Positions 1 to 64,000 of a stretch of DNA of 64,000 nucleotides are shown here, in pieces; position 1 is the stretch's first letter; each line of letters opens with the position of its first letter. The notes beneath the pieces are model-generated. The model was not told the origin of the DNA and did no database searches. It worked only from the letters and a program-made list of their open reading frames with translations. The DNA lies in NCBI RefSeq assembly GCF_000024465.1, contig NC_014010.1, positions 2,269,001-2,333,000 of the forward strand. The letters are read 5' to 3'. Both the position numbers and the translations under genes were made by a program. The DNA is from Candidatus Puniceispirillum marinum IMCC1322. GTDB lineage: Bacteria; Pseudomonadota; Alphaproteobacteria; Puniceispirillales; Puniceispirillaceae.

Positions 1-303
1 AGCTGATTTACTAAACCCCTAAATTATATTGAATGTGAGTAGCTTTGTCTTTTATTGCAAAAATATTTCAGTAATTGATTTATCTTCAATGATTCCCCCA
101 ACGTTCAAAAATGCAAACTAAACTGGCGGTTTTATGCCATTTTTTGGGACTATGCGTTCATTTTTATCACGTGAATAAACGTTTTTGCCAAAAACGGCAC
201 AATCAATTTCAAAATAAGTAATTGATTGGATTATCGAGAGTGTTAGTTTTGCTTAACTAATAATCCGGTTTTAAGATCGGAAATTTCAAACGGAGGAATT
301 ATA
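1..303. other. AT-rich leader upstream of TRAP operon
   Basis: No gene is supported in this stretch. It is AT-rich and lies directly before the TRAP binding-protein gene, so it probably carries that operon's promoter. A 7-1-7 palindrome lies at 181-195, and a strong ribosome binding site (GGAGGAAT) ends a few bases before the start codon at 304. The gene to the left is outside the window. Confidence 0.6.
181..195. promoter_or_regulatory. Palindromic operator candidate
   Basis: GTTTTTGCCAAAAAC is a perfect 7-1-7 inverted repeat about 110 bases before the TRAP operon start. Its symmetry suggests a binding site for a dimeric regulator of the operon. No regulator gene is visible beside it, and AT-rich palindromes also arise by chance. 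Confidence 0.3.
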
Positions 304-1440
304 ATGAGCGATAGTCGTAGAAATTTTCTTACTGGAGCGGCTGTGATAGGCGCAGCTGCTGCGGGTTACGCGGTTGGTATTGGTGGCAAAGACGAAAAAA
401 AAGATACGCTATCTGCACCGGCTGTAAACAAAAATGAAGGTGTCAGTCTCAAGATGCAAGCATCTTGGGGCGGTGGTATTTTCTTGGAAAATGCCAAGTC
501 ATATGTTGACCGCGTGCATGCCATGGCTGGTAAAGATCTGAAGATTGATCTGCTTGCTGTTAACGCCGTGGTAAAAACAAGCCAGATGCAGGATGCTGTT
601 CATCGCGGCGTTCTTGACGCAGCGCATTATGTACCTGCTTACTGGTATTCAAAGTCAAAATCAGCTTCTTTGTTTGGAACTGGTCCTTGCTTTGGCTGGT
701 CTTCACAGGAAGTTCTTGGCTGGGCGCATTATGGCGGCGGTATGGAGCTGTTTAATGAGCTTATGGAAAGCCTCGGCTTGAACGTTGTTTCATTCTTTAA
801 CAGTCCAATGCCTGCACAGCCACTTGGTTGGTTCAAAGAAGAAATCAAAGACGCATCACAGATGGACGGACTTAAGTATCGTACAGTTGGACTTGCGGCT
901 GACGTGCTTATGGAAATGGGTATGTCTGTTGTGCAGCTTCCAGGTGGTGAAATTCAGCCAGCAATGAAGTCTGGTCTGATCGATGCGGCTGAGTTTAACA
1001 ACCCGACATCTGACCGTGACTTTGGTATGCAGGACGTGTCAAAGGATTACCATTTGGCATCATTCCACCAGTCACAGGAATTCTTCGAAGTGACCTTCAA
1101 CAAGGAGAAGTATAACTCGCTTCCATCAGAGCTTCAGGCAATCTTGAAGCATGCGTCAGAAGCCGAAAGTTCAAACTTCTATTGGCACAACACAAAGCGT
1201 TATGCTGATGACCTGGTTCGTCTGCAGAACGAAAGTGGCGTTAAAGTCCACCGGACACCTGACTCAGTGATGGCTGCCCAGCTTAAAGCTTGGGACGTTG
1301 TTGTAGATCGTATTTCGGCTGAAGATCCTTTCTTTGCAAAGGTTATTGAATCACAGAAGGCCTATGCCAAAGACGTGATGAACTATCTGAATCTGAATCA
1401 GCCTGACTACAAGCTGGCTTACAACCACCACTTTGGCTAG
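304..1440 (+). CDS. dctP: TRAP transporter substrate-binding protein (DctP family)
   Basis: Periplasmic binding protein of a tripartite ATP-independent (TRAP) uptake system, which captures an organic acid or similar anion and hands it to the DctQM permease. The first 25 residues form a twin-arginine signal (SRRNFL at residues 4-9, then a small-residue hydrophobic stretch), so export is probably by Tat, as seen in TakP-type receptors. The mature part has the DctP pattern of a Trp-containing start followed by a GKDLKID-type strand. At 378 aa it is full length for the family. The ligand cannot be read from sequence. It is first in an operon with dctQ, dctM and an amidase, which hints at an amide or its acid, but that is inference. 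Confidence 0.9.
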   Translation: MSDSRRNFLTGAAVIGAAAAGYAVGIGGKDEKKDTLSAPAVNKNEGVSLKMQASWGGGIFLENAKSYVDRVHAMAGKDLKIDLLAVNAVVKTSQMQDAVHRGVLDAAHYVPAYWYSKSKSASLFGTGPCFGWSSQEVLGWAHYGGGMELFNELMESLGLNVVSFFNSPMPAQPLGWFKEEIKDASQMDGLKYRTVGLAADVLMEMGMSVVQLPGGEIQPAMKSGLIDAAEFNNPTSDRDFGMQDVSKDYHLASFHQSQEFFEVTFNKEKYNSLPSELQAILKHASEAESSNFYWHNTKRYADDLVRLQNESGVKVHRTPDSVMAAQLKAWDVVVDRISAEDPFFAKVIESQKAYAKDVMNYLNLNQPDYKLAYNHHFG

Positions 1441-1465
1441 GTTGTAATTTCGAAAGATTATTTAT

Positions 1466-1487
1466 CAGGAGGCCTAATGGCCTCCTG
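1466..1487 (+). terminator. Intercistronic hairpin between dctP and dctQ
   Basis: A perfect 9-bp stem (CAGGAGGCC / GGCCTCCTG) with a TAAT loop is followed by ACTTTTATTT. It sits 25 bases after the dctP stop and before dctQ. Such hairpins often act as partial terminators or 3' mRNA stabilisers, giving excess binding protein over permease. The T-run is interrupted, so full termination is unlikely. Confidence 0.75.
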
Positions 1488-1525
1488 ACTTTTATTTAAT
1501 TTTAGAACTATTAGCGGAGCCTGCC

Positions 1526-2086
1526 ATGACGCAGTTCATCTATGCTATCGAAAGCCTTAGTGTCTGGGTGGGTCGTGCCTTCGGATGGTGTATTCTGGTA
1601 CTTACCTTCTCGGTATCTTACGAGGTGTTTGTTCGCTACGTATTGAACTCACCAACAGTCTGGGCCTTTGATGTGATGGTACAGATGTATGGCGCGCTAT
1701 TTCTTATGGCTGGCCCCTATGCGCTGGCACAAGATTCGCATGTGCGCGGTGATGTCTTATACCGTTTATTTTCGGTAAAATGGCAAGCGCGGGTCGATTT
1801 CGTTCTGTATTTGCTATTTTTCTTCCCTGGTATTCTGGCGTTGTTCTGGTTTGGATGGGAAATCGCCTCGGATAGCTGGCGCTATGAGGAAGTGAGCTGG
1901 AATTCACCAGCCCGTATCCAGATTTATTTCTTCAAGACATTGATTCCATTAGCAGGTTTTCTGCTCATTCTGCAGGGTCTCGCCGAGCTGGCGCGGTGTT
2001 GGCGGGCAATGCAATCAGGTGTCTGGATGGAACGTCTTTCCGATGTCAAGGAAACCGAAGACATGCTGATGGAACAATCTAACTAG
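1526..2086 (+). CDS. dctQ: TRAP transporter small permease subunit (DctQ family)
   Basis: Small membrane subunit that couples the binding protein to the large permease in TRAP uptake. The 186-residue protein has four predicted membrane segments (roughly residues 16-36, 50-70, 92-112 and 133-155) and the family pattern RYVLNSPTVWAFDV around residues 37-50. The length is typical. A GGAG motif lies about 6 bases before the ATG. The gene follows the intercistronic hairpin after dctP and precedes dctM by 70 bases, so the three genes form one transport operon. Confidence 0.9.
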   Translation: MTQFIYAIESLSVWVGRAFGWCILVLTFSVSYEVFVRYVLNSPTVWAFDVMVQMYGALFLMAGPYALAQDSHVRGDVLYRLFSVKWQARVDFVLYLLFFFPGILALFWFGWEIASDSWRYEEVSWNSPARIQIYFFKTLIPLAGFLLILQGLAELARCWRAMQSGVWMERLSDVKETEDMLMEQSN

Positions 2087-2156
2087 GTGATGACGCCTGT
2101 GTCATGCACGTTACATATTGCCAATAGGGCAGATTATTTTTGAAAGTTAAGTTGAG

Positions 2157-3521
2157 ATGACCGATCCACAAGTTGCCATTTTAATGTTGTGCCTGTTTAT
2201 TGTGCTGGTACTGCTCGGGTTTCCCATTGCATTCACTTTGTTGGCGATGGGTGTTGGGTTTGGTTACTATGCCTATTATCAGGGCGGTATCGAAACCTTT
2301 GGTGATTTATTCAACAATAACATTTTCTATCTGTTGAACCAGAATACCTATTCGGTCATGGAAAATGATACGCTCGTGGCAATACCGCTATTCCTGTTTA
2401 TGGGCTATGTGGTTGAACGTGCAAATATTGTTAACCGCTTATTTTATTCATTGCAGATGGCCGCACGAAATTTGCCTGGTTCAATGGCGATTGCGGCACT
2501 TATTACCTGTGCTGTGTTTTCAACCGCGTCAGGTATTGTTGGTGCGGTGGTAACCTTGATGGGATTGCTGGCTTTTCCAGCGATGGCAAGCGCTGGATAT
2601 AACAAGCAGTTTGCATCAGGCGTGATCTGCGCTGGTGGTACGCTTGGTATTCTTATTCCACCATCAATCATGCTGATCGTTTATGCCGCTATTGCCGAAT
2701 TATCGCCTTTACGTCTCTATGCGGCGGCCATGTTCCCCGGGCTCTTACTTGCCAGCCTTTATATACTTTATGTGGTTGTGCGGGTGATGTCGCAACCAAG
2801 TCTGGCGCCGAAACCGCGTGATGAGGACGTGCCGCCTGCCAGTAAAATATATTGGGATTTGATCGTTTCCTTTGTGCCGCTAACAGCCCTTATTGCCACC
2901 GTTCTGGGGTCAATTCTGGGAGGGCTTGCCACCCCTGCCGAAGCGGCTGCTATGGGCGCGCTAGGCGGTTTATTTCTTGCGCTTCTATATCGCTCTCTTA
3001 GCTGGGAAAAGGTCAAGGAGTCAGTATTCCTGACAGCCAAGGCCACCGCGATGGTGTGTTGGCTATTTATCGGTTCATGGACATTTGCGTCGGTGTTTTC
3101 ATATCTTGGCGGGCATGATGTGATCGAACATTGGGTGTTGTCATTCGATCTGGAGCCTTGGCAGTTCCTGGTGCTTGTTCAGATCATCATCTTTGTTCTG
3201 GGCTGGCCACTGGAATGGTCCGAAATTCTGATTATCTTCGTGCCTATCTTCCTGCCGATGCTCGATAATTTCGGTGTTAATCCATATTTCTTTGCGATGC
3301 TGGTGGCACTCAATCTGCAGACGTCCTTCCTGACGCCGCCAATGGCGATGTCGGCCTACTATCTAAAAGGCGTACTGAAAGACCAGATTGAATTGATGGA
3401 CATTTTCAAGGGTATTTTGCCGTATCTGGCAATTGTTATCTTCTCGATGGTGTTGCTCTATCAATTCCCGGGTATCGCTTTGTGGCTTCCGGACTATCTG
3501 TTTGGTGAATATATTCAATAA
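2157..3521 (+). CDS. dctM: TRAP transporter large permease subunit (DctM family)
   Basis: Main transport subunit of the TRAP system, a sodium- or proton-coupled secondary carrier of about 12 membrane segments. The 454-residue length and repeated hydrophobic segments fit DctM. Typical family stretches are visible, for example GTLGILIPPSIMLIVYA at about residue 161 and the Gly/Ala-rich TPAEAAAMGALGG near residue 260. The ribosome binding site is weak (AAGTTGAG just before the ATG). The next gene, an amidase, starts 39 bases downstream, so uptake and hydrolysis are probably expressed together. Confidence 0.92.
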   Translation: MTDPQVAILMLCLFIVLVLLGFPIAFTLLAMGVGFGYYAYYQGGIETFGDLFNNNIFYLLNQNTYSVMENDTLVAIPLFLFMGYVVERANIVNRLFYSLQMAARNLPGSMAIAALITCAVFSTASGIVGAVVTLMGLLAFPAMASAGYNKQFASGVICAGGTLGILIPPSIMLIVYAAIAELSPLRLYAAAMFPGLLLASLYILYVVVRVMSQPSLAPKPRDEDVPPASKIYWDLIVSFVPLTALIATVLGSILGGLATPAEAAAMGALGGLFLALLYRSLSWEKVKESVFLTAKATAMVCWLFIGSWTFASVFSYLGGHDVIEHWVLSFDLEPWQFLVLVQIIIFVLGWPLEWSEILIIFVPIFLPMLDNFGVNPYFFAMLVALNLQTSFLTPPMAMSAYYLKGVLKDQIELMDIFKGILPYLAIVIFSMVLLYQFPGIALWLPDYLFGEYIQ

Positions 3522-3560
3522 GGTTGGCAAGATCACAACTTTATCAGAAACGGAAACGAT

Positions 3561-4925
3561 ATGACATCTGCTGTGGAAATGGTGCGCATGGTGCGTGACG
3601 GGCAGGTAACGTCAGTTCAGCTTGTTACTGCCTGTCTTGACAAGATCGAAGCGGAAAATGACCAGCTCAAGGCATGGGCGCATATTGACCGTGAAGCGGC
3701 ATTGGCGCGTGCTGGCGAGATGGACTACATCCGTTTAACTGGCCGGCCTATGGGTGCCCTGCATGGCGTGCCGGTCGGGGTAAAGGATATTGTCGATACA
3801 CGTGCCTTTCCAACTGAATATGGCACACCTGTTATGTCGGGACGTCAGCCAGATCATGATGCCCGCGTCATTGCCCAACTTCTTGATGCTGGTGCGATCA
3901 TTATAGGTAAAACGGTGACAACGCCATTCGCGTTTCTTGATCCATCCGCAACGCGTAACCCGCATAATATAGCCTTTTCGCCAGGTGGATCATCATCGGG
4001 TTCGGCGGCGGCTGTTGCGGCGGGGCATGTACCGATTGCGATTGGGTCACAAACCAATGGGTCAGTGATCAGGCCAGCGTCTTATTGCGGGGTATTTGGG
4101 TTCAAACCAACTTCTGGCATTCTGCCGCGCACAGGGGTTTTGCAAACCTCGCAAACATTGGACCAACTAGGCGTGTTCTCGCTATATCTAGAAGATACGG
4201 CCTTGCTTGCGGACGTTCTGGCTATGTATGACCCTGCCGATACAGCTTCATATCCATGGCCACGGCCACATATGCTGTCAGGTGTGCAAGAAGATGTGCC
4301 AATCGAACCGAATTTTGTCTGGCTTGAAATGCCATATTTCGGAACGCTTGATGATGATGCCCGCAAAGGCATGAACGAAGTCATTGATGCGCTTGGTGGA
4401 CAAATCGAAGTCATTGATGCCGAACAGTCGTTCAAGGACATGCCTGAGGCGCATAAAATCATTCAGGACTATGAAATTTCGCGTAACCTTGAATGGGCGT
4501 TGCGCGACCATGAAGACCAGCTATTTGACAAATTTGCAGATATGTTACGTCGTGGCACCAAGATCAGCGACGAAGATTATCAGGAAGCTTTGAAATTCCG
4601 CACGGCGATGATTGGCTATTTTGCGGCATTTTTCAAAGATTATGATGCAATCTTGACGCCAAGCTCATCTGGACAAGCAACCAAATTTGACGACGGCACG
4701 GGTGATCCAATTTTCTGTACCTATTGGACCCTGTGCGGCTTACCATGCGTAACCTTGCCCATTTTAACCTCAGGCGAGGGTATGCCGGTTGGTGTGCAGC
4801 TTGTGGGTAATCGCGAAGAAGATAATCGATTAATGCGGTCAGCACGGTGGATGTTGAATAAGTTATCTGCTCCACTTGACGAACATGACGGCACCAGTGA
4901 AACTGGTGAAAGGAGCGGATTATGA
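3561..4925 (+). CDS. Amidase (amidase-signature family)
   Basis: Cytoplasmic amide hydrolase of the amidase-signature family, which uses a Ser-cisSer-Lys triad to release ammonia or an amine and a carboxylic acid. The triad can be placed: Lys75 in VGVKDIVDT, the Ser pair in PGGSSSGSAAAVAAG (about residues 141-155, cis-Ser about 146) and nucleophile Ser168 in QTNGSVIRPAS. No signal peptide is seen, and 454 aa is normal. The gene follows dctM in the same operon and overlaps the next small gene by 4 bases (ATGA). The likely role is to hydrolyse the compound imported by the TRAP system. The substrate is unknown, and GatA is unlikely because no gatB or gatC is nearby. Confidence 0.88.
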   Translation: MTSAVEMVRMVRDGQVTSVQLVTACLDKIEAENDQLKAWAHIDREAALARAGEMDYIRLTGRPMGALHGVPVGVKDIVDTRAFPTEYGTPVMSGRQPDHDARVIAQLLDAGAIIIGKTVTTPFAFLDPSATRNPHNIAFSPGGSSSGSAAAVAAGHVPIAIGSQTNGSVIRPASYCGVFGFKPTSGILPRTGVLQTSQTLDQLGVFSLYLEDTALLADVLAMYDPADTASYPWPRPHMLSGVQEDVPIEPNFVWLEMPYFGTLDDDARKGMNEVIDALGGQIEVIDAEQSFKDMPEAHKIIQDYEISRNLEWALRDHEDQLFDKFADMLRRGTKISDEDYQEALKFRTAMIGYFAAFFKDYDAILTPSSSGQATKFDDGTGDPIFCTYWTLCGLPCVTLPILTSGEGMPVGVQLVGNREEDNRLMRSARWMLNKLSAPLDEHDGTSETGERSGL

Positions 4926-5119
4926 TTTCAAGAACCACAAAAATGATATCAACTTTTATTGCAACCATTCTGGTTATGACATTTGTCTTTGGCCTTGCTG
5001 AAAGCATTAGTTCAGGCTTTGCCGGCTTTTATGGCGGGCTTCCATTCTGGATTATTGCAATTGTGGTGATGGGTATGGCGTTTTACGACATGTATGATGA
5101 GGCCTTCAAAAAGAAGTAG
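4922..5119 (+). CDS. Small membrane protein, unknown function
   Basis: A 65-residue protein with two predicted membrane helices (about residues 9-29 and 38-56) and a short charged tail ending in Lys residues. Its ATG overlaps the amidase stop (ATGA), so it is translationally coupled to the TRAP-amidase operon. I do not recognise a family. Coupling and hydrophobicity make it a real gene rather than a chance frame, perhaps an accessory membrane subunit. Confidence 0.65.
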   Translation: MISRTTKMISTFIATILVMTFVFGLAESISSGFAGFYGGLPFWIIAIVVMGMAFYDMYDEAFKKK

Positions 5120-5135
5120 GCTTCTCACGCCAAGA

Positions 5136-5528
5136 TTATTCGAGGCTTTTATATATGTTGAGCTCGTTCCAGTATTTTTCAGTCAGAATATTGGTGTCTT
5201 TCAAACGCAGTGAAAGGCTTCTTATTATGGCAATGATGACAGGGTCGCTTTCTTTGAGTTTCTGACGCACCTGCTCGCTATCGATAATGTTTATGATGCA
5301 ATTGGTATCGGCAATAACCGTCGCTGACCGCGCAGAATTGGTGACTGGTGCAGTTTCACCGAAAATTTCACCAGGCCCAAGTACGGATAACAGCAAACCA
5401 TTTTTGCTGATGATCGATACATTGCCGCTATGGATGAGATATAGCTCGTCGCCTGCATCACCAACGTTATAGACCACGTCCCCTTTTTTGAACGGACGAG
5501 ACTGATATTTGCGAGATGATCGGCTCAT
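5136..5528 (-). CDS. Single-domain cyclic-nucleotide-binding (cNMP) protein
   Basis: A 130-residue protein made almost only of a Crp-type cyclic-nucleotide-binding beta-barrel. The phosphate-binding cassette is readable as GEIFGETAPVTNSARSATV at about residues 53-71, including the Glu and Arg that contact a cyclic nucleotide. A C-terminal helix follows, but there is no helix-turn-helix, so it is unlikely to bind DNA on its own. It may be a ligand-binding partner or adaptor. It converges with the TRAP-amidase operon. A second stand-alone cNMP domain occurs at 24232-24570. Confidence 0.8.
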   Translation of the reverse strand: MSRSSRKYQSRPFKKGDVVYNVGDAGDELYLIHSGNVSIISKNGLLLSVLGPGEIFGETAPVTNSARSATVIADTNCIINIIDSEQVRQKLKESDPVIIAIIRSLSLRLKDTNILTEKYWNELNIYKSLE

Positions 5529-5660
5529 AGGCCTGCCCCTGTAAAATTAATACTAGCTGGGTTTCGAATGATTATCTTCATATATCCCCTACATTCTGAG
5601 ATTAACATATTACATTTGATTAATACACAGATTGAAACAAAACCTTCATAAAGCTGGCTG

Positions 5661-5954
5661 TTATTCAACCCATGTACGGCTTCTGCGCGGGCCTAGATCA
5701 CGGCTCATCCATTCGCTCATGGCATCAGCAAGATTCTTTGTGCGTTCCCGGTTTTTCTTCAAATCAACATCAAGCGGGATGACGATATCGCCGTCCAGAC
5801 GAACGCGGGGTGGCGTATAGTCAGAGAAGTTTTTTAACAGAACCACCAAAGCGTCCATAAGCGCAGATTCCTGCGTCGCTAGATCACTGGTTGTATCATC
5901 AAAATCGGCATCGGGTAATAAGGCGTTGGTGGCGCGGCGACTATCAGTTGTCAT
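5661..5954 (-). CDS. Conserved hypothetical protein
   Basis: A 97-residue soluble protein, acidic in its first half and basic in its last third (KKNRERTKNL around residue 66, then a RRSR tail). It has no signal peptide or membrane helix. I do not recognise the family. Standing alone in codon-like sequence between flanking intergenic gaps of about 130 bases, it is probably a real monocistronic gene. Confidence 0.55.
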   Translation of the reverse strand: MTTDSRRATNALLPDADFDDTTSDLATQESALMDALVVLLKNFSDYTPPRVRLDGDIVIPLDVDLKKNRERTKNLADAMSEWMSRDLGPRRSRTWVE

Positions 5955-6083
5955 AATATCTCCTATCTTAATATCGGTCGTTATTCAGCCCAGATAAAGT
6001 CTATGTTACTCAGATAAGATGGTTGCGAACATTGAATTATGACGCGCGCACCATATCTATAAATCATCAATTAGTCATGGCGT

Positions 6084-6449
6084 ATGCAAAAAATGATCCA
6101 AATCTATTATGATGGAAAATGTGGGCTCTGTAGCAAGGAAATCCAGCATTATAAGCATATCGCGCCAGCGGGTATCTTTGCTTGGCATGATGTTGCTACC
6201 GACCCGTCACCATTAATGCCGCTTGGGGTTGCGCAAGCCGATGCGTTGCGTCGCCTTCATGCCAAGGATAGCCAAGACAAAATGCATATTGGTGTTGATG
6301 CGTTTATTGTGATTTGGCGACATCTGCCACGCTGGCATTTGCTGGCGACATTCATATCAATTCCCGGGATCAGGCATGTTACGAATTTTGCCTATGCACG
6401 CTTTGCCGATTACCGGTTTAAACGGTTACCACATTGCCAGTTATCCTAG
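6084..6449 (+). CDS. DCC-family thiol-disulfide oxidoreductase (DUF393)
   Basis: A small thioredoxin-like protein of the DCC family. The defining motif YYDGKCGLCSKE lies at residues 8-19, with the CxxC pair at its centre. The family is thought to handle thiol-disulfide exchange, though its partners are poorly known. At 121 aa it is full length. Its last 9 bases overlap the convergent winged-helix gene on the other strand. Confidence 0.85.
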   Translation: MQKMIQIYYDGKCGLCSKEIQHYKHIAPAGIFAWHDVATDPSPLMPLGVAQADALRRLHAKDSQDKMHIGVDAFIVIWRHLPRWHLLATFISIPGIRHVTNFAYARFADYRFKRLPHCQLS

Positions 6450-6737
6450 GCAATATTGACCGGATCGCTTATTGCCAACATGTTTGATGAGTGACTTTTC
6501 GGTCAAGGTACGAAGGCAGCGGAACAAGGTTGCGCGCGGTATTAATCGGATGTCGGTTTTTGATAACGTTAAATCAGCAAGTGATGTATTGGCGCCACTA
6601 GACAATTCATTATAGGCAATAGCCAATAAGATAGCTGTTTCTGATGCTGTTAAGTGACTTATCCCTAAATGATTATTTAAGTTATCAAGTGATCTAACAA
6701 GATCTAAATATTCGGCAATTACGTTACTAGCTACCAT
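6441..6737 (-). CDS. Winged-helix DNA-binding protein (MarR-like)
   Basis: A 98-residue protein with a helix-turn-helix and wing in its second half. The recognition part reads IPRATLFRCLRTLTEKSLIK (about residues 67-86) and is followed by a wing ending RSGQYCLG. It is clearly related to the protein at 14461-14757, which has the matching patterns SPTLYRSFQTLIKNGFIK and RSGLYHI. Both are short MarR-like regulators with no ligand domain. The target is unknown, possibly its own promoter. It overlaps the DCC gene end-to-end on the opposite strand. Confidence 0.75.
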   Translation of the reverse strand: MVASNVIAEYLDLVRSLDNLNNHLGISHLTASETAILLAIAYNELSSGANTSLADLTLSKTDIRLIPRATLFRCLRTLTEKSLIKHVGNKRSGQYCLG

Positions 6738-6939
6738 AATTTGAAATTCCAGAATTAAGCCCTTTTATGATTATTTCAAAATAATGCAAAAGACGACATT
6801 TTTCTAGATAAAATACGTTAAAGACCGATAATTATTAGCCATTTTGGTCGTTTTTATTGTCATTTTTTGCATGGTTAAGTGAATTTTTGGCTATGTATCA
6901 AAGCTTGTATTAACCTCAAAATATGCCTAGGATTTTTCC

Positions 6940-7821
6940 ATGACGAATAAAGATTGGTTGCGTATTGTCACACTTGGCGTTTTATGGGGAAGTAGCTTTC
7001 TATATGCCGAAATACTTCTGCGCTATTTAAACCCACTTATGATCGTGTTTCTGCGCGTTAGTCTGGCGGGCTTAATCCTGCTTCTGATATGTTTGATAAA
7101 ACGCATGCCAATACAGCTGACAGGTACTGATCTGTTCACTATTGGTGTTATGGGCGCCTTAAATAATGTCATCCCTTTCAGCCTGATTGTATGGGGTCAG
7201 CAAACTACAACAGGTGGACTGGCTTCGATTATCAATGCCTCGACAGCTTTCTTTTCGATTTTGCTGGCGGCGCTTTTTATTCCACAGGAACGCTTGACCT
7301 GGAATCGGGTTGGCGGGGTGCTGATTGGCGTAACGGGTGTTGCCATGGCGGTTGGCCCAGCAAACATACTGCAATTTTCCGGAAGCGATAGCGGTAAATA
7401 TATGATTTTACTAGCAACGATTTCCTATGCCATTGCCGGCGTTTGGGCCAAGATGAGAATGCAGAATTTACCATCAATGATATCGGCAACAGGTATGTTG
7501 GTGGCTAGCGCAATGATGATGGTGCCGTTATTATTTGTGACAGATACTTTTCAGATCGCGCCAATCGACTTGTATGTGTTTTTCATAGCGTTTCAATTTG
7601 CGGTGATCTGCTCAGTTTTAGCCTATCTGCTATATTTCAAAATTCTGGAAACGATGGGTGCGGGCAATTTATTGATATGTACGATTATTGTGCCGCCGTC
7701 AGCCATTCTTCTTGAGGTGCTGGTGCTGGATGAGGTGATTGGCCTGAATGAACTGGCTGGGCTTGCGATTGTGACAGCTGGGATGATTGTGCTGGATGGA
7801 CGCCTTTTACCTCGCAGATAA
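6940..7821 (+). CDS. EamA-family (DMT) transporter
   Basis: A membrane carrier of the drug/metabolite transporter superfamily with ten predicted helices in two EamA repeats. The first repeat starts with the pattern LGVLWGSSFLYAEILLRYLNP (abridged), and the second begins near residue 150 with ILLATISYAIAGVWAK. The 293-residue length is typical. Such carriers usually export amino acids or metabolites, but the substrate cannot be assigned. It is monocistronic, with about 200 bases of AT-rich leader in front. Confidence 0.85.
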   Translation: MTNKDWLRIVTLGVLWGSSFLYAEILLRYLNPLMIVFLRVSLAGLILLLICLIKRMPIQLTGTDLFTIGVMGALNNVIPFSLIVWGQQTTTGGLASIINASTAFFSILLAALFIPQERLTWNRVGGVLIGVTGVAMAVGPANILQFSGSDSGKYMILLATISYAIAGVWAKMRMQNLPSMISATGMLVASAMMMVPLLFVTDTFQIAPIDLYVFFIAFQFAVICSVLAYLLYFKILETMGAGNLLICTIIVPPSAILLEVLVLDEVIGLNELAGLAIVTAGMIVLDGRLLPRR

Positions 7822-7955
7822 TTTTCAAAGATCGCTCGCATGTAAAACCCGTTATTTGTATTTGGCTTTTTCCATATTTGAGTCATGCTGATAGGTAACC
7901 ATTCAGGGTGGAGTCAGCATCTCTTTACCAAGCTGACCTTGCTGTCAGGTAAGAA

Positions 7956-8462
7956 TCAAATGTTGGTTGCAAGGCGCAGTGTGACACAGGTCACCATCTT
8001 TTTACGGGGGAGACAATAGGTTTCTTCGGTACCTGTTTCCTGAAAGCCAAGCTTGTTCAATACATGCGCTGACGCTTCATTGCCGGTGATGTAGCTGGCT
8101 TTGATATAGGTGGCATCTAGCGTCTTTTGCACAATATCAAGAAAAGCCCTTGCGGCTTCGGTTGCATATCCATGTCCCCAATGTGACGCGCCAAGCCAAT
8201 AGCCCAGTTCATAAGATTGGGTATCGGCATCGGTGGTTAGCACAACACCACCAATTAATTTATGCTGTCTGAAAATATTAATATTGAATGGCTGGTCTTT
8301 TATGATGTGCAGAAATTCGTCAGCATGATGCTCGGTATAGGGATAGGGAACCCGTGTAAGCCATCTGGCAACATCCCATGCGCCAATTTCCCTGACAAGA
8401 GTGCTTTTATCGCGCGATGTCGCTTGACGCAATATGAGGCGTTTGGTGGTGATTTCAGTCAT
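7956..8462 (-). CDS. GNAT acetyltransferase (RimJ/RimL type)
   Basis: N-acetyltransferase of the GNAT superfamily. The N-terminus TEITTKRLILRQATSRD is the usual RimJ/RimL opening, and the acetyl-CoA loop is seen as YWLGASHWGHGYATEAARAF at about residues 87-106, followed by ASAHVLNKLGFQETG (about 129-143). The length of 168 aa is normal. It probably acetylates an amine such as a ribosomal-protein N-terminus or a small amine. The exact acceptor is not readable. It lies alone, head-to-tail with a small unknown gene. Confidence 0.85.
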   Translation of the reverse strand: MTEITTKRLILRQATSRDKSTLVREIGAWDVARWLTRVPYPYTEHHADEFLHIIKDQPFNINIFRQHKLIGGVVLTTDADTQSYELGYWLGASHWGHGYATEAARAFLDIVQKTLDATYIKASYITGNEASAHVLNKLGFQETGTEETYCLPRKKMVTCVTLRLATNI

Positions 8463-8510
8463 ATTACAAGCTAGTTTAAGGGTATTAATATTTGATGGAA
8501 CCGGTTTGTG

Positions 8511-8783
8511 CTATGACGGGCATAAAGCCACAATGTCGGATTCATATTCCGGAAAATAGCGCGCAATTACGGGCAATTCAAAGCATGCCAAAATGGATGT
8601 GTTTGGTTCGCGTGCCAATAGAAAATCAAACGACAAAGCTACAAGCTGTTCTTTGGATATAACACCCTTGGTCAGTGTGTGATGATACTCATCGCTGACG
8701 GTTACGATATGTGACGTGCGGGTGGATGCGGTGATCGTGACCGCAAAGGTGACGTCGCTCTGGGCTTTTATATCAATAGACAT
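8511..8783 (-). CDS. Conserved hypothetical protein
   Basis: A 90-residue protein predicted to be mainly beta-stranded in its first half (IKAQSDVTFAVTITAST), with a helical second half around FDFLLAREPNTS. It has no signal or membrane helix. I do not recognise the family with certainty. It is divergent from the small membrane protein that starts at 8838, and the 54-base gap must hold both promoters. Confidence 0.55.
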   Translation of the reverse strand: MSIDIKAQSDVTFAVTITASTRTSHIVTVSDEYHHTLTKGVISKEQLVALSFDFLLAREPNTSILACFELPVIARYFPEYESDIVALCPS

Positions 8784-8837
8784 GCTTCATGGTACCGCTA
8801 TATGTAAATATACAGGTTCATAATAAGGGAGGCCATA

Positions 8838-9065
8838 ATGTTTAAAAACCCGAAATATCTTGAATGGTTTGGTGTTGTCACCGCCATCACCTATTCGATG
8901 CTGGTCGCCCTGAATATAGGCCAAGAATTTGTTGGTTTTACATTGCTATTTATATCTGCCATTTCAATTGGTTTATGGGCCTATGCAGGCAAGCATAGAG
9001 GCATTTTGTTTCTGCAGTTTTTTTATGCCGCCGCCGGAATTGTTGGCATGTTGCGATGGTTTTAG
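8838..9065 (+). CDS. Small membrane protein, unknown function
   Basis: A 75-residue integral membrane protein with three predicted helices (about residues 10-28, 31-48 and 55-74) ending in a GMLRWF motif. A good AGGGAGG ribosome binding site precedes the ATG. The spacing of Gly and aromatic residues recalls small PnuC-like or DUF-type membrane proteins of alphaproteobacteria, but no function is known to me. Confidence 0.6.
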   Translation: MFKNPKYLEWFGVVTAITYSMLVALNIGQEFVGFTLLFISAISIGLWAYAGKHRGILFLQFFYAAAGIVGMLRWF

Positions 9066-9251
9066 GTTTTTGTAAAAATTTGCCCAGCGTTAATGTTGTC
9101 ATTTTAGACCTTCCTAACTTGGCGAAGGCCACGTCCACGTTGTTCCTATTATAAACAGACTTCTGTTTTGGTGCCTAAAACGCTAGCATATAGAGCGTGC
9201 TGGTTTGATGGCATGCTTTGCTGTGCGAAATCGCCCCGTTAGGAGAAACAG

Positions 9252-10706
9252 ATGCTAGAAGACATTATACCAGATCACATTATCCGTAACGGTCTGGTCA
9301 TTGATGGCAGTGGCACTGCGGGTGTGAAGGCTGATATCGCTATTGCGGGTGACCGGATTGTTGCCATTGGTGATCTGGCGCATAGTGACGCCGTACAGGT
9401 GACCGATGCAAGCGGGCTGGTGGTTGCGCCGGGTTTTATCGATGTGCATACGCATGATGATGCCGCGCTGATTATCAGGCCTGATATGGAAGCCAAGCTA
9501 AGCCAGGGCGTGACCACGGTGATCTGTGGTAATTGCGGCATTAGCGGTGCACCCTATGATCTGGATAGAGAGCCCCCCGGTTTGCTTCGGCTGGTGTTCA
9601 AATCCGAAGAATTTGTCGCGCCTGATCTTGCCAGCTATATGGCCAAGGTCGATGCTGCACAGCCCTCGGTCAATAGTGCGTTTCTGACTGGCCATACAAC
9701 ATTGCGTATGAATGCGATGGGCGAGGATCTGGATCGTCCCGCCACGCCTGATGAAATTGACTATATGAAAAGACAGCTTGCACAGGCACTGCGTGACGGG
9801 TCTATCGGCCTGTCAACGGGACTATTCTATGATCCGGCACATGCCGCGCCAACCGAGGAAGTTGTCGCCCTTGCTAGCGTGCTGGCGGATTATGACGGTA
9901 TTTATACAACGCATATGCGTGACGAAGCCGATCATGTTGTCGAAAGTGTCGAAGAATCTCTCTATATTGGTGCCAGCGCCAACGTACCTGTGGTCATTTC
10001 GCATCATAAATGTCAGGGGAAACAGAATTTCGGACGTAGTGCCGAAACCCTGAAAATTATGGCGGCGGCGCGTAAAACCCAATCCGTAGCGCTGGATATA
10101 TATCCCTATGAAGCCTGTTCAACTGTATTGAATGAAACCAATGTCATGGGCGCGTTACGCACCATCGTTACATGGTCTGATCCACATCCCGAGATGAGTG
10201 GTCGTGATCTGGATGATATCGCCGATGAGCTTGGCCTGAGTCCGCTTGAAGCGATGAAAAAGCTGATGCCAGGTGGTGCTATATATTTCATGATGGATGA
10301 AGCTGATATTGACCGGATCATGACGTCTGAAAATGCGATGATAGGGTCAGACGGCCTGCCTGAGGACGCACATCCGCACCCTCGCTTATGGGGTACCTTT
10401 CCGCGGGTGCTTGGGCATTATGTGCGTGAAAAGCAGCTTATGCCGCTATATGAAGCGGTGCATCGTATGACTGGCTTATCGGCAGGTAATTTCATGCTGA
10501 AAGACCGCGGTCTGATCATGCCTAGCTATTATGCCGACATCACGATTTTTGATCCTGATACAGTGATTGATAAAGCAACCTATGAAAAGCCAAAGCAATA
10601 TGCATCGGGTATTGAAGTGGTTATTGTCAATGGTCAGATAGCCTGGCAGAATGGTAGCGCCTCAAATGCGCGTGCTGGTAAAGTGTTAAAACGAACCGCT
10701 GCCTGA
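9252..10706 (+). CDS. N-acyl-D-amino-acid deacylase-type amidohydrolase
   Basis: A zinc-dependent amidohydrolase of the D-aminoacylase branch, hydrolysing N-acyl-D-amino acids or related amides. The metal site is visible in order: HTHDD (about residues 65-69), the bridging Cys of GNCGISGAP (about 96), the His of THMRDE, the HH of VISHHKCQG (about 249-257) and the Asp of IGSDGLPEDAHPHPR (about 365). A short beta domain at each end completes the fold, and 484 aa is the usual size. An AGGAGAAAC ribosome binding site precedes the ATG. It converges with the methyltransferase-nitrilase-RidA operon and may join it in nitrogen scavenging. Confidence 0.88.
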   Translation: MLEDIIPDHIIRNGLVIDGSGTAGVKADIAIAGDRIVAIGDLAHSDAVQVTDASGLVVAPGFIDVHTHDDAALIIRPDMEAKLSQGVTTVICGNCGISGAPYDLDREPPGLLRLVFKSEEFVAPDLASYMAKVDAAQPSVNSAFLTGHTTLRMNAMGEDLDRPATPDEIDYMKRQLAQALRDGSIGLSTGLFYDPAHAAPTEEVVALASVLADYDGIYTTHMRDEADHVVESVEESLYIGASANVPVVISHHKCQGKQNFGRSAETLKIMAAARKTQSVALDIYPYEACSTVLNETNVMGALRTIVTWSDPHPEMSGRDLDDIADELGLSPLEAMKKLMPGGAIYFMMDEADIDRIMTSENAMIGSDGLPEDAHPHPRLWGTFPRVLGHYVREKQLMPLYEAVHRMTGLSAGNFMLKDRGLIMPSYYADITIFDPDTVIDKATYEKPKQYASGIEVVIVNGQIAWQNGSASNARAGKVLKRTAA

Positions 10707-10715
10707 TTGGCTGAT

Positions 10716-11390
10716 TCAGGAATTGCGGGTGATTAAAAAGGTGTAATCCTCTTTCACCTCGCGCGTGGCGATCGCACGGGTAGGGCCAAAACGGGCACTT
10801 GCCTTGCTGATAAAATCATCGCGGTTAGCGTAAAAAATATTGTTGCTGATCTTGGTTTCAGGCGCGCATAGAAGATTAAGCGCCATGCCCATGCGGCTGT
10901 TCTGCCAGCAGGAATCCAAACAGGCAAACATATAGGCTTCCCAGCGCCGGGTATCGTCAATATGGCACAGGTTGAAGGTGCCTGAAAACACACTGAAATC
11001 GACAATTGAAACGGGCTTTTTGCCACATGTGAACAGATGTGACGCGGTTGGAAAATTATCCTGACATGCGGCGATCATCACTGGATTAATATCTAGCCCC
11101 ATATAGCGAAGATGGGCAAATTGTGGATGTGTGTTGATAAATTCTAGCATGGCACCGTATCCACAGCCGATATCAGCGATGCTAAGGGTGCGGGGGGCTG
11201 GCTTTTTCCATGCCACATGCCCGGTCACAACGGATAAAAGCGCTGCAAAGCGTACCATCTGATTTTGTCGTGAATTCCAGAACACGCCTTGCGGGGTACT
11301 GCCGCGTTCGTCTAACCGATCAGCATAGGCCTTGTTGAGGCTTCGTTCGATAAATGACTGGCTGATAGTGCGAAAGAGAGTTGGGAGCAT
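10716..11390 (-). CDS. SAM-dependent methyltransferase
   Basis: Class I methyltransferase. The SAM-binding motif I reads IADIGCGYGAMLEFI at about residues 71-85, followed by the acidic end of strand 2 in YMGLDINPVMI (about 96-106). The 224-residue length fits small-molecule or protein methyltransferases. The acceptor is unknown. It is the last gene of a minus-strand operon, starting 7 bases after the stop of the nitrilase-superfamily gene, so it may act on that enzyme's product or simply share the transcript. Confidence 0.82.
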   Translation of the reverse strand: MLPTLFRTISQSFIERSLNKAYADRLDERGSTPQGVFWNSRQNQMVRFAALLSVVTGHVAWKKPAPRTLSIADIGCGYGAMLEFINTHPQFAHLRYMGLDINPVMIAACQDNFPTASHLFTCGKKPVSIVDFSVFSGTFNLCHIDDTRRWEAYMFACLDSCWQNSRMGMALNLLCAPETKISNNIFYANRDDFISKASARFGPTRAIATREVKEDYTFLITRNS

Positions 11391-11397
11391 ATTTTGC

Positions 11398-12240
11398 CTA
11401 ACCTGACTTTAGTGGCAGGGCATAATCGTCAAGCCGGTCTCGCAGGAATGCATAGTCACGGCGCGCATCACGCATCATGCCTTTATTGAGCGTCACGAAT
11501 TTGAAATCTTCATGTGTTTCTGCAAATGTGACAGGCGCAATGGTGTCATCCATCCACGGCCAGCAGAATAGAGAATGGCCATAATCTGAACCTGCACGAT
11601 TAAGCGACATAAAAAACACCTGGTTCTCAATAGCGCGGGTTGTTGCAAAGGCATGCCACGACGGAAATGATGGATCACGGAAATAGGCGCCAGAATGCAA
11701 GATGACATCGACATCATGATCAACTGCCAAAGTACGAGTTAGTTCGGGCATACGAATATCATAGCAGATGATCGGGGCAAGACAGAATCCCTTTACCCTG
11801 AAGGTGAATAAATGCGAACCACATGAGAAATAGTCCTTTTCCATCGACGCACCATAATGTGCTAAATGGAGTTTGTCATAATGCCCGATGAGTTCACCAT
11901 CCGGATTGACAATTGCCACGCAAATGAAATAGCCGTTCTGATCCTTTCGGGCAAAGCTGTAGCTGATAAATACGCCAAATTCGCGGGCGACATCGCGCCA
12001 AATTTCAAAAGATACACCCGTTAGTGGCTCGGCAAGCTGGTCTAAACAGTCAAAGCTTGCACGTGCGTAATCAATGCTTGAAAGTTCAGGCAAAACAACA
12101 AGGTCAGCATGCTGATGTGATAACTGGTGCCGAATTTTTTTAGCCGTTACGGCTAAGTGCGTATCGCGCTCGGCGGCTAAGGTCATTGCCGGGATGTCAA
12201 TTTGGCATCCCAACAGTGTCATTGTATCTTTCGCTGTCAT
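11398..12240 (-). CDS. Carbon-nitrogen hydrolase (nitrilase superfamily)
   Basis: A cytoplasmic amidase or carbamoylase of the nitrilase superfamily. The Glu-Lys-Cys catalytic triad is visible: Glu in VVLPELSS (about residue 48), Lys in HYDKLHLAHYG (about 122) and Cys in IICYDIRMPEL (about 158). The 280-residue length is typical of the omega-amidase and N-carbamoyl-amino-acid hydrolase branches. The substrate is not readable. Its neighbours in the operon are a RidA protein upstream (29-base gap) and a methyltransferase downstream (7-base gap), a mix often seen in amine and pyrimidine-type nitrogen catabolism. Confidence 0.88.
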   Translation of the reverse strand: MTAKDTMTLLGCQIDIPAMTLAAERDTHLAVTAKKIRHQLSHQHADLVVLPELSSIDYARASFDCLDQLAEPLTGVSFEIWRDVAREFGVFISYSFARKDQNGYFICVAIVNPDGELIGHYDKLHLAHYGASMEKDYFSCGSHLFTFRVKGFCLAPIICYDIRMPELTRTLAVDHDVDVILHSGAYFRDPSFPSWHAFATTRAIENQVFFMSLNRAGSDYGHSLFCWPWMDDTIAPVTFAETHEDFKFVTLNKGMMRDARRDYAFLRDRLDDYALPLKSG

Positions 12241-12269
12241 ATCTGTTACCCTCTAAAGTGATAGAGTAG

Positions 12270-12617
12270 CTATGATTTTGCGGCGATTATCGTGATTTCG
12301 ACAAGTAGTTCTTCCGAGGCCATTTCGACACGGCCACAGGCACGTGCAGGCGCGGCGCCATCGGGAACCCAGGCTTCCCAGACTTTATTCATGGCATCAA
12401 AATCTTCCATTGATTTTAACCATACGACCGCCTGTAACAGATGCCGCTTTGAACTACCGGCTTCGGCTAGCAAGGCATCGACTCGTGACAAAGCTTCGGT
12501 GGTTTGGGCTTCGATTGTGTCACCGCGATTGCCAACCTGGCCACATAGATAGATGGTTTCATTATGCGTTACGATTTTGCTCATACGCTGGCTGGTATGC
12601 ATACGTTCAATGGTCAT
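12270..12617 (-). CDS. RidA-family protein (enamine/imine deaminase)
   Basis: A Rid-family protein (YjgF/YER057c/UK114), which hydrolyses reactive enamine or imine intermediates made by PLP enzymes. I chose the ATG at 12617 because AGGAG lies just upstream and the family sequence starts there (MTIERMHTSQRMSKI). The family core is seen as TIYLCGQVGN, and the substrate-anchoring Arg lies in the C-terminal APARACGRVEMASEE. The protein is 115 aa with this start. It leads the operon with the nitrilase-type hydrolase and methyltransferase. Confidence 0.88.
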   Translation of the reverse strand: MTIERMHTSQRMSKIVTHNETIYLCGQVGNRGDTIEAQTTEALSRVDALLAEAGSSKRHLLQAVVWLKSMEDFDAMNKVWEAWVPDGAAPARACGRVEMASEELLVEITIIAAKS

Positions 12618-12755
12618 CTGGTAAACTCCTGTAACAGCTAACTGCTTTTTAATGGTAAAAGCCAAGCTATACTAATGTGAAAGATATGCCTAGATTGTGT
12701 TTGATATGCGAAAAGGGAAACGCATCTCGAGTAGCTGATGACCTTTCATAATAAT

Positions 12756-12977
12756 TTAATAATGCGGTGGTGGCACGTCCTCATCGGCGGTCAGAATACC
12801 ACTGTCAGTTGGAACATTTTGTAATTTGCTTTTGAGGTTGCCTATGTCTATGCGCAGGCGTTCAATTTCCTTTTGCTGGGCATAAAGCTCGTCGCTCATC
12901 TGCGATAGTTCAGCTTGCAGGATGGCAGTTTGCTCTTCAAGGTTTTTGATTTTTGTGTCCATAGCCCTTTTTAGCAT
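12756..12977 (-). CDS. slyX: SlyX-family coiled-coil protein
   Basis: A short, almost wholly helical protein with heptad repeats from about residue 6 to 57 and the proline-aromatic tail DVPPPHY that marks the SlyX family. SlyX proteins are widespread, and their function is still unclear. Two starts are possible, 12977 or 12962 (MDTKIKN), and the second fits the family start better. It is divergent from metC, with about 140 bases between them. Confidence 0.8.
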   Translation of the reverse strand: MLKRAMDTKIKNLEEQTAILQAELSQMSDELYAQQKEIERLRIDIGNLKSKLQNVPTDSGILTADEDVPPPHY

Positions 12978-13115
12978 TGTTCAGCGACTGTGCAAGATGT
13001 GACATATATAACCAAGCGCCAAATGGTAATGTTTTTTGCGTGACTTGACGGCGCGCATAACCATATGGTTTTTGTAATCATGCCGGATGTCCGGTGACTG
13101 ACATAGGAAATCGAT

Positions 13116-14264
13116 ATGGACTGGCGTACTAAATTACTTGATCCAACCCCACAAGCACGTAATGACTTCACCGCTTTGACCACACCTATCTATCGGGGCT
13201 CAACGGTTGTTTTTGACAGTCAGGAAAAGGTAAGTGACGATTGGCAACATGCTGAGAATGGCTATTCCTATGGGCTTTATGGAACGCCAACAACACTTGA
13301 ACTTGCCGCGCGCATCGCCACTATCGAGGGGGCGCATCGCACCTTTATCGTCCCTGGTGGGCAGGCCGCCATTGCGCTTGTCTATATGGCATTCTGCAAA
13401 GCGGGGAGTCATGCGCTTGTCCCTTTTTCAGCCTACGGCCCTAACCGAGAAATGGCCGAAGGGATGTTGCGTGATTTTGGCGTAGAGGTTGAAGCTTATG
13501 ATCCGTTAATCGGTGGTGATATCAGCACTCTGATCCGGGATAATACAACGCTGATCTGGTGTGAAAGTCCCGGGTCGGTGACGATGGAAGTTCAGGATGT
13601 CCCCGCCATTGTTGCGGCAGCCCATAGCCGAGACGTTTCGGTGGCGCTTGATAATACCTATGCCGCTGGCGTGCTGTTTGATGCCTTTGCGCATGATGTT
13701 GATGTCAGTATTCAGGCCTTAACCAAATATGTTGGCGGGCATAGCGACTTGCTTTTAGGGTCAGTATCATCACGTGATGCGCGCGCTTATAATGCACTAG
13801 GTTCAGTTTATCGCCAGCTGGGTCTGGCGGTATCGCCAGATGATTGTTCACTGGCGTTACGTGGCTTGCAGACGTTGGCGGTGCGCCTTGAACATCTTGA
13901 AAAATCGACATTGAAGGTGGCGCACTGGCTGGCGGATCATAAAAGTATCGCCAAGGTGTTTCATCCTGCCTTGCCAACCTGTCCGGGGCATGCACAGTGG
14001 CAACGCGATTTCAAAGGCTCGGCAAGCGTATTTTCTTTTCTATTTAATGATGATGCTACCCCACAACAGGTCGTGAATTTTTTGAATGCCTTGGCTATTT
14101 TCAAAATAGGCCTTAGCTGGGGTGGTGTAACAAGCCTTGCGGTTGTTTATCCTGACCTTGATCGACCGGGACAAGATTTTGGTGGCAGGTTGGTTAGGTT
14201 GAACATTGGTCTGGAAAGTCCTGATGATCTGATAGCTGATCTTGAGCAGGCTATTGCTGGGTAA
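13116..14264 (+). CDS. metC: Cystathionine beta-lyase (PLP enzyme)
   Basis: PLP-dependent lyase of the Cys/Met metabolism family, cleaving cystathionine to homocysteine, pyruvate and ammonia. The alphaproteobacterial MetC start (DPTPQARNDFTALTTPIYRG, about residues 9-28) and the PLP-lysine region ALTKYVGGHSDLLLGS (Lys about residue 204) are visible, and LDNTYAAG (about 176) holds the PLP-binding Asp. At 382 aa it is full length. It stands alone between slyX and the winged-helix gene. Other family members (gamma-lyases) are possible, but the N-terminus favours MetC. Confidence 0.88.
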   Translation: MDWRTKLLDPTPQARNDFTALTTPIYRGSTVVFDSQEKVSDDWQHAENGYSYGLYGTPTTLELAARIATIEGAHRTFIVPGGQAAIALVYMAFCKAGSHALVPFSAYGPNREMAEGMLRDFGVEVEAYDPLIGGDISTLIRDNTTLIWCESPGSVTMEVQDVPAIVAAAHSRDVSVALDNTYAAGVLFDAFAHDVDVSIQALTKYVGGHSDLLLGSVSSRDARAYNALGSVYRQLGLAVSPDDCSLALRGLQTLAVRLEHLEKSTLKVAHWLADHKSIAKVFHPALPTCPGHAQWQRDFKGSASVFSFLFNDDATPQQVVNFLNALAIFKIGLSWGGVTSLAVVYPDLDRPGQDFGGRLVRLNIGLESPDDLIADLEQAIAG

Positions 14265-14460
14265 TTTAATCAGACCCTATCATCAGGCTTTTCATCAGTG
14301 ATAAACACTCTTGGATGCGAGCTGTCTAGCTTTTGGATCCCATGAGGCGCTTGACCAGCATGACTTGAAATATGGATGCCTTATGCATTATCCGACGCTG
14401 GCATTGTTAGGTGCCAGTTATGATTATTTAAGAGGTGAGTCAAAGATGTATTAGGTTTGG

Positions 14461-14757
14461 CTAAACATCCTTTGCTACAATATGATATAATCCAGACCGA
14501 ACTGAACCAACTTTTTTGATGAACCCGTTTTTGATCAGTGTCTGGAATGACCGGTACAATGTCGGGCTGGGAATAGACTGAGTCAGTCCATGATTGCGAA
14601 TATCATCAAGATGCACTGGTTGGTCTTTGTCGCCTTTAAGCAACACCAATGTTGAAATGACCTTTTTATCAATTTCGGTCAGCGCAGAAATTTGAAGATC
14701 ATGTTCCATCTCAGCAAGCAGTTGCCGTAAATTTGCATAATGGGTGAATGAAGACAT
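14461..14757 (-). CDS. Winged-helix DNA-binding protein (MarR-like), paralog of 6441-6737
   Basis: A 98-residue regulator with the same layout as the protein at 6441-6737: an N-terminal helix, then a helix-turn-helix (SIPSPTLYRSFQTLIKNGF, about residues 65-83) and a wing (VGSVRSGLYHIV). I place the start at 14757 because GAGGAG lies just upstream, although the frame is open further. It follows a membrane protein gene by 10 bases in the same direction, so the two probably share a transcript. Confidence 0.75.
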   Translation of the reverse strand: MSSFTHYANLRQLLAEMEHDLQISALTEIDKKVISTLVLLKGDKDQPVHLDDIRNHGLTQSIPSPTLYRSFQTLIKNGFIKKVGSVRSGLYHIVAKDV

Positions 14758-14767
14758 TTCTATCTCC

Positions 14768-15379
14768 TCATCTATTTTCGAAATATCTACCATAACGAAA
14801 TAGTATAATGAGGACAAACATTGAAACGATAAGACCTAAAGTATCACCAATGATATATATTAAGCTAAGCTCGACTATTCTGCCAATATTCAAACTGTCA
14901 TCTGTAAAGTAAATACCACTTAACAAATTAATAAATGACGCCAAAAAGCCAGCAAATAAGACGTTGCGCCAGCTTTTCATTTTACCCGATGGATAGACAT
15001 TCATTTTCATTAGTTTGAGAAATTCAAAAGCAATGACCGCTGACGCCGAACTCACTAAGCAATGTATATAAAGCGCCGGCTCGTGATGCGTTACGGGTGC
15101 ATAGAGATACGTGCTAATCATTGTCGCGGGAAAAAGTGCCAGAATGGCTTTGGGGCCAAGTAACCAAGCAGAGATTACGCGAACCGAATGTGGTAGAAAT
15201 AATATACTGGCATATGATGTGGGCTCACCAAAAAAGGCTCGTTGAAGCGGGAATGTAACACTCGCCTGTAAAACAAACAGGCCAATATAGGTGATTATGA
15301 CGACAACAAACCAATGTGTGCTGATCGCGGTTAGTGTGGATTTGATAATGTTATATGAAATTTTAATCTTGTGCTTCAT
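14768..15379 (-). CDS. Integral membrane protein, MASE1-like
   Basis: A 203-residue membrane protein with about six helices. The pattern SILFLPHSVRVISAWLLGPK at about residues 58-77 resembles the MASE1 sensory membrane domain (a Pro-His/Arg motif after the second helix), but no output domain is attached. It precedes the winged-helix gene by 10 bases, suggesting a membrane partner for that regulator. The function is unknown, and the MASE1 link is a resemblance only. Confidence 0.6.
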   Translation of the reverse strand: MKHKIKISYNIIKSTLTAISTHWFVVVIITYIGLFVLQASVTFPLQRAFFGEPTSYASILFLPHSVRVISAWLLGPKAILALFPATMISTYLYAPVTHHEPALYIHCLVSSASAVIAFEFLKLMKMNVYPSGKMKSWRNVLFAGFLASFINLLSGIYFTDDSLNIGRIVELSLIYIIGDTLGLIVSMFVLIILFRYGRYFENR

Positions 15380-15516
15380 TTAACTATAGTATGACTAAAA
15401 GTTAATATTAAATTTGAGGCCTAGCATACTATGATCATGTATTGGTGTGTCAACTTATATGGCTCTATATGATGTTAATTTTAGAAATATGTCTAATTTA
15501 TAATGTAAAAATAAAT

Positions 15517-16560
15517 CTAATTCTGAATTAGTGCGGCGCTCCATTCGCGTAGAAAATGCGCTTTTTTCATTCGATCAAGAAATACCAGCAAGCCTGAATC
15601 AAGCCGGATTGGTTTGCGGTTAGCCAGCTTGTCTATGACCGAATTATTCAAGGCAGGTAATTTGGCTTCTGTATCAAGGATTGATTGCCCGTCAGGACTT
15701 ACTAGAAAATCTAAAAAGCGGATGCCGCCAACTGGGTTTTTCGATGTTATGGGAATAATAGCTGTGCGAAGAAGGATATGCGTATAGTCTTCAAACGCGA
15801 CGATCTGTGCATTGCTGTCGGCTGGCAGGGTGGCGTTGGCGTAACTACCCAGAAGATTATAGGCAAGTGCCAGATCGCCCTTTTCAACAGCTTCGATCAT
15901 TTTGCTGGTACAGCAATAAAGCTTGGCATTGAGCCGCCCCATCACCTCGGCTAGGCGCCAGAAGGTGTCAGACTGGCGCGCATCCTGTGTCGAAAACAGA
16001 TAGCCTGCCCCTGATGTTTCGGGATTATAGGTGCCAATCCGGTCTTTGAAGATGCTCGCATTGTTTCGAATAAGTGCTAGCATTTCACGGCGTGTGCGGG
16101 GCACAGGCAGATTGGCAAAATCCTTTTTTGAAATAAGCATGACAACAGGCTCAAGCGCAAAACCAAACACTTCGGTGCGCCAGCGTGCCCAGCTTGGCAC
16201 CAAGCTGGTTTGGGTTGAATTAACGGCCTTTGTAAAACCGTCATTGGCAAGCTTCATTTGCAAATCCATGGCCGAGGAAATAACCAGATCAAAAGGCTGC
16301 TTTTCGGAGGCAATAGCCGCATAAATATTAGCGGTCGATGCGGTGACATAATGCACGCCAAGATCGGGATTGCGTTTAATAAAGCCGTTTATTACTGGTT
16401 TGAAACGGTCACTATCTGTCGATGACAAAATACGGATAACCGAAGCGGCATTGCTAGTGCCAAAGCGTTCCTGATACTCAATTTCAAAAGCCATAGCAGA
16501 CTGGATGCCAGTCAATAAGCATAGCAGACCTAACAGACTGGCAAATACAGAACTGCGCAT
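15517..16560 (-). CDS. Periplasmic substrate-binding protein of TctDE-associated type
   Basis: A periplasmic binding protein of the iron/spermidine-like fold (SBP type 2). A Sec signal peptide covers about residues 1-24 (cleavage after AMA). The mature protein begins with the IRILSSTDSDRFKPVINGF pattern, and further family stretches include FDLVISSAMDLQMKLANDG. No ABC permease or ATPase is linked to it. Its start overlaps the end of the histidine kinase gene by 31 bases, so it is the third gene of a response regulator-kinase-binding protein operon. The likely role is to sense a ligand for the kinase rather than to transport it. Length 347 aa. Confidence 0.82.
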   Translation of the reverse strand: MRSSVFASLLGLLCLLTGIQSAMAFEIEYQERFGTSNAASVIRILSSTDSDRFKPVINGFIKRNPDLGVHYVTASTANIYAAIASEKQPFDLVISSAMDLQMKLANDGFTKAVNSTQTSLVPSWARWRTEVFGFALEPVVMLISKKDFANLPVPRTRREMLALIRNNASIFKDRIGTYNPETSGAGYLFSTQDARQSDTFWRLAEVMGRLNAKLYCCTSKMIEAVEKGDLALAYNLLGSYANATLPADSNAQIVAFEDYTHILLRTAIIPITSKNPVGGIRFLDFLVSPDGQSILDTEAKLPALNNSVIDKLANRKPIRLDSGLLVFLDRMKKAHFLREWSAALIQN

Positions 16561-17963
16561 GCGCCATCTCCCTTGTTATTTTTAAGTGTGAACGTGCCAT
16601 GTAATGCGGTGCATATTTCCCAAACAATTGCCAATCCGAGCCCGGAGCCAATAACATCATCAACATTACTGCCACGTTTAAAACGCTGTTTCAGTCCTCT
16701 TTGATTGACACCTTTGATACCGCGCCCCTGGTCTCTGACAGTGATTTTAGCCATATTATTGCTGGTGCCTAAAGACACATGAATGGTCTGATCTGGCTCA
16801 GAATATTTGATCGCATTGTCTAGCATATTGCGTAGCGCCACCTCGACAAGCACCCTATCAGCCATGATAAAAATAGAAGCATCAGTGTCAAAATTAGAGG
16901 TAATGTTAATGTCCCTTAGACTGGCCACGGGTTGGATATTTTCGACAATATTTTGAATGACAAGGTTTAGATCAAGCCGCAATTCATCCGCTTGTTCTGC
17001 ACGGTATAGGACAATGGCGTGGTCAAGTAACTGGCTGGCAGACCGGCTGCTTTGATCAACCGCCTGCATAATATTGCGCAGATGCTCACGACTATGTACA
17101 TTGGTTGATTTGCTCAATGCCAGCTGACTTTCTGATTTTACAAGGGATAAGGGGGTGCGGATATGATGTGCCGCTTCAGCAATAAAGGTTTCGGTTTGTC
17201 GCAAAGTTGTTCTTAGGCGGGCAATAAAGCCATTCAACGATTGCACAAGCGGCGCTAATTCTTCAGGTGTTGGGTGGCGTACAGGGCGCAAATCATTGGG
17301 CCCGCGGCGGCTAACAGCGTCAGCTAGTAATTTGATAGGGCGCAAAAATGAAGTTGTCACAAATAGTGCCATGAAGATGGCAAAGCCGAAAAAGCTAATC
17401 CCAATGATGCTGGCTGTGCGCGAAATATCTCGGATAATTGTTTCCTGAAATAATTGTGTTTGGGCAATTGTGATGCGCACAAATTTGGTTTTACCGCGCA
17501 CCACGAAACCGCGATGAATGGTTGCTTGCCGAAGTTTGCTGTCGCGAAAAACAACCGAGCTGAAAACAGGACGATCTTCCTGCTGCGGCATGATGTTCGG
17601 TGCGAGATCCTCGTAGCCGGTCAGAAACGCACCATCAAGATCGATTCGGTAATAGACCTTATCTTCACTGGTTGCCCCAAGCATGGTGAAAATATGATAG
17701 GGCAAATCGATCTCTACATCATCTTCAGTCGTGCGGGTCTGTTCGAGGATCGACAAGGCAGCGGTTTCAAGTAGCGCATCCTGTGTTGCCTGAACCGCGT
17801 GGGTTGTGACATTGCGCATGGTGAAAAACAGTAAAGCCGAAATAACGATGGCGGTCACGACCAGTGGCAGTAAAAGCCGCCAACGTAGCGAAACAGGTTT
17901 TCGTTCAACTGATTTCATGCCCAATGGTTTCATACCCGCTGGTTTCATGTCCGGTGATGTCAT
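16530..17963 (-). CDS. tctE: Sensor histidine kinase (TctE type)
   Basis: Membrane histidine kinase that phosphorylates the adjacent OmpR-type regulator. It has a cytoplasmic leader, TM1 (about residues 31-50), a periplasmic TctE-type sensor domain, TM2 (about 190-210), HAMP, and an H-box with the phospho-His in FIAEAAHHIRTPLSLVKSES (about residues 266-285). The N box (LRNMLDNAIKYSEP) and the G box (GSGLGLAIVWEI) follow. The leader has tandem MKPAGMKPLGMKS units, so the true start may lie a little downstream. It overlaps the regulator gene by 4 bases and the binding-protein gene by 31. It probably controls the divergent tctCBA operon. Confidence 0.9.
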   Translation of the reverse strand: MTSPDMKPAGMKPLGMKSVERKPVSLRWRLLLPLVVTAIVISALLFFTMRNVTTHAVQATQDALLETAALSILEQTRTTEDDVEIDLPYHIFTMLGATSEDKVYYRIDLDGAFLTGYEDLAPNIMPQQEDRPVFSSVVFRDSKLRQATIHRGFVVRGKTKFVRITIAQTQLFQETIIRDISRTASIIGISFFGFAIFMALFVTTSFLRPIKLLADAVSRRGPNDLRPVRHPTPEELAPLVQSLNGFIARLRTTLRQTETFIAEAAHHIRTPLSLVKSESQLALSKSTNVHSREHLRNIMQAVDQSSRSASQLLDHAIVLYRAEQADELRLDLNLVIQNIVENIQPVASLRDINITSNFDTDASIFIMADRVLVEVALRNMLDNAIKYSEPDQTIHVSLGTSNNMAKITVRDQGRGIKGVNQRGLKQRFKRGSNVDDVIGSGLGLAIVWEICTALHGTFTLKNNKGDGACAVLYLPVC

Positions 17964-18625
17964 GATTGAGTTAACTTATAACCGATGCCGCGCATGGTCT
18001 GGATATAGACATTACAACCAACCAGTTTTTTCCGAACACGTGCAATATAAACTTCGATTGCATTTTCGCTGATCGTCTCGGAAATGTTGAAAATGCGGTC
18101 TGTCAGTTGTTCCTTTGTGAACAGGATATCCGGTGCATTCATGAATATCTCTAACAGACGTAACTCACGGTTGCGCAGCATATGGCTGGTTTCGGGCGTT
18201 TGTAATTCGGCGGTTAGAGGATTCAAAGCAATATCACCAAAGACAAGTTGTGTTTGAGTGGTGCCCGTATGACGTCGCAGAACCGCCCGACAGCGCGCTT
18301 CAAGCTCGGCAAAGTCGAATGGCTTGATGATATAATCATCTGCGCCAATATCCAGCAGATCCACCTTGTCGGACACTTCGGATCGTGCGGTCATCACAAT
18401 GATGGGCAATGATATTTTTTGTGATCGAAGCGAACGCAGAAATGTTCGCCCATCTCCATCAGGAAGCATAATATCGAGCAACATAATATCATAATGCGTG
18501 AGTGATCTGAGCTCTTCGGCAAGTTTGACGGTTTCCGCGATGTCGGCATTATGGCCTTGCAAGGTGAAATGATCAGCCAGTGATTTTGCCAGTTTTGCTG
18601 TATCTTCGACTATTAATATTTTCAC
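17960..18625 (-). CDS. tctD: Response regulator (OmpR family, TctD type)
   Basis: Two-domain transcription factor. The receiver has acidic residues near the start (VEDTAKL), the phospho-acceptor Asp51 in LLDIMLPDGDG, and Lys in DDYIIKPFDFAELEAR (about residue 101). The C-terminal winged helix has the OmpR pattern ENAIEVYIARVRKKL. At 221 aa it is full length. It is the first gene of the sensor operon and is divergent from tctC, with a 106-base gap holding an inverted repeat. It likely activates the transporter operon when the kinase and binding protein see the substrate. Confidence 0.93.
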   Translation of the reverse strand: MKILIVEDTAKLAKSLADHFTLQGHNADIAETVKLAEELRSLTHYDIMLLDIMLPDGDGRTFLRSLRSQKISLPIIVMTARSEVSDKVDLLDIGADDYIIKPFDFAELEARCRAVLRRHTGTTQTQLVFGDIALNPLTAELQTPETSHMLRNRELRLLEIFMNAPDILFTKEQLTDRIFNISETISENAIEVYIARVRKKLVGCNVYIQTMRGIGYKLTQS

Positions 18626-18683
18626 ATCTAATTTATTTCGTGTCAGGTTTATGTCAGCTTCGTAGTGAATAGTATGAAAGAGT

Positions 18684-18707
18684 CCTAATTTGTCAAAATA
18701 AATTAGG
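18684..18707. promoter_or_regulatory. Inverted repeat in tctD-tctC divergent promoter
   Basis: CCTAATTT and AAATTAGG face each other across 8 bases, 25 bases before tctC. CTAATTTATTT also occurs at about 18629-18640 near the regulator start, giving a direct repeat of CTAATTT. OmpR-type regulators commonly bind repeated sites, so this is a candidate TctD operator controlling both directions. Followed by GCTATTTTT, the repeat could alternatively form a weak hairpin. Confidence 0.45.
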
Positions 18708-18731
18708 CTATTTTTAGTGGAGGGATAACTA

Positions 18732-19694
18732 ATGAAAATAATTTCAAAAATGGCTCTGGCAGCTGTATTCAGTGTCGGCCTTGTCGGACAGTCTTATGCT
18801 GCTGAATGTATTGCACCAGCTAACCCTGGTGGTGGTTGGGATTTCACATGCCGTAGTATCACCAAGATCATGCATGATATCGGTGCGGTGGATGACCCGA
18901 TTCAGGTGACGAACATGGCTGGCGGTGGCGGCGGTCTCGCCTTTACGCATGTTGTGAATGAGCGCAATAGCGATGACGCGCTGATTGTGGCTGCATCTAC
19001 AGCTACAGCTACGCGTCTGGCGCAGAATGCCTATTCAGGCATGACATCTGATCAGGTTCGTTTTCTTGGCGCCATTGGTGCTGATCCGGGCGTGATTGTT
19101 GTTGCCAAGGACTCACCTTATAAGAATTTGAATGATCTGCTGGATGCGGTAATTGCGGATCCGTCAAAGCATGCTTTTGCAGGTGGATCAGCTGCAGGTG
19201 GTTATGACCATCTTAAAGTTCTGATGGCGCTTAAGCGTAAAGGCTTTACCGATATCAAAAAGGTGAAATATATCGGCGTTGATGGAGATGCCGATGCGAT
19301 CACCCAGACAGTTGGCGGTTTTACTGCTGCGATGACGGGTGACATTTCAGGCGTTGTTGGTTTCATCAAATCTGGTGATGTAAGAGTGCTTGCTTCATTT
19401 ACTGACGAGCGCATTCCGGGCTTTGAGAACATTCCGACTGCCAAAGAGCAGGGCATTGACGTTGTTGCTGTGAACTGGCGTGGTCTTTATACTCCAAAGG
19501 GTGCGTCGGACGCATCTTACAAGCAGTGGACCGAAGCCCTTCGCAAAGTTGGCGCTTCGGCTGAATGGAAAGAAGCCATGATGGCGAATGGTCTTGCACC
19601 GTTCAACAAAGTTGGTGGTGATTTCCAGTCATATGTTGATGGCGTGATCGGCGAAGTCCGTGCCATGTCAACCGAACTGGGTGTCATGAAGTAA
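18732..19694 (+). CDS. tctC: TTT transporter substrate-binding protein (TctC family)
   Basis: Periplasmic receptor of a tripartite tricarboxylate transporter. A Sec signal peptide covers about residues 1-23 (SYAAE). The mature protein has the Bug/TctC pattern CIAPANPGGGWDFTCRSI near its start, with the Gly-rich segment that grips a ligand carboxylate, and later AGGSAAGGYDHLKVLMALK (about 156-174). The 320-residue length is typical. A GGAGGG ribosome binding site precedes the ATG. It leads an operon with tctB, tctA, an AtuA-like gene and a DUF4387 gene and is divergent from the TctDE sensor operon. Confidence 0.92.
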   Translation: MKIISKMALAAVFSVGLVGQSYAAECIAPANPGGGWDFTCRSITKIMHDIGAVDDPIQVTNMAGGGGGLAFTHVVNERNSDDALIVAASTATATRLAQNAYSGMTSDQVRFLGAIGADPGVIVVAKDSPYKNLNDLLDAVIADPSKHAFAGGSAAGGYDHLKVLMALKRKGFTDIKKVKYIGVDGDADAITQTVGGFTAAMTGDISGVVGFIKSGDVRVLASFTDERIPGFENIPTAKEQGIDVVAVNWRGLYTPKGASDASYKQWTEALRKVGASAEWKEAMMANGLAPFNKVGGDFQSYVDGVIGEVRAMSTELGVMK

Positions 19695-20131
19695 TGTCCG
19701 ACCGTATAACCGGACTTATTGTTGCTGTGCTAGCGCTTGCATTTTTTGCAAGCGCTAGTCAGCTTGAGTCACCCTTTTTTGCCGATCCTGTTGGCCCAAA
19801 GACCTTTCCCTATATCATTGCATCAATCGCTTTTATTTCGGGCGTAACGATGGTTGTGTTACCTGACCCCGAACCGAAATGGCCGGGTTTGGCGATGTTA
19901 GGCAGAATTTCGATAGCGGTGGTCGTTTTGGTTTTCTATGCCTATGCGCTCAAGCCACTAGGCTTTTTGCTGCCCACTGCCCTAGCGGCTGGGGCGCTAT
20001 CCTATCAGATCGTTCCAAACCGACTTGCATCGGCATTGATAGGCATTGGCCTGTCGGGTGGTTTGTTTATCGTTTTTAAATTCGCGCTGGGCCTTGGGTT
20101 ATTTGCCCTGCCGCGCTGGTTGTGGAGCTAG
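19694..20131 (+). CDS. tctB: TTT transporter small membrane subunit (TctB family)
   Basis: Small membrane subunit of the tripartite tricarboxylate transporter. Four hydrophobic helices span its 145 residues, with the family feature of a first helix followed by FFADPVGPKTFPYIIA (about residues 28-43). The start codon overlaps the tctC stop by one base (TAATG), so the two are translationally coupled. Its role is accessory to TctA in sodium- or proton-driven uptake of a carboxylate. Confidence 0.88.
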   Translation: MSDRITGLIVAVLALAFFASASQLESPFFADPVGPKTFPYIIASIAFISGVTMVVLPDPEPKWPGLAMLGRISIAVVVLVFYAYALKPLGFLLPTALAAGALSYQIVPNRLASALIGIGLSGGLFIVFKFALGLGLFALPRWLWS

Positions 20132-20137
20132 AGGCTT

Positions 20138-21649
20138 ATGGATCTGCTTGCAAATCTTGCGCTGGGTTTTTCAGTTGCGCTAACACCTACGACGCTGGCT
20201 TTGGCGGTGGCGGGATGTATTCTGGGCACGATGATTGGTGCCTTGCCGGGGCTTGGCCCGTCAAATGGTGTTGCCATTTTGATTCCGTTATCATTTTCTT
20301 TTGGGCTGGATGCGACCCAGGCGCTGGTATTGATGACAGCGGTTTATTACGGTGCCATGTATGGTGGCCGTATTTCATCGATTCTACTGAATATTCCAGG
20401 TGACGAGCCGGCGATGATGACAACCTTGGATGGCTATCCAATGGCCAAACAGGGTCGTGCTGGCGATGCGCTTGTGCTGTCGGGTGTTGCCTCATTTGTT
20501 GGTGCGCTTCTGGCTACAGTGGGATTGATGCTGCTTGCACCTATTCTGGCGCGAGTGGCTTTCCTGTTTGGGCCCGCTGAATATTTTGCACTTTACTTAT
20601 TGGCCTTTTGTACATTAGGTGGCATTGGATCAAAGAATCAGGCAAAAGCAGCGATAGCGGTTTGTCTTGGTCTTGGCATTGCCATGATTGGTGTTGACAG
20701 TTCGACAGGCTTAACGCGGTTCACCGGTGGTAGTCTGCATTTGTTTGATGGTGTTGATTTTCTGGTAGCCATTGTCGGTCTGTTTGCCGTGGCTGAGGTG
20801 TTTGTCTTTATTGAAAGTCATGGCAAGGACTCGGCGATTGGTGTTCAGCTTGAAAAAGTTACGATACCTGTTCGTGACATCATTGCCACGCGCTGGACGA
20901 TGTTGCGTTCGACTGTCATCGGATTTGTTGCGGGTCTCTTGCCGGGTGCTGGCGCGTCATTAGGCAGTTTTCTTGCCTATATGAGCGAAAAAGCCATAGC
21001 GCCGGATAAATCCAATTTTGGCAAAGGTGATCCGCGTGGTGTTGCGGCACCCGAAGCGGGTAATAATGCCGCGGCAGGTGGGGCATTGGTGCCGATGCTA
21101 ACATTAGGCGTTCCGGGATCGGGAACGACTGCCGTCTTGCTGGCTTTGTTGATGACCTTGAATATCACGCCGGGGCCATTGCTATTTACCGAGCGTCCTG
21201 AGGTTGTCTGGGGGCTTATTGCATCTTTGTTGATTGCCAATTTTGTGTTGTTGATCCTCAATGTTCCGCTTGTGAAGATGTTCAGCCGCATTCTGCAAGT
21301 GCCTGCGGCAGTCTTGTTGCCTGCGGTGACGATGATTTCCTTTGTTGGCATATTTTCGCTGTCAGGCAGTCATTTTGATCTTTTGCTGATGATCGGCTTT
21401 GGCCTGCTTGGCTATGTATTGCGTAAATTGTCAATTCCAGCTGTGCCAGTGATCCTTGGTATTCTTCTGGGGGGACATATGGAAGTCAGCTTACGTCGCG
21501 CCATGGTGCTATCGGATGGTGATTGGGTCTATCTGTTTTCGTCGCCTATTTCGATTGGCCTATGGATAGCTGCGTTTTTGGGCTTTATTGCACCGTTGTT
21601 TCTGCGTTCCTATCTGAAAGCACCTAAGTCGCCTGTGGACAAAGTCTGA
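20138..21649 (+). CDS. tctA: TTT transporter large membrane subunit (TctA family)
   Basis: Main carrier subunit of the tripartite tricarboxylate transporter, with about 11-12 helices over 503 residues. The family signature GTMIGALPGLGPSNGVAIL (about residues 29-47) and its repeat VAGLLPGAGASLGSFLAYM (about 265-283) are visible, as is ILLNIPGDEPAMMTTLDGYP (about 81-100). A GAGG ribosome binding site lies before the ATG, 6 bases after tctB. Its stop overlaps the AtuA-like start (TGATG), which ties uptake directly to the next enzyme pair. Confidence 0.94.
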   Translation: MDLLANLALGFSVALTPTTLALAVAGCILGTMIGALPGLGPSNGVAILIPLSFSFGLDATQALVLMTAVYYGAMYGGRISSILLNIPGDEPAMMTTLDGYPMAKQGRAGDALVLSGVASFVGALLATVGLMLLAPILARVAFLFGPAEYFALYLLAFCTLGGIGSKNQAKAAIAVCLGLGIAMIGVDSSTGLTRFTGGSLHLFDGVDFLVAIVGLFAVAEVFVFIESHGKDSAIGVQLEKVTIPVRDIIATRWTMLRSTVIGFVAGLLPGAGASLGSFLAYMSEKAIAPDKSNFGKGDPRGVAAPEAGNNAAAGGALVPMLTLGVPGSGTTAVLLALLMTLNITPGPLLFTERPEVVWGLIASLLIANFVLLILNVPLVKMFSRILQVPAAVLLPAVTMISFVGIFSLSGSHFDLLLMIGFGLLGYVLRKLSIPAVPVILGILLGGHMEVSLRRAMVLSDGDWVYLFSSPISIGLWIAAFLGFIAPLFLRSYLKAPKSPVDKV

Positions 21650-23034
21650 TGCCAACGCGCGTTCTGGTTCCGTCAGGTGTTTTGGGGCTAGGCTTTGATG
21701 TAAAAGCATTGGAGCGCGGTATTGCCGCCAAGCCAGATATTATCTGCATTGACGGTGGCTCGACCGATAGTGGCCCCTATTATCTGGGTACGGGTACGTC
21801 AAAATATGCCCGCGATGTTTGTAAGGCAGAATGGCGTCATTTGATGCAGGCGCGAGCTGTGGCTGATGTGCCATTGGTGATTGGATCATGTGGCACCTGC
21901 GGCACCAATAGTGCCGTTGACTGGATGTATGATATCACCGTTGAACTGGCCAAAGAGTTAGGTCAGACCTTGTCAGTGGCGCGGCTGTATGCGGATCAGT
22001 CGCCACACCAGATTGCCAACGCCTTTGACGCTGGTCGCGTGACGCCACTTATGCCAGCACCCGACATTGATGCAGATGATATTCGCGGGTTTAGTAATAT
22101 TGTCGCTTTAGCAGGTGCCGAAGCCATTACGGCGGCTTTGGCAAGTGGGGCTGATATCATATTAGCCGGACGCACCACCGATACCGCCGTGATTTCGGCT
22201 TTGCCCATAGAAAATGGTGATCATGCGGGTGCCGCGTGGCATGGTGCAAAAATCGCCGAATGTGGTGCCTTTTGTTCGACCAACCCTGGCAGTGGCGTGA
22301 TCCTTGTCGAATTTGACGAAAGCGGATTTACCGTTGAGGCGATGGCCAAGGATGCGATTTGCACGCCACATTCGGTATCGGCGCATATGCTGTATGAAAA
22401 TGTTGATCCCTATATTCTATATGAACCAGGGGGGCATCTTGATGTGACAGGTGCAACCTATACTGCCGAAAGCAACCGCCGCGTCCGGGTCGAAGGTTCG
22501 GCATGGATACCGTCAGATACATATACGGTCAAGCTTGAGGCCGCAAAAATTGCCGGCTACCAGACAACAATGATGGCGATTATTCGTGACGCACATTATG
22601 TCAAAAACAGCTCTGTTTGGATTGAACGCCTGACCCGCTTTTTGCATGATAAGATTGCCGATTGTACTGATCTTGGGAGTGATGATTATTCGCTGGAATT
22701 TCGATTGATCGGAGTAAATGCGGCACTTGGCGTGCTTGAAAATCGCCAGCCATCTGCCGATGCTATGCCTGTTGAAGTTGGGGTTTTGCTGATCATTACG
22801 GCAACTGATCAGATGATCGCGACCGACTTGTCAAAGCTGATTAATCCATTTCTACTCCATTATCCCCTGAGCGAGCAGGAAGATCTGCCAACCTTTGCCT
22901 TTCCATATTCACCAGCGCATTCGGATCGTGGCGCGTTGTATGAATTCGCCCTTAACCATGTACTTACACTTGATGCGCCGATGGATGCCTTTACCCTCAA
23001 ATTGTCACAGATAGCCGAGGTGGCAGATGACTAA
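21649..23034 (+). CDS. AtuA-like protein (acyclic terpene utilisation family, DUF1446)
   Basis: A 461-residue cytoplasmic protein of the AtuA/DUF1446 family, first named from acyclic terpene breakdown in Pseudomonas but found in many other clusters with unknown reactions. Typical segments are IDGGSTDSGPYYLGTG (about residues 35-50), VIGSCGTCGTNSAVDW (about 82-97) and ILAGRTTDTAVISALP (about 170-185). It overlaps tctA by one base and the DUF4387 gene by 8 bases. AtuA-like and DUF4387 proteins commonly occur side by side, so they probably form one enzyme acting on the carboxylate imported by TctCBA. The reaction is unknown. Confidence 0.85.
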   Translation: MPTRVLVPSGVLGLGFDVKALERGIAAKPDIICIDGGSTDSGPYYLGTGTSKYARDVCKAEWRHLMQARAVADVPLVIGSCGTCGTNSAVDWMYDITVELAKELGQTLSVARLYADQSPHQIANAFDAGRVTPLMPAPDIDADDIRGFSNIVALAGAEAITAALASGADIILAGRTTDTAVISALPIENGDHAGAAWHGAKIAECGAFCSTNPGSGVILVEFDESGFTVEAMAKDAICTPHSVSAHMLYENVDPYILYEPGGHLDVTGATYTAESNRRVRVEGSAWIPSDTYTVKLEAAKIAGYQTTMMAIIRDAHYVKNSSVWIERLTRFLHDKIADCTDLGSDDYSLEFRLIGVNAALGVLENRQPSADAMPVEVGVLLIITATDQMIATDLSKLINPFLLHYPLSEQEDLPTFAFPYSPAHSDRGALYEFALNHVLTLDAPMDAFTLKLSQIAEVADD

Positions 23035-23329
23035 TCTTGGGTCTGTGGTCACAAAGATACGCTCAAAGAATGCAGGGCCTTTCTGGATCACTGTTGATAT
23101 TTTCTGCGGATCAGATGCCGTTTTTAATCAGGTTTGCGCGCGCCTGACGCCAGCTATAGTGGCGGCGCTGACAGGACATGATGAGACAGCGGTCAAGCGC
23201 TTTGAAATGCGCGACCTGTCAGTGTTGAAACTCAGCTTTGCACGGCATCATGTGCAGGGTAGCCGCTATGACCGCGATATGCATGGCGCCCAGATCGCCA
23301 CCCTCTTTGCCGAATGGGATATGGGTTAA
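23027..23329 (+). CDS. DUF4387 family protein
   Basis: A 100-residue protein of the DUF4387 family, the usual small partner of AtuA-like proteins. The family pattern SKNAGPFWITVDIFC sits at about residues 14-28 and RHHVQGSRYDRDMHGAQ at about 74-90. It overlaps the AtuA-like gene by 8 bases and ends the TctCBA operon. The tight coupling suggests a two-subunit enzyme. No catalytic residues can be assigned with confidence. Confidence 0.85.
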   Translation: MTNLGSVVTKIRSKNAGPFWITVDIFCGSDAVFNQVCARLTPAIVAALTGHDETAVKRFEMRDLSVLKLSFARHHVQGSRYDRDMHGAQIATLFAEWDMG

Positions 23330-23425
23330 TCTCGTTAAAACCCCGAACAGATATTGCAATCGCTGGAACAAAGTGAGACGGTCTATTCATCGCCTTTGAT
23401 GAATGGCAAGTCGTGAGCATGTAGT

Positions 23426-24214
23426 ATGGATGTTACATTTTTTGGGGTTCGTGGATCGACGCCGGTATCGGGTAAGGATTATATCGAATTTGGCGGTAGC
23501 ACCACATCGTTTGAAATCATCACCCCGCAATGCCAGATCATTTTTGACACAGGCAGTGGATTTCGAAACATCAAAATTCGCGACGATCTGCCTGTCTTTA
23601 TTCTCTACAGCCATTTTCATCATGATCATATTCAGGGGCTGGCTTTCAATCCCAGCTTGTTTGCATGCAGGCAGAATGTCTATGTTTGCAGTGCGCTGAC
23701 CGACAAGGTTGGTCTTCGTGAAAAGTTGCAAAGCTATTTCAGTGGGAGCTATTTTCCCGTTGATGCGTTCTCGGCACTAAGTCATCTCGAATTTATCGAT
23801 TTTGCCGCGCTGAATACTGAGTTGCCAGCGGGCCATATGATGGCGTCTATTCAGCTGAACCATCCAGGCGGCGCCAGTGGCTATCGGCTAACCGCAGATG
23901 ACAGGACGCTATGCTTCTTTCAGGATCACGAACATGAACCTGCCAGTCAGGCGGCATTACATGAATTTGCATCATATTCTGATCTGGTTGTCTGGGATGG
24001 GATGTTTACCGATGCCGAGTTGCAAAACAAAAAAGGCTGGGGACATTCATCGGTAGAACAGGGTGTTCAATTTGCGGCTGAAACTTTATGTAAAAGGCTT
24101 GCGATAGCGCATCACGCACCCTCACGAACCGATATTGATATCCGCGCCTTACAAGCTAAACATGAAAATGAAATTGTTTTTTTTGCGCGTGAAGCTATGG
24201 CGCTGTCGATCTAA
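23426..24214 (+). CDS. MBL-fold metallo-hydrolase
   Basis: A metallo-beta-lactamase-fold hydrolase. The metal motif HxHxDH is readable as YSHFHHDHIQG (about residues 68-78), preceded by FFGVRGSTPVSG near the start and IIFDTGSG (about 41-48), a pattern shared with phosphodiesterase-like MBL proteins. Further His residues in LNHPGGASGY and AHHAPSR complete the site. The 262-residue length fits. It starts 97 bases after the TTT operon and is followed after 17 bases by a cNMP-binding protein, so the two may form a cyclic-nucleotide or second-messenger pair (inference). Confidence 0.82.
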   Translation: MDVTFFGVRGSTPVSGKDYIEFGGSTTSFEIITPQCQIIFDTGSGFRNIKIRDDLPVFILYSHFHHDHIQGLAFNPSLFACRQNVYVCSALTDKVGLREKLQSYFSGSYFPVDAFSALSHLEFIDFAALNTELPAGHMMASIQLNHPGGASGYRLTADDRTLCFFQDHEHEPASQAALHEFASYSDLVVWDGMFTDAELQNKKGWGHSSVEQGVQFAAETLCKRLAIAHHAPSRTDIDIRALQAKHENEIVFFAREAMALSI

Positions 24215-24231
24215 TACAAGGGTAAGTAAAA

Positions 24232-24570
24232 ATGCGTAAAATTGAATATAGAGCATTACAAAGTGTGTTCAAATCAGGTGATTTGTCCGAGGACATATTT
24301 TTCCTGACCAAGGGTGAGGTGGGAATTTTCCTGCCTGATAATAATACCAAGGACCCCAATTTTATAATTGGCGAAAATGAAATTTTTGGTGAAATGGGCG
24401 TTATCGAGGATGAACTTCGCATGGGGGAAGCGCGCTGTATGACAGCATGTGAAATCCTTGCGGTTTCGAAAAAGGAATTTGACGACAAGGTATCGCAATC
24501 GGATCTGTTTGTACGTGGGGTGTTGCGTATCTTGTCCTATCGCTTGCGGACGCTGCAAAAAAACCGTTAG
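24232..24570 (+). CDS. Single-domain cyclic-nucleotide-binding (cNMP) protein
   Basis: A 112-residue Crp-type cyclic-nucleotide-binding fold without a DNA-binding domain. The cassette region reads NEIFGEMGVIEDELRMGEAR (about residues 47-66). It is diverged from the canonical R(S/T)A pattern, so ligand binding is uncertain. It lies 17 bases after the MBL hydrolase gene and shares its direction. It is a distant relative of the cNMP protein at 5136-5528. Confidence 0.75.
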   Translation: MRKIEYRALQSVFKSGDLSEDIFFLTKGEVGIFLPDNNTKDPNFIIGENEIFGEMGVIEDELRMGEARCMTACEILAVSKKEFDDKVSQSDLFVRGVLRILSYRLRTLQKNR

Positions 24571-24648
24571 CTTCGTCCAGACAAAGCCTAGGCCCGTGGC
24601 TTTGCAGACACCTGAACAGAGATCTTTAGGTATTCATAGGTAGGCAAA

Positions 24649-25491
24649 ATGGATTTTACCGTGATTGTTGTGGTTTTGCTGGCGGCCTTTTTGCATGCCT
24701 TCTGGAATTTTCAGGTCCGTGGAAGTGATGATAAAGCGCTAGGCATAGGCGCGATCATGATAGGGCACCTGCCGCTTGCTATTGCGGGACTGCTATTTGT
24801 TGGTTTGCCACCTGTTTCTAGTTGGCCATATCTGCTGGGAAGTGCGGTTTTTCATCTGGGGTATCAGGTGTTTTTGATGAATGCGTATCGGCATGGCGAA
24901 CTGACGCAGATTTATCCGATTGCGCGCGGTGTTGCCCCCCTGCTTATTACGCTTGTCAGCATGCTGGTGATCAAAAGTGATTTTTCACAGCAACAGCTTG
25001 TCGGCATTACAATGGTGTCCGGGGGTATTATCCTGCATGGTATTTTCCAGTTTCACCGAACACAGACACCGTTGACGGGTTTGGCTCTGGCGTTGATTAC
25101 TGGTTGCTTTATTGCGGGCTATTCGCTGGTCGATGGGCATGGAACACGCCATGCGGGCAGTGCGCTGAGCTTTTATGGGATGGTGACCATCATCAATGGC
25201 GTGGTTTTCATGGTATATTTGCGGCTGTTTTATCCCGGGGTTCTCAGTCGTATTTCGACAGAAGGGCGTAAAATTCTCCTGATCGGGGGGAATTTGTCCT
25301 ATATCGCCTATGTGCTGGTTTTATGGGCGTGTTTATCAGCACCCATCGCCGTTGTATCTGCTTTGCGCGAGACGTCGGTGATTTTTGCGTTGTTGCTTGG
25401 CACTATGCTGCTCAAGGAAAAACTAACAGCTATGAAAATTGTCGTGACAATAATCATTCTTGCCGGCGTCATCACTTTACGGCTTGCCTGA
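24649..25491 (+). CDS. EamA-family (DMT) transporter
   Basis: A ten-helix metabolite carrier of the EamA/DMT type, 280 residues. The first repeat opens with VVLLAAFLHAFWNFQVRGSD and carries QIYPIARGVAPLLITLVS at about residues 87-104, which is the typical helix 4 pattern. The second repeat begins near residue 142. The substrate is unknown. It converges with a possible tiny His-rich ORF whose stop lies 2 bases beyond its own stop. Confidence 0.82.
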   Translation: MDFTVIVVVLLAAFLHAFWNFQVRGSDDKALGIGAIMIGHLPLAIAGLLFVGLPPVSSWPYLLGSAVFHLGYQVFLMNAYRHGELTQIYPIARGVAPLLITLVSMLVIKSDFSQQQLVGITMVSGGIILHGIFQFHRTQTPLTGLALALITGCFIAGYSLVDGHGTRHAGSALSFYGMVTIINGVVFMVYLRLFYPGVLSRISTEGRKILLIGGNLSYIAYVLVLWACLSAPIAVVSALRETSVIFALLLGTMLLKEKLTAMKIVVTIIILAGVITLRLA

Positions 25492-25492
25492 G

Positions 25493-25615
25493 TTATGAAT
25501 AATAATAATGATGATTATGATCATGATGATCTTCTTCCTCCTCCTCCATGTTATCAGTATGACGTTCAATCAAAGAAAGTATCTTCATAAAAATGATATT
25601 GCGACTCATTATCAT
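25493..25615 (-). CDS. Candidate 40-residue His/Glu-rich microprotein
   Basis: A short open frame on the minus strand from ATG 25615 to TAA 25493 gives 40 residues. The first 22 are mildly hydrophobic to neutral (MIMSRNIIFMKILSLIERHT, then DN). The rest is Met, five Glu, DHHDHNHH and three Tyr, a metal-chelating composition. It starts 37 bases downstream, in its own direction, from a near-perfect Fur-like box (25652-25688) that it shares with the divergent iron-binding-protein gene. No clear ribosome binding site precedes any of its ATG codons (25615, 25609, 25588), and the run of GAG/CAT codons could be a chance low-complexity stretch, so coding status is uncertain. Confidence 0.35.
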   Translation of the reverse strand: MIMSRNIIFMKILSLIERHTDNMEEEEEDHHDHNHHYYYS

Positions 25616-25651
25616 TTTTATTATTGACAATGCTATTTGAACTATTTAGAA

Positions 25652-25688
25652 ATTAAGAATAATAATCATTCTCATTACTATTCTTAAT
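25652..25688. promoter_or_regulatory. Fur-like iron box
   Basis: A long imperfect palindrome, ATTAAGAAT at one end and ATTCTTAAT at the other, with the core ATAATCATTCTC matching the Fur consensus half ATAATCATTATC in 11 of 12 positions. It lies in the 363-base gap between the EamA gene and the Fe(III)-binding-protein gene. The gene content (iron-type binding protein downstream) supports iron control. In alphaproteobacteria, Fur, Mur or Irr could be the binder, and which one is not decidable here. Confidence 0.65.
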
Positions 25689-25854
25689 GTGATGAAAGAT
25701 GATTTATGATCTTTCGTTGGCTTGGGGTACGCTATACCGATAATAAGTCATCGGGTGATTGATTCATATCTGGCTCCATATAGTAAATGCTGGTGCCGCT
25801 ATCACGCCAGCTTGTGGCGTTACTACTGACTAGGATTAGTAAAGGAAAATCGAC

Positions 25855-26886
25855 GTGAAGACTTATATATCAAGATTTATCATCAAGCTTGCCATGATTG
25901 GCGCTGTCGTCTTTGGGCATGCCGCGGCGCACGCCTCGGAGCTGAATATATACTCGCATCGTCAGGCCTTTTTGATCACCCCGTTTCTGGACGCCTTTAC
26001 AGCCGAAACAGGCATTAAGACCAATGTGGTCTTTGCGTCCAAAGGTCTGGCGCAACGGCTTGCAGCCGAGGGGGCCAACAGCCCTGCTGATCTTGTGCTT
26101 ACGGTAGATATTGCCCGTCTTAGTGTGTATGCCGAAAAGGGTCTTTTGGCGCCTGTTCAGTCAGATATTCTCAACCGGGTCATCCCACAACATCTGCGGA
26201 GTCAGGATGGCACATGGTTTGGCTTATCAAAACGCAGCCGGATTGTTGGCGTGTCAAAGGATCGGGTTGCTGCTGACGCTGTGCTTCGCATTGAGGATCT
26301 GGCTGATCCAAAATGGCGCGGCAAGATTTGCTCGCGTCCAGGATCGCATGTATATAACCGTGCGCTGGTAGCGTCGATGATTGCTGCCCATGGCGAGGTC
26401 AAGGCCGAAGCCTGGGCGCGAGATCTGGTTGCTAATTTTGCCCGACGCCCTCAGGGTAATGACCGTTCGCAGGTGAAAGCTATCTTCGAGGGCCAGTGCG
26501 ATATTGCCATTCTCAATCATTATTATTACGGCAAGTTGCTCACCTCTGATGATGCCGCACATCGCCAGTGGGCTGATTCAATAAATGTTGTTTTTCCCAA
26601 TCAGGGCGCGGATGATCGTGGTGCGCATGTGAATATTTCAGGTGGGGGCATCGCTATTCATTCCAAGAATAAGGGGGATGCCCAACGCCTTCTGGAATTT
26701 CTGGTATCTGAAAAGGCGCAAAGCCTCTATGCCAAAATCAATTATGAATATCCAGTTGATGAAAGCCTGGATCTTCCCGATGATCTCAAGCTTTGGGGCA
26801 CCTTCAAAGAAGATCAAACCCCCATATCCGAGATTGCCAGACTGTCAGTCACTGCTCAGAAAATTATTGATCGGGTTGGCTGGTAG
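25855..26886 (+). CDS. Fe(III) ABC transporter substrate-binding protein (FutA/FbpA type)
   Basis: Periplasmic iron-binding protein of the FbpA/FutA family. A Sec signal peptide covers about residues 1-27 (AAHASE). The mature start ELNIYSHRQAFLITPFLDAF is characteristic. Metal-type tyrosines occur in NHYYYGKLL (about residues 221-229), and DPKWRGKICSRPG (about 150-162) is a family motif. The start is GTG with AAAGGAAAA ahead. A Fur-like box lies about 170 bases upstream. The permease and ATPase genes that normally follow are absent. A P450 gene comes next, so this protein must work with transporter parts encoded elsewhere. Confidence 0.9.
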   Translation: MKTYISRFIIKLAMIGAVVFGHAAAHASELNIYSHRQAFLITPFLDAFTAETGIKTNVVFASKGLAQRLAAEGANSPADLVLTVDIARLSVYAEKGLLAPVQSDILNRVIPQHLRSQDGTWFGLSKRSRIVGVSKDRVAADAVLRIEDLADPKWRGKICSRPGSHVYNRALVASMIAAHGEVKAEAWARDLVANFARRPQGNDRSQVKAIFEGQCDIAILNHYYYGKLLTSDDAAHRQWADSINVVFPNQGADDRGAHVNISGGGIAIHSKNKGDAQRLLEFLVSEKAQSLYAKINYEYPVDESLDLPDDLKLWGTFKEDQTPISEIARLSVTAQKIIDRVGW

Positions 26887-27019
26887 ACCGATCAGTTAAT
26901 GCGTTTCCCGGTAGGCGAAAAGTGCGCTTACCCAGGCATGATGAGGTTTTGGATACTCCTTTGCTTGTCGATGATTTATCTATAGGCTCAATATATTTAT
27001 GTAAGTGATGGAGTTGTTT

Positions 27020-28198
27020 ATGCCATTAGCCCCATGTGATGACACTGTCACGATAGCTGACCTGACGTACGACCCTTATCGCTTTTATAAAACTGCGCGA
27101 CATCACCATCCTGTAGTCAATGTGTCGTCGGTCAAGCGCACCATGCTGACCAAGGCAGAAGACACAAAATTTGTCAAAGATAACTGGCAGATATTCAGTT
27201 CGGACGATCCAAGCACGCCTATGAAGCGGGCTTTTCAGGCGCATACGCTTATGCGAAAGGATGGTGCCGAACATATGCGGGAACGCACTGCGATGACGGC
27301 GGCCTTTTCACAACGCAACATTCGTGATGTCTGGGTGCCACTTTATGAAAAGATCGTTGATGATTATATCGGTCGTCTGCCCCGTGGTGAGACAGTTGAC
27401 CTGTTTCATGCGCTTGCTGCGCCGGTATCGGCGCGCTGTCTGTCACATCTCATCGGCCTTGAACATGCATCAGATACTGATTTATGTCGCTGGTCGCAGA
27501 CACTGATCGATGGGGCAGGTAATTTTGGGTGGGCGGATGCGCCGTTTGCAGCAACCGATAGGGCCAATGATGAGATCAATCAATCGATCCAAAAAACCGT
27601 TGATGGCCATGATGCGAATGAAACCCCGCATGCCATTGCTGCTATGCTGAATCTTGAAGTGCCTATGGATATCGATGTGATTCGCTCTAACATCAAAATT
27701 GTGATTGGCGGCGGTATCAATGAACCACGTGATGCCATGCTAACGGCGATTTATGGCGTGCTGACGAATCCCGATCAACTTGCCGATGCCAAAAGTGATA
27801 ACAGTTTGTGGCATCATGCTTTTGAAGAGTCGGTGCGCTGGGTCGCACCCATTCAGGTTAGTTCACGCCGCACACTTGAAGATGTCGAAATTCGCGGATA
27901 TTTAATTCCCAAAGGTGATGTTGTGATGACGGTTCAGGCTTCGGCAAATCACGATGAAGATATGTATGAAGATGGGCATCTTTTTAACCTGCATCGGCCA
28001 AAGCAACCGCATCAGGCATTTGGTAATGGACCGCATTTCTGTCTTGGAACGCATATTGCGCGTCGCACGGTTGCCGATATTGTTTTGCCAAGATTATTCG
28101 ACCGGTTTCCCAATCTGGCGCTTGATCTGGGTGCGCCAGTTCTATTTCAGGGTTTTGGGTTTCGTGGACCGATCAATTTACCTGTAAAACTTCATTAG
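27020..28198 (+). CDS. Cytochrome P450
   Basis: A soluble bacterial P450 of about 392 residues. The heme-binding loop reads FGNGPHFCLGTHIARR near the C-terminus, with the axial Cys in FCLG. The K-helix Glu-Arg pair is in FEESVRWVAP, and the I-helix region is GGGINEPRDAML, where the usual acid-Thr pair is replaced by Glu-Pro-Arg. That last point is unusual and may alter oxygen activation. I take ATG 27020 as the start because GGAG lies 6 bases before it, though the frame is open from 27005. The substrate and redox partners are unknown, and no ferredoxin lies next to it. Confidence 0.88.
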   Translation: MPLAPCDDTVTIADLTYDPYRFYKTARHHHPVVNVSSVKRTMLTKAEDTKFVKDNWQIFSSDDPSTPMKRAFQAHTLMRKDGAEHMRERTAMTAAFSQRNIRDVWVPLYEKIVDDYIGRLPRGETVDLFHALAAPVSARCLSHLIGLEHASDTDLCRWSQTLIDGAGNFGWADAPFAATDRANDEINQSIQKTVDGHDANETPHAIAAMLNLEVPMDIDVIRSNIKIVIGGGINEPRDAMLTAIYGVLTNPDQLADAKSDNSLWHHAFEESVRWVAPIQVSSRRTLEDVEIRGYLIPKGDVVMTVQASANHDEDMYEDGHLFNLHRPKQPHQAFGNGPHFCLGTHIARRTVADIVLPRLFDRFPNLALDLGAPVLFQGFGFRGPINLPVKLH

Positions 28199-28215
28199 GG
28201 CGTTTGGTCTGAAAT

Positions 28216-30792
28216 CTAGCCTTGTTTGCGCCGATACCAGAATAGAAGGTTAAGTATCAGTGCCAGAAGTGGCCCTGCTATAATGTTGAAAACGGTTGCT
28301 TGCTGGAACAGGGTTTCAACATCCTCGCGCATGGATCGCCGTATCTGCCGCAATTTTTGGCGTAAAGGTAATAGCATGGTTTGCAGGTCACGTATCTGAT
28401 CCTGCAAATTGCTTGGCAGTTCATCAACTGATTTAGCACCTGTGAGGCTTAGAACTTCGGTGATGCTGTCTTCGACTTTCGCAATCTGGTTGATGAAATT
28501 GGATTCGGTGTCTTTATAAATCTGCTGGGCGTTACGCATCATTTCTTCAACAAGGGTGAAAGAGCGCACCAGATTGCCACGTGACCGGATGCCAAGCAGG
28601 CGGTTATCACCAGCAAGGAATTCAACCATATTCACCATGAAAGCAAAATTATCATTCAAGGGGCGCAGGAATGCGGCGCCGCCTTCGCCCGAACCTTGCA
28701 AACTCATCGGATCATAAATCCAATCAGTATCAGCGATCGCAAAAACAGATGCAGAATCCGCCCTAGAATCGCCGTCAAAGGCTGTCGGCAATCCGCCAGC
28801 TACATGCACAGCAACTGAGCGCACACCGCCCTTGTCGGGCTTAAAGCTGGCGGCAAGCTGGTCAGGCGCAGAAGACCGGAATAATGTGCGATCTTGCGAA
28901 CCGGTTTCGCCGCTTGTGGTGACCAGACTGGTGGCTGTCAGGTCGCTATTTTCATCGGATGACAGACTGAAATAACCAGCTTCGGCAAAGAGTAGTTCGT
29001 TCAAATCGGCCGTTGTACTATGGGTGGTTGAGAGCGCATCACGCCGTACGCGAAGCCAGTAGGGATAGTTGATTTGATTGCCATCATTACCCACAACGGT
29101 CGCCGCCATAGTGCCATCGCCAATAACCCGGTTTTGATCAAACCTGATTCCATAGCTAGCTAGCAGATCGATGATTGTGAAGATGTCGGTCTGGCTGATC
29201 GGCGCCGCCTCTAATTTGGCGTTGCCACGGTTTAGGCGTTGATGTGGGTCAACCATCACCATTAGCCCTTTGCCAGCCATGACATGGCTGTCAATCGCAC
29301 GCAACATGCCGGCTTTGAGAACGGGGGTGTCAATGACAAGCAACGCATCCAGATCATCTGGCAGGCTATCACCGAAATAAGGGATGATAGCGATATCAAA
29401 TTGGTTTTTCAGTTCTTCAAGGATAGCCAGTCCCGGGCGTGGTTCATCAACATTCCGTGGAATGAATAATGATGAAAGGATACCTATTTTCGGTGTTGTC
29501 TTGCGCCCCAGATTGCTGACAGCAAGGGCAAGATCATATTCCAGTAATTCGGCGCGGCGTTCATCGAAATAGGATATGGCGGCATGTCGGTCGCCAAGCT
29601 GGAAAGTTGCGCCAAAATATAAGCTATCGCCAGATGACATAGGCACCCTTTGAATACCGTCAAGAAGGGCGCTTTCTTCGATGACGCTATCTGGTTCAAC
29701 AGCAATTTTTTTAATTATGATGCCACCATCTGCGTAATTTTCAAATTGGGTCAGCAGACTTTCAACCCGGCGCACATGCTGGCGGATACGTGCCGGTACT
29801 GGCGTTTCATCCTTATTATAAAATAATGTGATCTCGATTGGTGTTTTTACATGCGATTGGGACTGCTTCGCAATATGAACTGTTTCGGGATGCAGGCTGA
29901 AGCTTTTCTGTTGCGTAAGGTCAAGCGCAATAGGGACGCCAGATAGCAGGCCAGACAAGCCCATGATCGCCATAATACCAACAGTCACCAGACTAAGGCG
30001 TGCACAGATGCTGGCAAGATTTGGTGCTACATTGCGCCGGAAACGCGACAGCAAAATAGTTGTTGCTCCCAGCGTCAGGCCTATCAGGGCGGTGAAATAG
30101 ACCAATCCGGCAAGATCAATCCGTCCATCAGCCATTTCGTCAAGCCAATGGCGTGGACTTGCCAGATACAATGTATCAGCAATCCATTGCAAAGCTGGCG
30201 GCAGAATCGTCAATTCACCAAGCCCTGAATCAAGCAACATTAATGCCAGTAAAAACCCCAATCCCAGAACAAAAGCAGCAATCTGGTCTCGGCATAGCGC
30301 GGCGGCAAGCATCGCAACAGCATAGGCTGATGCCAATAACAAGCTGGCACCAATATACCCCGCAATGATGATGCCCCAGTCAGGTGACCCCAAATAGGCG
30401 ATGGTCACAGCAAATGGGAATGTCATGGCAAGTGTGATCAACAGGATAAAACTGCCCGTAAGCCATTTACCTATTGTGATGCTGGCAGCTGATAGCGGCA
30501 GGGACAAGGTTAATTCCATAGACCCTTCGTTATTTTGCCCATGAAAAGCCCGCATTGCCAATGCTGGTATAAAGACATTTGCGACCCACGGCAGAAACGT
30601 CCATTGCAAATCCATGACCACCAGATCGGTACTGAAAAAGTCACCAATTACAAAAACCGCAGTGGCCAGGGTCAGTAAGAACCCGACCTGAAAAATCAGT
30701 GTTAATGGCGAATAGGTCAATTGTCGCCATTCATGTCTGGCGGCCGCCATTATCATGGCCATTTGTGATGACTCAGCGTGGGTTGTTTTCAT
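28216..30792 (-). CDS. ABC-2 permease fused to GldG-type auxiliary domain
   Basis: An 858-residue membrane protein with two parts. Residues about 1-280 form an ABC-2 permease with six or more helices (QNNEGSMELTLSLPLSAASI is a typical loop). Residues about 290-830 form the large GldG/ABC_transp_aux periplasmic domain, with LTQQKSFSLHPETV at its start, then a coiled coil rich in Gln/Arg and a final helix (IAGPLLALILNLLFWYRRK). GldFG in Bacteroidetes serve gliding. In proteobacteria the role of the fused form is not known. It overlaps the ATPase gene by 4 bases, so the two form an exporter. Confidence 0.87.
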   Translation of the reverse strand: MKTTHAESSQMAMIMAAARHEWRQLTYSPLTLIFQVGFLLTLATAVFVIGDFFSTDLVVMDLQWTFLPWVANVFIPALAMRAFHGQNNEGSMELTLSLPLSAASITIGKWLTGSFILLITLAMTFPFAVTIAYLGSPDWGIIIAGYIGASLLLASAYAVAMLAAALCRDQIAAFVLGLGFLLALMLLDSGLGELTILPPALQWIADTLYLASPRHWLDEMADGRIDLAGLVYFTALIGLTLGATTILLSRFRRNVAPNLASICARLSLVTVGIMAIMGLSGLLSGVPIALDLTQQKSFSLHPETVHIAKQSQSHVKTPIEITLFYNKDETPVPARIRQHVRRVESLLTQFENYADGGIIIKKIAVEPDSVIEESALLDGIQRVPMSSGDSLYFGATFQLGDRHAAISYFDERRAELLEYDLALAVSNLGRKTTPKIGILSSLFIPRNVDEPRPGLAILEELKNQFDIAIIPYFGDSLPDDLDALLVIDTPVLKAGMLRAIDSHVMAGKGLMVMVDPHQRLNRGNAKLEAAPISQTDIFTIIDLLASYGIRFDQNRVIGDGTMAATVVGNDGNQINYPYWLRVRRDALSTTHSTTADLNELLFAEAGYFSLSSDENSDLTATSLVTTSGETGSQDRTLFRSSAPDQLAASFKPDKGGVRSVAVHVAGGLPTAFDGDSRADSASVFAIADTDWIYDPMSLQGSGEGGAAFLRPLNDNFAFMVNMVEFLAGDNRLLGIRSRGNLVRSFTLVEEMMRNAQQIYKDTESNFINQIAKVEDSITEVLSLTGAKSVDELPSNLQDQIRDLQTMLLPLRQKLRQIRRSMREDVETLFQQATVFNIIAGPLLALILNLLFWYRRKQG

Positions 30793-31541
30793 GATCCAGC
30801 CTTATTATCGGTTTTGGCTGGTTGGTCTGTATTGGTGGCGGTTAACGCATGAATTGCGCTTTCAAGTCGTCCATTCTGATCAAGAAATTGCGCTGTTGGT
30901 CCGTCGGCAACAAGCTGGCTATCGCGCATAACAACTAGACGCTCGCACATATTCTCGGCTTCTTCCAGAATATGCGTCGACATCAGGATTGTTTTGGTCT
31001 GGCCAAGATATTTAAGCTTTTCACGCAATTGCGCTTTCTGGTTGGGATCAAGTCCGTCTGTTGGCTCGTCAAGGATCAGTACAGGCGGATTGTGCAACAA
31101 AGCTTGACCAAGCCAGCTTCGTTGTCGCCAGCCTTTAGACAGTGTTCCCAAAAGCTTATGCCGAACGTCACCAAGATCAAGCTGGTCGATTACATTATCG
31201 ATCAGGGTGCGTTTCTGTGGTTCGGAAAAGCCACGTGATTCGGCGGTAAAGGTCAAAAACTCCCGCACGCTGAGATTGTTAAAACCAAGCGCTGATTCCG
31301 GTAGATAACCAAGCTGATGTTGTGCCTGCCGACGTTGCGTGACAATGTCATAGCCATTGATAAAGGCTTGCCCTGCGTCAGGTGTTAGCGAGCCGACAAG
31401 CATTCGCATGATGGTTGATTTACCCGCGCCATTACTACCTAACAGACCAATAATCGAGCCCGCCTTAGCGCTGAATGACACATTCTGCGCAGCAGGTTTG
31501 GAGGCATAGGATTTGGATAGGTTTTGGACGTCTATTAACAC
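30789..31541 (-). CDS. ABC transporter ATP-binding protein (GldA type)
   Basis: ATPase of the GldG-type exporter. Walker A is GLLGSNGAGKSTIMRMLVG (about residues 33-51), the ABC signature is in LGTLSKGWRQRSWLGQAL (about 132-149, diverged from LSGGQ to LSKGW), and Walker B is VLILDEPTDGLDP (about 155-167). At 250 aa it is full length. Its stop overlaps the start of the permease-GldG gene by 4 bases. The upstream small membrane protein gene lies 42 bases away in the same direction. Confidence 0.92.
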   Translation of the reverse strand: MLIDVQNLSKSYASKPAAQNVSFSAKAGSIIGLLGSNGAGKSTIMRMLVGSLTPDAGQAFINGYDIVTQRRQAQHQLGYLPESALGFNNLSVREFLTFTAESRGFSEPQKRTLIDNVIDQLDLGDVRHKLLGTLSKGWRQRSWLGQALLHNPPVLILDEPTDGLDPNQKAQLREKLKYLGQTKTILMSTHILEEAENMCERLVVMRDSQLVADGPTAQFLDQNGRLESAIHALTATNTDQPAKTDNKAGS

Positions 31542-31583
31542 GATGAACCTGCTTCGCTACTTAATACCTGCGTGTCAGCCTAT

Positions 31584-31883
31584 TCATCCGCGAAGATCGA
31601 CAATGAATCCAGCAATAATAAACAAAATAACACTTACGCCCATAATGCCATATCCCAAGCGGTTAAGCCAACGTCCAAAAGATGTCTTGGGACGCGGTGA
31701 TTCATTTTTATCAAAGGCAGGTTTGGCAACAGGATGAATATGATTTTTATCACTATTCATATCGACAGTTTTGCGAGTAAAGAATTTTTCTATCGCAGCG
31801 GAAAATGTTGCGAGAATGGCACCAATTGTGGCCAGGGTGACAACGACCGGTTTAGCTGAGATAAGGAACAAGAAATCCAGCAT
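31584..31883 (-). CDS. Small membrane protein, unknown function
   Basis: A 99-residue protein with a helix at each end (about residues 10-30 and 72-95) and a charged central loop containing His, Lys and Pro. It lies 24 bases after the sulfonate-type ABC ATPase gene and 42 bases before the GldA-type ATPase gene, all on the minus strand, so it could belong to either operon. No family is recognised. Confidence 0.55.
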   Translation of the reverse strand: MLDFLFLISAKPVVVTLATIGAILATFSAAIEKFFTRKTVDMNSDKNHIHPVAKPAFDKNESPRPKTSFGRWLNRLGYGIMGVSVILFIIAGFIVDLRG

Positions 31884-31907
31884 GGTCGTTGCCCTGAAGC
31901 GTAGCCG

Positions 31908-32792
31908 CTAGGCTACGCCCTTAGATGTGTTTGCAAAGCTCTTCATCGCTTCTTCATGTAGAATGGCCATTGTTTCACGCTTATATTCAAACGCTTCGGC
32001 AGAGGTCAACATGCTGTAATTGCGCGGACGAGGAAGTTTGATATCGATAATTTTTTCAACCTTTGTCGGCTTGTTAGTCAGAACAATCAGATTGTCAGCA
32101 AGGAAGATAGCTTCGTCAATTTCCGATGTAACAAATACATTTGTACGACGGTTCTCTTCAAATAGCTGCAGGAAGAATTCCTGCATAAGGCTACGCGACA
32201 TCGCATCAAGGCCACGGAATGGCTCATCCATGATCATCACTTTAGGCTCGTTGATAAGGGCGCGAGCCAGTTCGGCACGACGCTGCATACCACCAGAAAG
32301 CTGGAGTGGGAATTTGCTCATGAATTCACCAAGCCCAACTTTAACAAGTAGCTTTTTGGCTTCTTTTTCAAGATCCGCTGTTTTCATATCACCCCGTAAT
32401 TTGGGGCCAAAGACAACATTTTCAAAGGTTGTTTGCCATGGGATCAGCGCGGTTTCCTGAAACACCACCATCCGGTCTTTACCCGGGCCAGTGATTTCTT
32501 CACCATCAATTGTGATCTTGCCTGAGTCTGGCTCTTCAAAGCCGGCAAGCAAATTCACCAGAGTTGATTTTCCACAACCAGACGGCCCCACAATAACTGT
32601 CATTTCACCTGGCGCAATCGACAGACTCAGATTATCGAGAATCTGATCTGACAACCATTCTTCACCATAGGCCTTTGATACATTTGTTAGTTCGATCGTG
32701 CTACCTGTCGCTGGCGTACTTGCCGCTTTGTTTGATTTGGTAGCACCGCCAGCACTAGCAGCGCGGGCGATGGAATTACGATTGGTCAACAT
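31908..32792 (-). CDS. ABC transporter ATP-binding protein (sulfonate/nitrate type), second copy
   Basis: ATPase of a sulfonate/nitrate/taurine-class importer. Walker A is IVGPSGCGKSTLVNLLAGF (about residues 62-80), the signature is LQLSGGMQRRAELARALI (about 163-180), and Walker B is VMIMDEPFRGLDAMSR. The N-terminus has a 30-residue Ser/Ala/Thr-rich extension before the domain. It is the last of four transport genes (permease, ATPase, permease, ATPase) on the minus strand. With the binding protein at 35727-36833 these probably import methanesulfonate or a similar C1/C2 sulfonate. Two different ATPases imply a heteromeric ABC engine. Confidence 0.9.
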   Translation of the reverse strand: MLTNRNSIARAASAGGATKSNKAASTPATGSTIELTNVSKAYGEEWLSDQILDNLSLSIAPGEMTVIVGPSGCGKSTLVNLLAGFEEPDSGKITIDGEEITGPGKDRMVVFQETALIPWQTTFENVVFGPKLRGDMKTADLEKEAKKLLVKVGLGEFMSKFPLQLSGGMQRRAELARALINEPKVMIMDEPFRGLDAMSRSLMQEFFLQLFEENRRTNVFVTSEIDEAIFLADNLIVLTNKPTKVEKIIDIKLPRPRNYSMLTSAEAFEYKRETMAILHEEAMKSFANTSKGVA

Positions 32793-32847
32793 TGGTATAC
32801 TCCCTGTAACCTTTAATTGTTCTGTTGCCTAGTATTACAAACGCTGT

Positions 32848-33681
32848 CTAGAACAGACGCCGCCATGGCATAAAGAATATCCCTAATTTACGAATTGAGC
32901 TCGAACAGAGATAGCCCGCGATACCGATGGAAATCATGCCAACGACAATATGCTCAAGTGAACCACCCATATATGAGCTCCAGATGAAGAAGCCGAGGCC
33001 ACCGCCACCTTGTGTACCACCACCAGAAATCATTTCGGCAGCCAGCACCACTTCCCAGGTGATGCCCATACCCACGGCGGCACCTGTAAAGATTGACGGC
33101 AATGTGCCAGGCAGAATGATTCTGTAGAACAGATGCCATTGGCTTGCGCCCATTGACTGCGCCGCACGGAGATACCGTACGTCGATTGCCCGCGCACCAC
33201 CAAGAACGTTGATCACGATGGTAAAGAACGCCCCCAGGAAGGTCACAAACGCGATAGACATTTCGTTTGTAGGCCAGAAAATCAGTGAAGCTGGCACCCA
33301 AGCTAGTGGTGGAATTGGACGAAGAATTTCAAATGGCGGGAAGAAAATCTCCCGGAAATACTTGTTCACTGCCAGCATTAGTCCAAATGGAATACCCACG
33401 ATCATGGCTACAAGGAATCCAGCCAGAACACGTTGGAAGCTAGCTACCCAGCTTTGCCAATAGCCTAGGTTAGGAACAACATCAGCCCAAGTGATCAGAA
33501 CATCAACTGGTGGCGGGACAAGCCCGATGCCGAGCATGTCATAACCTGTCCAGTCATCAATCAATGCGCCAAACTGCCACACAACTAAAAACACAAAGAT
33601 AGACATGATTGCGCGTCTCAATTCAACGCTTTGTATTAGTTTTGAAAATTTAGAACGTTTTTGCACAGTACTATTTCCCAT
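32848..33681 (-). CDS. ABC transporter permease (sulfonate/nitrate type), second copy
   Basis: Six-helix permease of the SsuC/TauC/NrtB class, 277 residues. The coupling loop that meets the ATPase is seen as YLRAAQSMGASQWHLFYRII (about residues 173-192), followed by LPGTLPSIFTGAAVGMG. A hydrophobic segment with ILRPIPPLAWVPASLIFW (about 118-135) is the family marker. It lies between the two ATPase genes. It is a paralog of the permease at 34609-35496, so the channel is likely a heterodimer. Confidence 0.9.
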   Translation of the reverse strand: MGNSTVQKRSKFSKLIQSVELRRAIMSIFVFLVVWQFGALIDDWTGYDMLGIGLVPPPVDVLITWADVVPNLGYWQSWVASFQRVLAGFLVAMIVGIPFGLMLAVNKYFREIFFPPFEILRPIPPLAWVPASLIFWPTNEMSIAFVTFLGAFFTIVINVLGGARAIDVRYLRAAQSMGASQWHLFYRIILPGTLPSIFTGAAVGMGITWEVVLAAEMISGGGTQGGGGLGFFIWSSYMGGSLEHIVVGMISIGIAGYLCSSSIRKLGIFFMPWRRLF

Positions 33682-33707
33682 AATTCAATACCTTTCCGAT
33701 CTGTGGC

Positions 33708-34568
33708 CTAAGCCATCTCGCGTTCGCCAGCCTGAAAGGCCTTGACTGCTTCTTCGTGGACCGCTTCATTCACTTCGCTCAGCAAGGCTCGGAAAGCTTC
33801 GGATGACTGCGTCTCGTATGAACGTGGACGCGGGATATTCACTTCGACAGTTTTCTTGAGCTGACATGGGCGTGTGGTAACCACATGCGCCTTGTCACCA
33901 AGGAAAATGGCTTCCTCAAGATCATGCGTGATGAAAAAGATTGTAACCTTTGTTCTGTCATAAGTCTCAAGCAGTGATTCATGCATGATCTGTTTGGTCA
34001 ATGCATCCATCGCGCGATAAGGTTCGTCCAGAAGCAGAACTTTTGGATCATTGATCAACGCACGTACAATCTCGGCACGACGGCTCATGCCCGAAGACAC
34101 TTCGCCGGGAAATTTTTTGATCACATCGCCAAGGCCGGCCTCGGCAAGCATTGTGCCAGCCTTATCCATTGCCTGTGCTTTGTTAAGTGCTCCTTGAACC
34201 ATTGGGCCATAAGCAACATTCTCGACCAGTGTTTTCCATGGAAACAAAGCTCCATTTTGGAACACAACCATACGATCAGCACCCTGATCAGCCTTTTCAC
34301 GGCCTGGACCACATAGCATCTCACCATCAACGTCGATCTGACCTTCGGTGATAGAGTGGAAACCTGCAATCGCATTCAGCAAAGTCGATTTTCCACAGCC
34401 AGACGGACCAACAATCATACAGATCTCGCCACCGGCAATTTCCATTGAACAATTGTCAACAGCCTTAACATTAACCCCTTCTGGGTCATAGATTTTGGTT
34501 ACATTACGAATACTGATGGCACCTTTTGTAGCCGCCGCACCGTTTTTTGAAGCGTTTTGTTTTGTCAT
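33708..34568 (-). CDS. ABC transporter ATP-binding protein (sulfonate/nitrate type), first copy
   Basis: ATPase paralogous to the one at 31908-32792. Walker A is IVGPSGCGKSTLLNAIAGF (about residues 53-71), and Walker B is VLLLDEPYRAMDALTK (about 177-192). The signature is EVSSGMSRRAEIVRALI: the LSGGQ core reads VSSGM, with Ser in place of the first Gly, so one of the two ATP sites of the transporter may be weakened. The spacing to the upstream permease is 40 bases. Confidence 0.9.
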   Translation of the reverse strand: MTKQNASKNGAAATKGAISIRNVTKIYDPEGVNVKAVDNCSMEIAGGEICMIVGPSGCGKSTLLNAIAGFHSITEGQIDVDGEMLCGPGREKADQGADRMVVFQNGALFPWKTLVENVAYGPMVQGALNKAQAMDKAGTMLAEAGLGDVIKKFPGEVSSGMSRRAEIVRALINDPKVLLLDEPYRAMDALTKQIMHESLLETYDRTKVTIFFITHDLEEAIFLGDKAHVVTTRPCQLKKTVEVNIPRPRSYETQSSEAFRALLSEVNEAVHEEAVKAFQAGEREMA

Positions 34569-34608
34569 AACCTTATAATCCCTTTTTTAAATCGGTAACG
34601 AGGCGCTA

Positions 34609-35496
34609 TTAGCGATCCTGCTGAGCTAGTTCGCGAACTTGCCAGTCCATGAGCTTGTCACCAAGAATACGCACCATGACTGATGTCACATATCCAATGA
34701 AGCCGAGTGTGATCATGCCGATCACCATAGGTACGGTAACGTTGTTCATGTAGGCATCAACGATCAGATAGCCCAAACCAAGGTCACCAGAGACCATTTC
34801 AGCGGCAACAAGCGAGAACCAAGCCACACCGATTGATATCTGCAATCCTGTAAAGATGAAAGGAAGTGCGCCCGGCACAACGACGTTTTTGAACACGTCC
34901 CATTTGCTTGAACCCAGACAACCAGCAGCGCGGAAATAATCATCATCGATTGAGTCCACGCCAAGCATAGCATTCAATGTTGTCACGAACAAAGACGCCA
35001 AGGTGGCAAGGAAGATAACAGGCCCCTCAAAACCTGGCAGAAGCAGGATCGATAGCGGTACCCATGCAAGAATAGGAATAGGGCGGAAGAGTTCCAGAAG
35101 GGGGAAAGCGAAGTCACGTACCTTTCTAGACCAGCCCATGAATAGGCCAAGTGGCACACCAACACCGGTCGCAATCGCAAAGGCAATGGCGATACGCTGG
35201 CAACTTACCCGGATATGTTCGTAATATTCTGCGGTAAAGATCGATATGCCCTGGAACGGCTCAGGTGAGAACCAGTCCTTAGAAATGGCAACTGGGCCAG
35301 GCAGTTTGGTAAAACGCCAAACTTCAAGCCCTTCACAAAGTATCCAGTAGGTGAACAGCCACAATCCTACGCCTATTGCGGTTAGATATGGTGTTGGCGT
35401 AGATAACGCCTTTACAATTCGATATTGGACTAAGTCCAACCCCTTGGGTGCCTCGGTACGCCGTTGGCGTCCTGTAGCAACTTGTTGTGTGGCCAT
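34609..35496 (-). CDS. ABC transporter permease (sulfonate/nitrate type), first copy
   Basis: Six-helix permease of the SsuC/TauC class, 295 residues, with an Arg/Gln-rich cytoplasmic leader of about 25 residues. The coupling loop is YFRAAGCLGSSKWDVFKNVV (about residues 187-206), and ELFRPIPILAWVPLSILL is the family segment (about 135-152). It is the first gene after the hairpin that follows the binding-protein gene. An operator-like near-palindrome (35532-35546) lies 35 bases before its start, so it may have its own regulated promoter as well. Confidence 0.9.
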   Translation of the reverse strand: MATQQVATGRQRRTEAPKGLDLVQYRIVKALSTPTPYLTAIGVGLWLFTYWILCEGLEVWRFTKLPGPVAISKDWFSPEPFQGISIFTAEYYEHIRVSCQRIAIAFAIATGVGVPLGLFMGWSRKVRDFAFPLLELFRPIPILAWVPLSILLLPGFEGPVIFLATLASLFVTTLNAMLGVDSIDDDYFRAAGCLGSSKWDVFKNVVVPGALPFIFTGLQISIGVAWFSLVAAEMVSGDLGLGYLIVDAYMNNVTVPMVIGMITLGFIGYVTSVMVRILGDKLMDWQVRELAQQDR

Positions 35497-35531
35497 CTTT
35501 GTGAACTCCCAGAATTACATTTTTAAATTCT

Positions 35532-35546
35532 TCTTAGACTAGTAAC
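35532..35546. promoter_or_regulatory. Near-palindromic operator candidate before permease operon
   Basis: TTCTTAGACTAGTAA matches the perfect palindrome at 36895-36909 (TTGCTAGACTAGCAA) in 13 of 15 positions and keeps the T-N11-A form of LysR-type sites. It lies 35 bases upstream of the permease start. Two related sites before two halves of one transport system suggest a common regulator. Confidence 0.5.
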
Positions 35547-35676
35547 AAAATGTCGCACTTTTGCGCGCGCAATCAAAGCGATTCAGTAATAGATCTTTTT
35601 TAATAACTAAGTGATGCAATCAATAAGCTGTATTTGGTGTTAAAAAAATAAATAAATAGAATAAGTTATAGAAAAA

Positions 35677-35706
35677 ACACCCTGAGAAAATTAATTCTCA
35701 GGGTGT
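35677..35706 (-). terminator. Strong hairpin after the sulfonate-binding-protein gene
   Basis: A perfect 12-bp stem (ACACCCTGAGAA / TTCTCAGGGTGT) with a 6-base loop. Read on the minus strand it is followed by TTTTTTCTAT, a good rho-independent terminator. It lies 20 bases after the binding-protein stop and before the permease genes. Partial termination here would give much more binding protein than permease. Confidence 0.85.
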
Positions 35707-35726
35707 CTTTTTACATTGGTAGCAAA

Positions 35727-36833
35727 TTACTTTGCGTTGATAACACCAACTGGTGAAGTCATGCCGCGGGCGCGAAGAACGTCTTCAGCGAACTGTGGCA
35801 TAACACCGCCTGAGCGAATTGTAGGTGTCGCAGCAGGCTTTTTCTTCAGTGAGTATAAGAACGCTGTAGCGTCAGCCATCAGGTTACGAGCGCGATCACT
35901 GATAACAAAGTCCAGTGTTAGCTTGTTAGAACCAGCGATTGGGCTGTCATACAGAGATGCTTTCAGGATTGACTTGTCAATCTGTTCTGTCTGTGCTTCG
36001 GCCATTGTTGCAACAGCGTCTGCGTTAGCTGGATCAGCCACGAAGATCTGCGCATCAAGCTCGGCGTTCAACCAACCAGTAACGGCATCAGGGCGCTGCT
36101 CGATCAGATCGTTCAGCATAACCATGAAGGCACCATCAAGTGCGCCAAAATCGATGCCTGAAGCGCCGCGACGTGCGATACCGCTTTCAACCATCTTTGT
36201 GGCAGTTGGCTCCCAGATAGCAGCCGCATCCAACTTACCAGCACGGAAGTTAGTTGTGATAACTTCGATGTTCTGGTTCAGGTACTTGCTTGGCTTAATG
36301 CCAGACTCAGCGAATGCAAGCTGGGCAAAACGGTCAGTACAAGCGCCGTGTGGTGCAGATGTGATTTTGCCATCCATCCACTTAACAGCGTCTCTACCGT
36401 TAGCAAAGTCAGGGGCGTCGTTACGAACTAGGAAGATGTTACACTGCTGCATTGATGTGCCAAGAGCTGCAACAATACGAATGTCTGTACCACCACGCTC
36501 AGGGATTACTTTAAATGTAGATGCAATCGCTGGCATGTCACCCATGTAACCAATATGCTGCTTCTCACCAGCCATCGCATTCACGATAACTGAACCTTGA
36601 AGACCAACTTGGAAGTCAGCGGTTGAGCCAGCAGGTAGGTGATTCTTCCAGAATGCCATGCCGTTGTTGACAACGCCTGTCCATGATTCTGTGTAATAAG
36701 GCTGATAACCAATTACCAAATCAACAGCTTCACCTTCGTTACCAAAATCTACAGTAGCCATACCTGTTAATGGAGACATTGCCATTGCACCAACCGCAAT
36801 TGCTCCAAGAGTCTTAGATAGCTTGAAAGTCAT
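35727..36833 (-). CDS. ABC substrate-binding protein (sulfonate/nitrate class, probable methanesulfonate receptor)
   Basis: Periplasmic binding protein of the SsuA/TauA/NrtA class, 368 residues. A Sec signal peptide covers about residues 1-26 (GMATV). The mature start DLVIGYQPYYTESWTGVV is the usual lobe 1 strand, and HIGYMGDMPAIAS (about 93-105) and TTNFRAGKLDAAAIWEPTATK (about 193-213, abridged) form the ligand cleft. It is the first transport gene, divergent from the Rieske oxygenase operon, which argues that its ligand is that enzyme's substrate. By analogy with MsmE this would be methanesulfonate. Nitrate is less likely because no nitrate reductase is nearby. Confidence 0.88.
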   Translation of the reverse strand: MTFKLSKTLGAIAVGAMAMSPLTGMATVDFGNEGEAVDLVIGYQPYYTESWTGVVNNGMAFWKNHLPAGSTADFQVGLQGSVIVNAMAGEKQHIGYMGDMPAIASTFKVIPERGGTDIRIVAALGTSMQQCNIFLVRNDAPDFANGRDAVKWMDGKITSAPHGACTDRFAQLAFAESGIKPSKYLNQNIEVITTNFRAGKLDAAAIWEPTATKMVESGIARRGASGIDFGALDGAFMVMLNDLIEQRPDAVTGWLNAELDAQIFVADPANADAVATMAEAQTEQIDKSILKASLYDSPIAGSNKLTLDFVISDRARNLMADATAFLYSLKKKPAATPTIRSGGVMPQFAEDVLRARGMTSPVGVINAK

Positions 36834-37155
36834 ACTTTCCTCCCATTTTTGAAAAACGGGGAAGACGTAATACAGACGTACATACTTACATTATTTGCTA
36901 GACTAGCAATTATAGTAGGCATAGAACCCATAATTCTTCCCCAATAAACATGCTTTTTATTTGTTTGTGCATGATCTTGTACAAAGTAAAGGTTTATAAC
37001 GCCTAACTATCAAGTCATATCTTTATTGGGTGCTTCAATCAAGTGATAGAACAATGCAATCGATTGTTGGCTACAATGTCATTTTCTTATTTGTTACAGT
37101 TCTTTCACAAATATAAAAAATTACTGAATACAAAGTAAAACGGGAAGCGGAAGCC
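36834..37155. promoter_or_regulatory. Divergent promoter region, binding protein / Rieske oxygenase
   Basis: This 322-base AT-rich gap separates the divergent uptake and oxygenase genes and must hold both promoters. It contains the perfect palindrome at 36895-36909 and a shorter one, CAATCGATTG, near 37057. No coding frame is supported. Divergent arrangement with a LysR-type site suggests joint induction by the sulfonate. Confidence 0.7.
36895..36909. promoter_or_regulatory. Perfect palindromic operator candidate (T-N11-A)
   Basis: TTGCTAGACTAGCAA is a perfect 7-1-7 palindrome that contains T-N11-A, the LysR-type consensus form. It lies 62 bases before the binding-protein start and about 250 bases before the oxygenase start. 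A 13/15 copy lies at 35532-35546. The LysR gene at 47911-48915 is the only such regulator in the region and is the obvious candidate binder. Confidence 0.6.
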
Positions 37156-39552
37156 ATGCCAACAATCAACGATCAGCAAGAGACAAATAAGTCACAGGCG
37201 CCTCATAGCAACTGGATTGATCAGAAGATTTTTTCGGATAGTAATATTTCGACTGAAGAACAGCAAAAAATATTCAAAAATATCTGGGTGCCTGTTTGTC
37301 ACGAATCTGAATTACCCGAACCTTATGATTTTCGTACATCAAGCATCGGAAACGAGAACATTATAATTCTGCGGGCCGCTGACAACAAGGTCCATGCTTA
37401 TTTAAATGTGTGTCCGCATCGTGGCATGCTCATCGAGCGCCGACCACAAGGAACGTTCCTTGAAGGGCAGGCATCGGGTAATCCAAAGCGTATTACATGT
37501 ATGTTCCATGCTTGGCAGTTCGACATGAAAGGCAATTGTGTCTATGTGGCGCGCGAAAAAGAAGGGTATCAGGATCGCTTTTCAAAAGACGAGGCAGGTC
37601 TGCGCCGCTTGCGCTGCGAGATAAAATTCGGTGGCTTTATTTGGGTGAATATGAATGACAAGCCATCCGTATCGCTTGAAGATTGGGTTGGTGCGCCACT
37701 TAAAGTGCTTACTGGTGCCCTTGATGACGAGCCGTTAGAGGTTTTTCATTATCACAAGGAAATTTTAAGCACCAATTTCAAGCTTAACCACGACAGAACC
37801 ATCAAATTTCATCAGGATTTTATGAAACAGATCGGTGATTCGTCTGTAACGCCAACACGAAAAAATGATTTTGAATTTGGTCACGCAGTTGCAGGCACCT
37901 TTGGCGAAAGCGGAAATGGTCAGGATGCTCTGACATTCCCAAAAATGAAACCAGGTCAATGGTTTATGGTTGATCTATTTCCCGGCTTTAACTTTAGCTT
38001 GCATGGATCAGCTTTGAGCGTGAGCACAATCACGCCGCTTGGCCCTAACGAGGTCATGGTTGAATATCGCGGGCTTGGACTGAAAAGCGATAATGCCGAG
38101 GCACGAAGCGCCAGAGTAAAGCATCACAATAAAATCTGGAGCCCATTCACCATTGGCGGTTCGGTGGTTAATGAAGCGGAAACTGGCGATGTAGCGCCTA
38201 GCGAAGACGCTTTGCGCCACTATTATAATGAGTGGGGGCGCTGGATGAAGCGCAACCCAGAAGATCTGGACAAGGCCTATTCTGCTGCGCCTTCTGAGCC
38301 GGCGTCAAAAGATAGTACTGCAAAGACTGGTTATAATGTCGTGGTTGTCGGTGCCAGTCATGCGGGTATTAGTTTTGCTGACAAAATGCGGAAAAGCGGG
38401 TTTGAAGGGAATATCACCATTCTTGACCGTCAAAGCGGTGGCCCAATGGAGCGTCCGCCACTATCAAAGGCGTTTTTGATTGATGAAGATGAAAAGGTTA
38501 ATCCGGTTTTTCTGCTAAAGCGGAAAAAATGGTACAGTGATCAGGACATCACCTTGCGAACCAAAACCAACGTTCAAAAAATTGATCTTGAGGCAAAGTC
38601 ATTGCTTCTCGAAGATGGCGAGCAAGTTCATTTTGACAAGCTGGTTATAGCCAGCGGGGCTGTGCCACGGATGTTGCCTAGTGCCGAAGGGATGCAGAAT
38701 GCGTTTATTCTGCGGCAGCCTGCTGACGCCATAGCAATCCGCAACAAGATGAAGGAGGCAAAAAGCGCCATCATCATCGGTGGTGGATATATCGGCCTTG
38801 AAGTTGCGGCCTCATTCCGGAAAAAGGGGATCGAGGTTAACGTTATCGAAGCCGCCGACAGAATCCTTGCCCGTGTTGCGAGCCCATCGACAGCTGACTA
38901 TTTGTCGGACCTTCACAACAGCCATGGGGTGAATTTGTCAACCGGTATCGGCGTTGAAGATATCATGCAGGACAATGGCGCCTTCAGTGGTGTCAAGCTG
39001 ACTGATGGAACCGTTCTGACCGGTGATATGCTGATTGTCGGTATTGGTGTGGTGCCGGATAGCACATTGGCCAATGATGCAGGCATTGAAACACAGCGTG
39101 CAGATGGCGGCGCAATTCTGGTTGATAGCCATATGTATTCAAGTCATCCAGATGTGTTGGCGATTGGTGATGTTGCTTTACAACGTAGCGCTTCGTTAGC
39201 CATTGAATCAGTTCATAATGCCCAAGAAACTGGTGCAATAGCAGCTTCTACATTGATGGAAGTCGCACCGCCTACCATTCAGACGCCATGGTTCTGGTCG
39301 GATCAGTATGATGCCAAACTGCAATCAGTTGGTGTTGTGCCGGTGGGTGATGAAGAGGTCTATCAGGTTACACGACCAGGTAGCCGCGAGGGGGGAATTT
39401 CGTTCTGGAGCTTCAGACAAAAACGGCTTGTTGCGGTAGAGGTGTTCAATGACCCGGCTACTTACATGATGGCGAAACAATGCCTTGATTCTAATGTATC
39501 ACCAGACCCGGATCAAATTGCCGACATAACCTATTCGCCACTTGATCAATAA
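37156..39552 (+). CDS. MsmA-like Rieske protein fused to FAD reductase; degenerate mononuclear-iron site
   Basis: A 798-residue fusion. Residues about 30-380 match the alpha subunit of methanesulfonate monooxygenase. The Rieske ligands are C86-P-H88 and C115-M-F-H118, separated by 26 residues, the unusual CxH-x26-CxxH spacing reported for MsmA. The following catalytic domain is present, but its iron-binding segment reads NHDRTIKFHQDFMKQIG (about 211-227). The E/D-x2-H-x4/5-H ligand set is broken (Lys, Gln and Ile at the aligned positions). Residues about 392-798 are a ferredoxin-reductase-like NAD(P)H:FAD domain (VVVVGASHAG, then IIIGGGYIGLEVAASF), linked by a Ser/Ala/Lys-rich stretch. The likely role is electron delivery from NAD(P)H through its own Rieske centre to the partner at 46575-47669. 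It leads the oxygenase operon. Confidence 0.9.
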   Translation: MPTINDQQETNKSQAPHSNWIDQKIFSDSNISTEEQQKIFKNIWVPVCHESELPEPYDFRTSSIGNENIIILRAADNKVHAYLNVCPHRGMLIERRPQGTFLEGQASGNPKRITCMFHAWQFDMKGNCVYVAREKEGYQDRFSKDEAGLRRLRCEIKFGGFIWVNMNDKPSVSLEDWVGAPLKVLTGALDDEPLEVFHYHKEILSTNFKLNHDRTIKFHQDFMKQIGDSSVTPTRKNDFEFGHAVAGTFGESGNGQDALTFPKMKPGQWFMVDLFPGFNFSLHGSALSVSTITPLGPNEVMVEYRGLGLKSDNAEARSARVKHHNKIWSPFTIGGSVVNEAETGDVAPSEDALRHYYNEWGRWMKRNPEDLDKAYSAAPSEPASKDSTAKTGYNVVVVGASHAGISFADKMRKSGFEGNITILDRQSGGPMERPPLSKAFLIDEDEKVNPVFLLKRKKWYSDQDITLRTKTNVQKIDLEAKSLLLEDGEQVHFDKLVIASGAVPRMLPSAEGMQNAFILRQPADAIAIRNKMKEAKSAIIIGGGYIGLEVAASFRKKGIEVNVIEAADRILARVASPSTADYLSDLHNSHGVNLSTGIGVEDIMQDNGAFSGVKLTDGTVLTGDMLIVGIGVVPDSTLANDAGIETQRADGGAILVDSHMYSSHPDVLAIGDVALQRSASLAIESVHNAQETGAIAASTLMEVAPPTIQTPWFWSDQYDAKLQSVGVVPVGDEEVYQVTRPGSREGGISFWSFRQKRLVAVEVFNDPATYMMAKQCLDSNVSPDPDQIADITYSPLDQ

Positions 39553-39628
39553 TGACTTTGGAATTGATAAGTGGCAATTGGTTCGCAGTAAAAAACACGG
39601 AACAGGATAACGTCTTAATAAAGCATAG

Positions 39629-39650
39629 TTAGGGTTCGACTTAACCCTGA
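39629..39650 (+). terminator. Weak intercistronic hairpin
   Basis: TTAGGGTT and AACCCTGA form an 8-bp stem with one G-T pair around a CGACTT loop, followed by TTTCAATT. It lies in the 218-base gap between the fusion gene and the beta-subunit gene. It may act as a partial terminator or processing site. The stem is short and the T-run poor. Confidence 0.35.
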
Positions 39651-39770
39651 TTTCAATTGCGAATTACCAACTAAGTCTGAAAAATCTTATGATTTGAGAG
39701 CGTTCGCTTAATGAAGCTTTCAAGGCCTAATAACAATATAAATAGCCATCATATGGCGAGAGGAGATGCA

Positions 39771-40259
39771 ATGGGACAGGATATCGAAAAGCAGATTGAA
39801 AGAACAATCTATAAAGCGGCTATCGCTTTGGATGAGCTCAATTGGGGGAACTGGTTCGAATTGTGTGATGATTCATTTCATTATTCGATTACGTCTTTCA
39901 GCCCTGAAATCAATAAAGAGATGATTTACTTCTCTGGAGATAAAAAAGAGCTTCAAGGTCTGATGGATATGCTACCAAAGCATAATACAGATCATTCACC
40001 GCTTCGCCGCCATACATCTGTATATACTGTCGATATTTCTGATGATGGGCAGACAGCAGAAGCTGTAAGTTCGGTTGTTGTGTATCAAAATATGCTCGAT
40101 GGCATCAATGCGCATCTAGACTCAGGCGAAAGCCGTCTTTTTGTGGTTGGTAAATATCATGACAAATTCACCATTAAAGATGGTGTGGCAAAATTTGTTA
40201 ATCGTGAAACCAAACTTGATAACCGTCGTATGGACAAAGGGTCGCATTGGCCAATCTAG
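39771..40259 (+). CDS. msmB: Ring-hydroxylating oxygenase beta subunit (MsmB-like)
   Basis: Small beta subunit of a Rieske oxygenase, with the cone-like SnoaL/NTF2 fold. It stabilises the alpha ring and does not carry metal. I take ATG 39771 because a strong AGAGGAGA lies 6 bases before it; the frame itself is open from 39711. The 162-residue product shows the family pattern of an N-terminal helix (YKAAIALDELNWGNWFELC), then RRHTSVYTVDISDDG (abridged) and RLFVVGKYHDKF. It lies between the Rieske-reductase fusion and the Rieske ferredoxin genes, matching the msmABCD order. Confidence 0.85.
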   Translation: MGQDIEKQIERTIYKAAIALDELNWGNWFELCDDSFHYSITSFSPEINKEMIYFSGDKKELQGLMDMLPKHNTDHSPLRRHTSVYTVDISDDGQTAEAVSSVVVYQNMLDGINAHLDSGESRLFVVGKYHDKFTIKDGVAKFVNRETKLDNRRMDKGSHWPI

Positions 40260-40335
40260 TCGGTAAAAGCTATTTGCGGTGAAGGTCTGTCAAAGTTTCA
40301 AAGATCAGGCCGAATTATGGAAGGAAACCATTGAT

Positions 40336-40737
40336 ATGAGCTGGATTAAAGTTTGCGCTACGAGTGAAGTGCCACCAGGTTCAATAAAAAAACTTTGGGC
40401 CAGCGTCGGCGGCGGAATTCCGCTTGTGGTCGCGCATCATAAGGCTGGTTTCACCGCGTTACCTCCTATTTGCCCTCATATGGAAGAACCATTGGACGAA
40501 TCTGGAACAATTCTGGGTTGTAAGCTAACCTGCACAAAGCATTTATGGTCTTGGGACCTGGAAACGATGGAATTGCAGGATGAGGCTGAATTGCCACTTA
40601 AAACCTATGATACCAAGATCGAAGATGACAATGTTATGGTTTTCGTGACCGAGCAACTTGAGTATGATTTCAATGAAGAAGACGACATTGATGATGACGA
40701 ATTCTTTGGCGATGATGACGATGACGATTTTGATTAG
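40336..40737 (+). CDS. msmC: Rieske [2Fe-2S] ferredoxin with acidic tail (MsmC-like)
   Basis: Rieske-type ferredoxin that carries electrons to the oxygenase. The cluster ligands are in CPHMEEP (about residues 48-54) and CTKHLWSWD (about 66-74), with 17 residues between the pairs, the normal spacing. ATG 40336 is preferred, with GGAAGGAAA about 8 bases upstream. A longer GTG frame from 40279 lacks support. The last 25 residues are almost all Asp and Glu (EEDDIDDDEFF, then GDDDDDDFD), an unusual tail that may steer docking to a basic partner surface. With the preferred start the protein is 133 aa. Confidence 0.88.
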   Translation: MSWIKVCATSEVPPGSIKKLWASVGGGIPLVVAHHKAGFTALPPICPHMEEPLDESGTILGCKLTCTKHLWSWDLETMELQDEAELPLKTYDTKIEDDNVMVFVTEQLEYDFNEEDDIDDDEFFGDDDDDDFD

Positions 40738-40910
40738 GGATATGACAAACTAATCGCTAAATATCTAACAAGTGTCAAAATTGAATAATTGATGCTATGC
40801 CATCAGTTTTTATAAACAAAACAGTTGATTGTCTGTATTACATGGAAAAGAATTTCATTTTATTCTATGGGTTGTATAGATGATCATGATGTTTTTAGGG
40901 GTTAATTAAG

Positions 40911-43799
40911 ATGGATGCACCAATTAGTGACAATAACAAGGATCCGGTTATTGATCTTCAGACGAATCCTGCGGATGAGATTAAAACCACAACTTGTTAC
41001 ATGTGCGCATGCCGATGCGGGATCAAAGTCTATCTCAAGGATGGCCAGGTACGCTATATTGAGGGTAACCGCGATCACCCCGTGAATAAGGGGGTTCTGT
41101 GTGGCAAGGGTGCTTCTGGCATCATGACCCAGGTGTCGCCTGCGCGTTTGACCTCGCCGCTGAAACGTGTTGGCCCCCGCGGTTCAGGTGAATTTGCTGA
41201 AATTTCATGGGATGAAGCGCTTGACCTGGCATCAAGCTGGCTTGGTGATGTGCGGGCAAAAGACCCGCGTAAACTTGCCCTATTTACCGGACGCGATCAA
41301 AGTCAGGCGCTAACAGGCTGGTGGGCCTCACAGTTCGGCACACCTAATTTTGCCGCGCATGGTGGCTTCTGTTCAGTCAATATGGCGGCTGCCGGTTTAT
41401 ATACATTCGGCGGATCGTTCTGGGAATTTGGCGAGCCTGACTGGGATAAAACCGAATATTTCATGTTATGGGGTGTGGCCGAGGATCATGGTTCAAACCC
41501 AATCAAAAAGGCACTTGGCAAGCTGAAAGAACGTGGCGTCAAGGTTGTCGCCGTCAACCCCGTTAGAACGGGTTATGGCGCGATTGCTGATGAATGGCTA
41601 GGCGTAAAGCCGGGAAGTGACGGTCTGTTCGTTTCGGCATTGATTTATGAATTGATGCAGGCTGGCAAGGTCGATCTTGATTATCTTGTGCGCTATACCA
41701 ATTCACATTGGCTTGTTATCCAGAATCCGGGTGCGGCCAATGATGGTCTGATTGCCCGTGATAAAGATGGCGAGCCATTGGCCTGGGATAAAAACCAGAA
41801 CAAAGCTATTGGTGCCAATACCCTAGAGATCGATCCAGCATTGAACGGGTCATTCAAGCTGGCCGATGGATCGCAGGTCGTACCGGTGATGTCATTGATT
41901 GCAGAGCGCTTCCTAGATAGCAAATTTGCACCTGAGTCAGTCGCCGAAGAAATCGGTATTCCGGCTGACACAATCAAGCGTATTGCAAGTGAACTTGCCG
42001 AAGCGGCTTTTGAGCGTGAAATTGTTATCGATCAGCCGTGGGTTGACTGGGCTGGCCGCAAACATGACAAGATGATTGGTCGTCCGGTATCAATGCATGC
42101 GATGCGCGGTATTTCGGCGCATTCAAACGGCTTTAATACATGCCGCTTGATTCACCTGCTTCAAATTTTGCTGGGTTCAATCGATTGTCCTGGCGGTTTC
42201 CGCTACAAGCCACCTTATCCAAAGACGATTCCACCGGGTATCCGTCCAGCAGGTAAAGTTGATCAGGTCAAGCCCAATACACCGCTTCCGGGTCCGCCGC
42301 TTGGTTTTGTAAAGGGGCCAGAAGATTTGCTGGTTGATGACAATGGAAAGCCATTGCGTATCGACAAAGCCTATTCGTGGGACGCGCCAGTGTCGGCGCA
42401 TGGCCTGATGCATATGGTCATCAATAATGCGGGTACGATGGATCCGTATAATATTGATGTGCTGTTCATGTATATGGCCAATATGGGCTGGAATTCGTCG
42501 ATGAACGTGCCTGATACATTGCGTCATCTGACAGCTAAAAACCCTGATACAGGTGAATATGTCATTCCAAAAATCATCTATTCGGATGCGTTTTATTCGG
42601 AAACAGTGCCTTATGCGGATCTGATCCTGCCGGATACGACTTATCTTGAAAGATGGGATTGTATTTCGATGCTGGATCGCCCAATTTCAGAACCTGATTC
42701 TGCAAATGATGCCATTCGTCAGCCAGTCATTGAGCCAGATCGTGACGTGCGCCCGTTCCAGACGGTCATGCTTGATCTTGGCGCGCGCCTTGGTTTGCCA
42801 GGCATGACCAATGAAGATGGTGCAGCCAAATATCCAGGCGGGTATGCTGATTATATCATCAATCACCAGCGTGCTCCGGGCATTGGCCCGCTTGCAGGGT
42901 GGCGTGGTGAAGATGGTTCGAAATATGGTGTCGGCGAGCCGAACCAGAACCAGCTGCAGGAATATATTGATAATGGTTGTTTCCATGCCCATGAACTTGA
43001 GCCGGAAATGCGTTATTATAAGCATGCCAATAAAGCCTATCTGGACTGGGCTAAATCGGTTGGGTTTAATGGGTCAACAGACCAGATTGTCTTTGAGCTC
43101 TATAGCGAAACCTTGCAGAAATTCCGCCTAGCAGCCCAAGGGCATGGTGATATTCAGCCGGAAGATTCGCATCGTGAGCGAATTACGTCCTTCTTCGATC
43201 CGTTGCCATTCTGGTATCCGACTTTTGAAGGCGAAATGGTCAATAAAGATGACTATCCGTTTCATGCAATTACCCAGCGCCCCATGCATATGTACCATTC
43301 ATGGGGATCACAGAATGCGTGGCTTCGTCAGATCACCAATGCAAACCGTTTATATATGAATCGTGAAAAGGCCGAAGCTCTGGATATCCATGATGATGAC
43401 TGGGTCTGGCTTACCAGCCACATAGGCCGCGTCAAATGTCAGGTGAGTCTGATGGAAGGCTGTAATCCTGATACATTGTGGACATGGAATGCGATTGGCA
43501 AGCGCGGCGGTGCATGGGGTCTTGATAAGGATGCCCCAGAGATGAAGCAGGGCTTCCTGCTTAATCATCTGATCTCGGAATTATTGCCCGCACGTGAAGG
43601 TGGCTATCGCTATTCAAATAGTGACCCGGTTACTGGGCAGGCTGCATGGTATGATTTGCGGGTGAAAATCAGTAAAGCTTTGCCAGAAGAAGCAGGCACT
43701 ACCGAGCCTTATTTCGAGCCGTTCAAGGCGCGTTCCGATGCCCCATTACCTGATGAGTTGGCGTATGGTACGCAATTTAACAAGGGATCAAAATCATGA
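40911..43799 (+). CDS. soeA: Molybdopterin oxidoreductase, probable sulfite dehydrogenase catalytic subunit (SoeA)
   Basis: A 962-residue molybdoenzyme of the DMSO-reductase superfamily. The N-terminal 4Fe-4S site is TTCYMCACRCGIKVYL (about residues 27-42), with a fourth Cys in GVLCGKGASG (about 66). A Cys in GGFCSVNMAAAG (about residue 155) is the likely Mo ligand. There is no Tat signal, so the enzyme is cytoplasmic, which fits SoeABC rather than DmsABC. SoeA oxidises sulfite to sulfate and passes electrons through SoeB and SoeC to quinone. The gene follows the oxygenase operon and overlaps soeB by 4 bases, consistent with disposal of sulfite released from a sulfonate. Other substrates cannot be excluded. 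Confidence 0.82.
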   Translation: MDAPISDNNKDPVIDLQTNPADEIKTTTCYMCACRCGIKVYLKDGQVRYIEGNRDHPVNKGVLCGKGASGIMTQVSPARLTSPLKRVGPRGSGEFAEISWDEALDLASSWLGDVRAKDPRKLALFTGRDQSQALTGWWASQFGTPNFAAHGGFCSVNMAAAGLYTFGGSFWEFGEPDWDKTEYFMLWGVAEDHGSNPIKKALGKLKERGVKVVAVNPVRTGYGAIADEWLGVKPGSDGLFVSALIYELMQAGKVDLDYLVRYTNSHWLVIQNPGAANDGLIARDKDGEPLAWDKNQNKAIGANTLEIDPALNGSFKLADGSQVVPVMSLIAERFLDSKFAPESVAEEIGIPADTIKRIASELAEAAFEREIVIDQPWVDWAGRKHDKMIGRPVSMHAMRGISAHSNGFNTCRLIHLLQILLGSIDCPGGFRYKPPYPKTIPPGIRPAGKVDQVKPNTPLPGPPLGFVKGPEDLLVDDNGKPLRIDKAYSWDAPVSAHGLMHMVINNAGTMDPYNIDVLFMYMANMGWNSSMNVPDTLRHLTAKNPDTGEYVIPKIIYSDAFYSETVPYADLILPDTTYLERWDCISMLDRPISEPDSANDAIRQPVIEPDRDVRPFQTVMLDLGARLGLPGMTNEDGAAKYPGGYADYIINHQRAPGIGPLAGWRGEDGSKYGVGEPNQNQLQEYIDNGCFHAHELEPEMRYYKHANKAYLDWAKSVGFNGSTDQIVFELYSETLQKFRLAAQGHGDIQPEDSHRERITSFFDPLPFWYPTFEGEMVNKDDYPFHAITQRPMHMYHSWGSQNAWLRQITNANRLYMNREKAEALDIHDDDWVWLTSHIGRVKCQVSLMEGCNPDTLWTWNAIGKRGGAWGLDKDAPEMKQGFLLNHLISELLPAREGGYRYSNSDPVTGQAAWYDLRVKISKALPEEAGTTEPYFEPFKARSDAPLPDELAYGTQFNKGSKS

Positions 43800-44545
43800 C
43801 ATCTCTTCCCGCTACTACCAAGAAAAAGCTTGGCCTTGTCATCGACCTCGACACCTGCGTTGGCTGCCAGGGATGTGTGACGTCTTGTAAAGAATGGAAC
43901 ACTTCGGGCTATTCAGCGCCATTGACCGATATTGACCCTTACGGTCAGGATCCGCAAGGCGCATGGCTGAACCGTGTGCATGGCTTTGAGCTAGGCGAAG
44001 GTCTGGAAAGCCGGACGGTGCATTTTCCACGTTCATGCCTGCATTGTGAAGAACCTGCTTGTGTGACAGTTTGCCCCACAGGTGCTAGTTATAAGCGTGA
44101 AGAAGATGGTATCGTTCTGGTCAATCCGGACACCTGTATCGGCTGTAAACTTTGTTCATGGGCGTGCCCGTATGGTGCGCGTGAATATGATCCATCACAT
44201 GGTGTGATGAAAAAATGTACATTGTGCGTTGATCGTATTTATAACGAAAATCTGGAACCTGAAGATCGGCAGCCTGCCTGTGTGCGTGCCTGTCCGACAG
44301 GGGCACGCCATTTTGGTGATCTGGGTGATCCGGAAAGTGACGTTTCGCAACTTGTTGCCGAGCGTGAAGGGTTCAACCTGCTGGAAGAGTTTGGTTACAA
44401 GCCCGTAAATAAATATCTGCCACCACGTAAACGCCGTGATGCAGTCACCTCGCAACCTGCAGCATTGAAAGAAACAGTTGGCGCCAGTGATGGTACCAAG
44501 ACAGAAAAATTCTTTGCCTGGGCTGACCGCAAGCTTAGCCGATAA
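43796..44545 (+). CDS. soeB: 4x[4Fe-4S] ferredoxin subunit (SoeB-like)
   Basis: Electron-transfer subunit with four cubane clusters, 249 residues. Four Cys groups are readable: CVGCQGCVTSCKEW (about residues 21-34), CLHCEEPACVTVCPTGA (about 81-97), CIGCKLCSWACPYGA (about 113-127) and CTLCVDRI with ACVRACPTGA (about 141-169). The gene overlaps soeA by 4 bases and is followed by soeC after 17 bases. It wires the molybdenum subunit to the membrane anchor. The same architecture occurs in DmsB and PsrB, so the name rests on context and the lack of a Tat signal on SoeA. Confidence 0.85.
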   Translation: MTSLPATTKKKLGLVIDLDTCVGCQGCVTSCKEWNTSGYSAPLTDIDPYGQDPQGAWLNRVHGFELGEGLESRTVHFPRSCLHCEEPACVTVCPTGASYKREEDGIVLVNPDTCIGCKLCSWACPYGAREYDPSHGVMKKCTLCVDRIYNENLEPEDRQPACVRACPTGARHFGDLGDPESDVSQLVAEREGFNLLEEFGYKPVNKYLPPRKRRDAVTSQPAALKETVGASDGTKTEKFFAWADRKLSR

Positions 44546-44562
44546 GATAAGAGGACAAAAAG

Positions 44563-45501
44563 ATGCATCCCGCTTATTCCGTTATTTTGTTTACCACAGC
44601 ATCAGGTGCTGGTTATGGCCTGTTGATGTTGCTATCGCTGGCATGCTTTATGGGCGTTTTGCCAGAAAGCCAAGTTTACGGCTTTGTTAGCATGGCACTG
44701 TCGCTTGGCTTGATCACCGTCGGTTTGCTGTCTTCAATGGCGCATCTGGGCCATCCTGAACGCTCTTGGCGTGCTGTTTCGCAATGGCGTACATCATGGC
44801 TGTCACGCGAAGGCGTTTTTGCCATCGTAACCTATGTACCAGCTGGCATATTCGGTATTTCATGGGTGTTCTTTGGAAAGCTTGATGGCTTTGTGCCTTA
44901 CGTGGCCTTGCTAACCGCTATCCTATCCGTCGTAACTGTCTATTGCACAGGCATGATCTATGCGTCTCTGCGCACGATCAGCGCGTGGAACCAGAAGATG
45001 ACCGCACCAAATTACATTATCATCGCGTTGGCTAGTGGGGCGATCTTACAGGTTCTGCTACTAACTATCTTTGATCAGATTAACACCTCGTCGATTGGTC
45101 TGGCCTTGATGCTCGCCGCAACAGCTTTGGTTGCTAAATGGCTGTATTGGGTCAAGATTGATAGAACCTCGATCGGTTATACAGTTGAACAGGCCATCGG
45201 TTTAAAGGGGCAAGGTAAAATCCGTCAGATTGAACCTGCGCATACACAGCCTAACTATGTCATGCGTGAAATGGGCTATGCCGTGGCGCGCAAACATAGC
45301 CGGCAGATGCGGATGCTATCTACATTGCTTTGCTTTATCGTGCCATCGGTTTGCATGGTGCTAAGCCTTGGTATGGCCGAACCTCTGTTCTTTGCCTCAG
45401 TCGCGACAGCTAGCCTTGCTGTTGGGCTGGTCATGGAACGGTGGTTGTTCTTTGCCGAAGCTGTCCATGTTGTGACACTGTATTACGGCAGTTCGCAATA
45501 A
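44563..45501 (+). CDS. soeC: Membrane anchor subunit, DmsC family (SoeC-like)
   Basis: A 312-residue membrane protein of the DmsC/NrfD-like anchor family with about eight helices. The start MHPAYSVILFTTASGAGYGL and the motif HLGHPERSWRAVSQWRTSWL (about residues 66-85) mark the family, including the first-helix Gly pattern and the loop that meets the FeS subunit. It should pass electrons from SoeB to the quinone pool. An AAGAGGAC ribosome binding site precedes the ATG. It ends the soeABC group. An unrecognised gene follows after about 50 bases. Confidence 0.85.
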   Translation: MHPAYSVILFTTASGAGYGLLMLLSLACFMGVLPESQVYGFVSMALSLGLITVGLLSSMAHLGHPERSWRAVSQWRTSWLSREGVFAIVTYVPAGIFGISWVFFGKLDGFVPYVALLTAILSVVTVYCTGMIYASLRTISAWNQKMTAPNYIIIALASGAILQVLLLTIFDQINTSSIGLALMLAATALVAKWLYWVKIDRTSIGYTVEQAIGLKGQGKIRQIEPAHTQPNYVMREMGYAVARKHSRQMRMLSTLLCFIVPSVCMVLSLGMAEPLFFASVATASLAVGLVMERWLFFAEAVHVVTLYYGSSQ

Positions 45502-45565
45502 TACAAACTGTATTATCCTTATTTTATATGCTGAAAATTTTATAATTTTCTATGTGGAGAAGCGC

Positions 45566-46384
45566 TTGACCTATAACTGGCCAGATATTTCAACATTTAC
45601 CAGCCCAGATTATAAAAAAGCGCGGTATGAAGCTCAAAATGCGGTGTTTTGGTTGGCTAGGGGTGCGCATAGCTATCTAGAGCCATTGCCTCAAAACAGG
45701 CATTTAGAACTGGAATGGCAAAGTGATCGCGAGACGCTTTGCACAAAGGTATTTGACGGTGACCTTCAAATCGGCCTTAGCATACCTGAACTGGAAATTT
45801 TCTTTTGTGAGAATGGTGAAAAGGTCAGGCATAGTTTCTGGTTTGATGACCGTACACCTGCTTATGCCGAAGCCTGGTATCTTGTTGAGCTTTTGCATCG
45901 TGACCGTGACCGGTCTAAATTTACCATTGAGCTTCCGTTTGAGTCGAAAGACTTCTTCCTGGGCGATACGGATGAACATGATGCGCCAGCTGTGGCTGTT
46001 GAGCTAAAAGCGATGCATGACTGTTTTATCATTGCTGCCGATGTGTTGTCGCAAGTGCAACAAAAGTTAGCCGATAGCGGCGATGTTGTTGCTGAAATAG
46101 GGGGCATTTCCTGCAAACCTGAGAATTTCACCCTTAGTTTTGAAATTGTGACTAAGCCAGATGATCATGCCAATGTTCTGGTGGGGATGAGTCTTGGTGA
46201 TGATCTGCGGCCAGCGCCGTTTTTCTTTGTCAGCAAAAACTATGCAGAATCAGCCAAAAATAACCATGCACTTGATTTTGATGCGGCCAATTTATTGTCG
46301 CTAAATAAAATGTCTGAGCAGAAAATGGATAACGCAACTGTCATCAATCAACTGCTTCAAGATGCAAAATCTTGTCTGGGGTGA
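45566..46384 (+). CDS. Unrecognised protein between soeC and the second MsmA-like gene
   Basis: A soluble protein of about 272 residues with no signal peptide, membrane helix or motif I recognise. It is acidic and aromatic-rich, with DRTPAYAEAWYLVELLHRDR at about residues 95-114. Four Cys residues are scattered and do not form a metal motif. The start is probably TTG 45566 with GTGGAG 6 bases upstream; GTG 45554 is the alternative. Its place between soeABC and the Rieske-less oxygenase gene suggests an accessory or assembly factor for one of them, but this is inference. It could be a molybdoenzyme chaperone, although it does not show the TorD/DmsD pattern. Confidence 0.6.
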   Translation: MTYNWPDISTFTSPDYKKARYEAQNAVFWLARGAHSYLEPLPQNRHLELEWQSDRETLCTKVFDGDLQIGLSIPELEIFFCENGEKVRHSFWFDDRTPAYAEAWYLVELLHRDRDRSKFTIELPFESKDFFLGDTDEHDAPAVAVELKAMHDCFIIAADVLSQVQQKLADSGDVVAEIGGISCKPENFTLSFEIVTKPDDHANVLVGMSLGDDLRPAPFFFVSKNYAESAKNNHALDFDAANLLSLNKMSEQKMDNATVINQLLQDAKSCLG

Positions 46385-46574
46385 TCAGACACAGGTAAAA
46401 GTGACACCCCATAAGGGGTTGTGGTTATTATTGCGATAAGGAAAAAGATGTTTTTCATAGCTTCTGGCTATTAGACAATTCTCAAATATAACAACGAAAT
46501 TGTTGACACTTCATGCCGAAAAGCCCGAATATGTGTTCAGTTAAATATATTACCGATCGTTGATGGAGGGTTTT

Positions 46575-47669
46575 ATGCCACCAAGAAATCATAAGAAATG
46601 GTTAGCCACACCAAAAATCGAGTATATCTCAAGTGAGTGCTATAACAATTATGAGATATATGAGCAGGAAATCGAGCATATCTTCGCCAAAGTATGGGTG
46701 CCAATGTGCCACAAAAGTGAGATGGCAAACAAAGGCGATTTCAGATCAAGCCAGATTGCGTTTCAAAATGTCGTTGCTGTAAATCATGGTGATAACATCA
46801 AAGTGTATCTATGCCCACAGATCGACAGACTTACTGGCAACGGTATTTCAGTCGATGGTTTGACTGAGCTGCATAGCGGTGTTCAGCATGGTGGTATGGT
46901 TTGGGTAACGCTTGATCCTAACCCAACACAGAGCATTGACGAGTGGACATGTGGTGCGTTTGATTGCATCGCTGAAGCTATCGATACAGAAGAAATGGAA
47001 GTTTTCCATTATCATAAGTCAATCATTGATACGAATTACAAGCTATGGCACGACACCAATAGTGAGTTCTATCATGACTTCATGCACTATCATAACCGTG
47101 TAACGGGCTTCAACGATGCGTATTTTGCACGAAAGAACATCCCTTTCGACAATGGTCACGTGAATGTGAGCAGCTTCACAGTGCAGTATGAAGAGTATGA
47201 AGGCTTCGAAGATAGAGGTGAATTGTCATTCCCTAATCTGCCACCGAACCAGTGGTACATGGTTGACCTGTTCCCAGGCTTCAACTTCAATCTAAGAGGC
47301 AGTGCCTATCGCAGTGACTCAGTCACACCACTTGGTCCGAACAAAGTTCTGATCGAATTCCGTGGCTATGGTCTGAAGAAAGACACACCAGAAGAGCGTG
47401 CGACAAGAATTGAGCACCATAATTCTATCTGGGGTCCATTTGGCCGTAACCTGCATGAAGATCTGATCGGTGTTGCTGGTCAGGGCACAACCATGCGTGA
47501 AGGTACAGAAGCCCGCAGAATTCTGCATGGTCGCCATGAAGGTGGAACGATTCATGATGAAGTAGGCATGCGCCATTACTATGCTGAATGGGGCAAGCAT
47601 CTGGGTGTAAGTCCAGAGAATCCACTTGGTCATGCGGTTGAAGATGACATGGTTGTTGCAGCCGAATAG
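46575..47669 (+). CDS. MsmA-like oxygenase alpha paralog lacking the Rieske domain
   Basis: A 364-residue paralog of the first half of the protein at 37156-39552. They share VWVPMCHKSE near the start, EVFHYHKSIIDTNYKLWHD in the middle and MVDLFPGFNFNLRGSA later. The Rieske subdomain is missing: the distance from CHKSE to GGMVWV is about 50 residues shorter, and no CxH or CxxH remains. By contrast the mononuclear-iron segment is well formed, D160-x3-E164-x2-H167, followed by H171 and H173. It therefore looks like the catalytic subunit that must receive electrons from another chain, most simply the fusion protein. I place the start at 46575 (GAGGG 4 bases upstream); ATG 46563 is possible. A strong terminator follows. 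Confidence 0.88.
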   Translation: MPPRNHKKWLATPKIEYISSECYNNYEIYEQEIEHIFAKVWVPMCHKSEMANKGDFRSSQIAFQNVVAVNHGDNIKVYLCPQIDRLTGNGISVDGLTELHSGVQHGGMVWVTLDPNPTQSIDEWTCGAFDCIAEAIDTEEMEVFHYHKSIIDTNYKLWHDTNSEFYHDFMHYHNRVTGFNDAYFARKNIPFDNGHVNVSSFTVQYEEYEGFEDRGELSFPNLPPNQWYMVDLFPGFNFNLRGSAYRSDSVTPLGPNKVLIEFRGYGLKKDTPEERATRIEHHNSIWGPFGRNLHEDLIGVAGQGTTMREGTEARRILHGRHEGGTIHDEVGMRHYYAEWGKHLGVSPENPLGHAVEDDMVVAAE

Positions 47670-47690
47670 CAATAATCAGATATATTACGA

Positions 47691-47724
47691 AAAGGGCTGG
47701 TGTGCTTTATGTCACCAGCCCTTT
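47691..47724 (+). terminator. Rho-independent terminator after the Rieske-less oxygenase gene
   Basis: A perfect 12-bp stem (AAAGGGCTGGTG / CACCAGCCCTTT) with a 10-base loop, running into TTTTTT. It ends the plus-strand oxygenase-soe gene group. The remaining sequence to the end of the LysR gene (about 190 bases) shows no other feature. Confidence 0.9.
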
Positions 47725-47910
47725 TTTATGATTTAGATATGTTATGGTTTCAGCGCGAAATATAACTGTCATGGCCACGTGATTACAGATAGGTCACGCA
47801 GATTTTATCATTGCGCTTGGCTGGCAATAGCAACATGTATGCGCAGTGCTGGAAAGGCACAGAGCGAATAGATGCACGGGTCTGGTGTCCCCGAGGTGAG
47901 ACAGCTGGAG

Positions 47911-48915
47911 CTAGTCGAGTCCAGCGGCTTCCTTGATCGCGGCATAGCCTGCAGCATCGTTTTCGTCGTCATCCTCTGGCATGAACTGTTTTGGGCCATA
48001 AAGGAAGTTGTGCAATTCACCTGATTCACTTAGTTCTTTTGAAATCTCAACAGCAATGCGGGACATTGGCATTTCGGTTTCGGCCTTAACCCAGAACAGG
48101 CCAACATCCTTGCGAACAACTGGGTCTTTTAGCAATAAGACCTTGGTACCATCATGCAGTCCGGGCATACGGGTAAAGTGATAGGGGATAACGGTACATA
48201 ATTCTGTGTATTGCGTCTGAAACATCAGATGCAGAATCGATTCAGATTCGATTTTCGGAACAACTTCGCATCCTGCTTGTGTGAAGGTGCTGTCGATAAT
48301 CCGGCGTTCGTGCATGGATTGGCGCAACAGTGCAAAAGGCAACTTTGCCGCATCTCTCCAGGTTATTTCTTCAACATCCTCAAATTCAAATGAGTCTGGT
48401 ACCAGCAAGCCCCATGTTTCGGTAAAAATGGGCAAGACATTACACCAGCCAAGCGCGTCAGCGTCTTCAACATAGGTGATAGCACAATCAATCGAATAGT
48501 TATCAAGGCCAATTTTGATTTCATCATTGCCGACAAATCGCACATCCACTGACAAGCCTGGATATGCTTTCCGAATACGTTGCAGAATAATCGGCAGAAC
48601 AGGTGACATTGATGGCATCGCACCGATCGATAATTTGCCATGCAAGTTACCCTGCATTTCAGCAATTGAATTACTAAGGGCGTTGAAATTCGCAATGATT
48701 AAGCGACCCCATGAGGCCACTTTTTCACCTTCGGCGGTAATGCCGTAAAGCCGTTGACCGCGGCCACGTTTGAACAGGGTTACTCCAAGTTCAAGTTCTA
48801 ATTGCTTAATGCCGTTCGAAAGGCTTGGTTGCGTCACGTTACATCGCGTAGCGGCACGGCCAAAATGATTCTCTTCGATAACAGCAACAAGATATTCTAG
48901 TTGTTTCAAAAACAT
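47911..48915 (-). CDS. LysR-family transcriptional regulator
   Basis: A LysR regulator of about 334 residues. The N-terminal helix-turn-helix reads FLKQLEYLVAVIEENHFGRA, then AATRCNVTQPSLSNGIKQLE (about residues 22-41). The C-terminal ligand domain follows (LSIGAMPSMSPVLPIILQRI). ATG 48915 is preferred, with GGAGGGG 6 bases upstream. It has an extended acidic C-terminus (PEDDDENDAAG). It is divergent from the TauE/SafE gene and convergent with the oxygenase group, so it is the best candidate controller of the sulfonate genes, possibly through the T-N11-A sites at 35532 and 36895. Confidence 0.9.
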   Translation of the reverse strand: MFLKQLEYLVAVIEENHFGRAATRCNVTQPSLSNGIKQLELELGVTLFKRGRGQRLYGITAEGEKVASWGRLIIANFNALSNSIAEMQGNLHGKLSIGAMPSMSPVLPIILQRIRKAYPGLSVDVRFVGNDEIKIGLDNYSIDCAITYVEDADALGWCNVLPIFTETWGLLVPDSFEFEDVEEITWRDAAKLPFALLRQSMHERRIIDSTFTQAGCEVVPKIESESILHLMFQTQYTELCTVIPYHFTRMPGLHDGTKVLLLKDPVVRKDVGLFWVKAETEMPMSRIAVEISKELSESGELHNFLYGPKQFMPEDDDENDAAGYAAIKEAAGLD

Positions 48916-49228
48916 TAGGCACCCCTCCAAAACTCTAACTTGTTTGACGCTATCTATTAAAAAGACGCTCTAACAAAAATGGCAACTATATAAATCACCG
49001 TATACCTGTTTTTTTATAGGTCAAAGCTAAAATTAAATGTTTTCCTTATAGTTGATATGAATTTCATCATAGAAGCGGTCGTACTTTCTCGTTTATGGCG
49101 AAGTAAAAGCACGACTTGTCCTATGACTGGTGCTAGCGTTGAGCATCTAAATGGGTGCGTTGTCGTGCTTTAGTAACTGTCTAACTGGTGGATTGCCCAT
49201 ACCACGGATTGCAGATTTGTTACCTTAG
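48916..49228. promoter_or_regulatory. Divergent leader, LysR / TauE, with alternative RNA pairing
   Basis: No gene is supported in this 313-base gap. Three segments can pair in two exclusive ways: GTCGTACTTT (49078-49087), AAAGCACGAC (49106-49115) and GTCGTGCTTT (49162-49171). The middle one can pair with the third perfectly or with the first with one mismatch. This could be a switching leader of the TauE-family gene, or simply the remains of a repeated operator. Confidence 0.4.
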
Positions 49229-50017
49229 GTGTGGGAATGGTACGTGGAACTTGAAGCGACATTATTAGCAGCTTTTACAATGTATCTTGGCTGTGGTTTT
49301 CTTGCAGGTGCACTTATTGGCTGCATAGGTATTGGCGGTGTCGTGCTGGTACCGCTTCTTGTCTATTTTGGTGGTGTTGACATCAAGCTGGCAATTTCAG
49401 CGGCTATGTTTGCCTATATAGTATCGGGTCTTGTTGGCACGTACATTTATGCTCAAAGCAAATCAATTCAGTGGTCTATGGCTTTGATATTATTCATTGG
49501 TGCCGCCCCTGGCGCTTTGCTGGGCAGTTGGCTTGTTGCGGTCATAGATGGTGACTTTTTGAAAGCCTTGATCGGGGTTTTGGCGATCTTGTCAGGCGTG
49601 CAAACCCTGCGTGGTGGTGTAAAGACCGACCATGGTGATACCCCATCATTAGGCGCCACACCTCTGATTGGTATTGGCGCGATCACAGGCGTTCTGTCTT
49701 CACTGACAGGTACAGGTGGGCCCCTGGTACTGGTGCCGTTGTTAATGTGGCTACGGCTACCAATTCTGCTTGCGATCGGTTTATCGCAAGCTATTCAGCT
49801 ACCGATAGCGACTTTTGCGACGGCGGCTAACCTCATGGCAGGTAACTTTAGCTGGGTCATTGCTATCAGTCTTGCGATGGGGATTTCAACAGGAAGCCTG
49901 ATCGGTGCCAAGGTCGCGCATAGATTACCAACAGCAACATTAAAGATAATTGTTGCCGTCGTTCTGACACTTGTTGGTGGTTTTCTGTTCATTGATGTGC
50001 TGGGCCTAGGCGTCTGA
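49229..50017 (+). CDS. TauE/SafE-family sulfite or anion exporter
   Basis: An eight-helix membrane protein of the TauE/SafE family, 262 residues, with the two homologous halves visible. GALIGCIGIGGVVLVPLLVY (about residues 27-46) is echoed by GVLSSLTGTGGPLVLVPLLM (about 154-173), the Gly-Gly-Gly/Pro pattern of the family. TauE proteins export sulfite or sulfoacetate during sulfonate breakdown. Its place between the LysR gene and the folate enzymes fits removal of sulfite that escapes SoeABC. The start is GTG 49229 or GTG 49244. Confidence 0.85.
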   Translation: MWEWYVELEATLLAAFTMYLGCGFLAGALIGCIGIGGVVLVPLLVYFGGVDIKLAISAAMFAYIVSGLVGTYIYAQSKSIQWSMALILFIGAAPGALLGSWLVAVIDGDFLKALIGVLAILSGVQTLRGGVKTDHGDTPSLGATPLIGIGAITGVLSSLTGTGGPLVLVPLLMWLRLPILLAIGLSQAIQLPIATFATAANLMAGNFSWVIAISLAMGISTGSLIGAKVAHRLPTATLKIIVAVVLTLVGGFLFIDVLGLGV

Positions 50018-50196
50018 AACCCCCCTTGTGACACCCCTCAGAAACATAGCCGATGCCACATATCTAATAGGTGTCAGCCATTTATTTGACAGTTTTTCTT
50101 ATGCCAACGCACAGAAAATTGTAACGTTAGCTCGGGAATAAATACAAACACCCTAACTAACGTGAAATTCACTTTTGGGAATATTAGGAGAGAGAA

Positions 50197-51084
50197 ATGT
50201 CAGATACACCGCCACGCAGGAAAGTGACCTATAAAACACTACTCAAGAAAATGGAAAAGGGTGAGCCGATTACACAGCTTGCTGCCTATGATTATCGGAC
50301 AGCCGTTGTGGCGGATCGCTTGGGTATGGACATTCTTTGTGTTTCAGACACAGGTGGTATGATCCTGTTTGGTCACCAAAGCACTGTTTCGGTCAGCTTT
50401 GACGAAGTCATGATGATGTCGCAGGCGATTGACCGTGGGTCACAATATGGTCTGCGTATGGTCGATATGCCTTATTGGAGCTTCCATGTTTCAAAAGAGC
50501 AGGCTGTTGAGAATGCTGGCCGCTTCGTTCATGAAGCGAATGCCGAAGTCATGAAATGTGAAGGCAACCGCCATCACGTTCCAGCTATCGAAGCGATTGT
50601 GAATGCTGGTATTCCAGTTCAGGGTCATATCGGTATTACCCCGATGCGTATGCCACAGCTTGGTGGATTTATCGCACAGGGTAAAACAGCTGCGCGTGCC
50701 CAGGAACTTGTTGACGATGCAAAGGCCATGTATGACGCAGGTTGTTTCTCAATCCTTTGCGAGGTGACAACATCTGAAGTTGCCGAATATCTTGCAGAGA
50801 CTTTGCCGGTTCCGGTTATCAGCCTTGGTGCAGGTAATTGTGCAGATGGTGTTCACATCATCTCGTCTGACCTGTTCCACCTTTGGGAAGAGCATGTACC
50901 AAAGCATTCACGTATCTACACTGACCTGATCCCGATCATGGAAGATGTTATCACAAGATATATGAACGACGTTAAGACCAGAAATTATCCTGGTCCGGAA
51001 AACACCATTAACATGCCTGAAGATGAATTGCGTAAATTCGCCAAGGCTATGAAATGGGAGCGCAAGCTCGAAGAGCTTGGCTAA
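50197..51084 (+). CDS. PanB-like ketopantoate hydroxymethyltransferase family protein
   Basis: A TIM-barrel protein of the PanB family, 295 residues. PanB transfers a one-carbon unit from 5,10-methylene-tetrahydrofolate to a 2-oxoacid. The metal and catalytic positions are kept: Asp in CVSDTGGMILFGH (about residue 47), Asp in MVDMPYWSFH (about 89), Lys-x-Glu in VMKCEGN (about 120) and Glu in ILCEVTT. The substrate loops differ from housekeeping PanB (VDMPYWSFH and HIGITPMRMPQLGGF), so its 2-oxoacid may differ. Its position before the formate-tetrahydrofolate ligase gene and after sulfonate genes suggests a role in C1 handling. A GGAGAGAG site precedes the ATG. Confidence 0.8.
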   Translation: MSDTPPRRKVTYKTLLKKMEKGEPITQLAAYDYRTAVVADRLGMDILCVSDTGGMILFGHQSTVSVSFDEVMMMSQAIDRGSQYGLRMVDMPYWSFHVSKEQAVENAGRFVHEANAEVMKCEGNRHHVPAIEAIVNAGIPVQGHIGITPMRMPQLGGFIAQGKTAARAQELVDDAKAMYDAGCFSILCEVTTSEVAEYLAETLPVPVISLGAGNCADGVHIISSDLFHLWEEHVPKHSRIYTDLIPIMEDVITRYMNDVKTRNYPGPENTINMPEDELRKFAKAMKWERKLEELG

Positions 51085-51098
51085 ACCATAAGACGTTA

Positions 51099-51165
51099 AT
51101 ATAGCAGGAACCAATCAGACTATGCTTTGGCATGTTAATCTGACACTTAACGGTTCCTGCTATAT
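51099..51165 (+). terminator. Long nested stem-loop after the panB-like gene
   Basis: A perfect 14-bp outer stem (ATATAGCAGGAACC / GGTTCCTGCTATAT) encloses 39 bases that can pair again (TCAGA/TCTGA, then ATGC/GCAT). It lies 15 bases after the panB-like stop. It may be a terminator, but the following CTCATTTATTTTG is a poor T-run, so a structured 3' UTR or small RNA is also possible. Confidence 0.55.
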
Positions 51166-51331
51166 CTCATTTATTTTGAGTGATGCTTGTATGTAACATC
51201 TGCCACAAAATGTATTCGCATTTGCGATAACATGCTGGCTTGATTGTATATATCAGAATTTACAAACCCCCATATGGCCTGCCCGTATTAGGCGCAAGCT
51301 GGCAACGTTGATTAGAAGTTGAGAGACCCTG

Positions 51332-53008
51332 ATGACTTATAAAAGCGATATTGAAATTGCACGTGAAGCAAAGATGCAACCAATCCAGGAGATTGGTAAA
51401 AAGCTCGGCATTCCTGAAAAGGATCTTTTGCCGTTTGGTCATGATAAAGCCAAAGTGTCGGCTGAATTTATCGCCTCTAAAAGAAGCGGTAATGATGGCA
51501 AGTTGATTTTGGTGACGGCGATTAATCCAACGCCAGCTGGTGAAGGTAAGACCACCACCACTGTTGGTCTTGGTGATGGCCTTAACGCCATTGGCAAAAA
51601 GGCGATGGTCTGTATCCGCGAAGCCTCGCTTGGTCCATGTTTTGGTATGAAGGGTGGTGCCGCTGGTGGTGGTTATGCTCAGGTCGTACCGATGGAAGAA
51701 ATGAATTTGCATTTTACGGGTGATTTTCATGCTATCACCTCGGCGCATAATCTGTTGTCGGCGATGATTGACAATCACATCTATTGGGGCAATGAGCAGG
51801 ACATTGACCAGCGACGTGTGGCCTGGCGCCGCGTTGTTGACATGAATGACCGTGCGTTGCGTGACATTGTCACCAGCCTTGGTGGCGTATCGAACGGTTT
51901 CCCGCGCCAGTCTGGCTTTGATATTACCGTTGCGTCAGAAGTTATGGCGATCCTGTGTCTTGCGCTTGATATTAATGATTTGCAAAAGCGCCTTGGTGAT
52001 ATCATCGTTGCTTACCGGCGTGATCGTAGCCCTGTCTATTGCCGTGACATCAAAGCTGATGGTGCTATGACAGTGCTTTTGAGCCAAGCTATGCAACCTA
52101 ATCTTGTACAGACCCTCGAAAACAACCCAGCATTCGTCCATGGTGGCCCATTTGCCAATATTGCGCACGGATGTAATTCGGTTGTTGCCACAACAACAGC
52201 GCTTAAGCTTGCTGACTATGTTGTAACGGAAGCTGGTTTTGGTGCTGATCTGGGTGCCGAGAAATTCATGAACATTAAATGCCGTAAGGCTGGTCTTGCA
52301 CCAAGTGCGGTTGTTCTTGTTGCCACAGTGCGTGCCATGAAGATGAATGGCGGCATTGCCAAAGCTGATTTAGGTGCTGAAAATGTTGCGGCTGTTCAGG
52401 CTGGTTGCCCGAATCTTGGTCGCCATATCGAAAACCTGAAATCCTTTGGTGTTCCGGTTGTTGTCGCGGTGAACCATTTTGTTACTGATACCGATGCTGA
52501 AATTAAGGCCTTGCAAGACTATGTTGTTGAACAGGGTTCAGAAGCCATCGTTTCAAAGCATTGGGAGCATGGGTCAAAGGGATCTGAAGCACTGGCTATC
52601 CGCGTCGCGGAAATCGCAGATGCTGGCTTGGCTAATTTTGCACCGATCTATCCGGATGAAATGCCGTTGTTGGAAAAGATCGAGACGATTGCCAAGCGCA
52701 TCTACCGTGCTGATGAGGTGATTGCTGACCAGAAAATCGTTGCCCAACTCAAGCAGTGGGAAGAGCAGGGCTATGGCCATCTTCCTGTATGTATGGCTAA
52801 GACACAATATAGCTTCAGCACGGATCCAAACCTGCGCGGCGCGCCTACTGGTCATAGCGTACCTGTACGCGAAGTGCGCCTATCAGCTGGTGCAGGCTTT
52901 ATTGTCGCTATCTGTGGCGAGATTATGACAATGCCTGGTCTGCCACGGGTACCGTCAGCCGAGTCGATCATGCTGAATGATGAAGGCCAAATCGAAGGTC
53001 TGTTCTAA
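51332..53008 (+). CDS. fhs: Formate-tetrahydrofolate ligase
   Basis: ATP-dependent synthesis of 10-formyl-tetrahydrofolate from formate. The 558-residue length is exact for the family. The nucleotide loop is [20 protein letters not shown] (about residues 60-79). Other family stretches are [20 protein letters not shown] (about 95-114) and [14 protein letters not shown] (about 130-143), and the C-terminal [18 protein letters not shown] is characteristic. It lies downstream of the panB-like gene, beyond a long stem-loop, and is followed by a terminator. In this context it would link formaldehyde and formate from sulfonate oxidation to the folate pool. Confidence 0.97.
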
Positions 53009-53074
53009 TACAACCTCGGTTATTCGGAAGATTTTAATCTAAATCGTAACAACTTTTACGCGATAATTATTTTC

Positions 53075-53102
53075 AAAGGGCACTGCTGAGGCAGTGCCCT
53101 TT
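53075..53102 (+). terminator. Rho-independent terminator after fhs
   Basis: A perfect 12-bp stem (AAAGGGCACTGC / GCAGTGCCCTTT) with a TGAG loop, followed by AGTTTTAT, 66 bases after the fhs stop. The remaining bases to 53296 show no further feature. Confidence 0.88.
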
Positions 53103-53296
53103 AGTTTTATGCGCATGAAGTTGGAATCAATTTATCGAGGTTAACACAAGGATATACCGCGATTCGTTGATAAAGTGCGACATTCTGGCACAGGCGCGCT
53201 TTCCGATTCGCAAAGTTTGTCTAATGGCCTTGACATTGCAACTTCCAGGTGATTCTCTGCATCTAGTTATCGGGTTGCCGATATTGTCTAACCCCA

Positions 53297-53674
53297 ATGA
53301 AGGTTGCTTTTGTGAAGAGTATTTCGGGGACTGCCACATCGAAGAAGGGTGTAAAAACCGAAACGTCAACTTTGTTAGGTTGGATCAAAGGACGTTTTCC
53401 CCTTAAAATCGGGATTGGCAAGACTACAGCGCCCAATATCTCTGAAGCTTTGCGCCAGCAACGCAAAAGTGACCGCACGGCAATCTATCTTGAAAAAGCA
53501 GGCAATACCGAAAATGACGATATCTTTGGTGCGGTTATGGATGCGTTTAATGATGACTCGATCAAGCCCTTCGCAGTCATTGAACCTGACCCTATCGAAG
53601 TGCCAGTTGAACCGAAACCTATCCCTAGCGAATTTGTTCTATTTAAACGCAAGCCAGTACGTTCAAAAGGGTAG
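53297..53674 (+). CDS. Hypothetical protein
   Basis: A 125-residue protein with a basic first half and a proline-rich end (IEPDPIEVPVEPKPIPSEFV, about residues 94-113). It has no signal or membrane helix. I do not recognise it. It converges with the FliL-like gene, with no spacer between the two stops. The mixed composition leaves coding status probable but unproven. Confidence 0.5.
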   Translation: MKVAFVKSISGTATSKKGVKTETSTLLGWIKGRFPLKIGIGKTTAPNISEALRQQRKSDRTAIYLEKAGNTENDDIFGAVMDAFNDDSIKPFAVIEPDPIEVPVEPKPIPSEFVLFKRKPVRSKG

Positions 53675-54388
53675 CTAAAAAATACGAAAACTCGTGAAAT
53701 AAAGCGAGTCTATCTGGCTATTGTAATCATATTTTAATAATTCTTCATTCAGTGCTAGGCGCAGAATTTCTGTGGCGGCGTCGCGTTTTGGTACCGTATC
53801 AAGATCGTCTTCTTTAAATTCGCTAAGATGTCCCAGAATAACCGACCGGAACGCAGGCTCCATATCGGTCATCTCAAGTAAGAAATTATCACCTTCGATA
53901 TATTTGGCCAGCTTTGCGCAGGCAATTTCAACCGACACCATCTTTTTGCTATTCTTCAAATTCGTCGTAAAAGCCAGTACGAAGGAAAAATATTGATACT
54001 CATCGGGCATCATATTTTCGGCTGAGGCATTGTCAGTTGGTATATTGTCACTTGTTGCGTTATCAGCGTCTGCACCTTTCAAATCATCGCCAAGAAGTTC
54101 GGCACCCCTCAAAGCGGCGCTGACACTCATGCCGGATTGCTTGCGCAATTCATACGCTTTGCTGATATCGACAGCTGACGGAGATGAATCCGTGAACAAA
54201 ATGTGGCTACCAATGAATAACACGGCAATGATCATAGCAGGCCCGCCAATAAGCGCAGACATCAACAAGAGCGTCTTGCGCTTTGCTTTTTTCTCGGCAG
54301 CTTTTATCTTTTCTTTTTCGGCCTCGTCTTCTTCATCATCGAGGTCGTCAAAATCGTCTGCATCATTCATGAACGTGTGATCCGGCAC
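53675..54388 (-). CDS. FliL-like protein
   Basis: A 237-residue bitopic membrane protein with the FliL layout. A short acidic/basic cytoplasmic tail is rich in Asp, Glu and Lys (DADDFDDLDDEEDEAEKEK). One helix lies at about residues 41-65. A low-complexity linker is rich in Asn/Asp/Ala, and a C-terminal periplasmic domain ends in SLYFTSFRIF, close to the FliL end. FliL sits at the flagellar stator. No other flagellar gene is in the window, so it is either an isolated flagellar gene or a FliL-domain protein with another job. Confidence 0.65.
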   Translation of the reverse strand: MPDHTFMNDADDFDDLDDEEDEAEKEKIKAAEKKAKRKTLLLMSALIGGPAMIIAVLFIGSHILFTDSSPSAVDISKAYELRKQSGMSVSAALRGAELLGDDLKGADADNATSDNIPTDNASAENMMPDEYQYFSFVLAFTTNLKNSKKMVSVEIACAKLAKYIEGDNFLLEMTDMEPAFRSVILGHLSEFKEDDLDTVPKRDAATEILRLALNEELLKYDYNSQIDSLYFTSFRIF

Positions 54389-54501
54389 TTATCAAAATAT
54401 GTTAATTATGGCCCGATGCCGTGGTGACATCGGTCTTTGCTTATACACCTTTACGGCAGAATTCAGCTTTTTCGTAGGGTAGGTAAAGAAGATACCGAAC
54501 G

Positions 54502-55347
54502 CTATGGCTTCACATCAAAAATAGCATCGCATAATTCGTCGAACCATGGCCATGATTTAACAACCCTATCATTGCTGATAAGATAAATATGCCGGTCAAA
54601 AATAGGCGCATCTTCAAGCTTGAACAGCTGCCCGCTATCACAATGTGGTTTGGCTAGCTCAACAGGCAAATAAGCCGATCCACCATTTTCCAGTAGATAG
54701 TCGCAAGCCCAAACAGATGAACCGATCGAAATGCGGGCTGTTCCGGCGTCACTATAGGCCAATGTATGCTGGCGGGCGAAATTTTCACCCCCATCAACAT
54801 AAAGGTAATTGGAGTCAAACCGAATAGGACTGTCCTTGCGGGTCGAAAATAAGGCCAGCTTTGTAGTGGCTATTTGACGGCTGGTAAAACTTTCATGCCG
54901 CCGAGGTTGAAAGCTTAGCGCCATATCGATGATCCCAGTATCAAGCCATTCATTCATATCACGGGTTTGCCCTGGCCACGCTGCTAGTGCCGTTTGTGGC
55001 TGTGTATTGCGAATATGGTCAAACAGACGATGCCCCCAGTAAGGCCAAATATCGGGAATACATCCGATACTACAAATCTGATTAACAGACCCAGGCAAAG
55101 CGGTCTCGCTTCGTGCCTTTTGCCATAGGTCAAGCATGGCTTCGGCGTAGCGTTTGAATTTCAACCCTGCCAGTGTCATGGCCGCACCCGACTTTTGGCG
55201 GTGTATCAAAGTCTGCCCAAGATTCTGTTCCAAAGCATTAAGACGTGTGGTGACAGTTGATTGCGTAACATGCAGGCGTTCGGACGCGCGGATAAGGCTG
55301 CCTGTATCGACGATCGCCACAAAGGTTTTAAGCGTAACAATGTTCAT
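54502..55347 (-). CDS. LysR-family transcriptional regulator
   Basis: A 281-residue LysR regulator. The helix-turn-helix lies in SLIRASERLHVTQSTVTTRL (about residues 17-36), followed by the linker helix (NALEQNLGQTLIHRQ). The ligand domain is a little shorter than usual. It is divergent from the aldehyde dehydrogenase operon, with about 140 bases between them, so it probably controls that operon in response to one of its intermediates. Confidence 0.9.
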   Translation of the reverse strand: MNIVTLKTFVAIVDTGSLIRASERLHVTQSTVTTRLNALEQNLGQTLIHRQKSGAAMTLAGLKFKRYAEAMLDLWQKARSETALPGSVNQICSIGCIPDIWPYWGHRLFDHIRNTQPQTALAAWPGQTRDMNEWLDTGIIDMALSFQPRRHESFTSRQIATTKLALFSTRKDSPIRFDSNYLYVDGGENFARQHTLAYSDAGTARISIGSSVWACDYLLENGGSAYLPVELAKPHCDSGQLFKLEDAPIFDRHIYLISNDRVVKSWPWFDELCDAIFDVKP

Positions 55348-55485
55348 TATTGCCTCATCTAAGATCAGATAATATGTTCGAATAAATCAAACTTAATAAT
55401 CAGAATAATTCGTTTAACAAATATTGTTTATTTTGTCATTGTCTCATTGGAAATGGATACATTCCTGACAGATAGGTGGCTGGAA

Positions 55486-56967
55486 ATGACGAATGTAGTT
55501 GATTATAAAATGCTGGTTGATGGGGTGTGGATTGGCGCGTCAGATGATAAAACTTTTGACAGCATCAACCCAGCAACCGGCCAAGTATGGGCGCGCGTCC
55601 CAGAGGCAACGGCGGCAGATGTTGATATCGCTGTGCGGGCGGCTGACCGGGCGTTTCATGATGGACCTTGGGCCAAGATGAGTCCAACTGAACGAGGCCA
55701 TTGTTTGCGCCGGCTTGCCGAATTGCTGGCTGGTCATTCCGAACAGCTTGGTCATACCGAAGCGGTTGATACAGGCAAGATGCTCAAGGAAACGCGATGG
55801 CAGGCAAAATATATTGCTGAATTCTTTCATTTCTACGCGGGCTGTGCTGACAAGATACATGGCGACACTTTGCCGATCGACAAGCCTGATCTGTTTGTCT
55901 TTACCGATCGTGAACCGCTGGGCGTTATCGCGGCTGTTGTGCCTTGGAATTCACAACTGTTCCTGAGCGCTGTGAAGATTGGTCCGGCGCTGGCGGCTGG
56001 AAACACGGTCGTTATGAAAGCTTCCGAACATGCCTCGGCAGCAATGCTGGAATTTGGCAAGCTTATTAAAGAGGCCGGTATTCCCGATGGGGTGGTTAAT
56101 ATCATAACTGGTCATGGCGACCCGTGTGGCAAGGCGCTTACATCGCATCCGCTGGTGGCACGTATATCCTTTACCGGCGGGCCTATTGCCGCGCGTCATG
56201 TATTACATAATTCAGCCGAAAATTTTGCCGAAGTATCGCTGGAACTTGGTGGAAAATCTCCAATCATCGTATTTGATGATGCAAATATTGAAAGTGCGGT
56301 AAATGGCGCCGTCGCGGGTATATTTGGCGCTGCAGGTCAAAGTTGTGTGGCTGGATCACGTCTTTATCTGCATGAAGATATTGCCGATGAATTTCTTGCA
56401 CGAATGAAAACCGCTGCCGAAAGCATCCTGATTGGTGATCCCCTTGCCGAAGAAACGCAGATGGGGCCGCTTTGTACGGTTGGTCAGCGCGATGTGATTG
56501 AACGCGAAGTTGCGCATGCGGTCAGTGAAGGTGGCCATATTTTATCTGGGGGAAAACGCCCAGATGGTCTTGATGGCATCTATTTTGAGCCAACGATTAT
56601 TGAATGTCCGCGTCAGGATCTGCGCATTGTTGATACCGAACTTTTTGGTCCGGTTGTCAGTGTTCTGCGGTTCCGCGACGAAGCTGAGGTTTTAGCGCTG
56701 GCTAATGATACTAAGCATGGTTTGGCGGCTGGTATTTTTACGCGCGATAGTGCGCGCTCTATCCGCATGGCAAAGGCTGTGCGTGCAGGCATCGTTTGGG
56801 TCAATACGTATCGCGCGGTATCGCCAATCGCCGAATTTGGAGGTGTCAAAGGATCTGGCTATGGCCGCGAAAGCGGATTTCAGGCGGTCTATGATTATAC
56901 CAGACCAAAGACAATCTGGATGAACACTTCAGACGAACCGCTAGGTGCGGTTTTTGTATCCCGTTGA
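55486..56967 (+). CDS. Aldehyde dehydrogenase
   Basis: NAD(P)-dependent aldehyde dehydrogenase of the classical superfamily, about 493 residues. The catalytic Glu lies in VSLELGGKSPIIVFDDANIE and the catalytic Cys in FGAAGQSCVAGSRLYLH. The cofactor-binding Asn is in AVVPWNSQL, and GSGYGRESG is near the end. I take ATG 55486 as the start because AGGTGG lies 6 bases upstream. It is the first gene of the operon with a luciferase-like monooxygenase, an alpha/beta hydrolase, a thiamine-diphosphate enzyme and a CMD-family protein. Confidence 0.93.
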   Translation: MTNVVDYKMLVDGVWIGASDDKTFDSINPATGQVWARVPEATAADVDIAVRAADRAFHDGPWAKMSPTERGHCLRRLAELLAGHSEQLGHTEAVDTGKMLKETRWQAKYIAEFFHFYAGCADKIHGDTLPIDKPDLFVFTDREPLGVIAAVVPWNSQLFLSAVKIGPALAAGNTVVMKASEHASAAMLEFGKLIKEAGIPDGVVNIITGHGDPCGKALTSHPLVARISFTGGPIAARHVLHNSAENFAEVSLELGGKSPIIVFDDANIESAVNGAVAGIFGAAGQSCVAGSRLYLHEDIADEFLARMKTAAESILIGDPLAEETQMGPLCTVGQRDVIEREVAHAVSEGGHILSGGKRPDGLDGIYFEPTIIECPRQDLRIVDTELFGPVVSVLRFRDEAEVLALANDTKHGLAAGIFTRDSARSIRMAKAVRAGIVWVNTYRAVSPIAEFGGVKGSGYGRESGFQAVYDYTRPKTIWMNTSDEPLGAVFVSR

Positions 56968-56983
56968 TGAAAAGGAATAGAAT

Positions 56984-58021
56984 ATGAAATTCCAACTTGC
57001 TGTAAATCTTGAGCGTCTTGATGATTCAATCGATATGGATGCGGTTCAACGCCATACCTTGGAAATGGTGCAGATGGCCGAACAGGGTGGTTTTGATCTT
57101 GTATGGTCTGCCGAACATCATGCGCTGGAGATGACAATAGCGCCCAACCCGTTCCAGATACTGACATGGTGGGCAGGGCATACGGATCGTATCCGCCTGG
57201 GCACAGCCGTGGCCACAGCCCCTTATTGGCATCCAATCAATCTGGCTGGCGAGGCGGCCTTTACCGATCTGATTTCGGGAGGTCGTCTTGAATTTGGTAT
57301 TGGATCCGGCGCCTATCAGCGTGAATTTGACCGTATGCGCCCCGGTTTGAAGCAGTCAGATGCATGGCAATATATGCATGAGATGTTGCCTGCCGTAAAA
57401 GCGCTCTGGCAAGGCGATTATGCACATGATGGTGAATTCTGGTCATTTCCGACATCGACCTCGGTGCCAAAGCCAGTCCAGCATCCGCATCCGCCTATCT
57501 GGGTCGCAGCACGTGCGCCGATCACCTATGACTATGCGGTCAAGCATGGCTATAACATCATGTCATGGCCGCTAACGCGTCCATTTTCCGAAGCCGAGTT
57601 ATATAAGGGACGGCTTGATGAGGCGATGGCGGCCAATCCGGATGCACAACGCCCAACATTTGCGATGATGCGCCATAGCGCGGTCTATGCCAAAGCCGAA
57701 GACTGGACTAAGCCAGTGCAAGCATTGCAAAGAACACTTGGACAATTTGAAAATCTGTTCAAGAATCTGGGTGATGTGGTGAATGGATTTCCAAAGCAGA
57801 TACCGCTTGATGAACTGGAAAACCGTGATGAGTATAATGCCGATATGCTGCGCGAGAATTTGATGTTTGGTACGCCAGAAGAAGTCATCAACAAGCTAAA
57901 GCGATATGAAGCTTTGGGTGTTGATGCCTTCATTTACTATGCAAGCATGAATTTAGACATGGCGTCACAAAAGCAATCGCTAAAGCTGTTCTGCGACGAA
58001 GTCATACCTGCCTTTTCGTAA
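56984..58021 (+). CDS. LLM-class flavin-dependent monooxygenase
   Basis: A luciferase-like TIM-barrel monooxygenase using FMNH2, 345 residues. Family patterns include MAEQGGFDLVWSAEHH (about residues 30-45), RIRLGTAVATAPYWHP (about 69-84), GGRLEFGIGSGAYQREFDRM (about 99-118) and PPIWVAARAP (about 167-176). It could be an alkanesulfonate, Baeyer-Villiger-type or amide/ester monooxygenase. Sequence alone does not decide. It follows the aldehyde dehydrogenase by 16 bases. Confidence 0.9.
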   Translation: MKFQLAVNLERLDDSIDMDAVQRHTLEMVQMAEQGGFDLVWSAEHHALEMTIAPNPFQILTWWAGHTDRIRLGTAVATAPYWHPINLAGEAAFTDLISGGRLEFGIGSGAYQREFDRMRPGLKQSDAWQYMHEMLPAVKALWQGDYAHDGEFWSFPTSTSVPKPVQHPHPPIWVAARAPITYDYAVKHGYNIMSWPLTRPFSEAELYKGRLDEAMAANPDAQRPTFAMMRHSAVYAKAEDWTKPVQALQRTLGQFENLFKNLGDVVNGFPKQIPLDELENRDEYNADMLRENLMFGTPEEVINKLKRYEALGVDAFIYYASMNLDMASQKQSLKLFCDEVIPAFS

Positions 58022-58057
58022 ATCATGCCAATTTAAAGCGTCAGCAAGGGGAAGCAT

Positions 58058-58879
58058 ATGCCTGTTTCGGGTAATGGTACGGTCTTTGACCTTTATGAGT
58101 CTAGTAATCGTGGGTCTGATAACAGGCCGGTTATTACCCTTGTGCATGGGCTGGGATTGACGCGGGCGACATGGGCTGGCCATATCCCACATCTGGCTGA
58201 ACATTATCGGGTTCTGAACTATGATCTCTATGGGCATGGCGACTCGGCTCCGCCACCACGACGTCCGGATTTGAGCCTGTTTGCAGAACAGCTTGCCGAA
58301 CTGATGGATGAGTTAGAAATAGCGCAATCTGCTGTGGTTGGCTTTTCACTAGGCGGCATGATTAACCGCCGTTTTGCGATGGATTATCCTGGCCGCGCTT
58401 GGGCACTGGCTATTTTGAACTCACCACATGAACGCGGGGCCGAAGCCCAGAAACTTGTTGAAGAACGGGCGGCAAAGTCGGATGAAGGTGGTCCCGGCGC
58501 CACACTTGATACCACTATCGAACGGTGGTTCACGCCTGATTTCATCGAAAAAAATGATGATGTAATTTCCCGGATCCGTAGTTGGGTGCTTGCAAATGAT
58601 CCCAAAGTCTATGCGCAATGCCGTCAGGTGCTGGCGCATGGCGTTCTGGAACTGATACGCCCCGTAGTGTCAATTGATGTGCCATCACTGGTTATGACAT
58701 GTATGTATGATAGTGGAAGTACCCCGGCCATGTCGCATGCGATTGCCAGTGAAATTGAAAATGCAGATACGATCATAGTGCCCGATCTTCAACATATGGG
58801 GCTGGTTGAAAAGCCGATGCTCTTTGCGGCACCGGTTCGTAATTTTCTTGATACGCATAATATGAATAATTCTGGCTGA
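58058..58879 (+). CDS. Alpha/beta-fold hydrolase
   Basis: A serine hydrolase with the alpha/beta fold, 273 residues. The oxyanion region is VTLVHGLGLTRATW (about residues 26-39), and the nucleophile Ser lies in VVGFSLGGMI (about 92-101). A late Asp is in MTCMYDSG and a His in VPDLQHMGLVEKP, which would complete the triad. The 3-oxoadipate enol-lactonase branch is a fair analogy, and GHGDSAPP is typical of it. It probably hydrolyses an ester or lactone made by the preceding monooxygenase (inference). Confidence 0.88.
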   Translation: MPVSGNGTVFDLYESSNRGSDNRPVITLVHGLGLTRATWAGHIPHLAEHYRVLNYDLYGHGDSAPPPRRPDLSLFAEQLAELMDELEIAQSAVVGFSLGGMINRRFAMDYPGRAWALAILNSPHERGAEAQKLVEERAAKSDEGGPGATLDTTIERWFTPDFIEKNDDVISRIRSWVLANDPKVYAQCRQVLAHGVLELIRPVVSIDVPSLVMTCMYDSGSTPAMSHAIASEIENADTIIVPDLQHMGLVEKPMLFAAPVRNFLDTHNMNNSG

Positions 58880-58910
58880 ATGCCATTGGCTGTTGAAAGG
58901 TAAGTTTCTT

Positions 58911-60599
58911 ATGAAAAAAATGTCTGGCGGTCAGGCCGCGGTTGAGTCACTCAAGGTCGAAAATGTGTCACATGTTTTCGGTTTGATTGGCTCGGCAACA
59001 ATGGAAATGTTTGATGCGCTTTATGATGCTGATACGATCAATTTCATCGGCATACATGATGAACGCACTGGCACGCATATGGCAGATGGTTTTGCCCGTG
59101 CATCGGGCAAGCCGGGGGTTGTGCTGGCGGGGCAGAATGGCCCTGGTGCTACCAATCTGGTAACGGGACTGGCGCAGGCGTCGGCAGCTTTTTCGCCGGT
59201 TATTTCGATCGCAGGGGCGCTGTCATCAGGGCATGTCTATCGCGATGCGTTTCAGGAGGTTGATCAACAGGCGCTATTTACGCCGGTGACGAAAAAAACC
59301 TGGACTGTGACCCAAACGGCGCGGGTGCCCGAAATGTTTCGCGAGGCATTTCGTGTGGCTATGGCACCACGTCGGGGGCCGGTGCAAATCAATCTACCGC
59401 GTGATATTTTGGCAGAAACGATTGATTTTCCAGCCTTTCAATCGCCCGATACCTATCGTGAACACAGCATGCCTGCCGCCCCGCAAAATGTGATTGAAAA
59501 CGCGGCCAAGATGTTACGTGACGCCAAAGCACCTGTCATTGTCATTGGTGGTGGCATCAAAAATAGCGGTGGTCAGGCTGACGCTCTGGCTCTTGCCGAA
59601 GCCTTGAACGCACCTATCATAATGGCACCAGGTCATGGTGATGCGATTCCCTTTGGCCATCCGCTAAATGCTGGCCAGATGGGGCCAAGGGGCAATCTGG
59701 TCGCGTCACGTCTGGCGCGAGAAGCTGATGTCATTCTGGCACTTGGTACGCGTCTTGGCTTTAATTCGACCTTCTATTCATATGATAATATAAACGCCGG
59801 TGCGGCGATTATTCAGGTTGAATTGGAAGCTACCGCCATTGGCCGTTATTTCCCGATTGCGCTTGGTATCTGGGCCGAGGTACGCGAGACCGCAAAGCAA
59901 CTGACCAAAGCGGTTGCAACCTTGCAGGGACGTGCCGAAGTTGATGCCTGGACCGCACAGTTTAAAACGGATCGTGCCGCTTATCTGGCCAAGCGCGATG
60001 CTGATGCAGCTTCAGATGTTTTCCCGATCCAGCCATCTGGTTTGTTCAAAGAACTTCGTGGTGTCCTGCCACATGATGCGGCCATTACAATGGATGCAGG
60101 CACATTATGTCTGCAAGCAACCGATGCACTGAATTACTGGCAACCACCAAGCCTGTTCACGCCGCTTGATTTCGGGCTTGTTGGATTTTCGCATGCTTGT
60201 GGTCTTGGCGTAAAGCTTGCCTGTCCTGATCGTCCTGTTGTCAGCATGATGGGTGATGGCGGTTTTGGAATGACAATTTCCGAGCTAAGTACGGCTGTTC
60301 AGCATGGCATTAACACCGTCACAATTGTAATGAATAATCAATGCTGGGGCGCGGAAAAAGCCTATCAGCGAGATTTCTTTGGCGAGAGATATATTGGCGC
60401 TGATGTGCATAGCCCGCCTTTTGACAAGGTTGCCGAGCTTTATGGTGCAGCTGGCTTCAAGGCTGAACGAATAGGCGATGTTGGGGATGTGGTAAAAGCC
60501 GCTTTGGACGCCAATAAACCGGCGGTGGTTGAGATTGCGGTTGATCCCAAAGCCTTGTTCAGCTTCCGCCGCGACAGTTTCAAACATCGGGGAGGGTGA
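58911..60599 (+). CDS. Thiamine-diphosphate enzyme, Xsc/acetolactate-synthase-like
   Basis: A ThDP-dependent enzyme of about 562 residues. The PYR domain carries HVFGLIGSATMEMFDALYD (about residues 19-37) and the activating Glu in HDERTGTHMADGFARASG. The ThDP/Mg motif is MMGDGGFGMTISELSTAVQH, followed by NNQCWGAEKAYQRDFFGERY. The WGAEK segment recalls sulfoacetaldehyde acetyltransferase (Xsc), and EVDQQALFTPVTKKTWTV recalls acetolactate synthase and oxalyl-CoA decarboxylase relatives. ATG 58911 is preferred, with AAAGG upstream. The substrate is uncertain. The operon context (aldehyde dehydrogenase, monooxygenase, hydrolase) does not prove a sulfonate role. Confidence 0.87.
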   Translation: MKKMSGGQAAVESLKVENVSHVFGLIGSATMEMFDALYDADTINFIGIHDERTGTHMADGFARASGKPGVVLAGQNGPGATNLVTGLAQASAAFSPVISIAGALSSGHVYRDAFQEVDQQALFTPVTKKTWTVTQTARVPEMFREAFRVAMAPRRGPVQINLPRDILAETIDFPAFQSPDTYREHSMPAAPQNVIENAAKMLRDAKAPVIVIGGGIKNSGGQADALALAEALNAPIIMAPGHGDAIPFGHPLNAGQMGPRGNLVASRLAREADVILALGTRLGFNSTFYSYDNINAGAAIIQVELEATAIGRYFPIALGIWAEVRETAKQLTKAVATLQGRAEVDAWTAQFKTDRAAYLAKRDADAASDVFPIQPSGLFKELRGVLPHDAAITMDAGTLCLQATDALNYWQPPSLFTPLDFGLVGFSHACGLGVKLACPDRPVVSMMGDGGFGMTISELSTAVQHGINTVTIVMNNQCWGAEKAYQRDFFGERYIGADVHSPPFDKVAELYGAAGFKAERIGDVGDVVKAALDANKPAVVEIAVDPKALFSFRRDSFKHRGG

Positions 60600-60603
60600 A
60601 TTT

Positions 60604-60990
60604 ATGACTGATAATGACGTGTTATTTCCGCATACCGAGGCACATAAAGCCAAAGGTGACTGGAATCCCATCTGGGATAAATTAGCTGAACTGGATGCTG
60701 AATTTCTCGAGGCATATCTGGCCTTTCGCAGTGTGCCGCATCGCGAGGGTCCGCTACCCCAGAAATACAAAGAACTGATCATGATTGCGATCAATGCGGC
60801 CACAACGCATCTATATGCCCCCGGTGTTCGCCGGCATATGCAGAATGCGCTAAAGGCGGGTGCCACGCAGGACGAAATCTTCGAAACGATTCAGCTGACC
60901 ACAGTGATGGGCATTCATGCCTGTAACCTTGCGGTGCCAATTCTGATCGAAGAAGTCGAAGCCATGAATAAAGCCAATAATGACAGCTAA
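60604..60990 (+). CDS. Carboxymuconolactone decarboxylase (CMD) family protein lacking CxxC
   Basis: An all-helical CMD-family protein, 128 residues. The family core is KELIMIAINAATTHLYAPGV (about residues 57-76), followed by RRHMQNALKAGATQDEIFET. In AhpD-type members a CxxC stands in this helix. Here there is no Cys, only TTHLYAPGVRRH, so a disulfide peroxidase role is unlikely and a decarboxylase- or lyase-like role is more plausible. It starts 4 bases after the thiamine enzyme stop and ends the operon. Confidence 0.85.
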   Translation: MTDNDVLFPHTEAHKAKGDWNPIWDKLAELDAEFLEAYLAFRSVPHREGPLPQKYKELIMIAINAATTHLYAPGVRRHMQNALKAGATQDEIFETIQLTTVMGIHACNLAVPILIEEVEAMNKANNDS

Positions 60991-61011
60991 CCTGTCGGCA
61001 GTCTGTTATAG

Positions 61012-62553
61012 CTACTTATCAAGAGGCGGAAAGCGGGTTTTGGCCGCGGCCACCGTCCAGTCCATATGATTGCGGACATATTCTTGTGCTGCATCGCGAG
61101 GTGGGTTGTAATCCCATGCTGTCAGGTCGCCATGTTGCATCGCATTATAGACTGACTGCCGCTGTTTCTGTTTGGCAATGACATCGGTGCGGATAGCGGC
61201 GCTGTTCCAACGTGCGACTACCTCGGCGGCAAAGTTATCTGCAATCGTCTGATATGTGGGGTCATCTGCAAGATTGGTCATTTCGGCAGGATCATTGGTG
61301 ATATTATATAGCTGTGCTGGATCGCCGTCGCAGTGGATATATTTATAGTCGCCACGACGTATCATGAATACAGGATGGCCCGTCATTTCGGCGCAATATT
61401 CACCTATAGCATCGCCGTTATCTTCACCAGTGCCTGTGGCCATTGGCCATAGTGAACGCCCATCAATTGGTTGCCCCAATTCAGGCTTGTCATGGCCTGT
61501 CTGCGCGGCAATATCGATCATAGTGGGCAGTATATCGACCAATGAACAAGGGCTAGTAACCGTCCCTTTGGCTACATTAGGCCCAGCCATCACCAATGGC
61601 ACCCGTCCCGAATGTTCAAAGAAGTTCATTTTGTACCATAGGCCACGTTCACCAAGCATATCACCATGATCAGCGGTGATGAAAATGATCGTATTATCAA
61701 GTTGACCGGTTTCATCGAGGGTGCGGACAATGTCGCCAACCTTGCTGTCAAAATAGGATGTGTTGGCATAATAGGCGTGTCGCGCGTTACGGATTTCATC
61801 CTCGGTTACGGCAACGGTACTGGCCTCAATTCCATCCATAAGGCGTTGTGAAAACGCATCCTGTTGATCGCGTGTCAATGTATAGGCTGGCATATCTATA
61901 TCTGCCTGATCATAAAGATCCCACCATTCTGGTCGCGCAACATAGGGATCATGTGGGTGAATGAAGCTGGCAACCATGCAGAAAGGTTGGGTTTTTTCAC
62001 AGGCATACTCCATTAATTTGCGCTTGGCAAAAAAGCACACTTCTTCGTCATACTCGATCTGAAAGGTGGTTGCGGCAACGCCAGCTTCGCGCACCGAATC
62101 CATATTATGATACCATTTATCAATTCGTTCATCAGGCAGTTCCCAGTCGGGTGTCCACGCGAAATCTGACGGATAGACATCTGTTGTGATCCGTTCTTCA
62201 AAGCCGTGAAGCTGATCGGGGCCAATAAAATGCATCTTCCCTGACAAGCATGTTCGATAGCCCATCGACCGAAGATAATGTGCAAAAGTGGGAATGGATG
62301 ACGGAAACTCACTGGCATTGTCATAGGCGGCAATGCGGGTCACCAGTTGACCTGACATAAAGCTAAATCGAGAGGGCGCGCATAAAGGGGCATTGCAATA
62401 AGCCGCATCAAAGCGCATGCCTCGTTTGGCTAATGCATCTATATGCGGCGTTTTCACAAGCGGATGCCCATAGGCACTGGTGAATTGGGGCGCGAGCTGG
62501 TCAGCCATGATCAGCATAATATTTGGTACAGCAGATACGTTATTTTGTGTCAT
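61012..62553 (-). CDS. betC: Choline-sulfatase
   Basis: A formylglycine-type sulfatase. The modification motif C-A-P-S-R is in NAPLCAPSRFSFMSGQL (about residues 49-65), and the metal Asp is in IMLIMADQLAPQFTSAYGHP (about 12-31). ITADHGDMLGERGLWYKMNF carries further metal and sulfate residues. The closeness to BetC is strong across YRTCLSGKMHFIGPDQLHGF. BetC releases choline and sulfate from choline-O-sulfate, a compatible solute of marine origin. ATG 62553 is chosen, with AAGGG upstream. The protein is 513 aa with this start. It has no signal peptide, as expected for a cytoplasmic enzyme. Confidence 0.9.
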   Translation of the reverse strand: MTQNNVSAVPNIMLIMADQLAPQFTSAYGHPLVKTPHIDALAKRGMRFDAAYCNAPLCAPSRFSFMSGQLVTRIAAYDNASEFPSSIPTFAHYLRSMGYRTCLSGKMHFIGPDQLHGFEERITTDVYPSDFAWTPDWELPDERIDKWYHNMDSVREAGVAATTFQIEYDEEVCFFAKRKLMEYACEKTQPFCMVASFIHPHDPYVARPEWWDLYDQADIDMPAYTLTRDQQDAFSQRLMDGIEASTVAVTEDEIRNARHAYYANTSYFDSKVGDIVRTLDETGQLDNTIIFITADHGDMLGERGLWYKMNFFEHSGRVPLVMAGPNVAKGTVTSPCSLVDILPTMIDIAAQTGHDKPELGQPIDGRSLWPMATGTGEDNGDAIGEYCAEMTGHPVFMIRRGDYKYIHCDGDPAQLYNITNDPAEMTNLADDPTYQTIADNFAAEVVARWNSAAIRTDVIAKQKQRQSVYNAMQHGDLTAWDYNPPRDAAQEYVRNHMDWTVAAAKTRFPPLDK

Positions 62554-62750
62554 TTTAACCCTTGTGATGCCAATGCGCATGATGGTTTGAAGCGGATCTA
62601 TCTAATACTGGGAAGTAAAAAGCAGATAGGTCAAATATTTTCTGTTATGCGGCTATCCAAATCGTGATGCTGTGCCGAAGGCATACTATGCTAGCCTGCT
62701 GATCTGAACCCGATCAGCCAATGACTCAAAAATCAAAGTAGCGGGGTGTG

Positions 62751-63341
62751 ATGATTATGTTTGAAATTGATGCCAGCAAGATGCGCTGTTTTGGCAATGG
62801 CGCTGGGCATGACGTTCTGGCGGCTTATCATGATATTGAATGGGGCGTGCCTGTTCATGATGATCGGTTGTTGTTTGAAATGCTGACCCTTGAGGGGGCG
62901 CAAGCTGGCCTGAATTGGGAAATTGTTCTGAAAAAGCGGGCTGGTTACAAAGCCGCGTTTCATGATTTTGACCTACACAAGGTTATCGCCATGACCGATG
63001 CCGAACTTGAGGCATTACGTGGCAATAAAGACATTATCCGCAACCGTCTGAAAATCTATTCCGTGCGCAAGAACGCTATTGTCATGGCCAAAATTCAAAG
63101 CGAGTATGGCAGTTTTGCAAGCTATCTATGGCAGTTCGTTGATGGCAAGCCGATCAAAAACAGTTTTGCTTCGCTTGATGATATGCCTGCTACCACCCCA
63201 CTCAGCGATACCATCTCAAAGGATCTGAAAAAACGCGGGATGAGCTTTGTTGGCTCAACCATTATCTATGCTTTCATTCAGGGGGTTGGTCTTGTTGATG
63301 ACCATATGACAACATGCTGGCGCTACCATGGATCACGATAA
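62751..63341 (+). CDS. tag: DNA-3-methyladenine glycosylase I
   Basis: Base-excision repair enzyme removing 3-methyladenine. The family start (RCFGNG, with the first zinc Cys) and AAYHDIEWGVPVHDDRLLFE (about residues 26-45) are clear. LEGAQAGLNWEIVLKKRAGY (about 48-67) is the signature helix, and the C-terminal VDDHMTTCWRY gives the last His and Cys zinc ligands. About 196 aa, full length. The start is ATG 62751 or 62757. It is monocistronic. Confidence 0.94.
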   Translation: MIMFEIDASKMRCFGNGAGHDVLAAYHDIEWGVPVHDDRLLFEMLTLEGAQAGLNWEIVLKKRAGYKAAFHDFDLHKVIAMTDAELEALRGNKDIIRNRLKIYSVRKNAIVMAKIQSEYGSFASYLWQFVDGKPIKNSFASLDDMPATTPLSDTISKDLKKRGMSFVGSTIIYAFIQGVGLVDDHMTTCWRYHGSR

Positions 63342-63361
63342 ACCGCGAGAATATGCAGTTA

Positions 63362-64000
63362 TCATATGCCGTAAGTCTTGCGGCGCATATAATCTGTGGC
63401 CAATGTCCGGTTGCCAAGCGCTTTTAATGTTGCGCTGTCGATCGGTTTACGCATTGTGACGTTAACGCTGGTACCCATTGTATTACAGATTTCCCGGAAC
63501 ATAAGTGAATAGCCAAGCGTCAGGCTGATCCGACGGGCTATCTGGAATAAAATTGAGGTGCGCCCATCAAAATAAAACGGCACAGTGGTGGTGTTTTTCT
63601 GTTCAGCCAGCCTGGCGGCAAAGGTTTTCCACTCAATATCATACGCAATGCCAAATAGGCGTGGTGCCAGCGAGATAGCCCCTGCTGGGAAAATGATAAT
63701 CGCGCCATCATTTTTAAGATGCGCCATAGCATCTTTCCTGACCCGTAGATTGTTGGCCAGTGCAGCTTCGGTCTCATCAAAATCGATTGGCAGGATTTTA
63801 TCATTAATAGCGGGTGCCTGTCTGAGAACACGGTGTGTGATAATCTTATAATCATCTCGCACTTCCGCCATCAAGGCGCAAAGAACAAGACCGTCAATGA
63901 CGCCATATGGATGATTTGATACGGCGACTACACGGCCGGTTTTGGGTATGTGGGCAAATTGTTCGTGCTGAAGATTAATATCAATATCGAGCCGATCCAG
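63362..64000 (-). CDS. PlsC-type lysophospholipid acyltransferase (5' end outside window)
   Basis: The frame is open from 64000 to the stop at 63362, giving 212 residues, and its start lies beyond the window. The acyltransferase catalytic motif NHxxxxD is present as VAVSNHPYGVIDG near the visible beginning, and IIIFPAGAISLAPRLFG carries the second PlsC motif (Phe-Pro-x-Gly). It resembles the hemolysin/OlsA-like branch that makes phosphatidic acid or aminolipids. Marine alphaproteobacteria use such enzymes for phosphorus-free lipids, but no olsB-like gene is visible. Confidence 0.82.
   Translation of the reverse strand: MDRLDIDINLQHEQFAHIPKTGRVVAVSNHPYGVIDGLVLCALMAEVRDDYKIITHRVLRQAPAINDKILPIDFDETEAALANNLRVRKDAMAHLKNDGAIIIFPAGAISLAPRLFGIAYDIEWKTFAARLAEQKNTTTVPFYFDGRTSILFQIARRISLTLGYSLMFREICNTMGTSVNVTMRKPIDSATLKALGNRTLATDYMRRKTYGI

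Follow-up and report, generated by a model that had tools for sequence, protein, structure and literature searches.

Organization of the locus

The window, that is, the whole 64,000-nucleotide stretch of DNA analysed from Candidatus Puniceispirillum marinum IMCC1322, contains two MsmA-type alpha-subunit genes in one gene cluster (Table 1). One encodes a fusion protein and the other a shorter chain, referred to here as the short protein. The cluster has the features of an MSAMO operon: an adjacent beta-subunit gene, a ferredoxin gene and a divergent MsmE-type transporter. The MsmB-like beta gene comes after the alpha gene in split and intact loci, and the MsmE-like gene has an equivalent position in many intact loci. 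The reductase is of the GR type and is fused to the Rieske half, and an FNR-type MsmD is absent from the cluster. Molybdopterin-oxidoreductase clusters of this kind are named dmsABC or soeABC in the accessible text of SAR116 papers.

Table 1. Genes and domains of the cluster, with positions in the window.
Feature	Position	Strand	Evidence
ABC transporter genes (two permeases, two ATPases), which we take to be MsmF/G/H-like	31908..35496	-	Translations; gene order conserved in related loci
Sulfonate-binding protein, divergent, MsmE-like	35727..36833	-	NCBIfam SsuA_fam 63.9 bits, under its cut-off
Fusion protein, 798 aa: MsmA-type alpha (Rieske centre, without iron ligands) and FAD/NADH ferredoxin reductase	37156..39552	+	Pfam Rieske 44-132, Pyr_redox_2 393-693, Reductase_C 712-791
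Fusion Rieske domain, residues 44-165, C86/H88/C115/H118, 26-residue spacer	37285..37650	+	Identity among 14 fusions
Fusion dead catalytic remnant, residues 166-380	37651..38295	+	Alignment; identity among 14 fusions
Fused GR-type ferredoxin reductase, residues 393-792	38332..39531	+	Pfam; NCBIfam HcaD/AndAa-like, under equivalog cut-offs
Beta subunit, MsmB-like; start possibly inside frame	39711..40259	+	Ring_hydroxyl_B 29.3 bits (cut-off 27)
Rieske-type ferredoxin, MsmC-like	40279..40737	+	Pfam Rieske 41.5 bits
Molybdopterin oxidoreductase, SoeA/DmsA-like (likely sulfite oxidation)	40911..43799	+	Pfam/NCBIfam
4Fe-4S subunit, SoeB/DmsB-like	43796..44545	+	Pfam/NCBIfam
Membrane anchor, SoeC/DmsC-like	44563..45501	+	Pfam DmsC 83.5 bits
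Conserved protein without Pfam family	45554..46384	+	Adjoins many msm clusters
Short alpha subunit, 364 aa: iron site intact, Rieske centre deleted	46575..47669	+	Pfam Ring_hydroxyl_A only; invariant ligands; structure model

Complementary losses in the two alpha subunits

The Rieske site of the fusion protein is CXH-X26-CXXH, with C86, H88, C115 and H118 all in place, as an earlier note on this DNA had claimed, and with the 26-residue spacer typical of MsmA. The motif was found in all 14 fusions compared, a set that excludes the frame-split fusion of genome G091 and the fragment of genome G090. The iron site has been lost. In the alignment, E164, H167 and H171 of the short protein stand opposite K217, Q220 and K224 of the fusion, the non-conserved position H173 stands opposite I226, and the third-ligand segment (H294-E295-D296 in the short protein) is deleted. 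The iron-helix ligands and the third-ligand segment were kept in none of the 14 fusions; looser ligand patterns also match three of the loci (L067, L068 and L070) at a conserved GH past the deleted helix and a fourth (L066) at an unrelated GRN. The earlier note had read Lys, Gln and Ile at the ligand positions. The loss of ligands holds, but the Ile stands opposite H173, which is not conserved, and the second His, which is, has been replaced by Lys.

The short protein retains D160-x3-E164-x2-H167-x3-H171 and D296. Most of the Rieske region around residues 80-95 is deleted and CXH-X26-CXXH is absent, in agreement with the earlier description of this chain. The ligands were assigned through sequence alignment to solved enzymes: E164 and H167 would correspond to the D and the H of SDMYH, a motif of cumene dioxygenase and related enzymes, and D296 to D356 of terephthalate dioxygenase, although this last match is weak (E 0.46). 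The accessible part of the description of terephthalate dioxygenase gives H210, H215 and D356 as its iron ligands and places D207 on the path of the electrons (PMC9060491). E164, H167, H171, H294, E295 and D296 did not vary among the 22 intact MsmA, the 15 short forms from bacteria and the 104 distinct copies from phages that were compared. Since the phage rows were preselected by the E164/H167/H171 motif and the absence of the Rieske motif, they are unbiased only for H294, E295 and D296. Judged by these motifs, neither chain is a complete MsmA, and the Rieske and iron features of one are found in the pair together.

Reciprocal constraint and predicted folds

The 14 fusions (91 pairs) had a mean identity of 91.8% in the Rieske domain versus 43.6% in the catalytic remnant. 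The short forms showed the reverse, 93.1% in the catalytic part versus 76.4% in the Rieske remnant, and for the two parts of intact MsmA the values were 85.3% and 82.2%. The short forms used for identity and ligand invariance were that of the window and 14 of the 18 in the bacterial collection, leaving out an incomplete sequence (L072), one with unknown bases (L078) and two phage-like ones (L080 and L081). The 44 intact loci with a long spacer contributed 17 members to the identity comparison and 22 to the ligand comparison. The dN/dS was low in the retained halves; with most synonymous distances saturated, each median for the split forms is based on 3 to 10 pairs.

The AlphaFold2 model of the short protein matched 7c8z_A (Z 33.7, rmsd 2.5, 311 aligned), and that of the fusion alpha part matched 7q04_F (Z 30.0, rmsd 2.8, 316 aligned). 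According to these models, the alpha-subunit fold is kept over its whole length in both halves.

Distribution of the pair

A scan of 136 genomes from the order detected the short form in 12 and a fusion-type match in those same 12; the latter was split over two frames in G091 and was only a probable fragment of 136 aa in G090. As relatives, these genomes do not count as independent events, and completeness reaches 90% or more in only 4. No orphan short form was found among the 136. Genome G128 has an intact MsmA in place of the split pair. A class-wide search of 385 genomes drawn from a larger group gave the split pair only in the window's genome (G000) and G087, both SAR116. The order fusion-beta-ferredoxin-unknown-short occurred in 10 of the 18 bacterial-collection loci with a short form; the other eight were cut by contig ends (3), had the fusion beyond the stretch (3) or resembled phage contigs (2). 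Canonical MsmA, with both centres in one chain, was present in 44 of the 72 loci compared. Chance or assembly error was ruled out, since the same two complementary forms were met repeatedly in SAR116.

No complete MsmA was found elsewhere in the window's genome. Five other alpha-like Rieske proteins (L001, L002, L003, L005 and L006) were ruled out as MsmA by their 16-17-residue spacers; a value of 25 for L001 was an artefact of a greedy pattern that overran the first C..H.

The earlier note had proposed that two complementary, half-degenerate alphas work only together, an idea now well supported by co-occurrence, reciprocal constraint, the lack of an intact MsmA and the kept folds. Among the outcomes it listed as contrary, iron ligands elsewhere in the fusion did not appear in the sequence alignment, and neither did a complete MsmA in the genome. 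Independent occurrence of the two forms was not seen in the bacteria scanned (12 of 12 paired); in phages the short form does occur alone.

Phage copies and a possible origin of the split

The viral scan gave at least 595 relatives of the short form. The Rieske motif was found in none of the 145 viral ORFs examined, and a scan for the Rieske half with the fusion alignment (patterns PVCHESE and PKRITCM) returned 64 loci with no Rieske motif. Phage HMO-2011 carries a Rieske-less short form 75.8% identical to the short protein of the window. The bacterial short genes nest among phage genes in trees; this nesting and the phage distribution of the catalytic half had both escaped the earlier note.

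The trees suggest that the bacterial short gene is phage-derived and that the Rieske domain was lost twice in phages. The AU test rejected neither a clade of 18 phage rows apart from the bacterial short forms (lnL difference 12.7, p 0.337) nor a single clade of all Rieske-less rows (lnL difference 19.7, p 0.269), and therefore branch support speaks for the phage-to-host direction and for two losses without proving either. Many marine phages have the catalytic half alone and so probably rely on the cell they infect for the Rieske half.

We tentatively consider it possible that phages invented the split. A captured MsmA would have shed its Rieske domain and lived off the electron-delivering subunit of the host; its later adoption into a SAR116 msm operon would have freed the original MsmA to lose its iron site and become fused to the reductase. 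The domain would have been shed independently in another phage lineage, whose copies are close to gammaproteobacterial MsmA. If so, the catalytic half of a core sulfur-cycle enzyme in a bacterium would derive from viruses, and the half-enzyme of the phages would plug into the machinery of the host.

Proposed composite oxygenase

Complementary losses, co-occurrence, reciprocal constraint, retained folds and the phage distribution were observed, and the two genes probably encode two halves of one methanesulfonate-type monooxygenase. The complex, electron path, substrate and benefit to phages would be as follows. Electrons from NADH would enter the FAD domain fused to the first chain and pass, probably via the ferredoxin encoded at 40279, to the Rieske cluster of the same chain, and from there, over an interface between subunits, to the mononuclear iron in the short chain. 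There O2 would be activated and methanesulfonate split into formaldehyde and sulfite; we found no report of growth of IMCC1322 on methanesulfonate in the literature as far as its text was accessible. The product of a phage short gene would serve as an additional or variant catalytic subunit, fed with electrons by the host Rieske-reductase chain.

In ordinary Rieske oxygenases the working electron step passes from one alpha subunit to its neighbour. Because both chains keep the whole alpha shell and this step is the ordinary one, they would most likely share one mixed alpha/alpha-prime ring on MsmB-like beta subunits. In TPADO, according to the available part of the report, the distance from the iron to the cluster of the neighbouring subunit is 12.2 A, against 42 A to the cluster of the same subunit (PMC9060491). 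Against a mixed ring, two kinds of subunit cannot alternate in a three-membered ring. By analogy with NdmCDE, electron delivery by the fused reductase could also take place outside any ring.

It is conceivable, though rather unlikely, that in an NdmCDE-like arrangement the fusion acts as a free Rieske reductase docking on a separate oligomer of short and beta subunits, with no mixed alpha ring. In the caffeine-degradation system, according to the accessible text, the Rieske domain of NdmC is split off and fused to the reductase NdmD (PMC4408171), and the Rieske half is fused to a reductase in the window too. A docking donor, however, would have no need of the entire dead alpha shell that the model of the fusion appears to retain, an argument limited by the fast drift of the remnant (43.6%).

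We think it quite improbable that the halves are independent, the short protein using another Rieske protein or having a non-oxygenase role and the fusion serving another partner. Independence would fit three pairs, two in G087 and one in G091, whose halves are separated by about 11-12 kb instead of forming one run, and the phages with a short form but no fusion, which also count against the composite reading. Yet all 12 genomes with a short form have a fusion-type match too, the scan of the order giving no orphan, and 10 of 18 short-form loci share the gene order. Decay of one or both genes into pseudogenes or duplication remnants, to which the eroding catalytic remnant might point, is extremely improbable and contradicted by the constraint data, given open frames in 14 fusions (one further genome, G091, being frame-split), invariant ligands, low dN/dS in the retained halves and two maintained copies of the pair in G087.

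If the composite oxygenase is real, msmA needs care as a marker of methanesulfonate oxidation: a single match in SAR116 or phages would be half an enzyme, and many viral msmA calls a subunit unable to work without the host. The split would also offer a natural system for studying how electrons cross the interfaces of Rieske oxygenases, since the two centres are encoded by separate genes and can be titrated. As a phage metabolic gene that needs one particular host protein, the short gene would be an unusually clear example, and it may also exemplify the incorporation of a viral gene into a host enzyme.

Comparison with known systems

Like canonical MSAMO (MsmABCD) as outlined in the available text of PMC4433239, the SAR116 cluster has the 26-residue Rieske spacer, the iron motif, beta subunit, ferredoxin and divergent MsmEFGH transporter. 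Canonical MsmA differs in having both centres in one chain, and an FNR-type MsmD (Fer2/FAD_binding_6/NAD_binding_1) follows it in the three intact loci tested. The same 2015 text, overlooked in the earlier note, points out that the Rieske motif is present in just one of the two "MsmA" proteins of IMCC1322 and absent from the MsmA of HMO-2011 and of viromes (PMC4433239). The HMO-2011 protein is a Rieske-less short form like that of the window, carried alone by the phage; it is treated there as MsmA, and the accessible text does not raise the need for a partner. Of the reciprocal split itself we found no description in the literature accessible. Known splits of this kind are NdmCDE and the chlorophyllide a oxygenase of Micromonas pusilla.

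The algal enzyme is a further precedent, overlooked in the earlier note. According to Kunugi et al. 2013, each of its chains reportedly lacks the centre of the other. The accessible text describes it as a Rieske oxygenase made of two polypeptide chains; a heterodimer had been suggested earlier, and an assembly resembling a trimer of dimers is considered likely there (PMC9615114). The algal protein differs as a chlorophyll enzyme for which that text describes no reductase fusion.

NdmCDE, the 7-methylxanthine N-demethylase of Pseudomonas putida CBB5, has a Rieske-less catalytic subunit and the missing centre on its reductase, as far as the available description goes (PMC4408171); the earlier note had cited NdmC and NdmD as a precedent. 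The likeness, drawn from the described arrangement, lies in a Rieske-less catalytic subunit with a Rieske centre fused to a reductase; the fusion to a reductase, of the GR type in place of the FNR-type MsmD and overlooked in the earlier note, brings the SAR116 split still nearer to NdmCDE. NdmCDE also has a GST-like partner, NdmE. The conserved protein at 45554-46384 matched no Pfam family, and its PDB profile matches were weak and implausible, none of them convincing. The SAR116 donor is a degenerate MsmA alpha subunit instead of an isolated Rieske domain, its reductase is of the GR type instead of the FMN/[2Fe-2S] type described for NdmD, and its cluster includes an MsmB-like beta subunit and a Rieske ferredoxin. 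The SAR116 pair further differs in being of the MsmA lineage, in a sulfonate context, with its catalytic half carried by phages.

Gene organization

The genome containing the window is a single contig of 2,753,527 bases, and the msm run, which opens with the fusion protein and closes with the short alpha subunit, is listed below.

Features of the msm region, in window coordinates
Feature	Position	Strand	Placement
Fusion	37156-39552	+	first of msm run
Beta subunit, then Rieske ferredoxin		+	after fusion (gene order)
Three SoeABC/DmsABC-like genes	40911-45501	+	between ferredoxin and conserved unknown gene
Conserved gene, no Pfam family	45554-46384	+	just before short alpha
Short alpha	46575-47669	+	last of run
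Sulfonate-type ABC transporter		-	divergent from run
Ketopantoate hydroxymethyltransferase-like and formate-tetrahydrofolate ligase-like genes	50197-53008		next (named by reading)

In the window the SoeABC/DmsABC-like genes lie within the msm run. No SoeA-like gene was detected between the ferredoxin and the short gene in the other split loci mapped, but in five of these (L068, L069, L071, L073, L123) one comes after the short gene. SAR116 genome papers mention msmA together with dmsABC or soeABC (PMC8547437, PMC12262181). The Pfam-less protein of about 276 aa was found near both split and intact msm clusters (also L096, L103, L108, L111 and others), and 14 aligned copies, the window's included, have 16 invariant residues in common. 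The genes listed last in the table are in keeping with one-carbon use.

Complementary loss of metal centres

The earlier note read the two alpha subunits as complementary halves, the fusion with a Rieske motif and no iron ligands and the short protein the reverse, and our alignments agree with that reading. Using Pfam, a Rieske domain (residues 44-132) followed by a FAD/NADH reductase (393-791) was recognized in the fusion, and the Ring_hydroxyl_A catalytic domain was all that was recognized in the short protein. The Rieske motif of the fusion has a 26-residue spacer, described as typical of MsmA (PMC4433239). When both proteins were aligned with intact MsmA, which has both centres in one chain, E164, H167 and H171 of the short protein corresponded to K217, Q220 and K224 in the fusion, from which the 'GRNLHED' segment, the site of the third ligand, was missing. 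Iron ligands were assigned by aligning to enzymes of known structure. In cumene dioxygenase and related enzymes, E164 and H167 correspond to D and H within the 'SDMYH' motif, and D296 aligns weakly (E 0.46) with D356 of terephthalate dioxygenase (TPADO), reported as an iron ligand (PMC9060491); H173 is non-conserved. Neither chain on its own is a complete MsmA. The fusion of locus L066 has an extra stretch of about 50 residues in its dead catalytic remnant, which is absent from intact MsmA.

The model of the short form (pLDDT 86, pTM 0.86) matched 7c8z_A with Z 33.7 and rmsd 2.5 over 311 residues, and that of the fusion's alpha part (pLDDT 77, pTM 0.80) matched 7q04_F with Z 30.0 and rmsd 2.8 over 316 residues. 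As modelled, both chains resemble whole alpha subunits of alpha3beta3 oxygenases. In these rings the working electron step goes from one alpha to the neighbouring alpha; in TPADO the iron is 12.2 A away from the cluster of the adjacent subunit, against 42 A for the cluster in the same chain (PMC9060491). Since the step crosses between alphas, an iron-less and a cluster-less chain could, in principle, complete one another.

Distribution and constraint

We mapped 72 loci from a species-representative genome collection. The Rieske-less short form was present in 18 (L066-L082, L123), with the fusion within the same stretch in 10. L069, L077 and L123 belong to genomes with the fusion about 11-12 kb off (G087 twice, G091), contig ends cut L072, L073 and L074, and L080 and L081 have no msm neighbours on the map and were placed among phage sequences in trees. 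L122 and L125 were not counted as natural splits because the former is cut by a contig end and the latter is split into two frames. The alpha of the other 52 loci has both centres (44 with a long spacer, 8 with a short one).

The search for co-occurrence named in the earlier note found the short form in 12 of 136 genomes of the order and a fusion-type match in the same 12, in G090 only as a 136-aa probable fragment. The fusion of G091 is frame-split in two, G087 has two pairs, and G128 lacks the split pair but encodes an intact MsmA of 424 aa. The 12 genomes are akin and are therefore not counted as independent events.

Mean identity among 14 fusions (91 pairs) was 91.8% in the Rieske domain, 43.6% in the catalytic remnant and 73.9% in the reductase. 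For 15 short forms (105 pairs) it was 93.1% in the catalytic domain and 76.4% in the Rieske remnant, and for 17 intact MsmA (136 pairs) 85.3% (Rieske) and 82.2% (catalytic). Limiting the comparison to the nine loci with both forms plus the window gave near-equal identities. Median dN/dS, from 5 to 10 unsaturated pairs each, ranked the domains as the identities did (fusion: Rieske 0.012, remnant 0.202, reductase 0.056; short form: Rieske remnant 0.05, catalytic 0.012). Phage copies had a like slope, 85.6% in the catalytic domain and 53.8% in the Rieske remnant (5,356 pairs among the matches listed).

Chance or decay as the source of the split pair is ruled out by recurrence across loci and genomes together with the reciprocal constraint. 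The fusion and short form are a real, conserved, reciprocally degenerate pair, and very probably they make up one oxygenase.

Origin of the fusion

In a Rieske-domain tree the 14 fusions formed one clade (98/96) inside intact MsmA of Filomicrobium, Hyphomicrobium and SAR116 (99/90), adjoining L093 (83/84), and are thus descendants of an ordinary MsmA of the Alphaproteobacteria. The gene after the ferredoxin was checked in three intact loci, one of them L093 (a SAR116 MAG); it is a frame of 349-363 aa that combines plant-type ferredoxin, FAD and NAD domains, as MsmD would be expected to do. Unlike these canonical MsmD-type loci, the split system has a fused reductase of another, glutathione-reductase-like type.

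Phage copies of the short form

HMO-2011, a phage of this host, has a short form 75.8% identical to that of the window and was the sole phage with one in 50,697 records (under two accessions). In a first scan of viral contigs at least 600 stretches matched, at least 595 with a relative, of which the best 80 loci were retained; a second scan with the fusion alignment as query gave 64 loci. In these 80 and 64 loci plus HMO-2011, the iron motif was present in 142 of 145 ORFs, the other three being cut fragments, and the Rieske motif in none. The 145 are not all independent, since HMO-2011 is apparently in both collections (L138, L238). The viral DNA at the matches listed yielded no homologue of a beta subunit, a ferredoxin or a reductase. 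Homologues of at least one of 18 HMO-2011 proteins occurred in 68 of 144 viral loci among the matches listed. A PHROGs search with 20 proteins from five viral loci matched families including virion structural, DNA-ejection and ribonucleotide reductase proteins, and gave no match for nine. L143 carries the short gene on a 316 kb viral contig; this far exceeds HMO-2011, so more than one kind of phage seems to bear the gene.

In a careful tree of 63 rows, 15 bacterial short forms and one phage row formed a clade (100/98) nested in phage rows (97/99 for a node of 31 rows that excludes HMO-2011, 100/100 for a node of 36 rows). The host's catalytic half may thus be of viral origin. Of 104 distinct phage proteins among the matches listed, 10 are represented by three rows that grouped with gammaproteobacterial intact MsmA (100/96), which suggests a second loss of the Rieske site. 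Among the matches listed, the phage copies nearest to these gammaproteobacterial-type representatives were L219, L220, L221, L223, L226, L233, L235, L245, L258 and L263. In the three that were aligned (L219, L223, L233) the Rieske site is missing, and the ends of the deletion differ from those in HMO-2011. AU tests rejected neither phage rows held apart from bacterial short forms (p 0.337) nor all Rieske-less rows as one clade (p 0.269), so the phage-first origin and second loss are proposed tentatively. The phage side and a possibly viral catalytic half of a host enzyme are the biggest surprises.

Comparison with known systems

In f33, another alphaproteobacterial family, whose alphas are of the short-spacer family, Rieske-less alphas adjoin a Rieske-motif alpha in G294 and G468. 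The neighbour in G164 still has the Rieske region, though not proper ligands. These cases suggest that a Rieske-less alpha next to a Rieske-bearing one arose elsewhere too. Alpha pairs of f33 at L283, L285 and L284 consist of one Rieske-bearing chain and a partner with the region deleted or its ligands degenerate.

A missing Rieske motif was already reported in 2015 for one of two IMCC1322 'MsmA', for HMO-2011 and in viromes (PMC4433239). No description of complementary loss, or of phage dependence on a host half, was found in searches of open-licence papers. Phage msmA is listed in a review and in virome papers among auxiliary genes, with methanesulfonate or organosulfur use as its role (PMC4928673, PMC10134843, PMC9636769). 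Micromonas CAO consists of two chains (PMC9615114), and NdmCDE is described as the first system in which a Rieske domain was detached and joined to a reductase instead (PMC4408171). The window's pair would work like NdmCDE, a likeness of function that need not mean membership of that system.
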